A stretch of 64,000 nucleotides of DNA from Sulfurimonas sp. HSL-1656 (GTDB lineage: Bacteria; Campylobacterota; Campylobacteria; Campylobacterales; Sulfurimonadaceae), in contig NZ_CP147915.1 of assembly GCF_039645585.1 (NCBI RefSeq), positions 186,001 through 250,000 on the forward strand, read 5' to 3'. The first letter of the stretch is position 1. Every line of letters begins with the position of its first letter. Below the pieces are notes generated by a model, which saw nothing but the letters and a program-made list of their open reading frames with translations, was not told where the DNA came from and made no database searches. Of this stretch, positions 1-64,000 are shown in pieces. A program made the position numbers and the translations under genes.

Positions 1-2
1 GC

Positions 3-1328
3 GACGGCTGCGACAATGTACGTTTTACGGAAGTGACGGAGGCTCTGCTGGAGGGGGAAACGGAAGCGGCCGCTGCCGTGGTGCGCGAAGAGCGTTTCTA
101 TTTCGAGCGCCTGATCCCGAGGCTGGGGGAGAGCTCGCTGCGCTCCCTGCTGCACCTCTTCGTCAACCGGGTCCGGGGGCGGAGCCTTGACGACGTGCGG
201 GGCGGGAAAATCACCGTGATGGGGGTGCTTGAAACACGGGCCTGTATGTTTGACGGGGTGATCATCGTCGATTTCAACGACGCTTTCGTCCCCCACCGAA
301 GCGACAAAGACCTCTTTATCAACTCCGTGGTCCGCGGACGGGCGGGGCTGCCGACGACGGCGGAGCGCGAGGCGCTGCAGAAGCAGTTCTACTACCAGCT
401 CATCTCCCGCGCCAAACGGGTGGAGATCAGTTACGTCTCCAACGAGACGACCCTGCCGAGCCGTTTCCTCAAGGAGATGGGCATTGAAACGGGGCGGCGC
501 TACGCGGACGATGCCTGGGCCGATATCCTCTTTTCCCGAACGCCGAAGCGTACGTTGCCTGTCGAAGCCATCGAGGCCGATTACGATTTTACCGTGCGCC
601 CGCTCTCGGCAACGGCGCTGAAAAGTTTCCTGGAGTGCCGCCGTCGTTTCTACCACCGTTATGTCGCCGCCGTCGCGCCGCACGAGTTGCCGCGGGAGAT
701 GCCGGAGGAGCATGCGATCGGCAACGCGCTGCATAATGCCCTGCGCGACGTCTATGCAGAGCAGGAGGCTTTCAGCGATGCCAAAACGCTTAAGGCCGCC
801 GTCGCCCAGGCCTTGGCTTTTCACAGCGGCAGCACGCCGCTGGAGCGCTTCCTGGAACAGCTGTGGCTCAAAAAGCTGGAGCCGTTTTTCGAACGGGAGA
901 TCAACCGCTTTGCCGAGGTGCGTGTCAAGGCGTGCGAAACGAAGCTGACGATGGGGTATGCCGGGCTGACGCTTGAGGGACGGATCGACCGGATCGACCA
1001 CGGGCCGGAGGGGCTGGAAGTCCTCGATTACAAAAGCGGGAAGTACCCTCTTTACACGGTTAAAAGTGTCGAAAACGCCACGGATTTCCAGCTGGAGTTC
1101 TATGCTCTGCTGGCAGCGCAGCTGGGCGAGGTCGACTATGCGGGCTACTACGACCTGAACAGCGGGGAGATCGTCCGTGACCCGCTGCACGGGCGCAAGC
1201 GCGAACTGCTCGACGGGCACCTGGAGATGCTCCGCGATACGAAGCGTTTCAGTTTCGACATGACCGAGGAGCTCTCTTCCTGCCGTTTCTGCGACTATGC
1301 GCACCTCTGCCAAAGGGAGATGCAGTGA
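3..1328 (+). CDS. addB: AddB-like PD-(D/E)XK helicase-exonuclease subunit, 3' part
   Basis: C-terminal part of the AddB-type subunit of the RecBCD/AddAB-like enzyme that processes double-strand DNA ends for recombination. The frame is open to the left window edge, so the 5' part is missing and the GTG at 33 is only an internal codon. Visible features are an inactivated-helicase-like section with a DYNDAFVP-type stretch (VDFNDAFVPHR) and then a nuclease domain with the LDYKSGK motif (Asp codon 1026, Lys 1032). Four Cys codons (636, 1281, 1290, 1308) have the spacing of the AddB Fe-S cluster that holds the nuclease domain. The next gene starts inside this stop codon, so the two subunits are co-translated. 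Family assignment is firm; calling it addB rather than a generic PD-(D/E)XK protein rests on the neighbour. Confidence 0.85.
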   Translation, partial: DGCDNVRFTEVTEALLEGETEAAAAVVREERFYFERLIPRLGESSLRSLLHLFVNRVRGRSLDDVRGGKITVMGVLETRACMFDGVIIVDFNDAFVPHRSDKDLFINSVVRGRAGLPTTAEREALQKQFYYQLISRAKRVEISYVSNETTLPSRFLKEMGIETGRRYADDAWADILFSRTPKRTLPVEAIEADYDFTVRPLSATALKSFLECRRRFYHRYVAAVAPHELPREMPEEHAIGNALHNALRDVYAEQEAFSDAKTLKAAVAQALAFHSGSTPLERFLEQLWLKKLEPFFEREINRFAEVRVKACETKLTMGYAGLTLEGRIDRIDHGPEGLEVLDYKSGKYPLYTVKSVENATDFQLEFYALLAAQLGEVDYAGYYDLNSGEIVRDPLHGRKRELLDGHLEMLRDTKRFSFDMTEELSSCRFCDYAHLCQREMQ

Positions 1329-4039
1329 GCGGGTTTGTCCCTTTCCAGGCCCTGATGGCCAGTGCCGGCAGCGGCAAGACCTTCAGCCTCGTCGTACGCT
1401 ATCTCAGCCTCCTCTTCATGGGGGAGAGCCCCGACGAGATCGTCGCGCTCACCTTTACGAACAAGGCGGCCAATGAGATGCAGGAGCGTCTGATCGAAGC
1501 GCTGACGCATCTGCACGAGCGGGATGAACTGGAAGAGATCGCCGCACTCTGCGGCACGGACGAGGCGGCGATCCTGCAGCGGCGGCCGGAAGTCCTGAAG
1601 CGCCTCTTGGGCGCGGACACGAAGGTGATGACCATCGACAGCTTCTTCGCGCGGATTCTGCGCAAGTTCGCGCTGCACGCGGGGATCATGCCGAACTTCG
1701 GCACCTTCGAGGCACAGCACGAGCTGAAGGTGATGGCGCGTTTTCTGAAACTGTGCGAGATCGAGGGGAAGGAGAGTACCCTGGTGGCGATGGCACAGAT
1801 CAGCGCGAAACGGGTCAGCGACATCTTCGGGCTGCTAGACGACCTCTATGCGAAGGCGCCGCAGCTGCGCCACTTGCAGTTCGAGGCGGAGGCGATGGCC
1901 CCGCACGAGGTGAAGGCGATGGCGCTGCATACACAGCTGGTAAAACTGTTCGAAGGCAAGGCGCTGAGTGACCGGGGGCGCAAGGCGCTGGAAGCGGAGA
2001 GCGTCGAGGCGCTGATCGGCAAGACCTGGACGGCCAAAGCCTCCCTGGAATACTGGGATTTCAAAAAGCACTATGAACCGCAGATGGACGTGCTGCTGCA
2101 GCAGCTGCAGGAGGCGCTGAAGGGGTATATGCAAGCCAAAGAGCAGACCTTTTTCGCCCACCTGTTCGAGCTGCTCGACCTCTACAAGAGTGCGAAGCTC
2201 ACCGTGGCCAAAGAGGACAATGAGCTCAGCTTCGACGATATCACGGCCCTGGTCTACTACCTGCTGGGCGAGCGGATCGACAGGGAATTTCTCTATTTCC
2301 GTCTCGACAGCCATATCTCCCACCTGCTGCTCGACGAGTTCCAGGATACCTCCGTCCTGCAGTTTGAGATTTTGGAGCCGCTGGTAGAGGAGATGGTCTC
2401 GGGCAGCGGGGTGCGCGAACACCACTCCTTCTTCCTGGTCGGGGACGTCAAGCAGTCCATCTACCGGTTCCGCGGCGGCACCAAGGAGCTGTTCGGGGCG
2501 GTGACGGAGCGCTACGGGCTCACGGTCGACTCCCTGCGGACGAACTGGCGCAGCAGCGTCAATGTCGTCACCTTCGTCAACGATACCTTCCGCGAACGCA
2601 TCGGCGGCTACGAGGACCAGCTGACCAAGCCGGGGGCGCGCCCGGGCTACGTGGAGATCGTCGAGGACGAAACGCCGCTGGAGGCAATGACGGCCGTGGT
2701 CGAGCGGCTGCTGGCCCTGGGGGCCGCCCCCGGGGAGATCGCCGTATTGACGGCGACGAACAAGGATGGCGGCGCCGTGCAGGAGACGCTGAACGCCCGG
2801 GATATCGACGTCGTGACGGAGACGACTTCGCGGCTGACCGCGCAGCGGCGGGTCCGCGCGGTGATCGAGTACCTCAAATACTGCTATTTCGATGCGACGA
2901 TCTACGCGCGCAACTTCTGCGCCCTGGCCGATATCGAAGCGCAGGCGCTGCCGCGCCCCGTACGCGCCTTCGATGCCCCTGCCGAGGCCGTGCGTGGGCT
3001 GGTCACACGTTTCGGGCTCTTTGACGGGGACCTGAACATCATCCGTTTCCTGGAGGTGCTGGAGCGGTTCCGGGATCTGGAGGCCTTTTTGTTCGAATAC
3101 GAGCGTATCGATGCGAAGGCCGTCACCCAGGAGCGGGAAGGGGTGCGGGTCTTGACGGTCCACAAGTCCAAGGGACTGGAGTACCCCTATGTCATCGTGC
3201 TCGATCGTCTTGGACGGAAAAAAGCCGATACGGCTCCGATCCTCTACGCCTACGAAGGGGTGGCGCTGCGCACGCTGTTCCTGCGTCAGAGCAAAAGGGC
3301 CGAGTTCGACCCGGCGTACGCCGCGGCGCTGGAGCAGGAGTCTACCCTGGCCGATGACGATGCGCTCAATGCCCTCTATGTCGCCTTTACCCGGGCCCGG
3401 GAAAATCTCTATATCGTGCGCAAGCCCAAGGAGTCGATGTTCGAGCGGCTGGCGTTCTCCCCGATGACGCTGGGCGCGGAGGGGATTGCCGCCGCCGCCC
3501 CGGCACTGCCGGAAGCGCCGCGCGACATCCCCTATACGCCGCTCTCCCTCGGGCGGCAGACGGAGGTGGTCTCGGCCGAAAAAACGGCCGCTGTTGAAGA
3601 GCCCTTTGCCGTGACGTTCGGGCTGGCGATGCATTATGCCCTGGAGATGATGGCCGTCTTCGAACCCGACGCCCTGGAGGCGGCGATGACCGCCGTTACC
3701 AACCGCTACGGCGCGCTGCTCGATGCCGAAGTTTTCGAGACGATCCGCCGACGCGTTATCCGCCTGCTGGGCGATGAAACCTTCCGCGGACTCGTCGACG
3801 GGGAGATCGCCAGGGAGCAGCCGCTGATGTATGAGGGGGAGCTGCGTTATCTTGACCTGCTGGTACGGCACAAGGAGCGCTGGGTCGTCATTGACTACAA
3901 GAGTGCGCGCCGTTTTGAGGCCGAACACCGTGAACAGGTCGGCTTTTACATAAAAGCCGTCCGGGCGATCACGGAGATGCCCGTGGAGGGGTATCTCTGC
4001 TATGTGCTGGAAGAGGGGGTAGAGATCGTCAGGGTATGA
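1325..4039 (+). CDS. addA: RecB-like helicase-nuclease AddA
   Basis: UvrD/RecB-type ATP-dependent helicase with a C-terminal nuclease; partner of the upstream AddB-like protein in double-strand break resection. All superfamily 1 motifs can be read in order: Walker A ASAGSGKT (residues 12-19), LLLDEFQDTS (motif II), LVGDVKQSIYRFRGG (motif III), LRTNWRSS (motif IV), LTVHKSKGLEYP (motif V) and LYVAFTRARENLYIV (motif VI). The last 200 residues contain a second PD-(D/E)XK centre, VVIDYKSA. At 904 aa it matches the shorter RecB-like AddA of Campylobacterota rather than the ~1,200-aa Bacillus protein. Translation starts at a GTG that overlaps the addB stop (GTGA), which implies coupling and fixed stoichiometry. 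Confidence 0.92.
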   Translation: MSGFVPFQALMASAGSGKTFSLVVRYLSLLFMGESPDEIVALTFTNKAANEMQERLIEALTHLHERDELEEIAALCGTDEAAILQRRPEVLKRLLGADTKVMTIDSFFARILRKFALHAGIMPNFGTFEAQHELKVMARFLKLCEIEGKESTLVAMAQISAKRVSDIFGLLDDLYAKAPQLRHLQFEAEAMAPHEVKAMALHTQLVKLFEGKALSDRGRKALEAESVEALIGKTWTAKASLEYWDFKKHYEPQMDVLLQQLQEALKGYMQAKEQTFFAHLFELLDLYKSAKLTVAKEDNELSFDDITALVYYLLGERIDREFLYFRLDSHISHLLLDEFQDTSVLQFEILEPLVEEMVSGSGVREHHSFFLVGDVKQSIYRFRGGTKELFGAVTERYGLTVDSLRTNWRSSVNVVTFVNDTFRERIGGYEDQLTKPGARPGYVEIVEDETPLEAMTAVVERLLALGAAPGEIAVLTATNKDGGAVQETLNARDIDVVTETTSRLTAQRRVRAVIEYLKYCYFDATIYARNFCALADIEAQALPRPVRAFDAPAEAVRGLVTRFGLFDGDLNIIRFLEVLERFRDLEAFLFEYERIDAKAVTQEREGVRVLTVHKSKGLEYPYVIVLDRLGRKKADTAPILYAYEGVALRTLFLRQSKRAEFDPAYAAALEQESTLADDDALNALYVAFTRARENLYIVRKPKESMFERLAFSPMTLGAEGIAAAAPALPEAPRDIPYTPLSLGRQTEVVSAEKTAAVEEPFAVTFGLAMHYALEMMAVFEPDALEAAMTAVTNRYGALLDAEVFETIRRRVIRLLGDETFRGLVDGEIAREQPLMYEGELRYLDLLVRHKERWVVIDYKSARRFEAEHREQVGFYIKAVRAITEMPVEGYLCYVLEEGVEIVRV

Positions 4040-4084
4040 CCCTTATACATAACTTAAATTCAGCAAAAAATAAGTTTAATCGGG

Positions 4085-4090
4085 TATACT
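4085..4090 (+). promoter_or_regulatory. -10 element upstream of rplM
   Basis: TATACT lies 33 nt before the rplM start in an AT-rich, T-periodic stretch, as is usual for sigma-70 promoters in Campylobacterota, where -35 boxes are weak. No convincing -35 hexamer was found. Confidence 0.5.
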
Positions 4091-4122
4091 TTCGCACTTT
4101 TATATTCACTAAGGGTCGCAAG

Positions 4123-4545
4123 ATGAAATTTACGAAAATTGCATCGCCTGAGCAGATCGAGCGCAACTGGGTGCTGATCGACGCTGAAGGCAAAACATTC
4201 GGCCGTCTGATCACGGAAGTCGCGACGCGTCTTCGCGGTAAAGACAAGCCATATTTTACACCGAACGTTGACTGCGGCGACTTCGTCGTCATCATCAACG
4301 CTTCCAAAGCGAAGTTCAACGGTGCGGGCAAAGTCGCAAACAAAGAGTACTTCACGCACAGCGGTTACTTCGGTAGCACAAAGAGCGTCAAGATGACCGA
4401 GCTTCTCGAGAAGAACCCGGAAAAACTCTACAAGCTGGCTACACGCGGTATGCTTCCGAAAACGAAGCTCGGCCGTGCAATGCTGAAAAAACTCAAAGTC
4501 TATGCAGGAGCGGAGCACCCGCACACTGCACAGATCGCTAAGTAA
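4123..4545 (+). CDS. rplM: 50S ribosomal protein L13
   Basis: Large-subunit ribosomal protein L13 (140 aa), an early assembly protein that binds 23S rRNA. The sequence has the family hallmarks WVLIDAEGKTFGRL near the N-terminus, VVIINASK around residue 50, and GMLPKTKLGRAMLKKLKVY near the C-terminus. The ATG at 4123 was chosen over an upstream in-frame ATG at 4036 because it gives the standard L13 N-terminus (MKFTKIA) and follows AAGGG; the upstream codons cover the promoter. rpsI follows after 12 nt, the near-universal rplM-rpsI operon. Confidence 0.97.
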   Translation: MKFTKIASPEQIERNWVLIDAEGKTFGRLITEVATRLRGKDKPYFTPNVDCGDFVVIINASKAKFNGAGKVANKEYFTHSGYFGSTKSVKMTELLEKNPEKLYKLATRGMLPKTKLGRAMLKKLKVYAGAEHPHTAQIAK

Positions 4546-4557
4546 GGATACTGAATC

Positions 4558-4947
4558 ATGGCAAAAACATACGCAACTGGACGCCGCAAGTCTTCCATCG
4601 CAAAAGTATGGCTGACGCCGGGTACGGGCAAGATTACCGTAAACGGTCTCTCCCTTGATGCCTGGCTGGGCGGTCTCGAAGCAAAAAAACTGCGTGTCAA
4701 GCAGCCGCTGGCAATGACGAAGCAGGACAGCTCTGTCGATATCGTCGCCACAACACTCGGCGGCGGTTTCGGCGGCCAGGCCGACGCGCTTCGCCACGGG
4801 ATCTCCCGTGCCCTCGTCAAATACGACGAGACTTTCCGTGCGGTTCTCAAACCGGCGGGTATGATGACACGTGACTCACGCGTCGTCGAACGTAAGAAAC
4901 CGGGTAAACGCAAAGCACGCCGTTCACCGCAGTTCTCCAAGCGTTAA
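4558..4947 (+). CDS. rpsI: 30S ribosomal protein S9
   Basis: Small-subunit ribosomal protein S9 (129 aa). The N-terminal [14 protein letters not shown] and the C-terminal basic tail ending in RRSPQFSKR are diagnostic; the terminal KR pair reaches the decoding centre and contacts P-site tRNA. It is the second gene of the rplM-rpsI operon, with AAGGA ahead of its ATG. The stop codon lies in the loop of a terminator hairpin. Confidence 0.97.
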
Positions 4948-4956
4948 CGCTTTTTT
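4939..4956 (+). terminator. Rho-independent terminator of rplM-rpsI
   Basis: AAGCG-TTAA-CGCTT followed by a T run. The rpsI stop codon TAA forms the loop. A second GC-rich hairpin (about 4957-4976, loop CCCC, with one wobble pair) follows and ends in TCTTT. Confidence 0.75.
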
Positions 4957-5079
4957 CTGCTCCCCCCGGGGCAGATCTTTATATTTCTGTACTTTCCTTC
5001 ACAAAACATTCAACTTTTTTTATTTTTATTTCTTTAACCGTTTCGTTAGAATCTCCACACTTTTTTTCAAGGTTTGGTA

Positions 5080-6420
5080 TTGAAATATCTAATAAGTGGG
5101 ATGATGGCCCTCTCAGCCTCACTGCTGGCAGCGGACGACAGCATCGCGGCATGGTTTGCCGACGGCAAGGCTTATGGAAACATCCGCTACTACTACATCG
5201 AGACGGACAAAGACAACGGTGCGGGGACGGCCTCTTCGGCACACGCCAATACGATCGGCGGCCAGCTCGGCTACGAGACGGCAGCGCTTTACGGTCTGAA
5301 AACGGGCGCGACCTTCATGACGACCAATCCCTTCGCGCTTCCCAATGTCGTGGACACGTCCATTATCGGCAAAGACAACGGTGCGCGCGGCGCTGCGGAC
5401 CCGACGAAGGGCTTTTCCGTCCTGGGGGAAGCTTACGTTCAGTATACGCGCGGGCCGATGACCCTGTGGTACGGCCGTAAAAAATATGATACGCCGCTGA
5501 TCCATACGAAAGAAGTCCGGGAACTTCCCTCAACCGTGCAGGGCGGCCTGGCGTCGGCGACGCTGGGCGGTGCGACACTCAGCTTCGGCTACCTCGACCG
5601 TTTCAAGCAGCGGACCTCCAATGACTTCGTCAATATCGTCGAACACGCTCTCGGTGCGGATACGGAAACGATAACCGGACACACTGCCGGTTACGTGGCA
5701 CCGGTCAGCATCGCCTACAGCGGCCACGGCGCCAAGCTCGAAGCCTATAACTACTGCAGCCCCGATTTCATGAATGCACTCTATGCCAGTGCCGGTTACA
5801 CGCATGCGCTCGGCGAGAGCGGGGCCATGCTGGAAGTCGGCGCGCAGTACATCAACCAGCAGAGTACCGGAAACGCCGCGGACAACCTTGAAAGCAACAC
5901 CTCGATCACCGGCGGCAAAACGCTCAACAGCAACGCATTCGGCCTCAAAGCTTCCGTTTCCCACCATGAAGGGAGCTTCTTCGCCGCCTACACGAAGGTC
6001 CTGCGCAGCAAAGCAGACCATGACTCGCTTGTACTCCCTTGGGACGGGACGCCGCTCTTTACGAACATGATCACCTCCAACGACCTTTTCCAGTCGCTCT
6101 ACGGCAGCGCGTTCCAGGCCGACAGCGCCTATATCGGCGGTACGCAGGGGATCAAACTCGCCTATGCACAGGGATTCGACTTTACGGGCGTCGCCGGGTT
6201 CAAAGCAACCGTGAGCTGGGCGCAGTTCAGCAACGACCGCCCCGGGTTTGACAAGGAGCAGCAGGATATCAACGCCGTGCTGGGTTACAAACGCGGCGCC
6301 TTTTCGCTGGTGCTCAAGGGGATCTGGGTCAGCAACAACACCGCGGCCTCGAAAGACGGCGTCGTCAGTCAGCTCGACAGCCTGACCCAGTACCGCGTTA
6401 TCGCGAATTACACCTTCTAA
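5080..6420 (+). CDS. Outer-membrane porin (OprD/Campylobacterota MOMP type)
   Basis: Probable 16- to 18-strand beta-barrel porin of about 446 aa. A signal peptide (KYLISGMMALSASLLAA) is followed by a mature chain rich in alternating aromatic/polar segments such as YGNIRYYYIET and LEVGAQYIN, and the protein ends in Phe (IANYTF), the BAM recognition signature. The TTG at 5080 is preferred because CAAGG precedes it at good spacing and it begins the signal peptide; a TTG at 5074 and an ATG at 5101 are alternatives. The next gene, a periplasmic carbonic anhydrase, is only 23 nt downstream, so both envelope proteins are probably co-transcribed. Substrate specificity cannot be told from sequence. 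Confidence 0.8.
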   Translation: MKYLISGMMALSASLLAADDSIAAWFADGKAYGNIRYYYIETDKDNGAGTASSAHANTIGGQLGYETAALYGLKTGATFMTTNPFALPNVVDTSIIGKDNGARGAADPTKGFSVLGEAYVQYTRGPMTLWYGRKKYDTPLIHTKEVRELPSTVQGGLASATLGGATLSFGYLDRFKQRTSNDFVNIVEHALGADTETITGHTAGYVAPVSIAYSGHGAKLEAYNYCSPDFMNALYASAGYTHALGESGAMLEVGAQYINQQSTGNAADNLESNTSITGGKTLNSNAFGLKASVSHHEGSFFAAYTKVLRSKADHDSLVLPWDGTPLFTNMITSNDLFQSLYGSAFQADSAYIGGTQGIKLAYAQGFDFTGVAGFKATVSWAQFSNDRPGFDKEQQDINAVLGYKRGAFSLVLKGIWVSNNTAASKDGVVSQLDSLTQYRVIANYTF

Positions 6421-6443
6421 CGTCATCATCTAAAGGAGAACAA

Positions 6444-7190
6444 ATGACACTCAAAACACTGGCACAATCCCTGGTCACGGCGGCACTGCTGGCCACTGCT
6501 TCCGCAGCGGCGGAACATGAATCGAAGGCGCACCACGAAGCGCACTGGGACTACGCGGAGAACGGTCCGGCCCACTGGGAGGAGTTCAGCAAGACGTGCG
6601 GCATTGGCCACCACCAGTCCCCGATCAATATCGTACCGGGCAAGTCCGTCGCCCTGAACCCGCAGTATGTCCTCCACCTGGAGGAGGATATCCATACGAC
6701 GGCGGACGTCATCGATAACGGCCACTCCATCAAGGTCACGCCGAAAGCCGGAGGAATGATCGAGCTGCACGGCGAGAAATTCCGCCTGCTGCAGTTCCAC
6801 TTCCACGGCAAGAGCGAGCACACCGTCGACGGCAAGCGCTACGACATGGTCGCGCACATGGTCCACCAGAACCCGGAAACGAAACAGCTGGCCGTCGTCG
6901 CCGTTTTCTTTACCGAGGGCAAAAACAACCCGATGCTCGACAATATCATCGGCAACGTCGGCCGCGAGGCCCGTATCGACCCGCAGGATCTGCTGCCGGC
7001 AGATACTGCACACTACTTCCACTACATCGGCTCCCTGACGACACCGCCGTGTTCGGAAAACGTCCAGTGGTACCTGCTGAAAACGCCGGTCGAGGCCTCA
7101 AAAGACCAGATCGATGCATTCCGCAAATACTACGTCGATAACGAGCGCCCGGTTCAGGAGCTCTTCGACCGTACGATCGAGGCCAACTAA
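6444..7190 (+). CDS. Periplasmic alpha-type carbonic anhydrase
   Basis: Zinc enzyme interconverting CO2 and bicarbonate in the periplasm (248 aa). The signal peptide (TLAQSLVTAALLATASAAA) precedes the alpha-CA signatures HHQSPINI, LLQFHFHGKSEHTVDGKRY (zinc ligands in HFH) and DMVAHMVHQNPE (third His), then TTPPCSENVQWYLL near the C-terminus. A strong AAAGGAGAA ribosome-binding site precedes the ATG. An autotrophic sulfur or hydrogen oxidiser would use it to supply bicarbonate or CO2 to carbon fixation and for pH balance; this role is inferred. Family assignment is secure. Confidence 0.93.
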   Translation: MTLKTLAQSLVTAALLATASAAAEHESKAHHEAHWDYAENGPAHWEEFSKTCGIGHHQSPINIVPGKSVALNPQYVLHLEEDIHTTADVIDNGHSIKVTPKAGGMIELHGEKFRLLQFHFHGKSEHTVDGKRYDMVAHMVHQNPETKQLAVVAVFFTEGKNNPMLDNIIGNVGREARIDPQDLLPADTAHYFHYIGSLTTPPCSENVQWYLLKTPVEASKDQIDAFRKYYVDNERPVQELFDRTIEAN

Positions 7191-7246
7191 ACTTTATGCA
7201 CCCCCTCATGGGGAGGCAGCAGCCTTTGTTCTAATCTCCGCTTCTG

Positions 7247-7252
7247 TACAAT
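7247..7252 (+). promoter_or_regulatory. -10 element directly before a start codon (leaderless candidate)
   Basis: TGTACAAT ends five bases before the ATG at 7258. A transcript starting the usual 6-8 nt after the -10 would begin at or next to the start codon. No Shine-Dalgarno sequence is present. The same spacing recurs at 47573-47578. Confidence 0.45.
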
Positions 7253-7257
7253 GGCGC

Positions 7258-8763
7258 ATGCGCATTTTTTACCTGCTGATCTTGCCGCTGTTCCTGGCAG
7301 CTTCGACCCTGCACCTCGCCACGTCGGCAAACCCGGCGCGCCTCAACCCCATCATAGCGACGGATACGGCCAGCAGCGAGGTGGCCGGCTTTATTTTCAA
7401 CGGCCTGGTGAAGTTCGACAAAGACGGCAAGGAGATCATCGGCGACCTTGCCGAATCCTACCGCTTCGAAGACAACCGCACGGTCGTCTTCAGGCTGCGC
7501 CGCAATGTGAAGTGGCAGGACGGGGCACCTTTTACTTCCGAGGATGTCCTTTTTACCTACAAGATCATCAACGACCCCTCGGTCGTCTCGCCCTATACGT
7601 CGACCTTCCGGATGGTCGAATCGGTCACGGCACCGGATGAGCACACGGTAAGGGTCGTCTATAAACAGCCCTATTTCAAAGCGCTCGAGACCTGGATGAT
7701 GGGCATCCTGCCCGCGCACCTGCTCAAAGACGACGACAACATCATGAGCAGCGGGTTCAACCTGAACCCGGTAGGCACCGGGCCGTTCCGGCTGGGAAAG
7801 CTGGAGTTCTCCAAACAGATCGAGCTTGTCGCCAATGACGACTATTTCGAGCACCGCCCGAAGATCGACAGGATCTCTTTTCACGTCATCCCGGACCCGA
7901 CGACACGTTTTCTGATGCTCAAGGCGGGGCAGATCGATCTGGGCGCCCTGGAGGCGATGCAGTACGAGCGCCAGGTCGATGACGCTTTCTTCGAACGCTT
8001 CCGCCCCATCGAGATGATCTCGCACACCTATACCTACCTGGGGTTCAACCTCCGGCTCGAGAAGTTCAAGGACCCACGGGTACGCCGGGCGCTCTCCCTG
8101 GCCATCGACCGCCAGGCGATGGTGGATATCCTCTTCATGGGGCACGGCCGGGTCTGTACGGGCCCTTTCCTGCCCGGGGGACCGGCGTACAACCCGGAGG
8201 TGCCCGTCCCGGAACCGGACCTTGAAGCGGCCAGGGCACTGCTCAAAGCGGCGGGGTACGACGAGGCGCATCCGCTCACCTTCGAGATCGCGACCTCCAA
8301 CTCCAACTCCATCCGTCCCTACTCGGCGGAGATCATCCAGCACCAGCTCTCCAAGATCGGGGTGAAAGTCACCCTGCGCATCATGGAGTGGCAGGCCTTT
8401 TTGAACATGGTGGTCTTCCCCCGGGAGTTCGAAACGGTTCTGCTGGGATGGGCCCTCACCCTCACCCCCGACCCCTACCTGCTGTGGCACTCCGACAACG
8501 ACAAGCCCGGGGCCTTCAACTTCATCGGCTACCGCAACAAAGAAGTAGATGCCCTGATCGAGCGGATGCAGATGACGGTGGACCGGACGGAGCTCTCGCG
8601 GATCTGGCAGGAGATGTTCAAGCGGATCACGGATGACGACCCCTACCTTTTCCTCTACATCCCCGACGACATCACGGTGGTCAATCACAACATCCGCCCG
8701 ATCGAACCGGCACTGGAGGGGATCTGGCATAATTTCATCGATTGGGAAATGGCGCCGGAGTGA
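7258..8763 (+). CDS. Peptide-type ABC transporter substrate-binding protein (SBP_bac_5)
   Basis: Periplasmic solute-binding protein of the DppA/OppA/NikA family, about 501 aa. It starts with a signal peptide (MRIFYLLILPLFLAAST) and shows the family blocks NPARLNPIIATDTAS, FNGLVKFDKDG, LAESYRFEDNRTVVFRLRRNVKWQDG and NPVGTGPFRL. The ATG at 7258 is chosen because it opens the signal peptide; an in-frame ATG further upstream would cover the end of the carbonic anhydrase gene. No permease or ATPase genes are adjacent in the window, so the ligand (peptide, nickel or other) is unknown and the partners must be elsewhere. A HAD phosphatase gene follows after 17 nt. Confidence 0.85.
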   Translation: MRIFYLLILPLFLAASTLHLATSANPARLNPIIATDTASSEVAGFIFNGLVKFDKDGKEIIGDLAESYRFEDNRTVVFRLRRNVKWQDGAPFTSEDVLFTYKIINDPSVVSPYTSTFRMVESVTAPDEHTVRVVYKQPYFKALETWMMGILPAHLLKDDDNIMSSGFNLNPVGTGPFRLGKLEFSKQIELVANDDYFEHRPKIDRISFHVIPDPTTRFLMLKAGQIDLGALEAMQYERQVDDAFFERFRPIEMISHTYTYLGFNLRLEKFKDPRVRRALSLAIDRQAMVDILFMGHGRVCTGPFLPGGPAYNPEVPVPEPDLEAARALLKAAGYDEAHPLTFEIATSNSNSIRPYSAEIIQHQLSKIGVKVTLRIMEWQAFLNMVVFPREFETVLLGWALTLTPDPYLLWHSDNDKPGAFNFIGYRNKEVDALIERMQMTVDRTELSRIWQEMFKRITDDDPYLFLYIPDDITVVNHNIRPIEPALEGIWHNFIDWEMAPE

Positions 8764-8780
8764 CGCCGACGGAGCAGATA

Positions 8781-9431
8781 ATGACCATTCTTTTTGACCT
8801 GGACGGGACGCTGATCGACTCGACCGAAGCGATCCTCGAGAGTTTCCACCTTACCTTTGACATGCTGGGCGGCGAGCACCCCACCGATACCGCGATCAAG
8901 GCATTGATCGGGCATACGCTCGACGATATGTATCTGCAGGTCGGGATCGCCCCGGAGGCGGTAGAGGCGTATGTGCGGACCTACAAGGAACACTACCGCC
9001 GCATCTCGACGCTCAAAACGGTGCTCCTGCCGCAGGCACGCGAAGCGATCGAAGCGGCTTCCGCCGTCGCGCGCTTGGGGATTGTCACGACGAAAACCGG
9101 GCTCTATTCCCGGGAGCTGATGGAACATTTCGGGGTGATGGACGCCTTCGAGGTACTGATCGGACGTGAGGACGTCACCCACGCGAAACCCCATCCCGAA
9201 CCGGTGCTGACGGCCCTGGAACGGATGGGGGCAGACCCGGAGCGCAGCTGGCTCATCGGCGACACCCGTCTCGATGCGGAAGCGGCACGCCGGGCCGGGG
9301 TAAGTTGCGTCGGTGTTTTAAGCGGATATGATAACGAGGAGCAATTACGCTCATTAACCCCATTTATAGAAAAAGATGCCCTCGAAGCGGTACGATATAT
9401 CGTAAACAAGGGGAGAAACGTAACGTTTTAA
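8781..9431 (+). CDS. HAD-family phosphatase (phosphoglycolate phosphatase-like)
   Basis: HAD-superfamily hydrolase, about 216 aa, subfamily IA. Motif I ILFDLDGTLIDS (nucleophile and acid Asp) is at the N-terminus, motif II is GIVTTKT, motif III Lys lies in HAKPHPEP, and motif IV is LIGDTRLDAEAA. An alpha-helical cap domain occupies residues 15-90. The start at 8781 gives the canonical MTILFDLDG N-terminus and follows GGAG; codons upstream of it overlap the preceding gene. The resemblance is closest to Gph/PpaX-type enzymes, so phosphoglycolate is a plausible substrate, but HAD specificity cannot be read from motifs alone. Confidence 0.85.
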   Translation: MTILFDLDGTLIDSTEAILESFHLTFDMLGGEHPTDTAIKALIGHTLDDMYLQVGIAPEAVEAYVRTYKEHYRRISTLKTVLLPQAREAIEAASAVARLGIVTTKTGLYSRELMEHFGVMDAFEVLIGREDVTHAKPHPEPVLTALERMGADPERSWLIGDTRLDAEAARRAGVSCVGVLSGYDNEEQLRSLTPFIEKDALEAVRYIVNKGRNVTF

Positions 9432-9534
9432 CACCCTTTTTTTCTCTTCAAAAATGAAAAGCTGTATTTAAGAGCAACTGGTTTAGAATACCCGATATCT
9501 GAGAATAGTCATAATAAGTTTGAAGTATTGTGCA

Positions 9535-9540
9535 TATACT
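9535..9540 (+). promoter_or_regulatory. -10 element of the por operon
   Basis: TATACT lies 27 nt before the porC start in the AT-rich region after the phosphatase gene; the GAGGAGA ribosome-binding site follows. No clear -35 hexamer is visible. Confidence 0.4.
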
Positions 9541-9567
9541 GTTCTTAAATTTACCCGAGGAGAAACC

Positions 9568-10125
9568 ATGCTCGAAATCAGATGGCACAGCCGTGCGGGA
9601 CAAGGTGCTGTAACCGGCGCCAAAGGACTGGCGGATGTTGTTTCCACGACCGGAAAGCATGTACAGGCCTTCGCCTTTTATGGCTCAGCAAAACGCGGTG
9701 CGGCAATGACTGCCTACAACCGTGTCGACGACCATGAAATTCTTAATCATGAAAAATATATGAATCCCGACTTCGTCTTCGTTATCGACCCGGCATTGGT
9801 CTATACGACGGACGTTACAATCAACGACAAGCCGGAGACGGTTTACATCATCACGACCCACATGAGCACGGACGAACTGGTGGCATCCCAGCCGAAGCTC
9901 GAGGGGAAAAAAGTGTACACCGTCGACTGTATCAAGATTGCGCAGGAGACGATCGGACGGGCTATCCCGAACACCCCGATGCTCGGTGCTTTCATGAAGA
10001 TTTCCGGCATGTACGACATCGAGTTTTTCAAAGACAGTATGAAACGCATTCTTGCCAAACTGCCGCCGAAAATCGTCGATGCGAACATGGACGCGATCCA
10101 GCGTGCCTACGATGAAGTGAAATAA
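9568..10125 (+). CDS. porC: Pyruvate:ferredoxin oxidoreductase, gamma subunit
   Basis: Gamma subunit (185 aa) of the four-subunit enzyme that interconverts pyruvate + CoA with acetyl-CoA + CO2 using ferredoxin or flavodoxin. The N-terminus EIRWHSRAGQGAVTGAKGLA is the family signature. The ATG at 9568 sits 7 nt after GAGGAGA; upstream in-frame codons are ignored as non-coding. It heads the operon porCDAB, the order seen in Campylobacterota, where the enzyme can run reductively in the rTCA-type carbon fixation path. Spacing to porD is 9 nt. Confidence 0.93.
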   Translation: MLEIRWHSRAGQGAVTGAKGLADVVSTTGKHVQAFAFYGSAKRGAAMTAYNRVDDHEILNHEKYMNPDFVFVIDPALVYTTDVTINDKPETVYIITTHMSTDELVASQPKLEGKKVYTVDCIKIAQETIGRAIPNTPMLGAFMKISGMYDIEFFKDSMKRILAKLPPKIVDANMDAIQRAYDEVK

Positions 10126-10134
10126 GGAGAGCAG

Positions 10135-10527
10135 ATGAACAACGGATGGAACGACTTTGAAATCGGCGCAATGCTGCGCTCGTTCGACGGCGCGGTCAAC
10201 GATATCGCCACGACGCTTCAGGAAGACCGCCCTTATTCCAAATCGAACTCCTTTACCGCGAGTGTCGCGGACTGGCGTATTGAAAAACCGATCTTCAACA
10301 AGGACTACTGTATCGACTGTCAGTTCTGCTGGATCTACTGCCCGGATATCTCCATCATTTCCCGGGATAAAAAGATGGTCGGCGTCGACTACGATCACTG
10401 CAAAGGCTGCGGTATCTGTGTCGAGGTGTGCCCGACGAACCCGAAATCCCTGCTGATGTTTGCCGAGCAGGAAGATGAAGACAAAGCACTTGCCGGCTGG
10501 CCGGAAAAAGAGAAGAAGGAGAACTAA
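10135..10527 (+). CDS. porD: Pyruvate:ferredoxin oxidoreductase, delta subunit
   Basis: Ferredoxin-like subunit (130 aa) that carries two [4Fe-4S] clusters between the TPP site of PorB and external ferredoxin. Cluster motifs are CIDCQFCWIYCP (Cys 59, 62, 65, 69) and CKGCGICVEVCP (Cys 89, 92, 95, 99). An N-terminal extension of about 50 residues precedes them, typical of the Campylobacterota protein. The stop overlaps the porA start by one base (TAATG), a sign of translational coupling. Confidence 0.93.
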   Translation: MNNGWNDFEIGAMLRSFDGAVNDIATTLQEDRPYSKSNSFTASVADWRIEKPIFNKDYCIDCQFCWIYCPDISIISRDKKMVGVDYDHCKGCGICVEVCPTNPKSLLMFAEQEDEDKALAGWPEKEKKEN

Positions 10528-11747
10528 TGGCAGATAAAATGGAACTGCGCGACGTCGAGGTCTGGGACGGTAATATGGCCGCCAGCCAGGCGCTGCGCCA
10601 GGTGCAGATCGACGTCGTTGCGGCGTACCCGATTACCCCTTCCACCCCGATTGTCGAGAACTACGGGAACTACCTCGCGAACGGCTATGTCGACGGCGAG
10701 TTCATCATGGTCGAATCCGAGCATGCGGCGATGTCCGGCTGTATCGGTGCTTCCGCTGCGGGCGGCCGTGTCGCCACGGCGACCTCTTCCCAGGGTTTTG
10801 CCCTGATGGTCGAAACGCTTTACCAGGCATCCGGTATGCGTCTGCCGATCGTCCTCAACGTTGTCAACCGTGCCCTGGCTGCACCGCTGAACGTTAACGG
10901 GGACCACTCCGATATGTACCTCGGCCGCGACAGCGGCTGGATCCAGCTCGACGCGTACAACCCGCAGCAGGCGTATGACCTCAACTTCATCGCCTTCCGC
11001 GTGGCTGAGGACCATGAAGTCCGCCTGCCGTGTATGGTTCACCAGGACGGCTTCCTGACGTCGCACACGGCACAGGGTGTCAAAACCCTCGATGACGATA
11101 CGGCGTATGGCTTCGTCGGTGACTTCAAGCCGATGAACGACATGCTCGACCTCGACCACCCGGTCACCCACGGGGTACAGACCGAAGAGGACTGGCACTT
11201 CGAACACAAAGCGCGCCAGCACAACGACCTGATGACCAAGGTCCTCCCGAAGATCCAGGCGGCGTTCGATGCGTATGAAAAACTGACGGGCCGTAAATAC
11301 AACATTGTTGAAACGTACAACATGGAAGATGCGGAAGTCGCGGTTGTCTGTATGGGTACATCTGTCGAAACGGCTGTGGAAGTCTCCAACGAGCTGCGCG
11401 CAGACGGGAAAAAGGTCGGTGTTATCGGTATCCGCGTTCTGCGCCCGTGGCCGCACGATCAGATCGTCGAAGCCCTCAAGGGCGTCAAGGCGATCGGTGC
11501 CCTTGACCGCTCCTCACCGAACGGTACCTTCGGGATGCTGTACAACGAACTGGCCGGTACGGTCATCAACAGCGGTGAAGCGAAAGTCCTGACGAACTAC
11601 GTCTACGGTCTCGGCGGCCGTGACCTCACCAAAGTCCACCTGCGTGAAATCTACGCGGAACTGCTTGCCAACGCGGAAGCCGGCAAGCCGACGACACCGC
11701 TGCAGCAGCTGATCGGGGTCCGCGGGCCGAAGATCAGCTTCCACTAA
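10527..11747 (+). CDS. porA: Pyruvate:ferredoxin oxidoreductase, alpha subunit
   Basis: Alpha subunit (406 aa), holding the pyrimidine-binding fold of the TPP-dependent enzyme. Visible family blocks are AAYPITPSTPIVENY near residue 30 (conserved Thr that contacts pyruvate), FIMVESEHAAMSGCIGASAAGGR and ATSSQGFALMVE. The C-terminal third is the transketolase-C-like domain (AVVCMGTSVETAVEV). Codon use and operon position match porC and porD. Start overlaps the porD stop; porB follows after 11 nt with GGAG. Confidence 0.95.
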   Translation: MADKMELRDVEVWDGNMAASQALRQVQIDVVAAYPITPSTPIVENYGNYLANGYVDGEFIMVESEHAAMSGCIGASAAGGRVATATSSQGFALMVETLYQASGMRLPIVLNVVNRALAAPLNVNGDHSDMYLGRDSGWIQLDAYNPQQAYDLNFIAFRVAEDHEVRLPCMVHQDGFLTSHTAQGVKTLDDDTAYGFVGDFKPMNDMLDLDHPVTHGVQTEEDWHFEHKARQHNDLMTKVLPKIQAAFDAYEKLTGRKYNIVETYNMEDAEVAVVCMGTSVETAVEVSNELRADGKKVGVIGIRVLRPWPHDQIVEALKGVKAIGALDRSSPNGTFGMLYNELAGTVINSGEAKVLTNYVYGLGGRDLTKVHLREIYAELLANAEAGKPTTPLQQLIGVRGPKISFH

Positions 11748-11758
11748 GGAGAAGAGTT

Positions 11759-12715
11759 ATGAGCGAAATGAAAAAGATTAAAAACCTCAAAGAATTTTCA
11801 ACGTCCGCGGACCGCTTCGAGGGAGCCAACCTCCTTTGCCCGGGGTGTGCGCACTCCATCATCGTCCGTGAAGTCCTGAATGCGACCAACGACGATCTGA
11901 TCCTCTCCGCATCTACGGGATGTCTGGAAGTCTGTACGGCGGTCTACCCGTATACGTCTTGGGATGCTTCCTGGATCCACATCGGTTTCGAGAACGGTTC
12001 AACGGCCGTTGCCGGTGCCGAGGCGATGTACAAAGCCCTCAAGCGCAAAGGCCGCCTGAAGCAGCCGGACCGCGAACCGAAATTCGTCTCCTTTGCCGGT
12101 GACGGTGCCTCTTACGACATCGGTTTCCAGTGGATCTCCGGCTGTTTCGAGCGCGGGCATAACATCATGCACGTCGTTCTCGACAACGAAGTCTACGCCA
12201 ACACCGGCGGACAGCGCTCCTCTTCCACGCCGATCGGCGGTAGCACGACGACATCCCCTGCGGGCCGCGTCAGCTACGGTGAAAAGCAGCACAAGAAAGA
12301 TATGCTCTCCATTATGGCAGCGCACGGTGCACCGTATGTCGCACAGGTCGCTCCGAACAAGTGGAAAGACATGGTCAAGAAGATCCAGCACGGTTTCTCC
12401 GTTGAAGGTCCGGTCTTCATCAACGCCATGTCCGCCTGTACGACAGAGTGGAAGTTCCTTCCGGAAGATACGATCGCGGTTTCCGACCTGGCGACGGACT
12501 CCCTGGTCTTCCCGCTTTACGAGATCATCGACGGACGCAAGCTGAACATCACCTATCGCCCGAAGAACGTCATTCCTGTCAAGGACTACCTCGGTGCACA
12601 GGGCCGCTTCAAGCACCTGTTCAAACCGGAGAACAAACACGTTCTCGACGAGTGGCAAGCACGCGTCGACCGCGACTGGGAATACCTCCAGCGCCGCGAA
12701 GAGGCCGGTGTCTAA
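11759..12715 (+). CDS. porB: Pyruvate:ferredoxin oxidoreductase, beta subunit
   Basis: Beta subunit (318 aa), which binds the thiamine diphosphate and the proximal [4Fe-4S] cluster. LCPGCAHSIIVRE supplies the first cluster cysteines. FAGDGASYDIGFQ followed by LDNEVYANTGGQRSSSTP is the TPP/Mg2+ motif (GDG...N). Last gene of porCDAB. No clear hairpin terminator is visible in the 100 nt before luxS. Confidence 0.95.
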   Translation: MSEMKKIKNLKEFSTSADRFEGANLLCPGCAHSIIVREVLNATNDDLILSASTGCLEVCTAVYPYTSWDASWIHIGFENGSTAVAGAEAMYKALKRKGRLKQPDREPKFVSFAGDGASYDIGFQWISGCFERGHNIMHVVLDNEVYANTGGQRSSSTPIGGSTTTSPAGRVSYGEKQHKKDMLSIMAAHGAPYVAQVAPNKWKDMVKKIQHGFSVEGPVFINAMSACTTEWKFLPEDTIAVSDLATDSLVFPLYEIIDGRKLNITYRPKNVIPVKDYLGAQGRFKHLFKPENKHVLDEWQARVDRDWEYLQRREEAGV

Positions 12716-12817
12716 AAGACACGGCTTCGCCCCTCATTAACCCCATCCGTTAAAGCCCCCTTCAATACACAAACGTTACCATTTGAGAAATTTTCATCCG
12801 ATCAAAAAGGATTAGAT

Positions 12818-13333
12818 ATGCCTTTACTCGACAGTTTTACGGTCGACCATACCATCATGCCGGCTCCTGCAGTGCGCAAGGCCAAGGGGATGAAAACGCC
12901 CTGCGGTGATGCCATCACGGTCTTTGATCTTCGCTTCTGCAAACCCAACGAGGAGATCATGCCTGAGCGTGGGATCCATACCCTCGAGCACCTTTTTGCC
13001 GGATTCATGCGCGACCATCTCAACGGCAACAGCGTAGAGATCATCGATGTCTCCCCTATGGGGTGCCGCACCGGTTTTTACATGAGTGTGATCGGGACAC
13101 CGGACGAAGTTCGCGTCGCCGATGCCTGGAAAGCGTCGATGAACGATGTGCTCGCCGTGGAACACCAGGAGGATATTCCTGAACTTAACCTCTACCAGTG
13201 CGGGACCTGCAAGATGCACTCACTGGACGAAGCCAAGGCGATTGCGTTGGGTGTACTGGAAAAAGGGATCGGTGTCATGGACAATGAAGCCCTGGCACTG
13301 GACCTTTCCAAAGTTGAAAAGGCGGTCTGCTGA
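12818..13333 (+). CDS. luxS: S-ribosylhomocysteine lyase LuxS
   Basis: Cleaves S-ribosylhomocysteine to homocysteine and DPD, the autoinducer-2 precursor; part of methyl-cycle recycling. Metal ligands H54 and H58 in HTLEH with E57, catalytic C83 in MGCRTGFY, and the C-terminal metal Cys in [11 protein letters not shown] are all present. Length 171 aa is standard. AAAAGGA precedes the ATG. The next gene's ATG overlaps the stop (TGATG), so a 101-aa protein is co-translated. Confidence 0.96.
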
Positions 13334-13638
13334 TGAAACTGCTGGTACCGATGGACAGCGAAGACACCCAGGAGGGTGTCCTCGTTCCGATCGCCGAGGT
13401 CAAGACCTGGGGGCTGATCGATGTCGAAGAGGGGCAGGTGGTCGAGGTTCGTTTTTTTGCGGACAAAGATGCCGCCCTGGAAGAGTGGCCCGACGCCATT
13501 ATCGTTACCGGGGATTTCGAACCGGTGATGGAGTTTATCGAACAGCAGATGATGGTGCTCGTGGCACATATGCAGCGTTCCATCGACGACATCGTCGAAG
13601 CTTTCCTCTTCAAAGAGCTGCACGAACTGGCGTTTTGA
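13333..13638 (+). CDS. Conserved small protein coupled to luxS
   Basis: 101-aa acidic cytosolic protein of unknown function. It begins KLLVPMDSEDTQEGVLVPIAEVKTWGLID, and a helical C-terminal half (VMEFIEQQMMVLVAHMQRSIDDIVEAF) suggests a small alpha/beta fold. The N-terminal VPMDS resembles the start of NifX/NafY-type proteins, but no cofactor-binding residues could be identified, so no function is assigned. Its start overlaps the luxS stop, making co-expression with luxS certain in practice. A terminator hairpin spans its stop codon. Confidence 0.75.
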   Translation: MKLLVPMDSEDTQEGVLVPIAEVKTWGLIDVEEGQVVEVRFFADKDAALEEWPDAIIVTGDFEPVMEFIEQQMMVLVAHMQRSIDDIVEAFLFKELHELAF

Positions 13639-13650
13639 CGCCGGTTTTCT
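13625..13650 (+). terminator. Terminator after luxS operon
   Basis: AACTGGCG / CGCCGGTT stem (one G-T wobble) with a TTTTGA loop that contains the stop codon of the upstream gene, followed by TTCTTTC. Confidence 0.6.
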
Positions 13651-13710
13651 TTCAAAAAAGCTGAATCAAGTATCAATATTCCCTTATTTTTCTTAACAAA
13701 CCAAAAACTG

Positions 13711-13716
13711 TATAAT
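13711..13716 (+). promoter_or_regulatory. -10 element of yeiH-like gene
   Basis: Consensus TATAAT preceded by TG (CTGTATAAT). It leaves an untranslated leader of roughly 70 nt before the start at 13793. A second ATTATA-like stretch lies just downstream. Confidence 0.5.
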
Positions 13717-13792
13717 TACACCCAATTATACATGGCCCACCCGTTCCGCCGTATGTTCAGCGCTGCCGGGAGGGCCCGTCAAAAGGGTTTAT

Positions 13793-14869
13793 ATGGCTTT
13801 TTCCAAAGAGAAACGCAAGGGCACGTTCAGCGGCATCATCTTTGTCGCGATCGTGGCCGCCGCCGCTACCTACATCGCGGCACTGGCACCGGTAGCGAAG
13901 CTGGGGATCTCCCCGCTGGTCGTCGGTATCGTGATCGGTATCTTTTACGCGAATACGCTGCATAACCACTTCCCGGAAGCGTGGGAGAGCGGGATCGTCT
14001 TCTCCGGCAAAAAGATCCTCCGTTTCGCCATCGTTTTCTACGGTTTCCGCATCACTTTCCAGCAGATCGCCGAGGTGGGTATGGAAGGGTTCATGGTCTC
14101 GCTGATCATGCTGGGCTCGACGTTTATCCTCGGGACCTGGCTGGGGAACAAGATCTTCGGTCTCGACCGTGATACGGCGATGCTGACGGCATCGGGTGCC
14201 TCCGTCTGCGGTGCGGCGGCAGTCCTGGCGACGGAACCGGTCCTCAAAGCCGAAGAGCATAAAGCGGCCATCGCCGTCTCCATGGTCGTCTTGTTCGGTA
14301 CGATCGCCATGTTCCTCTACCCGGCACTCTACAGCGCCGGCGTCTTTGATATGACACCGCGCGAGTTCGGTATCTATGTCGGCGGTACGATCCACGAGGT
14401 TGCGCAGGTCGTTGCCGTCGGCGGTGCGTACGGTACCGAGGCGAGCGATGCCGCTGTTATCGTCAAGATGACCCGTGTCATCATGATCGCCCCGATGCTG
14501 ATCCTGCTGGGGATCTACCTCTCCTACGCCGCGAAGAAAAGCGGCGGCGAGGGCGGCGTCATCAAGCTGGTCATCCCCTGGTTCGCCGTCTACTTCGTGG
14601 GAATGGCGGGGGTCAACTCCCTGATCCATGGCTACGTTCACGGCGACGCGAGCGAAGCGGTCGCGGCGATGATTACCACGACGATCGCCTATGTCAACGA
14701 GATCGACACCTTCCTGCTCACCATGGCGATGACGGCGCTCGGGATGGGAACACGCTTCGCGAAGTTCAAAGGTCTCGGCCTCAAGCCGATCTACGCTGCC
14801 GGTGCTATGTTCGTCTGGCTCGTTGTCGGCGGTTACTTCATCACCAAAGCGGTCGTTGCCCTCATCTGA
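13793..14869 (+). CDS. yeiH: YeiH-family (UPF0324) membrane transporter
   Basis: Polytopic inner-membrane protein of 358 aa with about ten hydrophobic segments, family Cons_hypoth698 (YeiH), proposed to export sulfite or sulfate-like anions. Family features include a long first helix pair, LGISPLVVGIVIGIFYANT, ILRFAIVFYGFRITFQQI, and the glycine-rich block TASGASVCGAAAVLATEP near the middle, then GTIHEVAQVVAVG. In a sulfur-oxidising Campylobacterota cell, sulfite/sulfate handling would fit; this is inference from lifestyle, not from the sequence. It is a single-gene unit with its own promoter. Confidence 0.85.
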   Translation: MAFSKEKRKGTFSGIIFVAIVAAAATYIAALAPVAKLGISPLVVGIVIGIFYANTLHNHFPEAWESGIVFSGKKILRFAIVFYGFRITFQQIAEVGMEGFMVSLIMLGSTFILGTWLGNKIFGLDRDTAMLTASGASVCGAAAVLATEPVLKAEEHKAAIAVSMVVLFGTIAMFLYPALYSAGVFDMTPREFGIYVGGTIHEVAQVVAVGGAYGTEASDAAVIVKMTRVIMIAPMLILLGIYLSYAAKKSGGEGGVIKLVIPWFAVYFVGMAGVNSLIHGYVHGDASEAVAAMITTTIAYVNEIDTFLLTMAMTALGMGTRFAKFKGLGLKPIYAAGAMFVWLVVGGYFITKAVVALI

Positions 14870-14987
14870 TCGCACAACCGGGCGTGCGCGTCCGCACCCT
14901 TCTGCGACGTTCTCATTGCAGACCGTCTCCTTGACATTCTTTCCGCGCTGAGTTATCATCAAACAAAATCCATCTGAAGACAGAGCG

Positions 14988-16271
14988 ATGCGCAAGCTCA
15001 TGCTTTTCTCGGTTCTGCTGTACACCCTGCTGTCGGCCGTACCGGTCTCGTTGCTTGAAATCAGCGGGGCGATCGGGCCGGCCAGCAGCAGCTATCTTGA
15101 AAAGGGGCTTGCCGCAGCGCAGCGACAACAGGCGGCGATCGTGTTGGTGGAGCTGGATACGCCCGGAGGGCTGCTCACCTCAACGCGCGAAATGGTCCAG
15201 GCGATTTTGGGAAGTGCCGTACCGGTTGTCGTCTATGTGGCGCCCAAGGGGGCGCACGCAGCGAGTGCCGGTACCTTTTTGGTCTATGCGGCCCATATTG
15301 CGGCTATGGCGCCCGGCACGAATCTCGGCGCGGCAACGCCGATCGGCCTGATGCCGGGACAGAAAGAGACGGGTGAGTCCGCGGTTCCGTTGCGCAAAGC
15401 CCTGAACGACACGAGGGCGTATATCAAGAGCCTGGCCGAACTGCGTGACCGCAATGCAAGCTGGGGCGAGCGGGCGGTCGAAAATGCTGAAAGCCTTTCA
15501 GCGGGGGCCGCGCTGCAAATGGGAGTGATCGACATCCTGGCGACAGACCGGGACGACCTGCTCCGGCAGCTCGATGGACGGCGGGTCGACATGGAGGGGC
15601 AGATGGTTGTCCTGCAAACGGCAAACGCGCAGCTCGTGCCGTACGAGGCCGATTGGAAAACGCGTTTTCTTGCCGTCATCACCGACCCGAACATCGCACT
15701 GGTGCTCTTGATGCTTGCGCTGTACGGCATTTTTTTCGAACTCCTCAATCCCGGCGGCATCTTCCCCGGCGTCATCGGCGTTATTGCCGGGGTGCTGGCG
15801 CTTTATGCCCTCAACCTGCTGCCGTTCAATTATGCCGGGCTGCTGCTGATTCTGCTTGGGATCGCTTTGATGATTGCCGAGATGTTCGTCAGCGGATTCG
15901 GCATCCTGGGCATCGGCGGTGCCGCCGCTTTTGCGTTCGGCGCGCTGCTACTTTTCGATGCGGAAACGCTCGGCACGGATATCTCGATCCCGTTGATCAT
16001 CGCCGTCACCGCAGTCACACTTCTTTTTGTCATGCTCGTTGTCCGGATGCTGCTCACGTCGCGCGGACGCCGTGTGGTTACGGGGCGCGAGGAGATGGTC
16101 GGCATGGACGCGGAAGTGCTGGAGACGACGCGTGGCGGCTACTGGGTGCGCTGTCACGGCGAGCGGTGGTATGCCGAGTCTGACGGGCCGCTCGATGTCG
16201 GCGCACACGCAACGGTCACCGCCGTTTCGGGGCTGACCCTGCACCTCAATCCACCGAAGGAGAAACCATGA
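14988..16271 (+). CDS. NfeD-like membrane serine protease (ClpP class)
   Basis: 427-aa membrane-bound protease that pairs with stomatin-like SPFH proteins. After a signal peptide, a ClpP/SDH-type domain spans about residues 22-230: [13 protein letters not shown] and [14 protein letters not shown] (nucleophile S93), followed by an [14 protein letters not shown] block holding the expected general-base Lys. Four to five transmembrane segments follow (about 240-360) and a C-terminal OB-fold NfeD domain (about 370-427, [17 protein letters not shown]). The stop overlaps the stomatin gene start (ATGA), the classic nfeD-stomatin operon. Confidence 0.88.
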
Positions 16272-17035
16272 TCACCATGACCGCCCTTTATACCGTGATT
16301 CTTATCGTCGCCTTGCTGGCCACGGCCATCCGCATTCTGCGCGAATACCAGCGCGGAGTTGTTTTTACGCTGGGACGCTTTAGCGGCGTCAAGGGACCGG
16401 GGCTTATTATCTTGATCCCGTTTGTGCAGCAGATGGTCCGTGTGGACCTCCGTACGATTGTATTGGATGTCCCGACGCAGGACGTGATCTCGCACGATAA
16501 CGTCTCCGTCCATGTCAACGCCGTCGTCTACTTTCGCGTCGTCGACCCGGAAAAGGCGATTATCCAGGTGGAGGATTTCCACGCCGCGACGAGCCAGTTG
16601 GCACAGACGACGCTGCGCTCCGTGCTCGGCGGCCACGAACTTGATGAAATGCTGGCCGAACGCGAACGCCTCAACAGCGATATCCAGGAGATCCTTGACA
16701 AACAGACGGACGCCTGGGGCATCAAGATCTCCAATGTTGAGATCAAACATATCGATCTCGATGAGAGCATGGTCCGTGCCATTGCCAAGCAGGCCGAGGC
16801 CGAGCGCGAACGCCGTGCGAAGGTCATCAACGCCAAAGGGGAGCTCGAGGCGAGCCGGAATTTGCTTGAAGCGGCGAATATCCTCAGCCAGAATCCCCAG
16901 GGCATACAGCTTCGTTACCTGCAGACGCTCAGCGATGTTTCCGGCGACAGGACCAATACACTTGTGTTCCCTTTTCCGACGGAATTGAAGCATTTCTTCG
17001 GCGGAGCGGGGAGCACGCGTGAGCATGATGCCTAA
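16268..17035 (+). CDS. Stomatin/slipin-like SPFH protein
   Basis: 255-aa SPFH (band 7) protein anchored by an N-terminal hydrophobic segment ([20 protein letters not shown]). The SPFH core reads [43 protein letters not shown] and [17 protein letters not shown] charged coiled-coil ([20 protein letters not shown]) and the conserved end [21 protein letters not shown] follow. It forms oligomeric membrane scaffolds and is a probable substrate or regulator of the NfeD-like protease encoded by the overlapping upstream gene. Confidence 0.9.
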
Positions 17036-17122
17036 TATGCGTCCGCTCTTCGGATCGGCGACACCATAAGGGAAGATAGCTGAAAGGGGTGACGCCTTTT
17101 AAGCGAAGTGTGCCGACGGATA

Positions 17123-17974
17123 CTAGCGGCTTGAAGCGTGTTCCGGTTTGGGGGCATCGAAGAGTGCATTGAGGGTAGAGAGCAGCTGCATCGGGTCAAC
17201 CTGGATGCCCTGCAGCATGACGGCAAAATGCAGATGGGGGCCGGTCACGCGGCCGGTACTGCCGCTGAGTCCGACCTGCTCGCCCTTGATGACCTGCTCC
17301 CCGACCTTGACATCGATGCGGCTGAGGTGGTAGTAGCAGCTGTAAAGTCCCTCCCCGTGATCGATGAGAACGGAGTTTCCCGCATAATAGCGCTCTTTGG
17401 CAAGGACGACGACACCGTCATTGACGGCATCGACGGGGGTGCCGGTTGTGGCACGGAAGTCGGTGCCGGAGTGGAAACTTTTGAGGCTGCCGTTGAAGAG
17501 CCTTGCCGTGCCGAAGTTACTGGTGACGTTACTTTGCATCGGCATGGCAAAGGGGGCGGACCAGTAGCGTTTCGGCGTGAAGTTCCCGTAGATCTTCATC
17601 GCCTCGCTGTACTCCCTGGAAACGCGTTTCTGCTGCTCGGGGTCGGGTTTGACCTTGGAGGGCTGAACCTGGAGGGTTTCGGAGGGATAGCCGCCGTCAA
17701 CGATGCGCAGCGGGAGCAGGGTGTCCCCTTCCGGCGTCAGCCGGTGCAGCGCTTTTTCGCCGGGGGCGGTCCGGTAGCCGACGGGGATCAATGCAATCTG
17801 CTTGGCGGGGTCGGCGGGGTGACGCAGCAGCGGGATCTCTTTGCCTTCGTAAAACAGGCGTGCTTCGCTACCGGCCGGCAGGCTGATCAGCGCCGTCTGG
17901 CCGTTGGCGATCTCGGTCGCGTCCGCGCTCAGCAGCATACACAGCAAGAACAGCGCTGAAAGACCAAAGCGCAT
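17123..17974 (-). CDS. M23-family peptidoglycan endopeptidase
   Basis: Secreted zinc metallopeptidase (LytM/lysostaphin type), about 283 aa, likely cutting peptide cross-links in peptidoglycan. Starting at 17974 gives a clean signal peptide (RFGLSALFLLCMLLSADA) and follows GAGAGGAGTTCCT; an upstream in-frame ATG is unlikely. Catalytic motifs are FHSGTDFRA (HxxxD), with GPHLHFAVM (HxH) near the C-terminus. A beta-rich N-terminal region of 100 residues precedes the catalytic part, as in Campylobacterota Csd/Pgp-type shape-determining endopeptidases. Whether it affects cell shape here is inference. Confidence 0.88.
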   Translation of the reverse strand: MRFGLSALFLLCMLLSADATEIANGQTALISLPAGSEARLFYEGKEIPLLRHPADPAKQIALIPVGYRTAPGEKALHRLTPEGDTLLPLRIVDGGYPSETLQVQPSKVKPDPEQQKRVSREYSEAMKIYGNFTPKRYWSAPFAMPMQSNVTSNFGTARLFNGSLKSFHSGTDFRATTGTPVDAVNDGVVVLAKERYYAGNSVLIDHGEGLYSCYYHLSRIDVKVGEQVIKGEQVGLSGSTGRVTGPHLHFAVMLQGIQVDPMQLLSTLNALFDAPKPEHASSR

Positions 17975-18197
17975 AGGAACTCCTCTCGGGATAGAACTTT
18001 CAACAGTATAGGCCTTTTCGGGTAAAGCGCCCATTTAACGGAGCGGGCGGACGCATATCTAGACAGACGGAGTCACAAAGCGTAAACTATACTTTAGTAA
18101 TAAGGTATATTTACTTGTGTATTCGTTGTTTTCTCTGTTATCATCGCTCAAATCATTTAGGTCGTCCGGAGATATCGGGCGCTTCAAAGGAGACGTC

Positions 18198-18635
18198 ATG
18201 GCTGCTGCTTGCCCCGTGGCATTGGTAAAGATCGATGAAAATCAAGTAAGACTGCAGGCGATGCTGGTCGTACTCAGCGCGGCTGCATTTTTGGGAAGCG
18301 GATCGTCCTGGCTGCTGGCGCTGCTGGTATACGATTTCGCGATCCGTGTTTTGGGAAGACCAAATGGGAGCCCGTTCTTTCTGCTAAGCCGGCAGATCAT
18401 CAAGCGGTTTGCGATGACGGCCAAACCCGTTGATGCGGGACCGAAAAAGTTTGCGGCTAAGATCGGGCTGCTCATTGCGGTCATAGCGATGGTACTGGCC
18501 GTTGTCGACTATGGGACGGGTGCCGTATGGCTTATGGGAATGATGGGGCTTTTTGCGCTGCTCGAAGCCGCGTGCGGCTTCTGTGTGGGCTGTAAAGTGT
18601 ATACGCTGTTTCTGCCGCTGCTGTCGCGGCGTTGA
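18198..18635 (+). CDS. DUF4395 membrane protein
   Basis: 145-aa integral membrane protein of family DUF4395. Features include CPVALVKIDENQVRLQA at the N-terminus (the VNE/IDEN-type block typical of the family), four hydrophobic segments, and a C-terminal CGFCVGCKVY cysteine cluster. ATG at 18198 follows AAAGGAGA; longer in-frame starts from 18117 lack a ribosome-binding site. Some DUF4395 proteins are encoded near thioredoxin-like genes, suggesting redox chemistry, but nothing in this context confirms a role. It is flanked by minus-strand cell-wall genes. Confidence 0.8.
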   Translation: MAAACPVALVKIDENQVRLQAMLVVLSAAAFLGSGSSWLLALLVYDFAIRVLGRPNGSPFFLLSRQIIKRFAMTAKPVDAGPKKFAAKIGLLIAVIAMVLAVVDYGTGAVWLMGMMGLFALLEAACGFCVGCKVYTLFLPLLSRR

Positions 18636-18641
18636 AGGGGG

Positions 18642-19190
18642 TTACCAGTAGCGGACGCGGCCCGTGTCGACGTGAACGAAGTGCGATTCGGGGTAGTAGC
18701 CTACACCGCCGATCTTTTCGCTGACGGCCGCTTTGCGCAGCATGGCGAGTTCCCGGCCCGGCAGGTTGATGTCGATCGCCTTGCCCTGCATATGGAGGCT
18801 TTTTTTCGCGACACCGGAGGTATTGTTGTGTAGCATGGCGTTCGTCTTCGGCGAGCGGTAGCCCGAAATGATGTGAAACGCCTCTTGACTGTCGAGTTTC
18901 GTACGGACGGCATGCAGAAGGTCGAGCAGTTCACTGTCCATCGCTGCTTCCGTCCCCGTACGATGATCGCGCAGGATCTTGTTGATATCCTCCAGCGCTT
19001 CGGGAATGTAGCTCCCCTCCGCCCAGAAAGTGGTACGAAGCGACTCCCCGGTGTGGATGTTATAGAACGAAAGCGTCTTCTCATACTCTTCCGTCTTACT
19101 CAAGAGAATGCTCGGAAAAGCTGCGGCAAGGACAGAAGCCCCACCCAGTTTCAAAAATGCTCTACGATCAATTGCTTGGTCAAACGTCAT
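18642..19190 (-). CDS. Tat-exported DUF882/YcbK-like peptidase
   Basis: 182-aa protein of the DUF882/M15A-like family (E. coli YcbK/MepK relatives), zinc peptidases active on peptidoglycan cross-links. The N-terminus has a Tat motif, RRAFLKLGG, and a hydrophobic stretch. The catalytic region reads ISGYRSPKTNAML, KKSLHMQGKAIDI (metal His and Asp) and HFVHVDTGRVRYW (metal His). It lies downstream of an L,D-transpeptidase gene on the same strand, mirroring the ycbB-ycbK pair of E. coli, where MepK cleaves the 3-3 links made by L,D-transpeptidases. Confidence 0.87.
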   Translation of the reverse strand: MTFDQAIDRRAFLKLGGASVLAAAFPSILLSKTEEYEKTLSFYNIHTGESLRTTFWAEGSYIPEALEDINKILRDHRTGTEAAMDSELLDLLHAVRTKLDSQEAFHIISGYRSPKTNAMLHNNTSGVAKKSLHMQGKAIDINLPGRELAMLRKAAVSEKIGGVGYYPESHFVHVDTGRVRYW

Positions 19191-19275
19191 CGATTGAAAT
19201 CCTCTCTTTTTCTCTATATATAACTATTATACCACACTATGAACAATATAAATATTTCTTTTGGTTATTTTATTT

Positions 19276-20964
19276 TTATTTGAGGTATTTTATTAGTTTA
19301 TGGTCACAACGATAAATGTCGTTGTAGAATCTGACGGTGCCGTCATCGTCGACGGCGGCCGTCTGGTAGGTGATGTAGACGGGCAGGGTGTTTTTCAGCC
19401 GCAGCCAGCGGTTTTCACCCGTCAGCAGCAGCGTCAGGAGCGATTTGTACGTGACCTCCGGATCATCAAGCGCGAGCAGGTATCGGGCAAGTTCGAACGG
19501 TTTTCGTACGCGGATGCAGCCGGAGCTGAAGCTGCCGTTGCTGTTTTTGAACAGGGAGTGCGCCGGGGTGTCATGGATGTAGATGTCATAGGGGTTGCTG
19601 AAGAGAAATTTCACATAGCCCAGGGGATTCTCTGCGCCGGGATCTTCACGGAAGACATAGCGTTTTGTATCACGCTCATGCCACTTAGACCAATCCATGG
19701 TGAGGGGATCGATCGGCTGTGATTCTGCGGTGTCGGCTGCAGAAAAGAGTTTGATCTTCTTTTTGGCAAGGTAGTGCGGATCGGCGACGAGCTTGGGAAT
19801 GAGGTCTTCGTTGAGGATCGTCTCCGGCACGCGCCAGTAGGGGTTGAGCACGATGTACTGCATTCTCGAAGCGAAGATGGGGGTTTCGCGGTCACGCCGT
19901 CCGACGATGGCCCGCATCTGCAGCTCCTGTATGTCGGCATGGCGTACTTCCAGGGTGAAGCCCGGAACGTTCACGATGATATAGGGGCCGTCGCCGTGCG
20001 GGGGCAGCCATTTCCAGCGTTCCATATTCAGGCGGATCTTCGCGATGAGTGCACCGGGTGAAAGCGCCAGTTTCGAAGCGGTGACCGGCCCGACGACACC
20101 GTCGACGGAAATGCCGTGCCGTCCCTGGAAGCGTTTCACGGCCTGGAGAAGGCGCTGCTTCTCTGCTTCCGGGTCCGGGTCGGCGGGACCCACAAGATCG
20201 CCGGTCAGGAGAAGACGCCGGGAGATATTTTCTTCATCGGCATAGTCGGCGGCACGCGTACTCCATCCCCCTGCTTCGTCGAGCCGGCGGTAGGTGTTCA
20301 GCGCCGTGCGCAGCCGCTGATAACCGATGTCCTGCGGGGCGACCGACAGCAGGACCTGTCGGATGTTCTGCCGGACCGCATCGTCGTTCAACAGGTGGGC
20401 CGGATCGATAGGGAGGGCATTGTACTCGCTGGTGCAGTTGAGATCGCTGCCGTAGGCGCGACCATAGTGCAGGTCGTGCGCGAGGGCTAAAAAGGCGTCG
20501 GTGAGGAGCAGGTCAAGCTCAGTACGCTGCCGGTCGTCCGGGGCCAGGCACGTTTGCAGCAGTGCGCGGACGGTTTCGCCGTGATAGGAGGGTTCGGCGG
20601 GGTCCAGCCCCTCCTCCGCGATACCGTCGATCATCTGGCTCAGCGCTTCGGCTCCGGGGAGGCATCCATGCGCATTGCTCCAAAGCGGTGCGTATGCACG
20701 CGCGGTATAGAACGCTATCAGGCTTGGCCGGATAGTCGGCACAATCGTGCGCAGCGAGGCATTGTCTTCGACGAAAGCGCGGATCAACAGTGCGGCGGGG
20801 TCGGGCGAGGCTGAGGTCGTATTGCCGTCGCCGGAAAGCTGTACAGCTGCTACGCGAAGCGAGTCGTTGTTCTCCTGCAACGCGCCCAAAGCATGCAAAC
20901 TTCCCTGGAAAAGCAGGAAGAGAGATAAAAACAGTGTGAATTTTCTAATAATGTCTTGTCTCAT
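19276..20964 (-). CDS. L,D-transpeptidase (YcbB/LdtD-like)
   Basis: 562-aa periplasmic L,D-transpeptidase that makes 3-3 peptidoglycan cross-links or trims stem peptides. Order: signal peptide (about residues 8-27), an N-terminal scaffold domain with RPSLIAFYTARAYAPLW, a peptidoglycan-binding domain (KRFQGRHGISVDGVVGPVT), and the YkuD catalytic domain with HDTPAHSLFKNSNGSFSSGCIRV, containing the catalytic His and the SxGCIR Cys. The layout equals E. coli LdtD. The DUF882 peptidase gene follows after about 85 nt on the same strand, so they likely act together. Confidence 0.92.
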   Translation of the reverse strand: MRQDIIRKFTLFLSLFLLFQGSLHALGALQENNDSLRVAAVQLSGDGNTTSASPDPAALLIRAFVEDNASLRTIVPTIRPSLIAFYTARAYAPLWSNAHGCLPGAEALSQMIDGIAEEGLDPAEPSYHGETVRALLQTCLAPDDRQRTELDLLLTDAFLALAHDLHYGRAYGSDLNCTSEYNALPIDPAHLLNDDAVRQNIRQVLLSVAPQDIGYQRLRTALNTYRRLDEAGGWSTRAADYADEENISRRLLLTGDLVGPADPDPEAEKQRLLQAVKRFQGRHGISVDGVVGPVTASKLALSPGALIAKIRLNMERWKWLPPHGDGPYIIVNVPGFTLEVRHADIQELQMRAIVGRRDRETPIFASRMQYIVLNPYWRVPETILNEDLIPKLVADPHYLAKKKIKLFSAADTAESQPIDPLTMDWSKWHERDTKRYVFREDPGAENPLGYVKFLFSNPYDIYIHDTPAHSLFKNSNGSFSSGCIRVRKPFELARYLLALDDPEVTYKSLLTLLLTGENRWLRLKNTLPVYITYQTAAVDDDGTVRFYNDIYRCDHKLIKYLK

Positions 20965-21031
20965 TTCGGTGGACTGTTAAAGGGTATATACCCATATTAT
21001 AGCAGTATATGGGCGAAGGGCTTCTGCGGCC

Positions 21032-21883
21032 TTATGTCCGGCGGCGGTAACTGAGCGCTTCAAGCAGATGCGCGGAGGTAATGGAGGCACTGCCGTCGAT
21101 ATCTGCGATGGTGCGGGCGACCTTCTGAAGCTTCTTGATGGCGCGGAAGGAGAGCGCGAAGCGCTGAACGGCCTGTGTCAGCAGTGCCTGGCCCTCGTCG
21201 TCGAGCCGGCAGTAGGTATCGATACTCGCGTCGTCCAGGCGTCCGTTGAGCACCTCCTGGCCGCGTGCGCGCTGCAGGGCATGGACACGCAGCACCGTGT
21301 CGTGCATCGCTTCCGAGGTAAGTGAGGGCTTGTCCTCGGCCCGGACGGGCTGCATCTGTACATAGAGGTCGATCCGGTCGAGGAATGGGTCGGAGAGCCT
21401 GGAACGGTAACGCCTGATTTCGAGGTCGGTGCAGCGGCACTCCAGGGCCTCGTTAAGCAGGTTACCGCAGGGACAGGGGTTCATGGCGGAAACAAAAAGA
21501 AAGTCCGTGGGGTACTCCACCTTGGAGTGAACCCGCGAGATACGGATGCGTTTGTCTTCCAGGGGTTCGCGCAGGGCTTCGAGCACCTGTTTGGAGAAGT
21601 GGGGGAGTTCGTCAAAGAAGAGGATGCCGTTATGGGCCAGTCCCACTTCGCCGATCTGCGCCCGGTGGCTTCCCCCGCCGAAGATGGAGGCGGACGTGCC
21701 GCTGTGATGCGGCGAGCGGAAAGGGCGCAATGGTGTGAAGTGGGGCTCCCTGCCTTCGAGGACGTCGAGTTTGGCGATGTCGAGGAGTTCACTGTCCGTC
21801 AGAGGCGGCAGCACATGGCGGAGCCGCTTGGCGATCATCGACTTTCCGGAACCGGGGCTCCCCTCAAGCAGGAGGTTGTGCAT
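21032..21883 (-). pseudogene. comM: comM, C-terminal half (interrupted by island)
   Basis: The 283-residue ORF starts at codons GMHN immediately before the Walker A motif LLLEGSPGSGKS and carries Walker B (ILFFDELPHF), sensor regions (AMNPCPCG) and the C-terminal Mg-chelatase-type domain with SFRAIKKLQKVARTIADID. The N-terminal half lies on the same strand at 39,081-39,746, on the other side of the island. ComM is a hexameric branch-migration helicase needed for efficient natural transformation. Reading upstream from the ATG, the frame runs into AT-rich island sequence without a ribosome-binding site, so expression is doubtful. Confidence 0.92.
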
Positions 21884-21902
21884 GCCGCATTTTATACTAT
21901 AG

Positions 21903-22015
21903 AAATATGTTGATTATATAACCAGATTTACACTTCTTTCACCCTGATTTTCCAGCTATACAAACGTGAAATGTATTAAAATGAGGTTATTATACTGTTG
22001 AATATGTTGAAAGAC
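21903..22015. repeat. TGTTGA motifs at left island end
   Basis: AATATGTTGATTA (21,903), CTGTTGAATATGTTGAAA (21,996-22,012): three TGTTGA hexamers before the recombinase gene. The same hexamer and its complement are clustered at the right end (38,962-39,071). Likely recombinase-binding sites (inference). Confidence 0.5.
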
Positions 22016-22020
22016 AGATC

Positions 22021-23517
22021 ATGAAAAACATGAATTACCGATTGATAAATGGCAGGGTCTATTTCCACCATCAAAAAGATGGGGTCGATTACAACGATCC
22101 ATTTATCGCACAGTGGAGCGAGTGGGTATTGCTGAATGATGGGTCGTTAGGTACCGTCAAGCTGCAAGCAGGTCTTATTTTTAAATTCTGGATCTGGGCA
22201 CTTTACTTTCCTGCAGGCGAAAATGAGTCGTTGCTTCAGTATTTTGCCAGGTACAAGAAAGTCATCACAAACCGGGGATTTGAGATCAAGAAGGAGTTGA
22301 CCTTGTATATGGGTCAAAAGTCTGATGTGATGGTTTACAAGGCTGGTAAGACAAACAGTGTGGTAAACGATCTTTCTGCCCTTCAATCATTTTTTCGTTT
22401 CGTTTATGATCACAAAACGTTGCATGATGATCTACCGGAGATGCCGTACAGTGATTTCTACTTTGATAGGATGGATAGAGAGGCTCAAAATGCGAAGGAT
22501 CAGCATAGCATAGGACATGCCTATGGCCTTAAGCCAAAAGGTATGATGCGTGAATCTATGCTTGCACGATATACAGCATTGACTGATATGGTCAAAGCCG
22601 CAAATAGAAAAACCAAGAAAAAGCACTTCATTGGGCTTTCATCTTCACTGGCCATGCCACTTGATTTTTTTGATCATCTCTTAGTTGTAGCACCACCTGC
22701 GGCAAAGCTACTCTACCTTCTTTGTGCCACTTCAGCACGAATTGGACAGGCGTTGCATCTAACCTGGTTTGATGTAGATGTGGATCGCGAACGGGTTTAT
22801 CTTGTTAACCCTCGATCTCCTAGCAAGCAGCTTCCGGTGGATGCCAATGGCTTCCTCTTTTTACAGCAACCACCTCGCAAAGAACTTTTGAAGTTGCATG
22901 GTATCAATCTTGATCTTGGACATCATCAGCTTGTACGGTGGAAAACAGGTGAAATCCCTTCAATTGATGACGATGAGGGACATCTTTTTTTTATCCATCC
23001 CGTGTGGAAGGAAATGTTCTTTCATACTTATTTGAAAGTTTTTAACAACACTCCTGCAAAACATAGAAAAAATAACCCATTTGTGTTTCAGACGAGTACG
23101 GGCAAGAGGCTATTACCAAGCGAGGCTAAGGGTTGGTTAGATCGAGATATTAATGCCGTGCGGAAACAATTCCCAGCATTTGAAGGGGTTCAGTTAGAGG
23201 GTGGATTCCATTTATTTCGGCATATGTTTGCCTCTCTTATGGCTAGTCTTGCCTACTTGGAATTATCTAACGACGAGAGAATGCAGCACATTGATACTGG
23301 TGGCGGCAAAACAGAGAATATTATTGAGATCACGAAAGCAATTACACGTCGCAAAATGGGACATGCGGCAGCCAGCGATAGCATAGAAGTTTATTTCAAG
23401 GCTGATCATTATATCACCGCATACCATATGAATATTCTTCGGAAACGTGTCGAGGAATACAGGGAGCTTCGTGGGCGCATAGGTGAGGCAATTGATGTCA
23501 AAATAGTAGGGAACTAA
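22021..23517 (+). CDS. Tyrosine recombinase, GmtY-like
   Basis: 498-aa site-specific recombinase at the left island end. Catalytic residues are readable: R240 in CATSARIGQALHLTW, H397 and R400 in FHLFRHMFASL, H448 in RRKMGHAAAS and the nucleophile Y458 in SIEVYFKADH. Residues 90-200 form the expected core-binding region; the first 90 residues (FHHQKDGVDYNDPFIAQWSEW) are an additional N-terminal part. Length and position match GmtY, the first recombinase of gamma-mobile-trio islands. Alternative: an unrelated XerC/D-like integrase. The start at 22,021 follows GACAGATC without a strong Shine-Dalgarno. It probably acts with the two right-end proteins in island movement. Confidence 0.75.
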   Translation: MKNMNYRLINGRVYFHHQKDGVDYNDPFIAQWSEWVLLNDGSLGTVKLQAGLIFKFWIWALYFPAGENESLLQYFARYKKVITNRGFEIKKELTLYMGQKSDVMVYKAGKTNSVVNDLSALQSFFRFVYDHKTLHDDLPEMPYSDFYFDRMDREAQNAKDQHSIGHAYGLKPKGMMRESMLARYTALTDMVKAANRKTKKKHFIGLSSSLAMPLDFFDHLLVVAPPAAKLLYLLCATSARIGQALHLTWFDVDVDRERVYLVNPRSPSKQLPVDANGFLFLQQPPRKELLKLHGINLDLGHHQLVRWKTGEIPSIDDDEGHLFFIHPVWKEMFFHTYLKVFNNTPAKHRKNNPFVFQTSTGKRLLPSEAKGWLDRDINAVRKQFPAFEGVQLEGGFHLFRHMFASLMASLAYLELSNDERMQHIDTGGGKTENIIEITKAITRRKMGHAAASDSIEVYFKADHYITAYHMNILRKRVEEYRELRGRIGEAIDVKIVGN

Positions 23518-23614
23518 ATCGTACACGATACTTATCTAGGGGTGAAAAGCAATGATTTCGATACGATGTAGATCATAGAACGGATGACCAAATGGTAAAT
23601 TATCGGGGTTATAT

Positions 23615-26600
23615 ATGATGGAAGTAAAGTCAAGTGCGATTACATATAGTGGATATGAATATCAAACGTTACAAGGCGTTTTATTATTAGCTTATTGGCT
23701 GAATACCCCTGGTGAATATAAGCGTATTAGTTTTGAAGCAGATTTCGATAATAATGAAGCACCGCAAGGAATTGATGATATTGTATGTGAACGCACTGAC
23801 GGAAGAGTTGACTACCGCCAGGTAAAGTTTACACCAAATCCATACAAACGTGAAAATTTCTTTAGCTGGGAATGGCTGCTGAAAAGAACTGGAAAAACAG
23901 AGCGTTCACGATCAATTCTCAAAAAACTTTCTGACGCAATAACACAAGTAATGCCTGATAAATTAGGTGAAGTCATCCTTGTTACAAATAAAATTCCTGA
24001 TAGAGACATTGAGTCTTGTTTAAAAAATGGAAAACTAAATTTTGATCTTATCGAATCAGGCATACGTTCTAAAATTGTTGAGCAGTTAGGAAGTGAGGAG
24101 ATTGCACGAGGCCTTTTTGGGAAGCTGCAAATTCAGCATAGTGATGGTGATTACCATTCGATACTAAGAACTGCTCGAAATGAACTTGAAAGGCATTCTG
24201 ATGATGATGGTATTTATCGTCTATTAGAGAGAGCAAGATGGTGGGCAAGATATAAAAAACAACCATCAGAGGATGGATGGATATATCTACATAATGTTCG
24301 AGATATATTGTCTCTAAAGCGTCCTGAGCCAATTCCAGAGTCTTTTTCCATACCAGACAGTTATTGTCTACCAGATGAGACATTTCATAAATCGCTTCTA
24401 ACACAAATCATCGGTTCATCTGGCGACATCATTACTCTTGTAGGTCCTCCAGGCAGAGGTAAAAGTACTTACCTGAGTTATTTATGTCAAGAATTAGAAG
24501 ACAAGGAAATTCCTTCTATACGACATCACTATTTTCTATCTATAAGTGATCAGACCTTTGACCGCTTCAGTCCAAGGATTATTGCGGAATCGTTAATTTC
24601 ACAGATAATAAGCAATCACCGAGATGTCGGCATCTCATCCTTAAATGCAGAAGACCTTAGAAGTGCATTGGAACAGTGTGCCGCATATTATAAGAGACAA
24701 GAGAAGCCATTTGTATTGATTGTTGATGGTTTGGACCATGTATGGCGTGATAATGATGGCAATAAAAAGCCCCTCGATGAATTTTTTAGAATGCTGCTAC
24801 CAGTACCCGACAATTTGATCCTGTTGATTGGAACACAGCCTGTTGATGAATCAAAGCTTCCTAATACTCTTCTTGAACACTGTCCAAAGGGTACTTGGAA
24901 GTGGCTGCCTGCGATGACAGGAAACGCAATATATCAGTATCTTCATTTTCAATTAGATTCCGGTCGCCTTCATATGAATTGCCATGAAGACATGGTCGAA
25001 GATGAGATCAAGAAAGCGGCAGAGCAACTGATAACAATTACTTCTGGCTTTCCTCTACATGTGATTTATTCTTGCGAATTTCTTGTTCAAAACGGCAAGC
25101 CTTTGTCCTCTTGGAGCCTTGAGCATTTACCAGCCTGTGAAAATAGTGATATAACAAGCTATTATCTAGGTTTGTGGCGACGTCTTACACATAAACAGAA
25201 AGACGTTTTACATTTATGTTGTGGATTCCAGTTCATTTGGCCTCGGGAATCATTTACGACAATACTCAATGAATCACTTGAAGATACTCCAAGTCTATAT
25301 GCTGTTTCATTTCTTCTATTTGAGACAAAATCTGGTGTCCGGCCATTTCATGAAAGCCTCATAGTATTTGTAAGAAATATCGAAGAGCATAATGCAAGAG
25401 TTAATACTCTCATTGGAAATGTATGTGATTGGCTAAATAATCAAGCCCCTGAGTATCTCAAACAAAGTTGGTACTGGTTGTGTTTAGCCAAACAAGGCAA
25501 TTCAATACCCCTCCGGGAAGGAGTTTCACGCGATTGGGTTCTTGATCGTGCATCTGAAGGCTATAGTCTGCAAATGCTTATTCGCCTGTTGGAAAATGCT
25601 GAGAATATTGCTTTCAAAGAGTTTCATTATGCTGAAGCATATAGGCATAGAGTATTAAAAACGCGTTTACTTAATGGCCCTGAATTCCAAATATGGGATT
25701 ATCCAACTTTAGAAATGCTATCTCTATATAACGCATCAGCATCAATAATAGACTTGGAACTCTCTCTATATCGTGATTTCACTCCGAAACGCTTGGCCAT
25801 CTTATCAATTGCATTGTGGCAGCGTCAAGATTTTAATAAAGCAAAAGATCTGGCAAAAAAAGCAATCGATAAACATAGATCACAAATCAAATTCAGAAGA
25901 CGCTCTCACAGAGATGAATCGGATGATGAAGCACATGCAATCATCAGGGCTGGTGTTTTGTCGGACGTCCTTAATTATGACTTTGTTTTTGCAGATGATA
26001 ATTTTGTGCATTGGTCAGAAAGTTACATAAAAGCTTTTAAAGACGCTTGTCTCTCTAAAGGTGATATAGCATTGATGATGAAAGCATTGCAAGTTTTGGG
26101 AAAATCTTCGGAAGGTAGAGAATTTGAGTTGGCGGCGATTCGTACAAGTATTCTTGAAGATTCAGATATTTTTTCCTGGCAAGAATTTTTAGAAAATCAT
26201 TCCCATCCAGCGAGCAAATCGCTTAAGCTGTTGAGAACAAGAAACTTCAAGTCAACAGAGGACAGTTTCGCAGACTTTGAGAATTATAATTGTTGTGCAC
26301 ATTCTGAGATTAGCTATTACGAATGGTTTTTTGAGGCTCTGGCAATTAAATTAAGTGCAGAGGGAGACTTCTCCTGGTTGCCGGCCAACGCAACTAGAGA
26401 TGATGTAGATATCTCTTTTCATTTAAATACCCTTACTGAACTGGCAAGTAGTGTTTCAGAGCTTCTAATGGCTTTAGAGGAGGTCGATTTCCTTCTAATG
26501 AGTGATTATCTGTTAGAAGTTTCATTCCCAAAGGAATCAAGCGCTCGCAGTCGAAGAGAAGAAATTATGTTCAAACGAGATTGGTTGAAAATTTCTGCAG

Positions 26601-29401
26601 ATATCCATCTATTTACAACTCAAAGACAGATCACTTTAGAAGAGCTTCAAGAAGCAATTTCACTAGAAGTATACATGTTAGTTTGGTTGAGACTTTGGTA
26701 TGTCGAGATTGGACAAACTTTTCTATCTGACGCCGCTGCCACATTGCTTCTTGAAAGTTCAATTCATGAACAAAATGAAGAGCTGCAAAATACTACAGAG
26801 CGTGCGAATGACAACTTGGAATTAGCGTGTATTGCTTTACGACATGGCAAACAAGAGTTCATTCCAAACATTATTAAGCTCTGTTGGGACTATACGATTG
26901 GTTATGGTGGTCATAAAGACACGACTATATTTAATGTCTTAGATGCAATAGAATGTTTGTCAGATTGCTGTCCATCAGAAGCAATGACTTTACTTGAACG
27001 GATTTCACCGATTGTATTTAATATTACTGAATTTACAGATGGTGATGAAACCAAGCACGCCCTAGCAGCGATTTCGGAAATATTAACAAAATTAAGCCCA
27101 GTCACATTGGCTTCAAAATATGCTCAGGAAGTCCGATATGGCGAATGGTATGAAGCTGATACTTCTTTGTCAGAAATACTGAAACACACCAGTTTCAACT
27201 CTGATATTGTCAGACGATTTTGTCTCACTGGTCTCTCGCATAAATGTCATCAAATACTTGCAACAAAGGTTGAAGAACATGATGAGAATGCTGAGGCAAT
27301 TGCTGCAGCCATTCAGGAAACTCAGGGAATAGATTTAAAAGTGGAGGATGAAAAAAATGAATCAAATACCGTGGGTGAAAAAATAGAAATTGATCCTGCA
27401 CTGTACCCTCCTGATCATTTAGTTGAACTTGAAAATGCATTAGCTGGAATGTATTCCACTTATAATTTCTGGCCTCGCTGGTATTCTTATTGGGTTGAAC
27501 ATGGTCGAGAACAGGAACTTCTCCAAATTCTTCCAGATGCCATATCTAATTGCAGGGATAAATTGGATGATAAAAAATATTTGTATGATCTATTGTTTGA
27601 CAGTAGTAAAAAGTTCAATGGTAAGAAAAAGTCTTTTGAGTTTTTAGTCGCTGCTCAAATTAGTATGGGAGGCTGGTTGAATTGGCATGAAAGACAAGAA
27701 AACTCGCGTAAACGGCTAAAAAAAGTCGCTGAAATTTATCCGGATAGGATAGATGAATTTATAGCAGCTACTACAACATCACTAGATGTTTGGTATTCAA
27801 AGGCAGATGAACAGATCATTCCAAGCGATAAATTAGTTTATCTCTTGGTTGAGGCTGGCAGAACAGAAGAAGCAATTGGTTTCATCATTGCAATGATAGA
27901 AAAGCTAGAAGAAGATACAAGAAATCTAAATTTACCAAGTCCTCATTGGGATTGGCATGCTATCGATGATATTGATGAAGTATTCATCAAATTACTCGTT
28001 TCAAGATTAAAATGGCCAGTATCTACTATTAAATTGTGGGTCAGTCAACAGTTGGCGGGACTGTTGGTTGAAATGCCTGAAAAAATAGAAGATGTTTTGC
28101 TATCTGCACTGTCCAAGTGTGAACAGGAGTCAGAATGTATTGAAGTATTAGCTGTATTTTTGATAGCAAAAGACTTTGGGTACAAACCAATTAAAGAAAT
28201 TGGTGAGTTCATTCATACGCGATCAGTGCTCTCAGAAATGTTGATTGAAGATCTTGGACTTTCCGTAAAAGGGTATTTCGCAGCTGATTTTGAACCATTA
28301 TGGGTGTCTGATCCTGAAAACAATAGTTTTGAGCAAGCTCAAGGGCAGTATGTCCCCCTTGTATACAAACATACATTAGAGGAAGAAGAAAAAAAAACTG
28401 ATATCCCATTTTCAGAATTTTATGAATCTGAGTGGAATAGAACGTTCAAATATGCTTCGGCTGTAAACAATGAAATTAGCTACTTCTTGAATTCAGATTT
28501 TGAAGGCAGTACTGGTTCCTTCTACACTAACAATAGTCATCGAGGGCGTTCAGCCTTCTTAAGAGTCATTGAAATTGGAAGAAAGTTTTTCAGAATGCCG
28601 GATCACTATGCTGAAATACTTGCAATACATGCTTTACCCATTGAACCCGCATATATTCATTTACGACCGATCAAACCAAAATGGCTCCCCGAATGGACTT
28701 ATGGAAACGATGTGACAGAGACAAATCTGACCCAATTCATAAGACAATGTGCTTCTAATCTAAATGATTCTGAACAAGATGCAGTCTTAGGTGCACTGGC
28801 GTTTCCAATACAAATTGATAAAGATTCCTGGGTAGATTTAACAGTACTCCGGGGTGTTGTTTTGGGGGGACATTCTCATAAGATTACATTCAACGAAAGG
28901 ATGAACGGATTCTCTATAGGGGATAGATTAAATCGAATGATTTCATATCATTGTAATGAACTTGAGCTTGATGATGAGACCAAAGTATTGCAACTGTCGG
29001 GGACTACTTACCCTTTATCGAGATATGGTTATTGGCATTCTGACATGGAAGTTAGAGGAGTAAATGTTCCACTCACATATGCTAAGAATAGGGAAATTGA
29101 AGCTTACTCTTCAAATAGCAAGCTTGTATTTCGTATAGATGGTGATTCTATTGGTGAGTTCGGCTATTGGAACTACAAGTGGGCTCCTGCTTATCCAAAA
29201 AATATTGACTCATTGTGCGGTACTTATACGACTTTTTCCATGTCCAGTCTTGAACAGTGGATGCACAAAGACTTATCAGGTTTAGATCAAGTCTTTATGT
29301 GTAAAGTGTCTTATATCCGAAGAGATCATTCATATTCAAAATATGAAATTGATGAGCAGACTCTAGTAATTTCAGAAGTACTTGCAAAAGATAAAAATTG
29401 A
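23615..29401 (+). CDS. Avs-like STAND NTPase with N-terminal Cap4-type nuclease domain
   Basis: 1,928-aa multidomain protein, probably an anti-phage sensor-effector. Residues 1-210: Cap4/DUF4297-like nuclease, with SGYEYQTLQGVLLLAYW, D54-D55 in GIDDIV and Q69-V-K71 in YRQVKF forming a PD-(D/E)XK-type site. Residues 260-460: P-loop NTPase, Walker A GPPGRGKST (277-285), Walker B FVLIVDGLDH (366-375), then a winged-helix-like section. Residues about 600-1,650: helical repeat-like region (AKDLAKKAIDKH and similar). The end is beta-rich. This order, nuclease-STAND-long repeat sensor, is that of Avs (AVAST) proteins, which recognise phage terminase or portal and then cut DNA. No second defence gene is needed in such systems. 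Family placement by architecture; the trigger is unknown. Confidence 0.75.
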   Translation: MMEVKSSAITYSGYEYQTLQGVLLLAYWLNTPGEYKRISFEADFDNNEAPQGIDDIVCERTDGRVDYRQVKFTPNPYKRENFFSWEWLLKRTGKTERSRSILKKLSDAITQVMPDKLGEVILVTNKIPDRDIESCLKNGKLNFDLIESGIRSKIVEQLGSEEIARGLFGKLQIQHSDGDYHSILRTARNELERHSDDDGIYRLLERARWWARYKKQPSEDGWIYLHNVRDILSLKRPEPIPESFSIPDSYCLPDETFHKSLLTQIIGSSGDIITLVGPPGRGKSTYLSYLCQELEDKEIPSIRHHYFLSISDQTFDRFSPRIIAESLISQIISNHRDVGISSLNAEDLRSALEQCAAYYKRQEKPFVLIVDGLDHVWRDNDGNKKPLDEFFRMLLPVPDNLILLIGTQPVDESKLPNTLLEHCPKGTWKWLPAMTGNAIYQYLHFQLDSGRLHMNCHEDMVEDEIKKAAEQLITITSGFPLHVIYSCEFLVQNGKPLSSWSLEHLPACENSDITSYYLGLWRRLTHKQKDVLHLCCGFQFIWPRESFTTILNESLEDTPSLYAVSFLLFETKSGVRPFHESLIVFVRNIEEHNARVNTLIGNVCDWLNNQAPEYLKQSWYWLCLAKQGNSIPLREGVSRDWVLDRASEGYSLQMLIRLLENAENIAFKEFHYAEAYRHRVLKTRLLNGPEFQIWDYPTLEMLSLYNASASIIDLELSLYRDFTPKRLAILSIALWQRQDFNKAKDLAKKAIDKHRSQIKFRRRSHRDESDDEAHAIIRAGVLSDVLNYDFVFADDNFVHWSESYIKAFKDACLSKGDIALMMKALQVLGKSSEGREFELAAIRTSILEDSDIFSWQEFLENHSHPASKSLKLLRTRNFKSTEDSFADFENYNCCAHSEISYYEWFFEALAIKLSAEGDFSWLPANATRDDVDISFHLNTLTELASSVSELLMALEEVDFLLMSDYLLEVSFPKESSARSRREEIMFKRDWLKISADIHLFTTQRQITLEELQEAISLEVYMLVWLRLWYVEIGQTFLSDAAATLLLESSIHEQNEELQNTTERANDNLELACIALRHGKQEFIPNIIKLCWDYTIGYGGHKDTTIFNVLDAIECLSDCCPSEAMTLLERISPIVFNITEFTDGDETKHALAAISEILTKLSPVTLASKYAQEVRYGEWYEADTSLSEILKHTSFNSDIVRRFCLTGLSHKCHQILATKVEEHDENAEAIAAAIQETQGIDLKVEDEKNESNTVGEKIEIDPALYPPDHLVELENALAGMYSTYNFWPRWYSYWVEHGREQELLQILPDAISNCRDKLDDKKYLYDLLFDSSKKFNGKKKSFEFLVAAQISMGGWLNWHERQENSRKRLKKVAEIYPDRIDEFIAATTTSLDVWYSKADEQIIPSDKLVYLLVEAGRTEEAIGFIIAMIEKLEEDTRNLNLPSPHWDWHAIDDIDEVFIKLLVSRLKWPVSTIKLWVSQQLAGLLVEMPEKIEDVLLSALSKCEQESECIEVLAVFLIAKDFGYKPIKEIGEFIHTRSVLSEMLIEDLGLSVKGYFAADFEPLWVSDPENNSFEQAQGQYVPLVYKHTLEEEEKKTDIPFSEFYESEWNRTFKYASAVNNEISYFLNSDFEGSTGSFYTNNSHRGRSAFLRVIEIGRKFFRMPDHYAEILAIHALPIEPAYIHLRPIKPKWLPEWTYGNDVTETNLTQFIRQCASNLNDSEQDAVLGALAFPIQIDKDSWVDLTVLRGVVLGGHSHKITFNERMNGFSIGDRLNRMISYHCNELELDDETKVLQLSGTTYPLSRYGYWHSDMEVRGVNVPLTYAKNREIEAYSSNSKLVFRIDGDSIGEFGYWNYKWAPAYPKNIDSLCGTYTTFSMSSLEQWMHKDLSGLDQVFMCKVSYIRRDHSYSKYEIDEQTLVISEVLAKDKN

Positions 29402-29489
29402 CAGTTGCTTAAACTGAATATGAAGGTAGAACGACAACATTATTTCATTATGTCGTAAACGCTACGTCTAAAAGACATCTTTGATTTGC

Positions 29490-29846
29490 TTAGCAAAACC
29501 ATTCTGGACGAGCATAAACATAATACCAGAAGATGCGTTCTCCAAGCATTCGGCGTCTGATACAACCTAATATGATCATCGTAAAATTGTACTTTGTTGC
29601 CGCTGCATTTATTGCCGCATCAATATCTACTCTTTCCCCCCATTTGACCCCAATCAGGACACCTTCTTTTTGAAATGGCAGTACTGTAAACTGGCATCTA
29701 TTCTTATCAAAATAGATATATCTGAATTGCGTATCGACCGGTCTCACGTAATACATATCAAACCAGAACACACCCCTTAGCAGCTTACGCTTTGCATCAA
29801 ACACATCGTCTGTCAGTGCTGGGAGATATTGGGCGTCAAGTTTCAT
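29490..29846 (-). CDS. Hypothetical protein in island
   Basis: 118-aa protein that I do not recognise. It is aromatic-rich (GVFWFDMYYVRPVDTQFRYIYF) with a basic stretch IRRRMLGERIFWYYVY near the C-terminus, and no signal peptide or transmembrane segment is evident. It is transcribed away from the SRAP gene, with 62 nt between the starts, and toward the Avs-like gene. No good ribosome-binding site precedes its ATG, which lowers confidence. Confidence 0.5.
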   Translation of the reverse strand: MKLDAQYLPALTDDVFDAKRKLLRGVFWFDMYYVRPVDTQFRYIYFDKNRCQFTVLPFQKEGVLIGVKWGERVDIDAAINAAATKYNFTMIILGCIRRRMLGERIFWYYVYARPEWFC

Positions 29847-29908
29847 GATTGAAGTATATGACCAACACTAAAGACATCGACTGAAATATGACGTGGTAAA
29901 ATAAGTCT

Positions 29909-30574
29909 ATGTGTGGACGTATTGGTTTTTTTGACGATACCAATTGGAAGGATGCTCTTCAAGCGAGCCATATTCAATACAGAGACGATATTGGGACGCT
30001 TCGGCCCAGCTACAATATAGCTCCGACACAGCTGATGGCAACACTTATGAATACTGGAGTGTACGCATATACTCATTTTGGGTTGATCCCCCACTGGGCC
30101 AAGGACGCTAAGTTTCAGCCCATCAATGCCCGAGCCGAAAGTGTAACGCAGAAGTCTACATTCAAAGGGCCTATCCGGTACAAGAGATGCTTGGTTCCCG
30201 TAAATGGTTTTTACGAATGGCAGCGAACAGATACGGGGAAGGTGCCATACTGGATAACTTCAAGTGAGTCCAGTCTCATTGCCCTGGCTGGTATCTATGA
30301 TGAATGGCTTGGTCCAGATGGTATAGTCATAGGAACTGCTGTTATCACCACTGTTCCTAATGACGTTATGAGGCCTATCCATGACCGAATGCCAGTGATT
30401 TTGCAGCAAGATGATTGGCGGTTCTGGCTTGATCCAAAAGTGACCGAACCTGATGCACTACAGCCAATGCTCGTGCCGTACGGTCCAGCTCTGATGGTGA
30501 CTAAGGTGTCTACATATGTTAATTCACCAGAGCACAATGACCCAAAATGTATTAGTCCATCATTGTATAAATGA
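29909..30574 (+). CDS. SRAP/YedK-family abasic-site protein
   Basis: 221-aa SOS-response-associated peptidase domain protein (YedK, human HMCES). These proteins process their N-terminal Met and use Cys2 to form a thiazolidine crosslink with abasic sites in single-stranded DNA. All key features are present: MCGRIG (Cys2), RPSYNIAPTQ, FGLIPHWAKD, INARAESV, GFYEW (Glu) and MRPIHDRMPVIL (His). Length is standard. In a defence island it may protect against base-modifying or uracil/abasic DNA strategies; role in this island is inference. Divergent from the upstream hypothetical gene. Confidence 0.93.
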   Translation: MCGRIGFFDDTNWKDALQASHIQYRDDIGTLRPSYNIAPTQLMATLMNTGVYAYTHFGLIPHWAKDAKFQPINARAESVTQKSTFKGPIRYKRCLVPVNGFYEWQRTDTGKVPYWITSSESSLIALAGIYDEWLGPDGIVIGTAVITTVPNDVMRPIHDRMPVILQQDDWRFWLDPKVTEPDALQPMLVPYGPALMVTKVSTYVNSPEHNDPKCISPSLYK

Positions 30575-30591
30575 CTTCGTGAAGGTATATT

Positions 30592-30900
30592 ATGAGTATG
30601 AAAATAGTGCTAATAGGCATGTATAAAACAATTATAAAACCATTGAAGCAGATTTGGATTGATAGGAGAGATGATTATCGTCCTTACTGCTTTGAATATA
30701 ATTCTGTTATCTATAGAATATCTTTAAAACAATTGCGAAGAGCTGCAAGAGATAATGAAAAAGTAGTCATTGTTTCAATGAAAACACTTAATCAAGATAC
30801 GGAAGAATGGGCTTTAAAGGTTGATACTACTGAACTTCAAGAGATATTGTCTAATTTATTGTCAACTGTAGAAAACAATTACCCAGAAGATTGTATTTAG
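30592..30900 (+). CDS. Hypothetical protein downstream of SRAP gene
   Basis: 102-aa basic N-terminal half (KPLKQIWIDRRDDYRPYCF) and acidic C-terminal half (TTELQEILSNLLSTVENNYPED). No motif was recognised. It starts 17 nt after the SRAP stop, with GAAGG six bases ahead of the ATG, so the two are probably co-transcribed. An internal ATG two codons later is equally possible. Confidence 0.6.
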   Translation: MSMKIVLIGMYKTIIKPLKQIWIDRRDDYRPYCFEYNSVIYRISLKQLRRAARDNEKVVIVSMKTLNQDTEEWALKVDTTELQEILSNLLSTVENNYPEDCI

Positions 30901-30948
30901 ACATTATAGTTGAGCTTTACAGCTGTTTTGTTCTGATACACTCTTAGC

Positions 30949-31383
30949 ATGAAACTATTTATCTTAGCTCTACTTTTCTCCATTACTCTGAACGCATCAT
31001 CTATCAAAGACAATAACTTTGGTTCCGTTCGGGTCGATGAAATTACTAGCATCTATGACGGTGACACATTTCGAGCCACGATCAAAGCATGGCCGCTGTT
31101 AATTGGCGAACGCATCGGGATCCGTATCAACGGGGTAGACACCCCTGAGATGAGAGGCAAATGCCAGGCCGAAAAAGATCTCGCCAGAAAAGCTAAACAA
31201 CATGCCGTATCTTTACTTCGTAACGCGAAAGTGGTTGAGCTGCGGAACATGAAACGTGGAAAATACTTCCGAATCGTTGCAGACGTATATGCTGATGGAG
31301 TAAGTGTAGGTCAAAGCTTGATAAACAATAGTTTGGCAGTTCAATATGATGGGGGCACCAAGACTAAGGATTGGTGTAAATAA
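30949..31383 (+). CDS. Secreted thermonuclease (SNase) domain protein
   Basis: 144-aa staphylococcal-nuclease-like enzyme with a signal peptide (KLFILALLFSITLNAS). Active-site equivalents are D39 in YDGDT, R59 in GIRINGVDTPEMRG, D64 and E67 in the same block, and R108 in KYFRIVADVY. It would cleave DNA or RNA in the periplasm or outside the cell with Ca2+. Such small SNase genes are common on conjugative plasmids and islands. Here it could degrade incoming DNA during entry; that is inference. The Shine-Dalgarno is weak. Confidence 0.9.
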   Translation: MKLFILALLFSITLNASSIKDNNFGSVRVDEITSIYDGDTFRATIKAWPLLIGERIGIRINGVDTPEMRGKCQAEKDLARKAKQHAVSLLRNAKVVELRNMKRGKYFRIVADVYADGVSVGQSLINNSLAVQYDGGTKTKDWCK

Positions 31384-31448
31384 ATTCCACGTATATCAGT
31401 AGTATTGGGAAATGTGTAATGATATTTCCATGTGCTTTATTAGGTAAT

Positions 31449-31590
31449 AGTGCCTTAAATGGGTTCGTTTAAAATGAATAAAGTGCCTTAAATGGGTTCG
31501 TTTTTTTCATTTTTTTGCTCTGATTTATTGTCGTAACTGCTCAAAATAGCTCAAAACACTTATTTTTTTACCCTGCCTTATTTGGGTGCA
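31449..31590. repeat. 22-bp direct repeat plus degenerate copy
   Basis: A perfect 22-bp unit with core TGCCTTAAATGGGTTCG occurs at 31,449-31,470 and 31,482-31,503 (period 33). A degenerate form, TGCCTTATTTGGGTGC, is at 31,574-31,589. Confidence 0.75.
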
Positions 31591-31700
31591 AAAACTCTTC
31601 TTTTTTATATATTTTTCCTGCTCATGAAATCGCAAAGAAAGACGTCTAAATTCTCTCTCTTGTCTTTTCAATTAGAAATAACTTTCTGTAAATTTCTCAA

Positions 31701-31887
31701 GGTGGGACATAGTTGTCGCAACTAGTACAGGTGGGACATAGTTTTCCTCAACCATACGCGAAAACGCAAAAAAATTCCTTTTCTTTAGGCGAAAAGTGTA
31801 TATTTACTCCATGAGTATGACCCTTTTACTCTTTTTGCGGAAGTTTATTCCCACCTTTCTGTGTTTTACGGACTTTTATTCCCACCT
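31701..31887. repeat. AGGTGGGA direct pair and inverted TCCCACCT pair
   Basis: GGTGGGACATAGTT at 31,701-31,714 and 31,730-31,743 (period 29), then TTTATTCCCACCT at 31,844-31,856 and 31,875-31,887 (period 31). The shared core AGGTGGGA is inverted between the two pairs, so the 187 bp look like a short element with two sites at each end. Confidence 0.65.
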
Positions 31888-31952
31888 GCAGAAATGAGGT
31901 AACAAAAGGCTCTTTAGATAGAAGGGAGATCCAATAGATTCAAAGGACGTAG

Positions 31953-32300
31953 ATGCAAAAAGGCAATGTTTTTCGTAATGGCATTCTTGCTGGCGAGATC
32001 TCAAAGGACAGTAGCGGCCTCTATCGCTTCATATACAGTCCTGAATATCTAAATAGAGACGATGCGTTATCCATTTCGGTCAGACTCCCGTTAAGAGAGG
32101 AGGCCTATGAATCCGAGTACCTTTTCCCATTCTTCTCGAATATGCTCTGCGAAGGTGTGCTCAAAGAGTTGCAGTGCCAAAAGTTTGGTATTGATGAAAA
32201 TGACCTCTTTACACGATTGCTGAAAACCACTTCGGGGGACGTCATAGGTGCTGTTACCGTTGAGGAGGTGATTGAGGATGGCTCTTCAAGACACAAATAG
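31953..32300 (+). CDS. Orphan HipA N-terminal (HipS-like) domain protein
   Basis: 115-aa protein equal to the N-subdomain 1 of HipA kinases (Couple_hipA), found as a separate protein, HipS, in HipBST systems. Typical blocks are VFRNGILAGEI, YRFIYSPEYLNRDDALSISV, LPLREEAY, LFPFFSNMLCEGVLKE and the end TTSGDVIGAVTVEE. No hipB-type HTH gene precedes it and no kinase follows, so it is either a relic or part of a new pairing. AAAGGACGTAG precedes the ATG. Its 3' end contains a strong Shine-Dalgarno for the overlapping RNase-H-like gene. Confidence 0.75.
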   Translation: MQKGNVFRNGILAGEISKDSSGLYRFIYSPEYLNRDDALSISVRLPLREEAYESEYLFPFFSNMLCEGVLKELQCQKFGIDENDLFTRLLKTTSGDVIGAVTVEEVIEDGSSRHK

Positions 32301-33039
32301 ATGTTTGCCTAAGAGGGATACGACTTCCGCGTTTTTTATGAGTGATGCAAGTTACAACCATGACACTCAAACTGCGAGTATTGCTGTACTAGAAATCATT
32401 CGACAAATACACCATAAAGAGATTATTCAATGTAGTTCTACGGTAGAGGCTGAATGGTGTGCCATTGTGGCTGCCATTGAGATAGCAGCACGTGAAAAAT
32501 ATGATCATGTTGTATGTGCGTATGATTGTTTGGCAATTGATGTAGAAGAACTAAAAGATTTTTTCTCAAGCAGGTTTAGGTCTTTACAGTTTTTGTGGCT
32601 CAAGCGAGAATTCCTGGTACCTATCGATCGGATAGCGAGAGACTATCGATATCAAAATGAAGACGCTCAAACAAAGGCCCTTGTTCAAGAAACTGAGTCG
32701 ATAGAAATGAATGCGCATTACAAACGATTGTCCAAGATGTCAAACACAGGTCGACTGCATGCGTACCTTGCTTGTCCGTTCTTGCCTCCATTCACCAAAC
32801 AAATAGTCAAAGGGTTACTTGCAAATAAATTTAAGCTCAAAGCACTAAAAGATATGTTGCCCAGCGAAGAGATAGGATGGCTGAATCTGATTTATTTGAT
32901 GGCAAGGGGTCCTCAAAAGAAACTATTATCGAGTGAGCTCAGAAAAGTACTTACTGTTCCTCAGTATCTTCAGATAGTACGTGCTGTATCAAAGGAAAAG
33001 CAATATACTTGGATACGTTTATTGCATGAAGACAAGTAA
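32278..33039 (+). CDS. RNase H-fold protein overlapping hipS-like gene
   Basis: 253-aa protein with an RNase HI-like N-terminal domain. Counting from the TTG two codons upstream, acidic residues are D25 in MSDASYN, E59/E61 in STVEAEWCAIVAAIE, D85 in CAYDCL and D119 in WLKREFLVPIDRIARD; these match the D-E-D-D order of RNase H, and the last motif is the usual RE-N-AD-LA block. The ATG at 32,278 follows GAGGAGGTG by seven bases. The C-terminal 110 residues are unrecognised. It shares 23 nt with the HipS-like gene. Likely activity: cutting RNA in RNA-DNA hybrids; biological role unknown. Confidence 0.65.
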   Translation: MALQDTNRCLPKRDTTSAFFMSDASYNHDTQTASIAVLEIIRQIHHKEIIQCSSTVEAEWCAIVAAIEIAAREKYDHVVCAYDCLAIDVEELKDFFSSRFRSLQFLWLKREFLVPIDRIARDYRYQNEDAQTKALVQETESIEMNAHYKRLSKMSNTGRLHAYLACPFLPPFTKQIVKGLLANKFKLKALKDMLPSEEIGWLNLIYLMARGPQKKLLSSELRKVLTVPQYLQIVRAVSKEKQYTWIRLLHEDK

Positions 33040-33191
33040 GTAAAGAAGTGATCATGCACAAAGTTTGTATTCTTAGTTTTAATCTATACATTAGCGCTTC
33101 ATGCATGCAAAATTGGAGTTTGCTTAGGTACTAATACCATTGTATATGTGCAATTGTCTCTTTGGTGCACTATTAAGAAAAAGGAACAAAT

Positions 33192-33890
33192 ATGAAACAA
33201 CGCCATCCGAGCACCGCCAAACTCCTAGAAAGGGCACTCGCTTATCTTGTAGAGATCGACCATGAGGATGGCGTCACTATAGAGTTGAATGGGAAAACTT
33301 ACAGCCATATCAATTTTTCTGCGCAACAAGTTATTGACTGTATGCATGAATTAGCACTTCCTGGTGAGGTTCCACTTAATAGCCGTTCTAGTTTCCGAAG
33401 AGACAAAAGTGGTGATAAAAATCAGTATATGAGGATGATTGAAAGGGCGGAGAGCAGAAGGATAGCCAGGCAGGCAAAAAAAAATGGGCTGACAATGAGT
33501 CCAGCCCAACAGCTTGACATGGCGCAACTGCAAATGGAAAACATAGCATTGAGAAAGGAAAATAATTTACTCAGGGGGAGTGTAGCCGCACTTGAGTCGT
33601 TTATTTCTCAGGCTGAACTCAGAGCTGGTGTCGAAGACGCAAAACCTATGATAGGTAGGTCTGAGAATAGCTATAAAGATAGATATGCAGTGATTCTCAA
33701 AGAACTTTTATTGAGTTTGTTTAATCAAGGGACATTGATGGTAACACCTGGAAAAGGAAAGATGCCTGCAGCCATCAATCTGGACATGCTTTACGGAACA
33801 ATGAAACTTTGTAATCTTGTAGATGTTGAGGAGTTGGTAGATATCAATATTGATGAAAAGGGTCAAATTGGTATCAAGGCGAAGAAATGA
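33192..33890 (+). CDS. Coiled-coil protein, GmtX-like
   Basis: 232-aa soluble protein. The N-terminal 60 residues (TAKLLERALAYLVEID) look like a helical domain, then a basic region SRRIARQAKK, a coiled coil (QLQMENIALRKENNLLRGSVAALESF, given in parts: residues about 115-145) and a C-terminal alpha/beta part. Small coiled-coil partners of tyrosine recombinases are known from Tn554 (TnpC) and, as GmtX, from gamma-mobile-trio islands; size and position fit GmtX. AAAAAGGAA precedes the ATG, and the stop overlaps the next gene by four bases (ATGA). It probably helps the recombinases assemble on the ends. Confidence 0.65.
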   Translation: MKQRHPSTAKLLERALAYLVEIDHEDGVTIELNGKTYSHINFSAQQVIDCMHELALPGEVPLNSRSSFRRDKSGDKNQYMRMIERAESRRIARQAKKNGLTMSPAQQLDMAQLQMENIALRKENNLLRGSVAALESFISQAELRAGVEDAKPMIGRSENSYKDRYAVILKELLLSLFNQGTLMVTPGKGKMPAAINLDMLYGTMKLCNLVDVEELVDINIDEKGQIGIKAKK

Positions 33891-36800
33891 AGAAAAACAG
33901 GAGTTCAAGAGAGATTGATCTGGATATCAGGGCTGCCTGCCAAAAGCTTGTTAAAGCCGATAAAACATACTTTAGATCAGAAAATGCTCTCCTTGAAGCA
34001 CTGGGTACGGATCAAAAAACATTGACAGAAGCTCGCCGGTTGATTGTTGGCGAATTCGGTATCCAATGGAACCAGAGGCAGAAAAGGAGATCTCCGAAAG
34101 AGGTCGACCAGGGGATCCTCGATGTCTGCCAAAAGCTCGTTGAAACGGGAAATACTTACTTTAAATCAGAAGCTTCCCTCCTAAAAGTACTTGCTATCGA
34201 TAGCCAGACACTTACAGAAGCCCGCCGGTTGATCGTAAAAGGATTCGGCATTCAATGGAACAAGAAAGAAAACTTGAGATCTTCGGAAGAGGTTGATCAG
34301 GAGATTCGCGATGTCTGTCAAAGGCTCGTCGAAACGGGGAAAACATACTTTAAATCAGAAAATGTGCTCTTCACGGAGCTTGGCATCAATGGAATATCAT
34401 TCACGGAAGCCCGTCGGTTAATCGTCACAGGATTCGGCATCCAATGGGATAAGAGAGAGAACGTGAGATCTTCGAAAGAGGTCGACCAGGGGATCCACGA
34501 TATTTGTCAAAAGCTTGTTGAAGGAGATAAAACATACTTTAGATCAGAAGCTTCCCTCGTAAGAGAGCTTGGTATTGATAGAGCGACATTCACTGAAGTC
34601 AGACAGTTGATTGTCAGAGGGTTCGGCATCCAATGGGACAAGAGAGAGGGGAACAGAACTCCAGAAGAGGTCGAGCAGGGGATCCGCGATGTCTGCCAAA
34701 GGCTCGTTGAAACGGGAAAAACATACTTTAAATCAGAAGATGCTCTCCTGAAAGCGCTTGGCGTGAATCACAGCGTATTCAGTGAAGCCCGACAGTTGAT
34801 CGTCATAGGTTTCGGTATCCAATGGGAAAAGAGAGAGGGGAACAGAACCCCAGAAGAGGTCGATCAGGGAATCCGCGATGTTTGCCAAAGACTCGTTCAA
34901 GCTGATCAGACACACTTTAAATCAGAACATGCTCTACGGAAAGAGCTAGGTGTGTTTCGTAGTAGATTCAGTGAAGCTCGTCGGTTGATCGTCAAAGGGT
35001 TTGGCATTACATGGGATAAAGAGATCATTCTTAGCGAAAATATCACATTAGCACTACAGGCGGCAGAAGAAGATGATATAAAGTTGGAGTCAATTGAGGC
35101 CTTAGTTGAATTTAGCAGCGATATACTCAGCAGGACTATTCAATTAGGTAAACTTCAAAAGGACGATAAACGAGCTATATTGGCTCTTACTAATCAGATC
35201 AAGGGTTTTGACATTGCCCAGTCCAAGAATATTGTTGAGGAGGCGGCCGCTGAGCTGACATTGCAGGGGAAGTCCGATTTTTGGATTATGGAACTCAAGT
35301 TCCAGCTATACTTGAATGGCTACTATCTGAGCGAAGAGACTATCACTAGATCCCTTATATTGCTTGAACATGATGTTGATTCCACGTTTGAAGGTCATAT
35401 CGACAAGCGACTTAGACTCGCAATACATGCCCGCGAAGAGGGAATCCCTTCGATAAAATACACAAAAAATCTTCCTGCAATCAACACATCTGAGAAAGCT
35501 AGCATCTACCTCAAACTCTCGATAAAATCGGAAAAGAGGTTTATGTCGTTGTGGAAAGAGTATGCCCTATTTGCAATCGATAATGACCTCATTGGAAATG
35601 TATCTAAGACATACATTCGACTAAACTGGGATGGGAAACTTGAGTCACTTTTAGCTCTTAACGAGTCCTATGCCAGAGCTTTCTTCCTTGATGATGAACA
35701 TATCGACATGCTTAAAGAGATGAGCTATGAAGGTTTAGCTGCACTTGCACTTTTGGCTAGTCGAAATGCAAAGCAAAGTCTTTCAAAAGTATTTCAGTCG
35801 CTCTCATTCAGAGTGAGGGGCTTTTTCCTTTTCCTTAACAGTAAAGGGTATGCGCTGTACCACTCAAAATATATCGTTTCTTTAGGAGAAGATAAGACCA
35901 GGAAGGCAATCAAATTGCTTCTTGATTCCAGCCCCGTCTTTCCCCTATATGAAAAAGTGCTTAATGGAGGCTGTGTCAACCCGGACCAGAAAAGCATTAT
36001 TAAATTCAAGAGAAAGAACGCGCTGCTGAATGCTTATTACCTAGCCTTAGCTACTAATCCAGAGGCTAATTTGCTTTCATTGACGTCAGAGCAAATTGCG
36101 GCTTATGTTGAGTCGACAAGGGGATATGCGAAAGTTGCCGGCGTTTTGTGGCACAATCAATTTATCTATGACCTTTTATACGGAAATGGAAATGAAAACG
36201 CTATCAGGCCAAAAGAGAAACCAACTCTTGAGGCATGGTTGAAACTTGAGATACAGAGGACCATATCACGATATTCAGATAATGTCTTTACATGGTATGA
36301 AGAACTCTTGCAGCAGGTGCTTGGCCTTGCAAACTTTAGGCTTGAAGAAGAGAAGAACACATTTTTGACGGTCAAGAAGTTGCTCTGGGCTTGCCTCTAT
36401 TTATTGGAGTATCTCAGTTCATTCGATCATAAACTTAGCCGAAAGGAGTTGATGGATGCGTTCAATCCTCTTGAGAGCAAAACGAAACATAGAATGTATG
36501 AATGGGCCAAAGCACGAGGAGAGGAATCGAAATACCGCCAAGCTACATCAAGCTTCAAGCTTATCTTTGACCATATTGGTATAGAGGAATATCAGGGCGT
36601 TTTTCTTGGGACAATGAAACTTCAAGCGCAGACGAGTGCCCGTAGGCTTGTCAGAAAAGGCATGGAGCTCACCGTTTACCAAACTCTGCAAGAAGTCGCA
36701 AGACGCAAACCGCCAATGAGCAGGATATACGTTTTGAAGCGTAACGCTAACGATGAGAAAAGAAGCTTGATCGATCTATCATGGTGGCCGTTTGCTGATA

Positions 36801-38500
36801 AGAATCTCTCCCCCATTTTACCAGTTTTTGAATGGTTAATATCAAAACTGCCACGGCGTGCTATGCACTTACGGTATGCTGATACGAATGAGTTTTTGCA
36901 ATATGACGAAACTGGCAATTTCCTTGGTATCTACTTCTCAACCGACAAGAATTTTGCTGATCCAAGTCTTTTTATTCCTGTGATGGTTCTACGGCTCATC
37001 TTCACACCTGAAGAGATTGAATTCCTAGAACATTACGTCTCTTACATCAAGGTGGCCTATTCCAATCTTTCCCCTGTTAAATTTGATGGGGGAGACTTTG
37101 GCTTGATCCAGCCGCTCTTTCCCCATCATGAACGTAATGATGTTATTGCCAAGCATGTGCTCGATGGATATCACAAAAAGACGATGATGGTGACACAGCT
37201 TGAGGTCAATAGACTCGCGAAACAAGGCAAATACGATGATCACTACGATGAAAGTCAGCTCGACCGCATGAGGGAATACCTCAGTACGCTTATCCTCGTA
37301 CAGACAAGAAACAATCGTAATGACACAATTAAAGTGCCGGAATCTTATGAAGCCATTGGATTGCTTACAGAACAAAATGCAGTTAAAGACTTCACGGATT
37401 CACAGGGCATCCACAATTTGCGGCATGCTGGGGCAACAGCTCTTGCGCATATTGGACTTGATCTAACACAGATAAAAGTGATAACAGGGCACAAATCAGA
37501 TGCCGTACTGCTCACTGTGTATTTGCATGGTGAAACGACATCGTTACGGACTATGGTACAAAATGCATTTTCAACGCTCCGTGATCTTCATGGCACGGCT
37601 CGCGATGTAGGTGAAAGGTTTGTGAATCGGATTGCAAAAGCTGCAATTGAAAGTGAAGACCCTGGCTCTATTCTGAATATTCTCAAGGAAAATGGGTTTA
37701 TGACAGCGCCGAGAAACATCAAAAACAAAGATAGCGATATTTTTGGCTCAGGAAGTAGCTATCGTGCAGATGGGCGTGTTGAAAATGGTCTGGAAATAGC
37801 GGCAACTTTTCATCCTGCGACCTGGAAAGTCTCCAATGTCGGTATCTGCCCAGTCGATGGACGCTGTCCGGAAGGAACCAATGGTTGCTGCGGGCTTTGC
37901 CCGCTCAATGTATTCCATATCGCCTTCATCGAAGGTTTCATTAACAAGATTCAAGATACCCTGATCGAACTAAAGCTTATCAATAACAAAATCGCCGAAT
38001 CAAAGGTGACGGGGAATATTGGAGGCCTTGAACAGTTAAAGACCCATCACCAGCATCTAATGTCGGAATTGCTTGGTTGGTACGACGTTATTCAGATGCT
38101 TGAGGAGCAGTATAAGACATTGGATCAGACCAAGAACGAAAGTGGTGCACTTCCAGCTAAGACGATAGGTGACAGATTGGTTGCGTTTCGTGTCGCCAGT
38201 ATAGATGAGGCAATGATGGAGGCCATTGTCACTGGTCGTACTATCCTGGAGGATACGGTTTCGCATGACAATTACATTGCTAGGCTTAGTTACAAGGTAT
38301 ATCTGCAGGCCGGCAAGCACTATGACTCTGAGACGATTGGAAAAATGGAAAAAGAAGGCCTAGAATGGCTGATAGCTAAATATGCCAAGTGTGATATTAA
38401 ACAAAAAAAGAAGCTTCTTGAGCGATATACTGGTGAGAAGTTGTGTCTCTTTACAAATAACAAATTAGAAGATGGCAAAAGTAAAATTGTGACTGTTTGA
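33887..38500 (+). CDS. Giant tyrosine recombinase with HTH-like repeats, GmtZ-like
   Basis: 1,537-aa recombinase, third member of the presumed trio. Residues 6-383 are six tandem 63-aa repeats resembling helix-turn-helix units. A long middle region (about 390-1,050) has no recognised motif. The catalytic domain shows H1176 and R1179 in HNLRHAGATALAHIG, H1202 in ITGHKSD and the nucleophile Y1212 in LLTVYLHGE. A Cys cluster (C1321 to about C1338, ICPVDGRCPEGTNGCCGLCP) may bind zinc, and a coiled coil lies near the C-terminus. Its size is far above ordinary integrases and matches GmtZ-type proteins. Translation is coupled to the upstream gene by ATGA. Confidence 0.75.
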   Translation: MKKNRSSREIDLDIRAACQKLVKADKTYFRSENALLEALGTDQKTLTEARRLIVGEFGIQWNQRQKRRSPKEVDQGILDVCQKLVETGNTYFKSEASLLKVLAIDSQTLTEARRLIVKGFGIQWNKKENLRSSEEVDQEIRDVCQRLVETGKTYFKSENVLFTELGINGISFTEARRLIVTGFGIQWDKRENVRSSKEVDQGIHDICQKLVEGDKTYFRSEASLVRELGIDRATFTEVRQLIVRGFGIQWDKREGNRTPEEVEQGIRDVCQRLVETGKTYFKSEDALLKALGVNHSVFSEARQLIVIGFGIQWEKREGNRTPEEVDQGIRDVCQRLVQADQTHFKSEHALRKELGVFRSRFSEARRLIVKGFGITWDKEIILSENITLALQAAEEDDIKLESIEALVEFSSDILSRTIQLGKLQKDDKRAILALTNQIKGFDIAQSKNIVEEAAAELTLQGKSDFWIMELKFQLYLNGYYLSEETITRSLILLEHDVDSTFEGHIDKRLRLAIHAREEGIPSIKYTKNLPAINTSEKASIYLKLSIKSEKRFMSLWKEYALFAIDNDLIGNVSKTYIRLNWDGKLESLLALNESYARAFFLDDEHIDMLKEMSYEGLAALALLASRNAKQSLSKVFQSLSFRVRGFFLFLNSKGYALYHSKYIVSLGEDKTRKAIKLLLDSSPVFPLYEKVLNGGCVNPDQKSIIKFKRKNALLNAYYLALATNPEANLLSLTSEQIAAYVESTRGYAKVAGVLWHNQFIYDLLYGNGNENAIRPKEKPTLEAWLKLEIQRTISRYSDNVFTWYEELLQQVLGLANFRLEEEKNTFLTVKKLLWACLYLLEYLSSFDHKLSRKELMDAFNPLESKTKHRMYEWAKARGEESKYRQATSSFKLIFDHIGIEEYQGVFLGTMKLQAQTSARRLVRKGMELTVYQTLQEVARRKPPMSRIYVLKRNANDEKRSLIDLSWWPFADKNLSPILPVFEWLISKLPRRAMHLRYADTNEFLQYDETGNFLGIYFSTDKNFADPSLFIPVMVLRLIFTPEEIEFLEHYVSYIKVAYSNLSPVKFDGGDFGLIQPLFPHHERNDVIAKHVLDGYHKKTMMVTQLEVNRLAKQGKYDDHYDESQLDRMREYLSTLILVQTRNNRNDTIKVPESYEAIGLLTEQNAVKDFTDSQGIHNLRHAGATALAHIGLDLTQIKVITGHKSDAVLLTVYLHGETTSLRTMVQNAFSTLRDLHGTARDVGERFVNRIAKAAIESEDPGSILNILKENGFMTAPRNIKNKDSDIFGSGSSYRADGRVENGLEIAATFHPATWKVSNVGICPVDGRCPEGTNGCCGLCPLNVFHIAFIEGFINKIQDTLIELKLINNKIAESKVTGNIGGLEQLKTHHQHLMSELLGWYDVIQMLEEQYKTLDQTKNESGALPAKTIGDRLVAFRVASIDEAMMEAIVTGRTILEDTVSHDNYIARLSYKVYLQAGKHYDSETIGKMEKEGLEWLIAKYAKCDIKQKKKLLERYTGEKLCLFTNNKLEDGKSKIVTV
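33902..35035 (+). repeat. Six tandem 189-bp coding repeats
   Basis: Six in-frame units of 63 codons without gaps. Conserved positions include EVDQ at the start, the CQ-LV pair, YFKSE, ALG at 33-35, and F-EAR-LIV--FGIQW near the end. Units 3-5 are nearly identical, so expansion looks recent. Positions 37-40 read DQKT, DSQT, NGIS, DRAT, NHSV, FRSR. Confidence 0.9.
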
Positions 38501-38505
38501 GAGGG

Positions 38506-38533
38506 TTGGCCGGCGCGCTAATTGCACCGGCAA
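38506..38533. terminator. Hairpin between convergent island genes
   Basis: TTGGCCGGCGCGC-TAATT-GCACCGGCAA: an imperfect GC-rich stem between the ends of the recombinase gene and the minus-strand gene. There is no T run, so termination is possible but unproven. Confidence 0.3.
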
Positions 38534-38541
38534 AGTTTATG

Positions 38542-38847
38542 TCAGTTTTCGTGCACTTCGTGTAAGAAGCAGCCAGCACGGATCGCAATTTGGTCGATAA
38601 TATCGAAGTCCTGATGGTATTCGTCGATGCCGACAACCCATGCCCTTCCCATTCTCTCGCCATCGGCAAGATCAAGCTCCGTTGCGTTTGCCGGTACGGC
38701 AATGTACGCTTGGTTGCCTCTTAATATATTTTCTGCGAATGTTTGTTCGGTAATCGCAGGATACCCATCCTCATCAATGCCAAAATAGAATTGGTCCCAA
38801 AGTCGATCAGCATTTTCGCTGATGATCAAGTAGTTTCTTGCTGTCAT
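38542..38847 (-). CDS. Hypothetical protein at right island end
   Basis: 101-aa acidic cytosolic protein that I do not recognise. It begins TARNYLIISENADRLWDQF, contains GIDEDGYPAITEQTFAENIL and ends CFLHEVHEN. ATG at 38,847 is chosen because AAAAGGACGT precedes it; the upstream ATG at 38,880 lacks a ribosome-binding site. Base composition here looks less AT-rich than the rest of the island. It is convergent with the large recombinase and lies inside the inferred island boundary, 240 nt from the comM junction. Confidence 0.6.
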   Translation of the reverse strand: MTARNYLIISENADRLWDQFYFGIDEDGYPAITEQTFAENILRGNQAYIAVPANATELDLADGERMGRAWVVGIDEYHQDFDIIDQIAIRAGCFLHEVHEN

Positions 38848-38961
38848 TCGACGTCCTTTTTGGCAGGTGCATGATTGCATCGGGCCGTCGGCATATGTAC
38901 GAGGATATTATACCTTACGCAGTTAATGCATAGTTTTGATTAGTAGTGTTGGGGATAGGAT

Positions 38962-39071
38962 TTGTTGATAGATAAATGAAATATTCAACATTGTAATCAA
39001 CACAATATACAATATGTTGATTTTGTAAAATCACTTATTTATTGGTAAATTATATATTTCAACATTGTTGA
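38962..39071. repeat. TGTTGA/TCAACA cluster at right island end
   Basis: TTGTTGATA (38,962), TTCAACATTGTAATCAACAC (38,984-39,003), AATATGTTGATTTT (39,011) and the near-palindrome TCAACATTGTTGA (39,059-39,071). The AATATGTTGATT unit is shared with the left end. Probable recombinase-binding array. Confidence 0.6.
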
Positions 39072-39077
39072 TAAAGT

Positions 39078-39746
39078 TCAAATGAGATTCGCACTGATGA
39101 GCGCGGCGCGCTTTGCGACCTCCTGACCGCGTATCTCCCTGAAATCATCGGGATAATGCTTTCGGTAGTAGTAACGCACCCCGCCAAGGGTTTGTGCGGG
39201 GAAGGGGATGGCTTTCGGCTCCGCCGGGTGTACTTCGGCTCCGGGTTCCGCTTTGAAAAAGGCGATGGCTTCGCGCAGTGTGGCCGCACCGATAAAGGTG
39301 ATGCCGGGGATATTGGAGAGCTTGTCGAGTGCTTCCAGGGGAACGACGGCTTTTTGCAGCACGCCCCGGTTGGCCAGGGAGAGGATCAGCGGGTAGAGCA
39401 TGGCGTTTTCCTTGATGCTCCCGTCAAGTCCAAGCTCTCCGAACGCGTACCACTCGGAAAAGTCCTCTTCGGCACTGTCGAGGGCGATCAGGAGGGCCAT
39501 GGCGAGGTCGAACTGGCTGCCATGTTTCTCGATATCGCTGGGGCTGAGGTTGATGGTGATGCGTTTCGGCGGGAAGGTAAAGTCGTTTGCGAGCAGGGCG
39601 CTTTTGACCCGTTCCCGCGCCTCGGAAATGGATGAAGAGGCCAGCCCCACGACGGTGAAGGAGGGAAGACCGCGTGTCAGCGTGGACTCGACAGTGACCG
39701 GAAGTGCGTCGATGCCTTCGAGGGTGGCACATTTGAGCTGTTTCAT
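39078..39746 (-). pseudogene. comM: comM, N-terminal half (interrupted by island)
   Basis: Reads MKQLKCATLEGIDALPV, GLPSFTVVGLASSSISEARERVKSALL, RITINLSPSDIEKHGSQFDLAMALL and FGELGLDGSI, the ComM N-terminal (Lon-like fold) domain, up to GQEVAKRAALISA; then three codons (NLI) of island sequence and a stop. The remaining AAA+ part lies at 21,032-21,887. The start at 39,746 follows GGGAG by seven bases. The truncated product of about 222 aa lacks the entire ATPase, so ComM function must be lost unless another copy exists. Confidence 0.92.
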
Positions 39747-39782
39747 GACATTACTCCCATAGGTCAGGAGGTATAGTAGCAC

Positions 39783-40047
39783 TTGTAAATTTATATGAAC
39801 ATTAAATGTTAATAAACGTTTTGGTCCTCTTCTGCTTTTATTGAACTGTTTTGCAGTGCGTTGATCAAGGATCTGTCATGCGGTATTCCCCTAATAAACC
39901 GAATATGGATTGATAGTGTAGTTGTGGAGAGGAAAGATTTTAAAAATTCATATAAAAAAAAACCGTTGAATCTAAAATAAGTATGCTTATTTATTTTTAA
40001 GTAATATGGCTCAATAATACATATAAATATGAATATATGTTGTGTTT
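39783..40047. other. AT-rich intergenic region
   Basis: No ORF. It contains the palindrome AACATTAAATGTT (about 39,798-39,810) and a hairpin AAATAAG-TATG-CTTATTT followed by ATTTTTAA (39,975-39,998). A cluster of TATAAA/TATATG boxes at 40,022-40,040 could be the promoter for the leader RNA and lipoprotein gene. Confidence 0.5.
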
Positions 40048-40135
40048 TGACAGACCCCCGGCAAGGGCATCGGCCACTGGCAATGGGCCGAAAAGCCTTG
40101 AGTCTAGGGTTGTCAGGATACGGGAAAAGCATGCA
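40048..40135 (+). promoter_or_regulatory. Structured leader RNA, possible c-di-GMP-I-like riboswitch
   Basis: GC-rich island in an AT-rich leader. TGACA-g-ACCC (40,048-40,057) pairs with GGGTTGTCA (40,107-40,115). It encloses GGC-AAGGGCAT-CGGCC...GGGCCG-AAAA-GCC and the tail TTGAGTCTA. The string GGGCCGAAAAGCC...GTCTA recalls the GEMM core (GGGACGCAAAGC...GGTCTA), but the GCAAACC segment is altered. It ends 30 nt before the lipoprotein start. RNA structure is well supported; the class is a guess. Confidence 0.4.
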
Positions 40136-40165
40136 GATTTGGCAAGCGTATAGAAGGAGTCCAAA

Positions 40166-40315
40166 ATGAAGTATACATTGTTGGGAGTGTTCAGCATCCT
40201 GATGGCCGCCATGCTGCTGGGCGGCTGCGGCGGCGGTTCCGGCGGCGACAGCAGCGATCCGACATCGGGTAGCGACTGGGACCAGATGGAATGGGACAAA
40301 GGCCAGTGGCAGTAG
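40166..40315 (+). CDS. Small lipoprotein
   Basis: 49-aa prelipoprotein: MKYTLLGVFSILMAAMLLGGC gives a signal peptide with lipobox LGGC (Cys21 acylated), followed by GGGSGGDSSDPTSGS and a Trp/Asp-rich tail DWDQMEWDKGQW. GAAGGAG is nine bases ahead of the ATG. Function unknown; such a short mature peptide could be a surface decoration or a co-factor for the exported protein encoded 37 nt downstream. It lies behind the structured leader. Confidence 0.7.
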   Translation: MKYTLLGVFSILMAAMLLGGCGGGSGGDSSDPTSGSDWDQMEWDKGQWQ

Positions 40316-40352
40316 GTAGGAGTAAAAAATGAAAAAGCAAGAAGGAGTTGAG

Positions 40353-41165
40353 ATGAAAACGAAAATGATCACTGTAGCGGCAGCCTTCATGATGACTTCG
40401 GGTATGGCGGGTGCGGCCGACTTTGTGACACTGCCGAATACGTTTACGCCGAATACCACGGCGAAAGCATCCGAAGTGAATGCGAATTTTGAAGCGGTTG
40501 CGGCCGGGGCCAATACAAACAATGCGTCGATCGCCGAGCTTAATACGACGAAGCAGAACCGGGTCTCATCCTATTGTGCGGCCGGAAGCTCGATCCGTGT
40601 GATCAATGCCAACGGAACAGTGACGTGTGAAACGGATGATATCGGTGCGGGGGACATCACCGGTGTCATTGCAGGCGCTGGTCTGACCGGCGGCGGAACG
40701 TCAGGCGATGTGACGCTGAAGCGGGCCGGCGGGTATGTGTCCATTCATAATTCGCAGCTTGTTTCCACTAATAGCGCAACGTCGCCAATGTATTATGGAT
40801 ATACGTATGCCTACTTCGGGTTTGGTTCCTCCGCAAGTGCCATGGCCTTCGCCAGCGTCAACCTTCCGCACGGGGCTACGGTCACGAGCCTGACGTGTTC
40901 ATTTTACAACAACGACCCGTCTTCGGCGAACAATCCGGAAGTAGTACTTGGGAGAATCACACCGGCAGGTTCCGCGGCGAACCTGGCCACTGTTGCTGCC
41001 GGAGGGGACAGTGTATCCCTCCAGACTGTGACAGATTCATCCATCTCCTTCTCAGTCGTCGATAACCAAAATTACAGCTATTATCTCTATTATTATCCTC
41101 GCGATGGGGATATTTCGGGTTCAAACAAGAGATTTCACAGCTGTCAGATAGGCTATACCTTCTAG
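40353..41165 (+). CDS. Exported protein with VNANF motif
   Basis: 270-aa secreted protein. Signal peptide KTKMITVAAAFMMTSGMAGAA is followed by FVTLPNTFTPNTTAKASEVNANFEAV, a short N-terminal motif found at the start of many exported adhesin- or tail-fibre-like proteins. A Gly/Thr-rich collar (GAGDITGVIAGAGLTGGGT) and a beta-rich, Tyr-rich C-terminal domain with three Cys follow. The start at 40,353 follows GAAGGAG; an upstream ATG at 40,329 would place extra codons before the signal peptide. Probably a surface-exposed trimeric or fibre-like protein (inference). Confidence 0.7.
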   Translation: MKTKMITVAAAFMMTSGMAGAADFVTLPNTFTPNTTAKASEVNANFEAVAAGANTNNASIAELNTTKQNRVSSYCAAGSSIRVINANGTVTCETDDIGAGDITGVIAGAGLTGGGTSGDVTLKRAGGYVSIHNSQLVSTNSATSPMYYGYTYAYFGFGSSASAMAFASVNLPHGATVTSLTCSFYNNDPSSANNPEVVLGRITPAGSAANLATVAAGGDSVSLQTVTDSSISFSVVDNQNYSYYLYYYPRDGDISGSNKRFHSCQIGYTF

Positions 41166-41177
41166 GAAGGCAGAGAG

Positions 41178-41873
41178 ATGTTACGCCGCCAAATAACAGG
41201 CATTGTTCTGCTGGGCAGCGTGGCTTTGGCCGTTTTTTCTCTGCAGGCAAGGTGGAAAGAGGGGGGTGCTTCACGCCCGGCAGTTGAAGCCTTAGAGAAA
41301 CCGATCCAAGCGCCGGTCGGGCATGACGATGCCACATCAATGGAAATTCCGCTCCCAATATTCACTTTTTCTGCCGTTATGTGGGAGGAAAACAGCAGCC
41401 ATCGGGCACTTGTCGGCGTGCGTGGCGGCTCCGGTCGTTGGTGCCGTGTCGGTGACAGGGTCGCCGATGGGTACAGGATTCATGCAATTGAGGCGGATCG
41501 GGTGACGCTTGTGAGTGATCAGAGGGCTTATTACGAGCTCGCACCGGGGGAAGGTGCCGAACCCGACCCGGGCAAAGATGAACCGTTGTCCGACGACGTT
41601 GGCACGGATCTCCCCGAAGAGGCAGTCGATCTGGGAGAGGGGCAGTACGTCATATATGGGCCTGACGTGTCCGGTGCTACTAATGATGAAGCGGAAAACC
41701 TGCAAGGCAGTGAACTCGATCCCGATCAGATCATCGAATACGGCCCGGTTATCTTGGAAGAGATCGAAGCGGAAGCGGCGAAGGATGTCAAGGTGCGGCC
41801 CGACCCGGACCAGAAGGTCGTATACGGACCGGACGTGAGCGGGGATACCCCTGAAACGTCAGACGCGCTGTGA
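41178..41873 (+). CDS. Single-pass periplasmic protein, GspC/PilP-like region
   Basis: 231-aa protein with an N-terminal signal anchor (ITGIVLLGSVALAVFSLQA). Residues 60-120 (FTFSAVMWEENSSHRALVGV...WCRVGDRVADGYRIHAIEADRVTLV, read in parts) resemble the homology region of GspC/PilP inner-membrane components of type II secretion/type IV pili. The C-terminal 110 residues are very acidic with repeated YGPDVSG/EYGPV units preceded by DPDQ. No other secretion genes are in the window. It follows the exported protein gene by 12 nt, so it is likely the third gene of the same unit. Confidence 0.6.
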   Translation: MLRRQITGIVLLGSVALAVFSLQARWKEGGASRPAVEALEKPIQAPVGHDDATSMEIPLPIFTFSAVMWEENSSHRALVGVRGGSGRWCRVGDRVADGYRIHAIEADRVTLVSDQRAYYELAPGEGAEPDPGKDEPLSDDVGTDLPEEAVDLGEGQYVIYGPDVSGATNDEAENLQGSELDPDQIIEYGPVILEEIEAEAAKDVKVRPDPDQKVVYGPDVSGDTPETSDAL

Positions 41874-41894
41874 CACCCGGCAAGGGTGCCGAGG

Positions 41895-42416
41895 TCAGCT
41901 GCCCTTCTTCTCTTTCTGGATCCGCTTGTACTCTTTTTCGAACTTCTTGCGGCGGGTGTAGGTGAGTTTTTCGATGAAGAGCTTGCCGGCGAGGTGGTCC
42001 ATCTCGTGCTGGACGGCGACGCTGAGCAGGCCGTCGGCCTCGAGCACCTGTTCGTTGCCGTGGCGGTCTTGGTAGCTGACGGTGACCGTCTCGAAGCGCT
42101 CGACGTCTTCGTAGAAGCCCGGGACGCTGAGGCACCCCTCCTGGTAGAAGGTCTTGCCGTCACTGAGGACGATCTGCGGGTTGATGATCTCCAGCAGCTG
42201 CGCTTTGTCCTGTTCGCCCTGCTCGTCGGGGATGTTGATGACCAGGACCTGGACCGGGTTGGCCACCTGGATGGCCGCCAGGCCGATGCCGTTGGAAGCG
42301 ATCATCGTTTCGTACATGTCATCCAGGAAGGTATGCAGGGCTTCGTCGAAGTGCTCAACAGGTTTGGAGACCTGTTTGAGACGTTTATCGGGGTAGGTGA
42401 CGATCGGAAGCTGCAT
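41895..42416 (-). CDS. def: Peptide deformylase
   Basis: Removes the formyl group from nascent N-termini; Fe2+/Zn2+ enzyme, 173 aa. The three family motifs are present: GIGLAAIQV (motif 1), EGCLSVPG (motif 2, metal Cys) and QHEMDHLAGKLF (motif 3, metal His pair and Glu). ATG at 42,416 gives the expected N-terminus QLPIVTYPDKRL. It is the last gene of tig-clpP-def, 16 nt after clpP: three proteins that act on nascent or unfolded chains. Confidence 0.97.
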   Translation of the reverse strand: MQLPIVTYPDKRLKQVSKPVEHFDEALHTFLDDMYETMIASNGIGLAAIQVANPVQVLVINIPDEQGEQDKAQLLEIINPQIVLSDGKTFYQEGCLSVPGFYEDVERFETVTVSYQDRHGNEQVLEADGLLSVAVQHEMDHLAGKLFIEKLTYTRRKKFEKEYKRIQKEKKGS

Positions 42417-42432
42417 GGGAAGCGTCCGTCGC

Positions 42433-43023
42433 CTATTTCTTCGCGTTTTTGACGAGGACTTCGTCGATAATGCCGTAGGTTTTAGCTTCTTCGGCACTCA
42501 TGAAGAAGTCGCGGTCGGTGTCTTTCTCGACCTTTTTGAGGCTCTGGCCGGTGTTCTTGGCGAGAATACCGTTGAGCTCCTTTTTCATGCGCAGGATCTC
42601 GTTGGCCTGGATCTCGATATCGGTCGCCTGTCCCTGGGCGCCGCCGAGGGGCTGGTGGATCATGATACGCGCGTGCGGCAGGGCGAAACGTTTGCCCTGG
42701 GCGCCGGAACTGAGCAGGAAGGAGCCCATGGAGGCCGCCTGGCCGATACAGATCGTCGCGACGTCGGGACGGATGTAGTTCATCGTATCGAAGATCGCCA
42801 TCCCGGAGGTGACGACGCCGCCCGGGGAGTTGATGTAGAAGTAGATGTCTTTATCCGGATCCTCCGCTTCGAGGAAGAGCATCTGTGCGACGATGGTCGA
42901 AGCGACGGCGTCATTGACCTCGCCGCTGAGCATGATGATGCGGTCCTTCAGAAGGCGGGAGTAGATGTCGTACGAGCGTTCGCCGCGCGCACTTTTTTCA
43001 ATGACATACGGAATATAGCTCAT
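42433..43023 (-). CDS. clpP: ATP-dependent Clp protease proteolytic subunit
   Basis: Serine protease subunit (196 aa) forming the tetradecameric barrel fed by ClpX/ClpA. Catalytic Ser is in [12 protein letters not shown], His in [11 protein letters not shown] and Asp in the following helix ([12 protein letters not shown] contains the conserved RD-FMS block). The N-terminus [24 protein letters not shown] is canonical. Only three nt separate it from tig, indicating one transcript. Confidence 0.98.
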
Positions 43024-43026
43024 GGG

Positions 43027-44337
43027 TTACTCTTCGGCAGTGGCCGTTTTGGCGTTCAGCAGACCGCTGAGTACTTTGTCTTCAACCATAGCCATCTGGA
43101 TCGCCGGCAGGTAGCCGCTCTCTTGGTAGTGGCTGTAGACTGCCTGCGGGTCCTGACCTGTCTGCATCGCTTCGAAGTAGATCGTCTGCATCACTTCCTG
43201 CTCGTTCACGTTGACGCCTTCGGCTTTGGCCAGGGCGTCGATGATGAAGGTCGCCTTGACGGAGCGGGTGGCGTCGTCACGGAAGGTTTCGCGGAGTGCT
43301 TTGACCTTCTCCTGGTCCTCGCGCAGCGCAGTGATCTCCTCTTCGCTCATTTCACGCGCTTTGTTGTTCAGCGCCATGTCCATCTCCTGCTCGACGACGA
43401 ACTCCGGCAGGTCGAAGCTGTACGCAGCGACGAATGCCTCGAGCAGTTCCGGCTTGAGTTGTTCATTGAAGAGTTTGCTGCGCTCTTCGTTTTCAAGCTG
43501 CTTCTGGACCTGTTCTTTGACCATATCCATTGTCGGCTCTTCTTCGCCCGGCAGCAGCTGCTTGGCCAGTTTCGCGTCCATGCGGACCTTCTCTTTGGTC
43601 TGGATCTTGTGCAGTTTCACTTTGAACTGTGCCGGTTTGCCGGCCAGTTTTTCGCTGCCGTAGCTTTCCGGGAAGGTGACGTCGATCATCTTTTCGTCGC
43701 CCGCTTTCATACCGATGATCTGCTCTTCAAAGCCCGGGATGAACTGGCCGCTGCCGATGTTGAGCGGGAACTCTTCGGCTTTGCCGCCCTCGAACGCTTC
43801 ACCGTCGAGGAAACCTTCGAAGTCGATAACGGCAGTGTCGCCGTCTTCGACCGGACGGTCCTCTTCGATATCAACGAATGGTGCCTGCGCTTTTGCGATC
43901 TCCTGGATACGGTCGGTAACCGCTTTGGCAGTGATCTTCGGTGCTTTGACCTCCGGAACGTGTGCCTGGTAGTCGCCGAGGTCGATCTCGGGGCGCATCG
44001 CGACTTTGATCGTCATCTCGATGCTGCCGTCCTCTTTCTTGTCGAACTTGGAGAACTGCGGTTCGCCGATCAGGGCATCTGCTGCGACGCTGAGGGCATT
44101 GAGGCCTTCGTTGAGGGCTTCGCGGACCGCCTGGCTTTCGGCATCCTGCATGAGGCGTTCGCCGTACTGTTTCTTGACTGCGTTAACGGGGACTTTACCT
44201 TTACGGAAACCCGGGATGTTTGCTTGCTTGCTCAGCTCTTTGGCCATGTTGTCGAAATGCTTGTCCAGGTCACTTGCAGTGACGGTCGCGCTGATTTCGG
44301 CATTGGCTGCGTTGATTTTGTTGGTGCTCATTTCCAT
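43027..44337 (-). CDS. tig: Trigger factor
   Basis: Ribosome-associated chaperone and peptidyl-prolyl isomerase, 436 aa. The ribosome-binding signature is in NIPGFRKGKVPVNAVKKQYG near residue 40. The FKBP domain spans about 150-235 (VEDGDTAVIDFEGFLDGEAFEGG), and the rest is the helical chaperone arm. An ATG two codons later is an alternative start. It is divergent from nifS, with a 259-nt shared upstream region. Confidence 0.96.
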   Translation of the reverse strand: MEMSTNKINAANAEISATVTASDLDKHFDNMAKELSKQANIPGFRKGKVPVNAVKKQYGERLMQDAESQAVREALNEGLNALSVAADALIGEPQFSKFDKKEDGSIEMTIKVAMRPEIDLGDYQAHVPEVKAPKITAKAVTDRIQEIAKAQAPFVDIEEDRPVEDGDTAVIDFEGFLDGEAFEGGKAEEFPLNIGSGQFIPGFEEQIIGMKAGDEKMIDVTFPESYGSEKLAGKPAQFKVKLHKIQTKEKVRMDAKLAKQLLPGEEEPTMDMVKEQVQKQLENEERSKLFNEQLKPELLEAFVAAYSFDLPEFVVEQEMDMALNNKAREMSEEEITALREDQEKVKALRETFRDDATRSVKATFIIDALAKAEGVNVNEQEVMQTIYFEAMQTGQDPQAVYSHYQESGYLPAIQMAMVEDKVLSGLLNAKTATAEE

Positions 44338-44587
44338 GGTGATCTCTTACCTTTATCTTCTGTTTCTTCCGGCTCAGCCCATGCGGCAATACGGAGAAAA
44401 ATTGCGCAATTCTACCTTAATTAGATTAACATCACTCTTAGTTTTCGGCAGTACGGGCTTCTTAAGCTTTTTTAAGTATAAAAATTGATTAAGGAAGTTC
44501 TAACGACAGATGATCTAATATCTCACCACGCAAAAGAGGACAAATTTTGTCTTTTTTAAAATTGTTATCAAAATACGATTGAATTGA

Positions 44588-45808
<1,221 letters not shown>

Positions 45809-45833
45809 GAATTAGAGAGAGAAGGAAAGCATT

Positions 45834-46808
45834 ATGGCAAAGAATGATCTGTTTGGCGCATCCCTGTGGGATGAGTACTCCAACAAGGTAACGACACTGA
45901 TGAACAACCCCCAGCACCAGGGGGAGATCACGGAAGAGGAAGCGGCGGCACACGGCAACAAGCTGATCGTCGCGGACTTCGGCGCGGAGAGTTGCGGCGA
46001 CGCCGTACGCCTCTACTGGGAAGTCAACCCGGAGAACGATGTTATCGAGAACTCCAAGTTCAAGAGCTTCGGCTGCGGTACCGCGATCGCCAGCTCCGAT
46101 ATGATGACACAGCTCTGTCTGGGCAAAACGGTCGACGAAGCGGTCAAGATCACCAACATCGACGTCGAAATGGCGCTGCGCGATACGCCGGACGTTCCGG
46201 CCGTTCCGCCGCAGAAGATGCACTGTTCGGTCATGGCCTACGACGTTATCAAGAAAGCGGCCGGCCTTTACAAGGGTGTTGACGCGGAGAGCTTCGAAGA
46301 GGAGATCATCGTCTGTGAATGTGCACGCGTCAGCCTCTCAACCCTCAAAGAGGTCATCAAGCTCAACGACCTGCACACGATCGAGCAGGTGACCGACTAT
46401 ACGAAAGCGGGCGGTTTCTGTAAGAGCTGTATCAAGCCGGGCGGCCACGAAGCGCGCGAGTACTACCTTGTCGATATCCTTGCCGACGTCCGCCGCGAGA
46501 TGGACGAAGCGAAGATGAAAGCGGCGGCCGAAGCCGGTCTCGGCGGCGACTTCGAAGCGATGACGCTGGTCCAGAAGATCAAGGCGATCGACGCGGTCGT
46601 CGACGACAACATCCGCCAGTTCCTCATCATGGACGGCGGGAACATGGAAGTCATCGACGTCAAAGACGGTGAAGAGTACATTGACGTCTATATCCGCTAC
46701 CTCGGTGCCTGCTCCGGCTGTGCGAGCTCCAGCACGGGCACGCTCTATGCCATCGAAGCGGCGCTCAAAGAGAAGCTCTCCGACAAGATCCGCGTTCTGC
46801 CGATCTGA
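45834..46808 (+). CDS. nifU: Fe-S cluster scaffold NifU (three-domain)
   Basis: 324-aa modular scaffold. Residues 1-125: IscU-type domain with ADFGAESCGD, SFGCGTAIASS and MHCSVMA cysteines. Residues about 155-210: BFD-like [2Fe-2S] domain (VCECARVSLSTLKEVI and GGFCKSCIKPGG). Residues about 240-324: Nfu domain with the CSGC motif in LGACSGCASSSTGTL. Starts 25 nt after nifS with AGAAGGAAAGC. Assembles and hands over clusters to the many Fe-S enzymes, including PorD and CcoG encoded nearby. Confidence 0.96.
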   Translation: MAKNDLFGASLWDEYSNKVTTLMNNPQHQGEITEEEAAAHGNKLIVADFGAESCGDAVRLYWEVNPENDVIENSKFKSFGCGTAIASSDMMTQLCLGKTVDEAVKITNIDVEMALRDTPDVPAVPPQKMHCSVMAYDVIKKAAGLYKGVDAESFEEEIIVCECARVSLSTLKEVIKLNDLHTIEQVTDYTKAGGFCKSCIKPGGHEAREYYLVDILADVRREMDEAKMKAAAEAGLGGDFEAMTLVQKIKAIDAVVDDNIRQFLIMDGGNMEVIDVKDGEEYIDVYIRYLGACSGCASSSTGTLYAIEAALKEKLSDKIRVLPI

Positions 46809-46817
46809 CGACATAAC

Positions 46818-46834
46818 GAGGGGCCGGGCCCCTC
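46818..46834 (+). terminator. GC-rich hairpin after nifU
   Basis: GAGGGGC-CGG-GCCCCTC seven-base-pair stem starting 9 nt after the nifU stop. There is no T run, so it may act as an mRNA 3' end stabiliser rather than an intrinsic terminator. Confidence 0.4.
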
Positions 46835-46944
46835 TCCCTCTCCTATCATTAACGAATTCCCCCCCTTTTTTATCAGCGGCTGTTGCTTAAATGCCGACTT
46901 TTTCTGTACAATGCCGCCTTTCAAACGTTCACAAGGAGATAATA

Positions 46945-47514
46945 ATGTTCAAAAACCTACTGGCACTGATCGGTGCAGTGACACTGGTCGCGGTGATCGG
47001 CGGATACGCGATGTTCGGCGGAAAAGTACAGCAGCTTGACGGCGGCGCGCTTCCGGCGTATATGAAGATGTTCGGTAACATCCTGGAAAACGGCGATGCC
47101 GCCCGCGCCATGATGAAAGAGTGGAAGATCAGCGATGAGGTCAGCAACGATGACGCGTCGGAACTGATCAAGTCCCTGGCCGAAGAGTACAACATGCGCA
47201 TTACCGGCGACGTCAAAATGTATACGAAAGAGGATGCGGTTGCAGGCGAAATCAAGCATGCACGTATCTTCTCGCTCTGCAGCCTTCCGATCGCGAAAGT
47301 GTTCCTGAACTACTCACGCTGGTACGGCGGATTTATGCCGTGCCGCATCATGCTCGTCGAATACGGCAACGGCGACCGCTTCCTCGTCGCCATGGACATG
47401 ACGCTGGCGATTCACGGCGGCCACCCGCTCCCGGACGACATGCTTGCGATGGCGCTCTCTGTCAAAAAAGCGATGGAAGAGATTCCGGAACGTGTTGCCA
47501 AAGGCGATTTCTAA
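46945..47514 (+). CDS. Membrane-anchored hypothetical protein
   Basis: 189-aa protein with an N-terminal anchor (FKNLLALIGAVTLVAVIGGYAMFGG) and a periplasmic remainder. The mature part contains ALPAYMKMFGNILENGDAARAMMKEWKI and LVEYGNGDRFLVAMDMTLAIHGGHPLPDDM; the last block, with paired His, resembles DUF302-like proteins, whose fold binds small ligands. I am not certain of the family. AAGGAGATAATA precedes the ATG, and a TGTACAAT -10 lies upstream at about 46,907-46,912. Confidence 0.65.
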   Translation: MFKNLLALIGAVTLVAVIGGYAMFGGKVQQLDGGALPAYMKMFGNILENGDAARAMMKEWKISDEVSNDDASELIKSLAEEYNMRITGDVKMYTKEDAVAGEIKHARIFSLCSLPIAKVFLNYSRWYGGFMPCRIMLVEYGNGDRFLVAMDMTLAIHGGHPLPDDMLAMALSVKKAMEEIPERVAKGDF

Positions 47515-47525
47515 CCCCTTTTTGT

Positions 47526-47560
47526 TCGGGCCCTCTCCGGCCCGAGCCTCCTCTTTTTTA
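47526..47560 (+). terminator. Hairpin and T-rich tail after hypothetical gene
   Basis: TCGGGCC-CTCTCC-GGCCCGA, then GCCTCCTC and a run of six T. The tail is separated by 8 nt from the stem, so efficiency may be modest. Confidence 0.5.
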
Positions 47561-47572
47561 CCCCGGATAGTC

Positions 47573-47578
47573 TACAAT
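47573..47578 (+). promoter_or_regulatory. -10 element directly before a start codon (leaderless candidate)
   Basis: TACAAT ends five bases before the ATG at 47,584, with no Shine-Dalgarno between. This is the same arrangement as at 7,247-7,252. Confidence 0.45.
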
Positions 47579-47583
47579 CCGGT

Positions 47584-48030
47584 ATGCATTTCGTTTTATA
47601 CATCCATCTTCTCTCCGCAACGGCATGGATCGGCGGGTCACTGCTGCTTTTCGCGCTGGGCGTTTTGCTGCGCGACAAAGAGGCCCAGCGGCAGACCTAC
47701 GAACATCTCGGGCCCATCTACGGCTGGTTCGAGGTGTTCTGGCTGGTGTCGCTCTGGGTGACGGGGACGGTGCTCTACCTCCACCACGGCTTTCACGAGG
47801 TTTTCAAGTACGCCTACGACTCGGAGCTGTCGCAGATGATGCACCACAAGGTCTACCTGGTCGCCGTTCTGACGATATTAACGTTTGTTCACCTGGTCAT
47901 CGCCTTCAAAACGCATATGATCAGCCGGACGAAGTGGCAGCAGCTGCTCTCGCGGGGGAGTTCGCTGGGGATCTTTTTCCTCAACCTGATCATCCTCTGG
48001 TATGCGATCGGCGTGCGGAGCATGTTGTAG
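47584..48030 (+). CDS. CopD-like four-helix membrane protein
   Basis: 148-aa inner-membrane protein with four hydrophobic helices. Conserved His residues sit at helix ends (YIHLLSATAWIGGSLLLFALG; LYLHHGFHEV; MMHHKVYLVAVLTILTFVHLVIAFKTH, read in parts), the pattern of CopD/DUF2269-type proteins that may bind haem or copper. The AWIGG block near the N-terminus is typical. It seems to be expressed from the promoter just upstream as a leaderless message. Function inferred only from the fold. Confidence 0.65.
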   Translation: MHFVLYIHLLSATAWIGGSLLLFALGVLLRDKEAQRQTYEHLGPIYGWFEVFWLVSLWVTGTVLYLHHGFHEVFKYAYDSELSQMMHHKVYLVAVLTILTFVHLVIAFKTHMISRTKWQQLLSRGSSLGIFFLNLIILWYAIGVRSML

Positions 48031-48082
48031 CAGATGGCGGAAGCGAAAAAGTTCCCGGATCATCCGGCAAAAGCGGTACGTC

Positions 48083-48790
48083 ATGGTTTACCGGATTGAC
48101 CGTGAAGCCCTCGGGAATCTCCGTATTCTTGAGCAGATCTACCGCGACATGGGCCACGATTACTACTGGAGCGACGACTTCTCCGAGGCGATGTACGTCG
48201 CGCTGGCCAATGCCGGCTTTATCAGCGTATCGTTTTCGTACGAGGGCAGGCAGCTTCTGCTGGGGGAGATTCAGAAGGAATACGCGCTCTTGCAGTTCGA
48301 TGCAATGCATGTCAGCAAGAAGGTGGCGAAGCTGCTGCGCAGAGCGAATTACCGGCTAGCTTTCAACACGGCTTTCGACGATGTCATCCGCGGGATACAG
48401 GCAGCGCATACGGAGTGCTGGATGGTCGGGAAGTATGCGGCGCTGCTGCGGCGGCTGAATGCCCGCAGCGGCGATCCCTTCAAACTTATGAGTGTAGAAC
48501 TGTTCGACGAGGAGACGGGCACCCTCGTTGCCGGCGAGATCGGCTACATTACGGCCAACAACATCTATACCAGCCTCTCGGGGTTCCATAGCCCCGAGCA
48601 GCGCTACAACAGCTGGGGGACGCTGCAGCTGGTTCTGCTGGGCAGGCACCTGCAGAATGCCGGTCTGCGCTTTTGGAATATGGGACACCCCCATATGAAA
48701 TACAAGAGTGACCTGGGCGCCGTGATTGTTCCGCGCCCTGTGTTTTTGAAGCTCTGGTATCCGCGCCGGTTCGGTTCACTCGCCATCTAG
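48083..48790 (+). CDS. Aat-like leucyl/phenylalanyl-tRNA-protein transferase homologue
   Basis: 235-aa member of the Aat (GNAT-like) family, which adds Leu or Phe to N-termini with basic residues, marking them for ClpAP. Recognisable blocks: YRLAFNTAFDDVIRGIQAAH and SVELFDEETGTLVAGEIGYI followed by YTSLSGF. The usual N-terminal FPP and GGDL blocks are absent or altered (DDFSEAMYVALANAGFISVSF), and residues that shape the amino-acid pocket may differ, so it may use another aminoacyl group. The start has no clear ribosome-binding site and overlaps nothing; an upstream start at 48,002 would overlap the previous gene. Confidence 0.65.
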   Translation: MVYRIDREALGNLRILEQIYRDMGHDYYWSDDFSEAMYVALANAGFISVSFSYEGRQLLLGEIQKEYALLQFDAMHVSKKVAKLLRRANYRLAFNTAFDDVIRGIQAAHTECWMVGKYAALLRRLNARSGDPFKLMSVELFDEETGTLVAGEIGYITANNIYTSLSGFHSPEQRYNSWGTLQLVLLGRHLQNAGLRFWNMGHPHMKYKSDLGAVIVPRPVFLKLWYPRRFGSLAI

Positions 48791-48819
48791 AGGACGGGGC
48801 GCTCCCCTGACGCGTTGTT

Positions 48820-50292
48820 TTAGAGGTTTTTGTCGAACCAGTTCGCGACTTCCGAACGGATGGTGTGGCGCAGCTGGATGCCGGCGAGGAAATCGCTGTG
48901 CTGGGCCTTGTTGAGCATCGTCACGAGGGCGTTGCGGCGCTTGGAGAGGAAGGGGTGGTCGATCTGGTGCGGGTCGCCCATGACCACGAGGCGGGTCTCG
49001 TCGCCCATCCGCGTCCCGATCAGTTTCATCGTCGCGTTGGTCATGTTCTGCGCCTCGTCGATGATGACGAACTTGCGTGAGATCGTCGTCCCGCGCATGT
49101 GGGCGATATCCATGACCTCGATATTGTACTTGGCCATAAAGAGCTCCGTCGCATTTTCGCGCTTGGTAGAGTTCGTATTGCCCGTAAACTCCACCTGGGA
49201 TTCGATGGAGTGCTTGTTCTGGTGTTCGATCGTGTAGTTGATGGCGGAGTAGAGCGGGTACATGAAGTAGCCGAGTTTCTCGTGCTCGTCCCCTTTACGG
49301 AAGCCCAGCTCCGCCTGCGGGTCGGAGGCGGTCACGGTGTTGCGCGCGTAGACGATCCCCTCGACGATCCCCTCTTTGACCATCTCCAGTCCCGCCTGCA
49401 GTGCCATCAGGGTTTTGCCCGAACCGGTGGAGCCGGCGACGACGGTCAGGTGGTTCTGCGGGTGGGTGAGAATGGTGTAGTAGAACTTCTGCTCCAGGTT
49501 GATGGGGCGGATGAGGGTTTCGTCGAAATACTCTCCGAAGCGCTTGTCGAAGTCGCACCACTCCAGGTGGCCGTTGTAGATGACGGCGTAGCGCTGCAGC
49601 CCGGTTTCGTAGATCTCGTTGTGCCCTTCGCTCGTCGCCTCCTGGATAAAGCTGAACTGCTCGAAGTTGCGGAAATCGGCCTCCGTCCCCAGTTCGGGCT
49701 CTTCGTGGTAAGTGACGGTGTGCGCGAATTCGATGGCGTCGGGACGCTCGACGCTGGCGTTGCGCAGGCTCTGCGCTTCGATCCCCTGCACCTCGGCCGC
49801 GATTTTGAACGAGATGTCGTTCGTGACGAGCTTGAGGTGGTAGTCCGCGGCGATCTCCGCGATCTTCGCGTCGTTGAAGCCCTTGGGTTCGGAGTAGGAT
49901 TTGGCAATCCGGTACTCTTCGCGGTAGATGATCAGCAGTTCGACGTTCGTTTCGCCGCCCGCTTCGGGGTTGAGGTCCGGCGCAAAGGGGAGGGTGAGCC
50001 GGTAGTAGCAGTCGCTGTTGTTGGGGGCCGTTTCGCGGGAGCGGCGCAGCGGTTCGGGGAGTTCGTCGAAGCGCAGCGTCTGCCCGACCTCGTAGTCGGC
50101 GAGCCGGAAGAACTCCCGGGCACGGAACCCGGCATCCGAACGCATGTCGTCTTTTTTGTTGTTGAGTTCGGCAAGCACCGTGTTGGTGATGGCGACAATG
50201 TTCTTGTTGTTTTCGGAAATGCGGAGGATATTGGCCGGATCGTCGAGGATCACCGAGGTGTCGAGGAGGTAGTATTTTTGTGTGGGACTCAT
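48820..50292 (-). CDS. PhoH-family PIN-domain ATPase (YlaK-like)
   Basis: 490-aa protein of the PhoH2/YlaK type: an N-terminal PIN ribonuclease domain (residues 8-150, YYLLDTSVILDDP with the first catalytic Asp, and later NDAKIAEIA) fused to a PhoH RNA-helicase-like ATPase (residues about 260-480). Walker A is VVAGSTGSGKTLMA, Walker B VIIDEAQNMT, then VVMGDPHQIDHPFLS. Such fusions are predicted to unwind and cleave RNA. It has its own promoter (TATAAT in complement at 50,328-50,333). Confidence 0.9.
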   Translation of the reverse strand: MSPTQKYYLLDTSVILDDPANILRISENNKNIVAITNTVLAELNNKKDDMRSDAGFRAREFFRLADYEVGQTLRFDELPEPLRRSRETAPNNSDCYYRLTLPFAPDLNPEAGGETNVELLIIYREEYRIAKSYSEPKGFNDAKIAEIAADYHLKLVTNDISFKIAAEVQGIEAQSLRNASVERPDAIEFAHTVTYHEEPELGTEADFRNFEQFSFIQEATSEGHNEIYETGLQRYAVIYNGHLEWCDFDKRFGEYFDETLIRPINLEQKFYYTILTHPQNHLTVVAGSTGSGKTLMALQAGLEMVKEGIVEGIVYARNTVTASDPQAELGFRKGDEHEKLGYFMYPLYSAINYTIEHQNKHSIESQVEFTGNTNSTKRENATELFMAKYNIEVMDIAHMRGTTISRKFVIIDEAQNMTNATMKLIGTRMGDETRLVVMGDPHQIDHPFLSKRRNALVTMLNKAQHSDFLAGIQLRHTIRSEVANWFDKNL

Positions 50293-50327
50293 GGAAAGAG
50301 CATCCTTCGGTCATATGAGTTAAATTG

Positions 50328-50333
50328 ATTATA
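50328..50333 (-). promoter_or_regulatory. -10 element of phoH-like gene
   Basis: Consensus TATAAT on the minus strand, 36 nt before the start codon; GAAGGATG serves as ribosome-binding site. Confidence 0.5.
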
Positions 50334-50389
50334 ACCCTGCAAAGCTTAATGCGGAAGGATGTGGGTGGATGAACTTTGGGCAGCGCGCC

Positions 50390-51466
50390 CTAGGCGCGGT
50401 AGTAACGGGTGACCCCGTCCATTGTCCGCCCCATATTGAGCAGTACCATGTCGGCGACGACGAGGGCGGCCATTGCTTCGCAGACGACGGAGCCGCGGAT
50501 GGCGACGCAGGGGTCGTGGCGTCCCTTGAGGGCGAAGTCGACCTCCTCGCCCTGTGTCGTGGTCGTGTGCTGTTCCTGGAAAATCGACGGGGTGGGTTTG
50601 AAATAGACGTTAAGGCGCACGTCGTCCCCGTTGCTGATCCCGCCGAGGATTCCGCCGCTGTGGTTGGATTCGAACCCGCTGTTGCGGATGGGGTCATTGT
50701 TCTCGGAACCGTGCAGTCGCGCGCCGAGCAGGCCGTCGCCGATCTCGACGGCCTTGACGGCGTTGATGCCCATCATAGCGTCGGCGAGGACGGCGTCGAG
50801 CTTGTAGTAAAGCGGCTCGCCGAGGCCGACGGGCAGGTTTTCGATCCGCACGTGTGCGACCCCGCCGACGGAGTCGTGGTCGTTCTTGGCAAGGAGGATC
50901 GCGTCTTTCTGGGCCTGCTCCACGCCGGGATCCAGGGCGTAGATCTCGCTGGTGGCGACATGGTCGAAGTCGAAGGTGCTTGCGGCGATCCCGGCGATCT
51001 CGCTGATCCCGCTTTTGACGGTGATGCCCAGCGGGGCGAGCATCAGTTTGGCGATCGCCCCCGCCGCGACGCGGGCCGCCGTTTCACGGGCACTGGAGCG
51101 CCCGCCGCCGCGGTAGTCGCGGATGCCGTACTTGTGCCAGTAGGTGAAGTCGGCGTGGCCGGGACGGAAGACATCCTTGATATTGGTGTAGTCTTTCGAT
51201 TTCTGGTTGGTGTTGTAGATCACCATGGCAATCGGCGTGCCGGTGCTTTTGCCCTCGAAGACCCCGCTGAGGATCTCGACGGCGTCATCCTCTTTGCGCG
51301 CGGTCGCGTAGGCGTTCTGCCCGGGTTTGCGGCGGTTGAGCTCCCCCTGGATGAACGCTTCGTCGATTTCAAGGCCGGCGGGGACGCCGTCGACGACGCA
51401 GCCGATCGCCTTGCCGTGGGATTCGCCGAAGGTGGTAAAACTGAAACGGATACCGAAACGGTTCAT
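50390..51466 (-). CDS. aroC: Chorismate synthase
   Basis: Last step of the shikimate pathway: EPSP to chorismate with reduced FMN; 358 aa. Signature blocks are [16 protein letters not shown] at the N-terminus (catalytic His), [20 protein letters not shown] in the middle, and [19 protein letters not shown] near the C-terminus. Its start overlaps the rnc stop by four bases; it is the last gene of a tightly packed four-gene group with lapB-like, rnhA and rnc. Confidence 0.97.
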
Positions 51467-52143
51467 GAAAGCTCCTCTTTGAGTCGGGCGATGGTCTGTT
51501 GGGCCGCCTCCTGCTGGGCGGTCTTTTTGCTCTTGCCGGAGGCCTTGGCGTACTCCTTGCCGTCGATGAGGATGGCGATGGTGAACTCTTTTTTATGGTC
51601 CGGACCACTGCTGCCCACCAGGCGGTACTCGGGGGTGATGCCGAAGTGCGCCTGGGTCAGCTCCTGCAGCGCCGTCTTGTGGTCTTTGAAGAGGGTATCG
51701 AGCGAGATCTCTTTATAGACGCTCTCCAGCAGGGTCGTGGCGATCGTCTTCACCGGGGCGAGGCCCGCTTCGAGGTAAATGGCGCCGATGACCGCTTCAA
51801 AGGCGTTGGAAAGCAGGGAGGGCTTGGTGCGTCCGCCGTTGTTCTCCTCGGCGTTGGAGAGGAAGATCGCCTGGCCCAGTTTGATGTGGTCGGCCAGGCG
51901 GGCGAACCCCTCTTCGTTGACGAGCGATGCCCGCATCTTGGAGAGTTTGCCCTCGTCGTGCTTGGGGAAGTGCTCGAAAAGGTATTCGCCGACAATGAGG
52001 TCGAGGACGGCGTCGCCCAGGAACTCGAGGCGTTCGTTGTTGTAGGGCTGCTTGAAGCTCTTATGCGTCAGGGCCTCGCGCAGCAGCTGCTTGTTGTCGA
52101 AGGTGTAGCCGAGCGTCTGCTCGATGCGCGCCATCTGGTCCAT
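51463..52143 (-). CDS. rnc: Ribonuclease III
   Basis: Double-strand RNA endonuclease, 226 aa, for rRNA processing and antisense RNA decay. The RNase III signature [21 protein letters not shown] carries the catalytic Glu/Asp; a second acidic pair is in [14 protein letters not shown] dsRBD occupies residues 155-226 ([13 protein letters not shown] and [15 protein letters not shown]). Two nt separate it from rnhA, and its stop overlaps aroC. Confidence 0.97.
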
Positions 52144-52145
52144 AC

Positions 52146-52571
52146 TTATCCTCTTTTCATCTTCTCGGCGACGCCCCGGGCGAGGGTGTCGCAGCGTTCG
52201 TTCTCCGGGTGGCCGTCATGGCCCCGGACCCAGGTCGCCTTGATGCGGTGCGGTGCGCTGGCGGCGATATAGTCGCGCCAGAGGTCGGGGTTCTTCACCT
52301 TGGCGAAATCGCGTTTGATCCAGTTCTGCAGCCATTCGTTGATCCCCTTGACGACGTAGGAGGAGTCCGAGACGATCTCCACCTCGCAGGGCTCTTTGAG
52401 GGCTTTGAGCCCTTCGATGACGCCGCGCAGCTCCATACGGTTGTTGGTGGTATGGGCTTCGCCGCCGCTGAGCTCGCGCTCTTTGTCGCCGTAGCGCAGG
52501 ATCGTCCCGTAACCGCCGGGACCGGGGTTGCCGAGCGCCGACCCGTCACTGAACAGGGTGATATGCTTCAT
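52146..52571 (-). CDS. rnhA: Ribonuclease HI
   Basis: Degrades RNA in RNA-DNA hybrids; 141 aa. Catalytic residues are in [17 protein letters not shown] (Asp), [10 protein letters not shown] (Glu), [10 protein letters not shown] (Asp) and the final [13 protein letters not shown] (His, Asp). The start at 52,571 gives the canonical [10 protein letters not shown]; longer readings overlap the upstream gene's coding region, whose stop it overlaps by four bases. Compare the diverged RNase-H-fold protein in the island. Confidence 0.97.
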
Positions 52572-53632
52572 ACTTCGTAAGCCCTTTCCGAGCGTTCCGA
52601 CGGGGCGAAATCCGCCACGGCTTTGCCCAGCAGCGGTTCGGTGACGACGGAATCGATCGTATGGCAGTTGGGGCAGCGGTGGAACGGGAAAGGGAAGATC
52701 TGCTTGCAGTGGCCGCACAGGTATTCAAACTGCAGGGTTGCCCCGCTTTGGCCGCTTTGGCGAAGTTTGATCAAAACATCCAGTTCGAATTCGGAACTGT
52801 TCTGAGCAAGATTCACGCTTCCTCTGGCGCTATACAGCTGCCGCAAATAGCCATCAGCCGTAATTATATCCAAATTCAGGTATTCGTCGGGTAAATGCCA
52901 GAGGATGTCGGCGATGACGCGGCTGCTCGAGGGGTCGAGCGTTTTCCAGGCCAGGGCCGGGTCGTGGCGGAAAAGGTATTCGAAGGTCAGGTAGGCGAGG
53001 GTGCGGTGCTCGCGGTACTGTTCGGCGAGGCGTGCACATTTCGCCGCCGTATCGGTTTTGGTCTCCTGCAGCAGGCTGACGGTCTCCAGGTAGCGGCGGT
53101 CGCCGGCGATGTCGTTGCCGAGCTCGTCGAGGGGTTCGAGCACCTGCAGGGCCTTCTCATAGGTCCGGAGCCGCTCGTAGGTGAACAGCAGCAGCTTCAG
53201 GGCCTGCGGGGTGCGGGGGAAACGGCCGAGGATCTTCAGTAGGATCGTTTCGCACCGCTCCAGGAAACCGGCCTTGAAGTAGGTCTGTGCGAGGAGCAGC
53301 AGCAGTTCGCGCCGGCGGTGGGGTTCGTGCTGCATCTCCAGCAGGCTGCGGTAGATGGCGACGGCCTGCTCGAAATCGCCGTTTTGCACATAGGTCTGGG
53401 CGACGAGGAGCCACGAGCGCTGCGAGACGGCGCTGGAGCCGATTTCGCGGTGCAGTTCGGTTTCCGAGGGGGGCTTGGTGAACGAATGGAGGAACCGTTC
53501 GAGGTAGCGGTGGTCCTCCTTGCTGCGCAGCCGCCCCCACCAGTAGCTCACAAACGCAATAATAAAGATCAGTGCGACGAAAACGATGATGCCGAAAAGC
53601 GGGTCTCGGAATTCGATAAAGAGGCTGTTCAC
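52568..53632 (-). CDS. LapB-like TPR protein with rubredoxin-type metal site
   Basis: Membrane-anchored TPR protein of about 354 aa. It starts with one transmembrane helix (LFGIIVFVALIFIIAFVSYWWG), then TPR units (SWLLVAQTYVQNGDFEQAVAIYRSLLE; ELLLLLAQTYFKAGFLE, read in parts) and ends in a rubredoxin-type CGHCKQIFPFPFHRCPNCHTI metal knuckle. This is the LapB/YciM plan, which in E. coli controls LPS synthesis through FtsH and LpxC. The GTG at 53,632 is preferred: AGGAGCCGAC precedes it and the consensus TATAAT lies over the ATG at 53,677, which therefore cannot be the start from that promoter. Confidence 0.8.
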   Translation of the reverse strand: MNSLFIEFRDPLFGIIVFVALIFIIAFVSYWWGRLRSKEDHRYLERFLHSFTKPPSETELHREIGSSAVSQRSWLLVAQTYVQNGDFEQAVAIYRSLLEMQHEPHRRRELLLLLAQTYFKAGFLERCETILLKILGRFPRTPQALKLLLFTYERLRTYEKALQVLEPLDELGNDIAGDRRYLETVSLLQETKTDTAAKCARLAEQYREHRTLAYLTFEYLFRHDPALAWKTLDPSSSRVIADILWHLPDEYLNLDIITADGYLRQLYSARGSVNLAQNSSEFELDVLIKLRQSGQSGATLQFEYLCGHCKQIFPFPFHRCPNCHTIDSVVTEPLLGKAVADFAPSERSERAYEV

Positions 53633-53675
53633 GTCGGCTCCTGTCGCACTGCCTGGGGGGCGCTGGGTAGCAGCC

Positions 53676-53681
53676 ATTATA
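53676..53681 (-). promoter_or_regulatory. -10 element of lapB-like/rnhA/rnc/aroC group
   Basis: Minus-strand TATAAT. It overlaps an in-frame ATG (TATAATG), so translation must start further in, at the GTG 53,632. Confidence 0.5.
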
Positions 53682-53742
53682 GCGCTTTTGAACTTTTCGG
53701 AGAAAATGAGATAAAAATGTGACGAAAAAAACCGATAAAATA

Positions 53743-53772
53743 TTGACATTACTTCGCCAAAGAGGGTAGAAT
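53743..53772 (+). promoter_or_regulatory. Sigma-70 promoter of resolvase-like gene and ccoG
   Basis: Perfect -35 TTGACA (53,743-53,748), 18-nt spacer, -10 TAGAAT (53,767-53,772). This is the best two-box promoter seen in the host part. Start codon at 53,811. Confidence 0.65.
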
Positions 53773-53810
53773 GACGTTGAAACTGGAGAATGTGAAAGGT
53801 TTATACGTCA

Positions 53811-54467
53811 ATGATATTCAGTTATATACGTGCCGACAGCCACTTTCACGGTGTGTACGAACAGCTGAAAGTGATCAGTGCCTATGCAAAGAAACATGAT
53901 CTGGTGATCGAAGACGAGATGGTGGACCAGCTGTCGCAGAACAGCCGTCTGAGCGAACGCGACGAGGCGGTACGGTTTATGCGCCAGCCCGAGCATATGG
54001 GCGGTACGCTGCTGATCTATGACCTTTGGGTGCTTAGCAGCAATATCGAGGATGTCGTGCAGATGCTGAGCTGTCTGCTTAAAAACGGTATCGAAACCCA
54101 TTTGATCAAACCTTCAATCGTCTTGAATGCGCAAAGTGATATCATCGTCGCAATGGGGTTGGTTGACCAGCTGCGGCAGACGATTCAGTCGGTGGAAAAG
54201 AAGGTGATCGGCCGCCCGAGAGGGAGCCGTTCCTCTTCCAAGTTCGACCCCTACCTCGAAGTGATCATCGGTTCGCTTCGCGAGGGGCAGAGCGTCAGCG
54301 AGATCGCCAGGGTATTGGATGTGAGCCGGAGTTCCCTGAAAGACTACATCGAGTCGCGGGAGCTCAAAGAGGTGGCGATGGGCAGCAGCTTTTTGGAAAA
54401 TGTGGACAATGCTGAAGCCAGTATCATCGAAACGATCGAATGTCCGCAAGTCAATGAAAAGGAGTAG
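53811..54467 (+). CDS. Resolvase-like DNA-binding protein, probably catalytically inactive
   Basis: 218-aa protein with the fold of a serine recombinase N-terminal domain followed by an HTH. It starts IFSYIRADSHFHG where true recombinases have YaRVST; the aligned nucleophile position is Asp, with a Ser one residue later. LLIYDLWVLSSNIEDV matches the LDRLsRn helix but lacks both Arg. GRPRGSRS is the usual linker, then HTH EGQSVSEIARVLDVSRSSLKDYI (residues 158-180, read in parts). It lies four nt ahead of ccoG and is likely a DNA-binding regulator rather than an invertase. Confidence 0.75.
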   Translation: MIFSYIRADSHFHGVYEQLKVISAYAKKHDLVIEDEMVDQLSQNSRLSERDEAVRFMRQPEHMGGTLLIYDLWVLSSNIEDVVQMLSCLLKNGIETHLIKPSIVLNAQSDIIVAMGLVDQLRQTIQSVEKKVIGRPRGSRSSSKFDPYLEVIIGSLREGQSVSEIARVLDVSRSSLKDYIESRELKEVAMGSSFLENVDNAEASIIETIECPQVNEKE

Positions 54468-54470
54468 ACA

Positions 54471-55943
54471 GTGAGTCAGGCAGAAGTCTCAGGCCAGGCC
54501 GGATCGGCCAAGGTCAGTAAGAAAGAGTATTTAAAAGGGTGGGTATCCTACCGCGTAAAACGTTACTGGTTTTTCGTGGGGATGACCATCGTGTCACTGG
54601 TCCTGCCGTGGATTACGATCAACGGCAACCATATTTTCCTGCTGAGCTTCGACAAGCTCAAGCTGCACCTGGCGTTTGTCCAGTTCGACATGCAGGAGAT
54701 GTACCTGATGCCGTTCATCCTGATGATCCTCTTCATCGGGGTCTTCGGGATGACGGTCCTGGGCGGCCGCGTCTTCTGCGGCTGGGTCTGTCCGCAGACG
54801 ATCTTCCGCGTCATCTACCGTGACCTGATCGAAACGAAGATCCTGAAGCTGCGCAAGCGGATCAAGAACAAACAGCAGGAGCCCGACTGGAGCAAGCCGG
54901 AGAACAAGGCGAAACGTCTTGTCGCCATTGCGCTCTGGACGGCGCTCTCCCTGCTGGCAACGGCGAACTTCCTGTGGTACTTCGTCCCGCCGGAGGACTT
55001 CTTCCCGTACATGTTGAACGCCGGTGACCACCTGATCCTTGTCGGGATCCTGCTGATCACGACGCTCTTCCTGGTGGTCGATGTTGTCTGGTTCAAAGAG
55101 AACTGGTGTGTCTACGTCTGTCCCTACTCCCGTATCCAGTCGGTCCTCTACGACGAAGACACGGTCATGGCGATCTACGATCCGCACCGCGGGGGAGAGA
55201 TCTACGACGAAGCGAAGCACAAGCAGTACACCAAGCAGAAAGACCTGCAGGCGGTGGAACCGAGTGCAGAGTGTACGACCTGTGAAAGTTGTGTGACCGT
55301 CTGTCCGACCCATATCGACATCCGCCAGGGGCTGCAGCTCGAGTGTATCAACTGCCTCGAGTGTGTCGATGCCTGTACGGAGGTCATGGGGGCGCTGGGC
55401 AGACCGTCGCTGGTCCGCTGGTCGAGCGAGAAAGAGGTGCTGTTCCAGAAGGGCAAAACGCACTACCTGCGCCCGAAGATTATCGGTTACGCGGTTGTCC
55501 TGGTGATCATCATGGTGGTCCTCGGCATGATGGGGAGCAAGAAAGAGCATATGCTGCTCAACATCAACAAAGAGAACCGTCTCTACGCGATCGAGAAAAC
55601 GCCGGACGGCAAAATCATGGTCGAGAACGACTATATCTTCTTGCTGCAGAATACGCAGGATAAAGACCATAAGTTCTACTTTGACATCGAAGCGCCGAAG
55701 GGCATGGAAGGCAAGATCAAAATTCTCAAGCCGACCGAACCGTTTACCGTCCGCCCTGGCGTGAAGAAGAAAAAAGTCGTCCGCCTCTATACGACGGAGG
55801 AGCTGGTCAAGGATGAGCGCAAGGATACGGTACTGCCGATCAAGATCCACGCCTATGCCCTCGACGAGAAAGAGAAGATCGCCGTCGACCGCGAATCGAC
55901 CTTCATCTTCCCGCGCTACGACAAATACCAGGCGGCGGAATAA
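54471..55943 (+). CDS. ccoG: Cytochrome c oxidase accessory protein CcoG
   Basis: 490-aa membrane ferredoxin-like protein (FixG/RdxA/RdxB) that reduces copper for assembly of cbb3 oxidase. Transmembrane helices at about 30-55, 75-100, 150-170, 185-205 and 340-360. The CGWVCPQTIFR block lies after helix 2 and a second in CVYVCPYSRIQSV. The ferredoxin part has CTTCESCVTVCP and CINCLECVDAC (two [4Fe-4S]). The C-terminus is an Ig-like periplasmic domain. It starts with GTG, 6 nt after AAAAGGAG. No ccoNOQP genes are in the window. Confidence 0.93.
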   Translation: MSQAEVSGQAGSAKVSKKEYLKGWVSYRVKRYWFFVGMTIVSLVLPWITINGNHIFLLSFDKLKLHLAFVQFDMQEMYLMPFILMILFIGVFGMTVLGGRVFCGWVCPQTIFRVIYRDLIETKILKLRKRIKNKQQEPDWSKPENKAKRLVAIALWTALSLLATANFLWYFVPPEDFFPYMLNAGDHLILVGILLITTLFLVVDVVWFKENWCVYVCPYSRIQSVLYDEDTVMAIYDPHRGGEIYDEAKHKQYTKQKDLQAVEPSAECTTCESCVTVCPTHIDIRQGLQLECINCLECVDACTEVMGALGRPSLVRWSSEKEVLFQKGKTHYLRPKIIGYAVVLVIIMVVLGMMGSKKEHMLLNINKENRLYAIEKTPDGKIMVENDYIFLLQNTQDKDHKFYFDIEAPKGMEGKIKILKPTEPFTVRPGVKKKKVVRLYTTEELVKDERKDTVLPIKIHAYALDEKEKIAVDRESTFIFPRYDKYQAAE

Positions 55944-56280
55944 CGTTCCCCACCGCCTCAGAACACGGCAGCGATCGCCGTGTTTTTCCGAACGGGTCTT
56001 TCCCGTTCACTTCCTCCCACGGCCGCCCGAACTGCTGAACCCCGGGCGGGTTCCGTCCTATCTTCCATTATTTCGAAACATATGACATATCTTTCTCATG
56101 TTAAGCAGGGTGACTGCTGAAGCATTATGAGTGTTTACATAGGGGCTACGGGATAGATGCCGGCAAAGCAATACGGCGCTTTAATCAATGGAAGGTTTTA
56201 AAGGGTGTCATGATTGTGGGAGAGGGGGCAGGGCTCCCCTGTAGGATGCCCCGGTTTAAAAGCAGGTTATCCGAAACGGT
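55944..56280. other. Intergenic region between ccoG and purM
   Basis: 337 nt between convergent genes with no credible ORF. It holds the ccoG terminator (below), a C-rich section to about 56,060, then an AT-richer part (about 56,070-56,210) without recognisable motifs. Confidence 0.6.
55962..55987 (+). terminator. Terminator of ccoG
   Basis: AACACGGC-AGCGATC-GCCGTGTT with eight perfect base pairs followed by TTT. Confidence 0.75.
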
Positions 56281-57276
56281 TCAGATGATGCGGGCCTCTT
56301 TTTCGCCCGGCTCGATCTCACCGATGAGGTAGCCGTCAGTTGCGTCAAGGACGGCGTTGACGTCGTCGGGACGGACAACGAGAACCATGCCCACACCCAT
56401 GTTGAAGGCGCGGAACATCTCGTCGCGGGCAACGTGCTCGCTCATCAGCTCAAAGATTGGCAGTACGCGGACGTCGTCGCCTTTGATCACGGCACGCAGC
56501 CCTTCGGGCAGGACGCGCGGCAGGTTCTCGACGAGGCCGCCGCCGGTGATGTGCGCCATCGCCTGGATCTTCGGCTTGAGCTGCTTGAAGGTCTTGACGT
56601 AGATGCGCGTCGGAGCGAGCAGGGCGTCAATAAGCGGTTTGCCGTTGAAATCGTCGTCGAATTTCATTCCCATCTTCTCAAACAGGACCTTACGTGCCAG
56701 GGAGAAGCCGTTGGAGTGAAGTCCGGAGCTCGGCAGGGCGATCAGCTTGTCGCCGGCGCGGACGTTGGCGGGGGTGTCGAGTTCGCTCTTTTCCGCGACG
56801 CCGACGGCAAAACCGGCGAGGTCGTAGTCATCTTCGGAGTACATCCCCGGCATCTCTGCCGTTTCGCCGCCGATCAGGGCGCATTCGGCCTGGCGGCACC
56901 CTTCGGCGATCCCGCTGACGACGGCGGTCGCGACGTCGACTTCGAGTTTGCCCGTGGCATAGTAATCCAGGAAGAAGCTCGGGGTGCCGAAGTTGCAGAT
57001 GAGGTCGTTGACGCACATCGCGACGAGGTCGATGCCGACCGTATCATGCTTGCCGGAGTCGATGGCCAGTTTCAGCTTGGTACCGACCCCGTCCGTCGCC
57101 GCGAGGAGGACGGGTTCTTTGTAGCCGGTCGGCATCTCGAAGGCGCCGGCAAAAGAGCCGATCCCGCCCAAAACACCGGGAATACGGGTCGACTTGACCA
57201 GGGGTTTGATGTTCTCGACGAAACTGTTCCCGGCGTCGATATCGACACCGGCGTCTTTGTAGCTGATTTGACTCAT
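56281..57276 (-). CDS. purM: Phosphoribosylformylglycinamidine cyclo-ligase
   Basis: AIR synthetase, fifth step of purine biosynthesis, 331 aa. N-terminal [13 protein letters not shown], the ATP-binding [21 protein letters not shown] and [11 protein letters not shown] are diagnostic. ATG follows TGGAG. A TATACT -10 is visible on the minus strand at 57,304-57,309. Single-gene unit, convergent with ccoG. Confidence 0.97.
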
Positions 57277-57517
57277 AGATTGCTCCAGATGATTGTTAAT
57301 GGAAGTATAGCGAAGGTGGGGTTAGGATAGGGTTTGGCAGGGGGTTTCAGCGCAGATGCGTTATGCTTCGCCTATGCGTTCGGCGCGCCAAAAGCTTGGC
57401 CGGGAAGAAGTTGCAAATTTCTTCATTCCGGTTTAAATGTAAGATGCTAAAATCGCGCCACTTTCGGCACAAGGGCGGTTCAAATCAAAGCCCTTAACGC
57501 CCCAAGGAATTGAGAAA

Positions 57518-58063
57518 ATGAGAGAGTTTGTCTACCCTGAAATGATGGTACACGTCCCGATGTGTACCCATAAGGCTCCCCAGAATGTTCTGGTGATCAG
57601 CAATGCGCCCGAAAGCCTTCAGAAGGAGGTGGCACGCCACGAGGGCGTCGTTGTCGTCCATGCCCCCGCCAGCCTTGAAGCGCTGCGCGAAGTCGCCGAC
57701 GGCAGTGTCGACGTAGTGATCTGCGAAGCGGATGTCGATGCGGCGGTTGCCGGACACATCAATCGCGTCCTCAGTGAAGATGGAGTCGTTTCCATGCGCC
57801 ACACCTCGCTTGAGGAAGTCCAGGCCAATACGGTCCTGCTCGGTGTTCTCGGCAACTACTTCAAGGTGATTATGCCTTACCGTCTTGCCAACGAGGAGAC
57901 CCTGCTGCTGGCCAGCAAGGGCAACCACCCGACGGCGGACATCAACCTCCACCGCGCTGACATGCTCGACGGGCTGGAGTACTACAACACGGATATCCAC
58001 CCGGCTGCGTTCGCGATGCCGAACTACATCCGCAAAACCTACCTCGGGATCATCCGCAACTAA
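57518..58063 (+). CDS. Spermidine-synthase-like protein (short form)
   Basis: 181-aa protein with the Rossmann half of spermidine synthases but without the N-terminal beta domain and most of the putrescine pocket. Visible: VLVISNAPESLQKEVARH (nucleotide-fold start), VDVVICEAD, and the C-terminal NTDIHPAAFAMPNYIRK block, the standard end of SpeE (YN...HxAaFalP.f). This compact form is annotated as SpeE in Campylobacterota. Whether it makes spermidine is uncertain. coaE follows with no gap (stop TAA then ATG). Confidence 0.7.
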   Translation: MREFVYPEMMVHVPMCTHKAPQNVLVISNAPESLQKEVARHEGVVVVHAPASLEALREVADGSVDVVICEADVDAAVAGHINRVLSEDGVVSMRHTSLEEVQANTVLLGVLGNYFKVIMPYRLANEETLLLASKGNHPTADINLHRADMLDGLEYYNTDIHPAAFAMPNYIRKTYLGIIRN

Positions 58064-58657
58064 ATGGCCTTCGATTATGCAATCGCACTGACCGGGGGAA
58101 TCGCGACGGGCAAGAGTACCGTCGCCTCCCTGTTGGCCCTGCACGGACTGCGGGTCATCGACGCCGATGCGATTGCGCACAGACTGCTGGACGAGCAGAG
58201 CGGCTGGGTCGCCGAGACCTTCGGCGCACAGTATGTCCAAAACGGCAAAGTCCTGCGCAGCGAACTGGGAAAGGTGATTTTTTCCGACCCCGAGGCCAAA
58301 GCGACGCTCGAAGCTTTCCTGCACCCCAAGATCCGTCAGGCAATCGAGGAGGAGAGCGAGCGCCAGGACGCGTTCAAGTTCCCCTACCTGATCGATATCC
58401 CGCTCTACTTCGAGACGCAGGCGTATCCCATTGCGGACGCAGTCGTCGTCTATACCCCCAAGGCGACGCAGCTGCAGCGGTTTATGAAACGCAACGGGTT
58501 TGACGAAGCCGAGGCACTGCGCCGCATCGAATCCCAGATGGATATCGAGGAGAAGAAGAAGCGCGCGACCTGGGTGATCGACAACAGCGGCAACCTCAAG
58601 CACCTCCAGGCTGAGTGCGAAGCTTTTGTCGATATGATCAAAGCAAAATATCAATAA
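58064..58657 (+). CDS. coaE: Dephospho-CoA kinase
   Basis: Last step of CoA synthesis, 197 aa. P-loop ALTGGIATGKSTVASLL (residues 6-22), then VIDADAIAH with the catalytic Asp, LIDIPLYFE and QLQRFMKRNG. A typical CoaE lid region follows. Directly adjacent to the speE-like gene, so translation is probably coupled. Confidence 0.95.
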   Translation: MAFDYAIALTGGIATGKSTVASLLALHGLRVIDADAIAHRLLDEQSGWVAETFGAQYVQNGKVLRSELGKVIFSDPEAKATLEAFLHPKIRQAIEEESERQDAFKFPYLIDIPLYFETQAYPIADAVVVYTPKATQLQRFMKRNGFDEAEALRRIESQMDIEEKKKRATWVIDNSGNLKHLQAECEAFVDMIKAKYQ

Positions 58658-58713
58658 CTTTTCAAGCAAGACCCACTACACTTCCATACTGATATCTCTA
58701 AAAGGCATATACG

Positions 58714-59463
58714 ATGATGATCGCCAAATACAGCGCCAGCGGTAACGACTTTGTCCTCTTCCACAGCTTTATTGCAAGAGACCGCTCCGAACTGGCACGC
58801 ACCCTCTGCGACCGCCAGAACGGCGTCGGCGCCGACGGCCTTATCGTCCTCGTGCCGCACGCGGAGCACGATTTCGAGTGGCAGTTCTACAACAGCGACG
58901 GCTCGACGGCGGAGATGTGCGGCAACGGCAGCCGCGCCTGCGCGCACTACGCCTACAGCAACGGCCTTGCGCCGGCGAACATGACCTTCCTGACCGAAGC
59001 GGGCGTCATCGGCGCCGAGGTGGAAGGCGACATGGTGCAGAGCGACCTGACCCCGCCGAAGATTCTCCGCGAGGACATCGTCGCGGGCGGGAAAAAGTGG
59101 TGGCTGCTCGATACGGGCGTGCCCCACCTCGTTACCTTCGATGCCGACATGGAGAACTTCGACCTTGCGGAGGCGCGTACGCTGCGCTTTGAACACAACG
59201 CCAACGTCAACATCGCCTCTGTCAACAGCGACGGCTCTATCCGGGTGCGGACCTACGAGCGCGGCGTCGAGGATGAAACGCTCGCCTGCGGGACGGGAAT
59301 GGCAGCCTGTTTTTACCGTGCCAACCGTGAAGAATTTGTCGGCGACAAGGCGGAGGTCTATCCGAAAAGCGGGGAGACGCTCTATCTCGGGCTGGAAGAG
59401 GGGACGATTACCTTCAAAGGGCTCGTGAAGAAGACGTTTGAGACGGTTTTAGACGTTAAATAA
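58714..59463 (+). CDS. dapF: Diaminopimelate epimerase
   Basis: Converts LL-DAP to meso-DAP for lysine and peptidoglycan; 249 aa, slightly short for the family. Catalytic Cys pair: MCGNGSRACAHY and ETLACGTGMAACF. Other blocks: KYSASGNDFVLF, NGVGADGLIVL, DTGVPHLV. It supplies the cross-link residue used by the cell-wall enzymes encoded at 17-21 kb. Confidence 0.96.
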   Translation: MMIAKYSASGNDFVLFHSFIARDRSELARTLCDRQNGVGADGLIVLVPHAEHDFEWQFYNSDGSTAEMCGNGSRACAHYAYSNGLAPANMTFLTEAGVIGAEVEGDMVQSDLTPPKILREDIVAGGKKWWLLDTGVPHLVTFDADMENFDLAEARTLRFEHNANVNIASVNSDGSIRVRTYERGVEDETLACGTGMAACFYRANREEFVGDKAEVYPKSGETLYLGLEEGTITFKGLVKKTFETVLDVK

Positions 59464-59478
59464 AGAGGTTTTGTTCCC

Positions 59479-59506
59479 CTTCTTTTTTGCTTATCCAAAA
59501 AAGAAG
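59479..59506. terminator. AT-rich hairpin after dapF
   Basis: CTTCTTTTTT-GCTTATCC-AAAAAAGAAG, a ten-base-pair stem in the space between convergent dapF and prfA. T-rich arm could end transcription from the minus side; weak evidence. Confidence 0.35.
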
Positions 59507-59629
59507 CCGAACCGGGAAGAAAAAAGGATAAGAGGCTGTCGCTTTCGGCACATGCCATGCATCACAGGTCCGCTCGACACGCTAATGACCGTTTCTGACT
59601 TGACGAAAGAAGCGGAGAGTGACATCCTT

Positions 59630-59678
59630 CACTTAGCACTTAGCACTTAGCACTTAGCACTTAGCACTTAGCACTTAG
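59630..59678. repeat. Heptanucleotide microsatellite (CACTTAG)7
   Basis: Seven exact tandem copies of CACTTAG, 49 bp, ending 15 nt before the prfA stop codon on the other strand. Noncoding. Confidence 0.95.
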
Positions 59679-59693
59679 CAGCAGCGCTGCCGT

Positions 59694-60761
59694 TTAGAGG
59701 CCTGCGGCCTCCATGCTTTTTGCCTGGGCGTCGGCGATGAGGGGGTCGATGACCTCGTCGAAGAGGCCGCCGGTCATGATCTCGTTCAGACGGTAGAGCG
59801 TCAGGTTGATGCGGTGGTCCGAGATGCGGTTCTGCGGGTAGTTGTAGGTACGGATGCGGCCGCTGCGGTCGCCGGTCCCGACCTGCTCCTTGCGCGCGGC
59901 GCCCTCCGCCTCCTGGGCTTTCTGCTGCTCAATCTCGAAGAGGCGCGCCTGCAGGACCTTCATCGCTTTCTCTTTATTCTTGTGCTGCGATTTCTGGTCC
60001 TGGTTGGTGACGACGATGCCGGTGGGCAGGTGGGTGATACGCACCGCGGAGTCGGTCGTATTGACGGACTGCCCGCCGCAGCCGGAGGAGCGCATGACGT
60101 CGATCTTGAGGTCGTTCGGGTCAATTTTGACGTCGACGTCGTCCGCTTCGGGCATGACGGCCACGGTGATCGCCGAGGTGTGGACGCGTCCCTGGGACTC
60201 CGTCGCGGGTACCCGCTGTACGCGGTGGGTACCCCCTTCGAACTTCAGACGGCTGTAGACCTTGTCGCCCTTGATCAGGGCGGTGATCTCCTTGTAGCCT
60301 CCCATGTCGGAGGGGCTGGAGCTGATCAGTTCGATCTTCCACCCTTTGATCTCGGCGTAGCGGGTATAGGCGGTAAAGAGGTTGCCGACGAAAATCGCGG
60401 CTTCGTCCCCGCCGGTGCCGGCGCGCATCTCCAGGATGATGTTGCGCTCGTCGTTGGGGTCCGTCGGCAGCAGGAGGATCTTGATCTCCTCCTCCATCAC
60501 CGGGACCTGCGGTTCGAGGGTTTTGAGCTCCTCTTTGGCCAGTTCCCCCAGTTCGTCGTCGTAGACAAGCGACTTGTTCTCTTCGATGTCCGCGAGCAGC
60601 TGCTTGTAGGCTTTGGCCGTATCGACGATGTCCTGGAGGGCGGATTGCTCTTTGGAAAGCGCGGTCATCCGTTTGATGTCATTGGCGATATTGGGACTGC
60701 TCAGCAGTTCGCTCAGTTCGTTGTAACGGTCGATAAAGGGGTTGAGTTTGTCAGAAAGCAT
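59694..60761 (-). CDS. prfA: Peptide chain release factor 1
   Basis: Recognises UAA and UAG stop codons; 355 aa. The GGQ loop is in [19 protein letters not shown]; the codon-recognition PxT-type motif is in [17 protein letters not shown] at 60,761 follows GGGAG with a five-base spacer. The gene ends in a repeat-rich intergenic stretch shared with dapF. Confidence 0.97.
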
Positions 60762-60957
60762 GAGTACTCCCAATGCAAAAGCATGAAATGGTCATTGTGT
60801 TTTAAAGATGACAGGGGAGGAAAAGCGCGGTTCAACTGCGCGTGGGCCCGCCGCCGACAAGCCTTAAAAGGCAGTGCACGTGAGGCACTGAATGCCGAAT
60901 CGTAGGCGGACTTAGCGTTAGCGTAGTCAACGGGGCTTTGCTCCGTTGGCGTACGAA

Positions 60958-61218
60958 TTAAAGACCGTTAACGGCTTTTTGCAGGCGGCTGACTTTGCGG
61001 GAAGCCGTCTCTTTTTTCAGGATCCCTTTGCTGACGAACTTGTGGATCTGCTGGTTAGCGACGGTCATAGCGGCAGATGCTGCTTCTTTGTTGCCTTCAT
61101 CGATAGCTGCGCGGACAGCTTTGACGATGTTTTTCAGGCGCGTGCGGTAAAATCTGTTACGTTCCGTACGTTTTTCAGTTTGACGGATACGTTTCATTGA
61201 TGACTTATGGTTTGCCAT
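60958..61218 (-). CDS. rpsT: 30S ribosomal protein S20
   Basis: Helical 16S rRNA-binding protein of 86 aa. [17 protein letters not shown] is the standard N-terminus; [21 protein letters not shown] is the usual C-terminal block. AAGGATAAAGGCT precedes the ATG. It is divergent from glmM; prfA lies 196 nt downstream. Confidence 0.97.
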
Positions 61219-61330
61219 AGCCTTTATCCTTCTGGAAAAAAATTTAGGGTAGAATACTACCTTAAAAATAATTAAATTTAAGTTAAACTTTAGTGTATCA
61301 AACACTTTGTGTACGACAATAGGGGTAGAA

Positions 61331-62671
61331 ATGAAATTATTCGGGACCGATGGCGTACGTGGTGAAGCGGGAACCTTCCTGACGGCGGAGCTGGCGATGC
61401 GTACGGCGATGGCGGCGGGGATCTACTTCAAAAAAAGCTCCAAAACCAAAAAGATCCTGCTGGGCAAAGATACGCGCCGCAGCGGTTATATGATCGAGAA
61501 CGCCATTGTCAGCGGCCTTACTGCGGTCGGGTACGACGTCGTGCAGATCGGGCCGATGCCCACACCGGCCATCGCTTTTCTGACCGAGAACATGCGCTGC
61601 GATGCGGGGATCATGATCTCGGCAAGCCACAACTCTTTCGAAGACAACGGTATCAAGCTCTTTGACGCCCACGGCAACAAATTCTCCGAAGAGGTCGAAG
61701 CGCAGATCGAGGCGATCTACCGCGACGATGCACAGATCGCCAAGGCGCAGGTGACGGGACGTGCCATCGGTTCGGCCAAACGGATCGACGACGTCATCGG
61801 CCGCTACATCGTGCAGCTCAAAAACTCCTTCCCCAGCGCGCTCAGCCTGCAGGGGATGCGTATCGTGCTCGATACCGCCAACGGCGCGGGCTACAAAGTC
61901 GGTCCGACGGTCCTAGAGGAGCTGGGGGCCGAAGTGATCGTCCTGCACCATGAACCCGACGGTTTCAACATCAACGAAGGGTGCGGTGCGCTGCACCCCA
62001 AAGATGTCCAGAAGGCGGTGAAGAAGTACCGCGCGGATATCGGCTTCGCCCTCGACGGCGATGCGGACCGCCTGGTCGTGGTGGATGAAAAGGGCGATGT
62101 CGTTGACGGGGACCAGCTGCTCGGCGCCCTGGGACTGTTCATGCACAAGTACGGCCTGCTCAAGGGCGACGGGATCGTGGCGACGGTGATGAGCAACCAG
62201 GCCCTCGAAGATGCCATGGCCGCCGCGGGGCTTACACTGCACCGCTGCGGCGTCGGCGACAAGTACGTGCTGGAGGCGATGCGCGAACACGGCATCAACT
62301 TCGGCGGGGAGCAGAGCGGGCACGTCATCATGCACGACTTCGCCAAGACCGGGGACGGCCTGGTGACGGCGCTGCAGGTGCTGGCGATGGTCCTGATGAC
62401 CGGGGAGAAAGCGTCCGCGGCGCTGCGCCCCTTCGAGCTCTACCCGCAGAGCCTCGTCAACCTCAATGTCAAAACGAAAAAACCCCTGGAGAGCATTAGC
62501 GGCCTCCCTGACGTACTGGCCGGGATCGAAGCCGCCGGCATGCGCCATCTCATCCGCTACAGCGGGACGGAGAACAAGCTGCGTCTGCTGCTCGAGGGGC
62601 GTGACCGTGATGCGATGACGGAGCAGATGGCTCGTCTGGGCGATTTCTTCAAACATGCCCTCAATGACTAG
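61331..62671 (+). CDS. glmM: Phosphoglucosamine mutase
   Basis: Makes glucosamine-1-phosphate for UDP-GlcNAc; 446 aa. [10 protein letters not shown] at the N-terminus, catalytic phosphoserine in [12 protein letters not shown], metal loop [11 protein letters not shown], sugar loop GGEQSGHVI and phosphate loop [18 protein letters not shown] at 61,331 follows AGGGGTAGAA. The lspA gene overlaps its end. Confidence 0.97.
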
Positions 62672-63119
62672 GGGGATCATCGCGCTGGTCCTGGCCCTGG
62701 CCGGGATCTTCATCATCGACCAGAACATCAAGACGCTTTTCCTGGAGGGCTACCGCTTCTACAGCGACTGCATCGACCTGACCCTCGTCTACAACAAAGG
62801 GGTCGCCTTTTCGATGTTCGCTTTCCTGGAAGAGTGGCTCAAGTGGCTGCAGCTGCTGCTGATCGCAGGGGTGCTCATCTATGTGGTACGGCTGCAAAAA
62901 ACCTGCTACATGCTCCCCGTCGGCATCCTGGTGGGTGCCGGCCTCTCCAACGTCTATGACCGCTTTGTGCACCCGGGAGTAGTGGATTATGTCTACTGGC
63001 ACTGCGGGTTCGATTTCGCCGTCTTCAACTTTGCCGACGTGATGATCGACGTGGCAGTGGTCTGGCTGCTGCTGCTCAACCTCAAACCCCACTGGTGCCG
63101 GAGCGGGCAAGCGCACTGA
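62655..63119 (+). CDS. lspA: Lipoprotein signal peptidase (signal peptidase II)
   Basis: Four-helix inner-membrane aspartyl protease of about 154 aa that removes signal peptides from prolipoproteins. Active-site Asp residues are in [20 protein letters not shown] and [17 protein letters not shown] near the N-terminus is the family's first block. Two starts are possible (62,655 or 62,664); neither has a Shine-Dalgarno, so re-initiation from glmM is likely. glmM-lspA adjacency is common in Campylobacterota. Confidence 0.94.
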
Positions 63120-63144
63120 TATTGCAATCGCGCGCGCCCTGTGC

Positions 63145-63150
63145 TATAAT
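63145..63150 (+). promoter_or_regulatory. -10 element of SRP RNA gene
   Basis: TATAAT preceded by TGTGC. It points at the SRP RNA downstream; a precursor would start near 63,157. Confidence 0.55.
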
Positions 63151-63184
63151 TCCGCCAGCGCTGAAGGCATACAGGTGCCCTCAA

Positions 63185-63292
63185 CGCTCTCCTTTAGACC
63201 TGTGCAATGTGCAGGCGAGGCACTGGGTCAGGATGGGAACATAGCAGCCCACCTTTTCTGTGCATGTGCCGCAGGTATCTGGAGGAGAGTTC
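63185..63292 (+). ncRNA. ffs: Signal recognition particle RNA (4.5S type)
   Basis: The Ffh-binding core GGTCAGG-ATG-GGAA-CAT-AGCAGCC is present at 63,227-63,249, with a GGAA tetraloop closed by ATG/CAT and the asymmetric AGCAG side. Outer arms pair: CTCTCC (63,187-63,192), AGACCTG and GTGCA on the 5' side with GAGGAGAG, CAGGTATCT and TGCAT on the 3' side. A T-rich stretch follows. Ends are approximate. Confidence 0.85.
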
Positions 63293-63430
63293 CTCATTAC
63301 TTCTTTTTATCCAAACCACCCAAAAAACTGTTTATGAAACGTTATTGATGCTGTGCGATCATAGCTGTTGATGGTATTGAGCCCTTCCCGCTACAATGCT
63401 TTCAGACAGATCGAACACAAGGAGTTCATG

Positions 63431-63685
63431 ATGAAAACGTACAAGTTGGCGGCCATGCTGCTCGGAGCGGCCCTGATGACGGGGATCGGAGCGACGTCGG
63501 CCTTTGCGAAGTGTGACGGTGAGAAAATGGAAACACCGGCAACCAAATGCAGCGGTGAGAAAAAAGCGAAGATGAACACCAAGTGCAACGGCGAGAAAAA
63601 GTCAAACATGAACGCCAAGTGCAACGGTGAGAAAAAAGAAGAGAAGCCCAAAGGCAAATGCGGCCAGGGCAAATGCGGCGGTTGA
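63431..63685 (+). CDS. Exported Cys/Lys-rich small protein (bufferin/HvfA-like candidate)
   Basis: 84-aa precursor: signal peptide KTYKLAAMLLGAALMTGIGATSAFA, then a low-complexity mature part with four KC-GEK units (KCDGEK, KCSGEKK, KCNGEKK twice) and the end GKCGQGKCGG. Cys-rich peptides with GKCG motifs and a signal peptide are substrates of DUF692 (MNIO) enzymes in bufferin/HvfA systems for copper protection. A DoxX gene follows at 39 nt, as in those operons. No MNIO gene is visible before the window ends. AAGGAG precedes tandem ATGs; the second has better spacing. Confidence 0.65.
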   Translation: MKTYKLAAMLLGAALMTGIGATSAFAKCDGEKMETPATKCSGEKKAKMNTKCNGEKKSNMNAKCNGEKKEEKPKGKCGQGKCGG

Positions 63686-63723
63686 CCCCGCGGCAGTGAG
63701 TTTCGTACAGGAAAGGAGCCGCC

Positions 63724-64000
63724 ATGCAATGCCAGCTTTCCAACCTATGTAAAATCGTCGAACCGGCCGTCGAAAAGCTTCAGAGTGTCGCACTGCTTTT
63801 CGTACGGCTGATCCTCGCCTACGGTTTCTATGAACCGGCGAAAATGAAGTGGAACGATATCGGCTCCGTGGCCGAATGGTTCGCTTCGATGGGGCTCCCG
63901 ATGCCCACCCTGCAGGCATACCTGGCGGCAACGACGGAAGCGTCAGGTGTCGTGCTGTTGACACTGGGGCTTTTCACGCGGCTGATTTCCATTCCGCTGA
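63724..64000 (+). CDS. DoxX-family membrane protein, 5' part
   Basis: First 92 codons of a DoxX-family protein; the frame is open at the right edge. KLQSVALLFVRLILAYGFYEPAKMKWNDIGSV (read in parts) begins the first helix with the characteristic RL-L-Y-F--P---K pattern, followed by WFASMGLPMPTLQAYLAATTEASG and GLFTRLISIPL. GGAAAGGAGCC is a strong ribosome-binding site. DoxX proteins accompany bufferin-like peptides and may deal with quinone or copper chemistry at the membrane; context-based inference. Confidence 0.8.
   Translation, partial: MQCQLSNLCKIVEPAVEKLQSVALLFVRLILAYGFYEPAKMKWNDIGSVAEWFASMGLPMPTLQAYLAATTEASGVVLLTLGLFTRLISIPL

Follow-up and report, generated by a model that had tools for sequence, protein, structure and literature searches.

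Six tandem helix-turn-helix-like units on the large tyrosine recombinase of a comM-splitting island in Sulfurimonas, a possible accessory DNA-contacting arm

The window analyzed here, a stretch of 64,000 nucleotides from Sulfurimonas sp. HSL-1656, contains an island of 17.2 kb (21890..39089, plus strand) that splits the host gene comM. Comparison with the intact comM of a genome of the same genus (G359) defined the junctions and revealed a simple insertion, GTGCG^TGCGGC, with the target neither duplicated nor lost. The two host parts of comM lie on the minus strand, the 3′ part with the Walker A side at 21032..21889 and the 5′ part at 39090..39782; the insertion point is located just before the Walker A codons. 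On the plus strand the island encodes a recombinase trio: Y (22021..23517, 498 aa), a second tyrosine recombinase adjoining the comM 3′ part; X (33192..33890, 232 aa), which contains a coiled-coil segment, has relatives at the same operon position and has a stop codon that overlaps the start of Z; and Z (33887..38500, 1537 aa), a large tyrosine recombinase with an intact ORF, formed by an N-terminal extension (residues 1-521) and a conserved core (about 522-1537). In the relatives from the phylum Y, X and Z are contiguous, whereas the window has about 9.6 kb of DNA, most of it cargo, between Y and X. The cargo (23615..33039, plus strand) comprises genes for a NACHT ATPase with a weak Cap4-nuclease match, an SNase, a HipA N-domain and RNase H-like proteins; the NACHT-type ATPase and the Cap4-nuclease match both belong to a protein of 1928 aa (23615-29401), which is probably involved in anti-phage defence.

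Z has all the pentad-type residues (R991, K1021, H1176, R1179, H1202 and Y1212), in columns that are invariant across seven aligned Z proteins. Its match to the Phage_integrase family PF00589 (E 1.3e-5, 25.4 bits) is slightly below the cut-off of 27.1, with the catalytic residues all present; judged from these residues, Z is apparently an active tyrosine recombinase. Surveys of 397 genomes of the phylum and of 399 of the order each found Z relatives in nine genomes, the window's own genome counted. The N-terminal extension is essentially missing in five relatives of Z, while it measures about 80 aa in the one from a Sulfurospirillum plasmid, about 300 aa in that of G275 and about 520 aa in the window Z; since the N-termini differ so among relatives, the repeat array of the window Z looks like a swappable arm, and in comM-splitting trios the large recombinase can bear exchangeable N-terminal modules. 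The Sulfurospirillum plasmid, pSulSP, encodes relatives of both X and Z, the former preceded by an IS21 element; its Z opens with about 80 aa that look like an HTH, for which no similarity to the units was detected. After the catalytic domain, Z relatives conserve a cysteine-rich motif, GICPx(2,3)CPxGxxxxCxLCP (37841-37903, about residues 1319-1339 of Z), which may represent a metal site. A presumed Z relative on a viral contig was an ordinary integrase ORF and was discarded.

Residues 5-382 of Z (33899-35032) consist of six contiguous head-to-tail units of 63 aa, with an exact period of 189 nt. The units, all on the plus strand, are located at 33899..34087, 34088..34276, 34277..34465, 34466..34654, 34655..34843 and 34844..35032, and they contain, in this order, the variable tetrapeptides DQKT, DSQT, NGIS, DRAT, NHSV and FRSR. 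Thus, both the six tandem repeats in an intact giant recombinase and their tetrapeptides, as reported in a preliminary description of this DNA, are real; indeed, a profile of the unit scores 115-123 bits on each of the six copies, which excludes a chance origin. A linker of about 140 aa (35033..35449, plus strand) connects the array to the conserved core, which begins near residue 522; no seventh unit was detected in it (profile score −1.6 bits). The preliminary description also regarded the units as nearly identical outside the tetrapeptide. Near-identity does not hold, as any two units share 48-70% of their residues (mean 60%), 22 of the 63 columns are invariant, and columns 29, 32, 33, 51 and 62-63 vary as well; the tetrapeptide is nevertheless the most variable four-residue stretch of the unit (permutation p=0.023). 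Counting the unit from its invariant Arg, this stretch corresponds to columns 38-41, which were numbered 37-40 in the earlier register, beginning one residue later.

Substitution rates separate this stretch from the rest of the unit: dN is 1.17 in columns 38-41 and 0.25 in the remainder, and dN/dS is about 2.2 in the former and 0.30 outside. A similar dN, 1.12, was found in the linker columns 60-63. The copies are old, with a dS between them of about 0.8; this value, together with the dN/dS of 0.30 outside the variable stretch, indicates long purifying selection on the fold. Unconstrained codons, simulated under neutrality on a star tree, matched the observed diversity of columns 38-41 in 13% of the simulations (P=0.13), so the variability is explained without diversifying selection. 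Columns 38-41 are therefore unconstrained positions, with a diversity within neutral expectation and no demonstrated positive or diversifying selection.

The structure of the repeat was predicted, as the preliminary description had proposed, and the model is HTH-like. AlphaFold2, run on one unit with the six-unit alignment, gave helix 1 at 3-19, a strand at 24-25, helix 2 at 28-35, helix 3 at 39-53 and a strand at 56-57 (mean pLDDT 83), and the five single-unit models agree in confidence. The three-unit model repeats the same plan (pLDDT 81); its pTM of 0.40 makes the arrangement between units unreliable. In a canonical HTH, helix 2 is followed by a three-residue turn and by helix 3, with hydrophobic residues at positions 4, 8, 10, 15 and 18 and Gly at 9. 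The units mostly fit this pattern, the exceptions being unit 1, with Thr at position 10, unit 2, with Ala at 9, and a position 5 that is not small. Columns 38-41 we take to be positions 11-14 of the canonical 20-residue motif, that is, the turn and the start of helix 3; in the model the variable residues are indeed placed at the start of this putative recognition helix, where the preliminary description had put them. Net positive charge is absent from units 3-5. Structural comparison of the single-unit and three-unit models with Foldseek returned nothing at E<=0.001 (E>1 for the unit), and no winged-helix family could be assigned, though the unit may belong to one. The top match in VIA-align, the Slx4 C-terminal domain, is weak (Z 4.5-5.5), and the lower ones (Z 2.2-3.3) include the winged-helix domains of IscR, Rex, the RuvB C-terminus and GntR-type proteins. 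The likeness to the N-terminal DNA-binding domain of KfrA (PF11740), suggested earlier, found no counterpart in the sequences: KfrA_N was absent from the Pfam matches of whole Z (E up to 1) and of the six units (E up to 10), and a KfrA_N search in 150 genomes of the phylum gave only matches below the cut-off.

The array is known from one example, and its sequence is unlike any found in the searched sets. Searches with the unit gave only weak matches in 397 genomes of the phylum (best outside the window, E=0.0015), none in plasmids and phages, none in viral contigs and no credible one in the PDB by sequence. Among eight other full-length Z proteins the unit profile detected units in none, and no similarity emerged when the profile was compared with the X family, with the extension of G275 or with the N-terminus of the Sulfurospirillum Z. 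A pattern scan of 84,980 species genomes produced a single match, which lies inside an unrelated 407-aa enzyme ORF and was rejected. As these scans were limited by their own seeds, the unit may have distant relatives beyond their reach.

Insertion into comM is not confined to the array-bearing island. The best match to the window Z (1.5e-37) is a protein of 965 aa from G369, devoid of N-terminal extension and units; in G369 the island has entered comM in the orientation seen in the window, at a distance of 12 bp from that insertion. Its junction falls at approximately the H and N codons of GNH^NLIMEG, a position that is accurate to a few bases since it was placed against intact sites of the same genus. 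In three further genomes with repeat-free Z proteins (G224, G237 and G281), the split in comM lies further upstream, at SPSD-like codons, and Y adjoins the 5′ part. A candidate comM insertion in G294 was left out, its Z being broken and different genes lying beside the comM part. The preliminary description had proposed that changes in the repeats could retarget integration, and had named the comparison with insertion sites of homologues as the point at which this might fail. The comparison came out against targeting, in a stronger form than the sharing of one site by different tetrapeptides: comM is entered with no repeats at all. The G369 island, 12 bp away, makes comM targeting independent of the repeats and removes the tempting claim of repeat-driven retargeting; from these genomic comparisons, the repeats appear not to select the target, and the choice of comM would be made by parts common to the repeat-free relatives (the Z core, Y and X). 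A fine-tuning by the repeats within those 12 bp is conceivable. The two islands, with and without the array in nearly the same comM codons, constitute a natural pair for probing the role of the module.

Both ends of the island contain short iterons. Three copies of TGTTGA are found at the left end (21908..22010, at 21908, 21996 and 22005), and six of TGTTGA/TCAACA, in mixed orientation, at the right end (38963..39071, at 38963, 38985, 38997, 39015, 39059 and 39066). Judged from the island interior, 0.41 copies would be expected at the two ends, where nine are present (p=6e-10, for a hexamer picked after inspection; about 1e-6 once all 2080 hexamers are allowed for), and the first 1 kb of host DNA on each side of the island lacks the hexamer. 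In the repeat-free relatives the motifs at the island ends are weaker and different. The iterons are putative sites for some DNA-binding component; the right-end spacing (22, 12, 18, 44 and 7 bp), irregular and in both orientations, is easier to reconcile with a small dimeric binder or with recombinase core sites than with a rigid reader of six units.

The trio resembles known systems without coinciding with any of them. Tsy transposons encode a YRec, a small HTH protein and a TnsF-like tyrosine recombinase; the latter selects comM, and the catalytic activity of both recombinases is required (Faure et al. 2023, PMC10293859). The window shares with them the gene order of Y, small protein and large recombinase, with X, in which an HTH would be putative, in the place of the small HTH protein; a large recombinase with a complete set of catalytic residues; and the splitting of comM, clean when compared with G359. 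The differences concern the TnsF-like N-terminus, made of zinc fingers, whereas residues 5-382 of the window Z form the HTH-like array with its one Cys per unit; the comM 5′ part, which lies upstream of YRec in Tsy, whereas the window Y adjoins the 3′ part; the insertion, near Walker B in Tsy and just upstream of Walker A in the window; and the cargo, which separates Y from X in the window island. The gamma-mobile-trio (GMT) islands, as far as they are described through PMC12715929, which cites Mahata et al. 2024, contain GmtY, GmtZ and GmtX, and thus also two tyrosine recombinases and a small protein. Among relatives, the GmtZ model is matched at E 1.2e-9 and the GmtY model at E 3.2e-11, in all cases below the curated cut-offs; the window Y matches GmtY at E=0.014 (14.7 bits against a curated cut-off of 340), while the GmtZ model gave no match to the window Z. 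An annotated GMT locus has the order Y-Z-X, unlike the Y-X-Z of the window. The strand-biased circularizing elements (SEs) and Tn554 are a related kind of trio; in the available part of their description (PMC10214605), SEs have a fourth gene, tfp, and an N-terminal HTH array does not figure for SEs or Tn554.

The reading that we favour, to which we give about even chances, is that the array is an accessory DNA-contacting arm on the Z of a three-protein island (Y, X, Z) of the Tsy, GMT, SE and Tn554 kind. Each unit would fold as a small HTH-like domain, and the units in tandem would provide Z with extended, multivalent DNA contacts, most probably at the island's own ends or next to the crossover; the catalytic domains of Y and Z would carry out strand exchange, as the conserved residues and the Tsy findings suggest, and comM would be chosen by the Z core, Y and X rather than by the repeats. 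Since the variable stretch, where the putative recognition helix begins, behaves as unconstrained, the most probable mode of binding is one of low specificity, or of a specificity common to the units, and not that of six different base readers. An accessory arm is consistent with the HTH-like fold, from which DNA binding is deduced, with the winged-helix matches, the purifying selection, the complete catalytic residues of Z, the varied Z N-termini, the G369 island and the end iterons; units 3-5 without net positive charge, no significant structural match, the Slx4 domain as the best one, the pTM of 0.40 and the single example of the array argue against it. Should the array indeed bind DNA, Z would be an apparently active recombinase equipped with a compact arm of several HTHs.

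The Slx4 C-terminal domain binds a protein partner, which, together with the missing positive charge of units 3-5, raises a less probable alternative: the units may bind X, Y or another Z instead of DNA, helping to build the synaptic complex as a protein scaffold. However, the structural matches are all weak, and the lower ones include DNA-binding winged helices. It is rather doubtful that the array is a dispensable expansion, an old tandem duplication whose fold was kept with no specific function in recombination; its presence in one genome only and the entry into comM of relatives devoid of it would agree with this, but dN/dS of 0.30 outside the variable stretch with dS of about 0.8 speaks for long selection on the fold. 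A unit-by-unit reader, in which the four variable residues specify bases, the six units read comM or the island ends and a change in copy number retargets the island, is improbable. The variable stretch being the most variable one, its location at HTH positions 11-14, its dN/dS of about 2.2 against 0.30 and the coincidence of six right-end iterons with six units would favour it; against it stand the repeat-free relatives in comM, one of them 12 bp off in the same orientation, a variability within neutral expectation (P=0.13), and one iteron sequence facing six different tetrapeptides, with a spacing and mixed orientation unlike a regular array. What is left of the modular-reader idea concerns the island ends alone, where the array, each helix-3 start having its own base preference, would read an extended sequence and define the recombined ends, and this we consider very unlikely.

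Other interruptions of comM were encountered during the analysis. In a genome of the same genus (G304:C1:200434-237138), where no Z relative was found, about 36 kb of DNA interrupts comM at another point. G224 contains two closely similar Y-X-Z elements, one in comM and one elsewhere, the second having a Z split over two reading frames. In G275 (L063:1235-6260) comM is interrupted by a Tn7-like element with TnsA, a Mu/rve transposase, TniB and a short TniQ; directly downstream of tniQ lies an ordinary tyrosine recombinase gene, possibly encoding another recombinase-type target selector.
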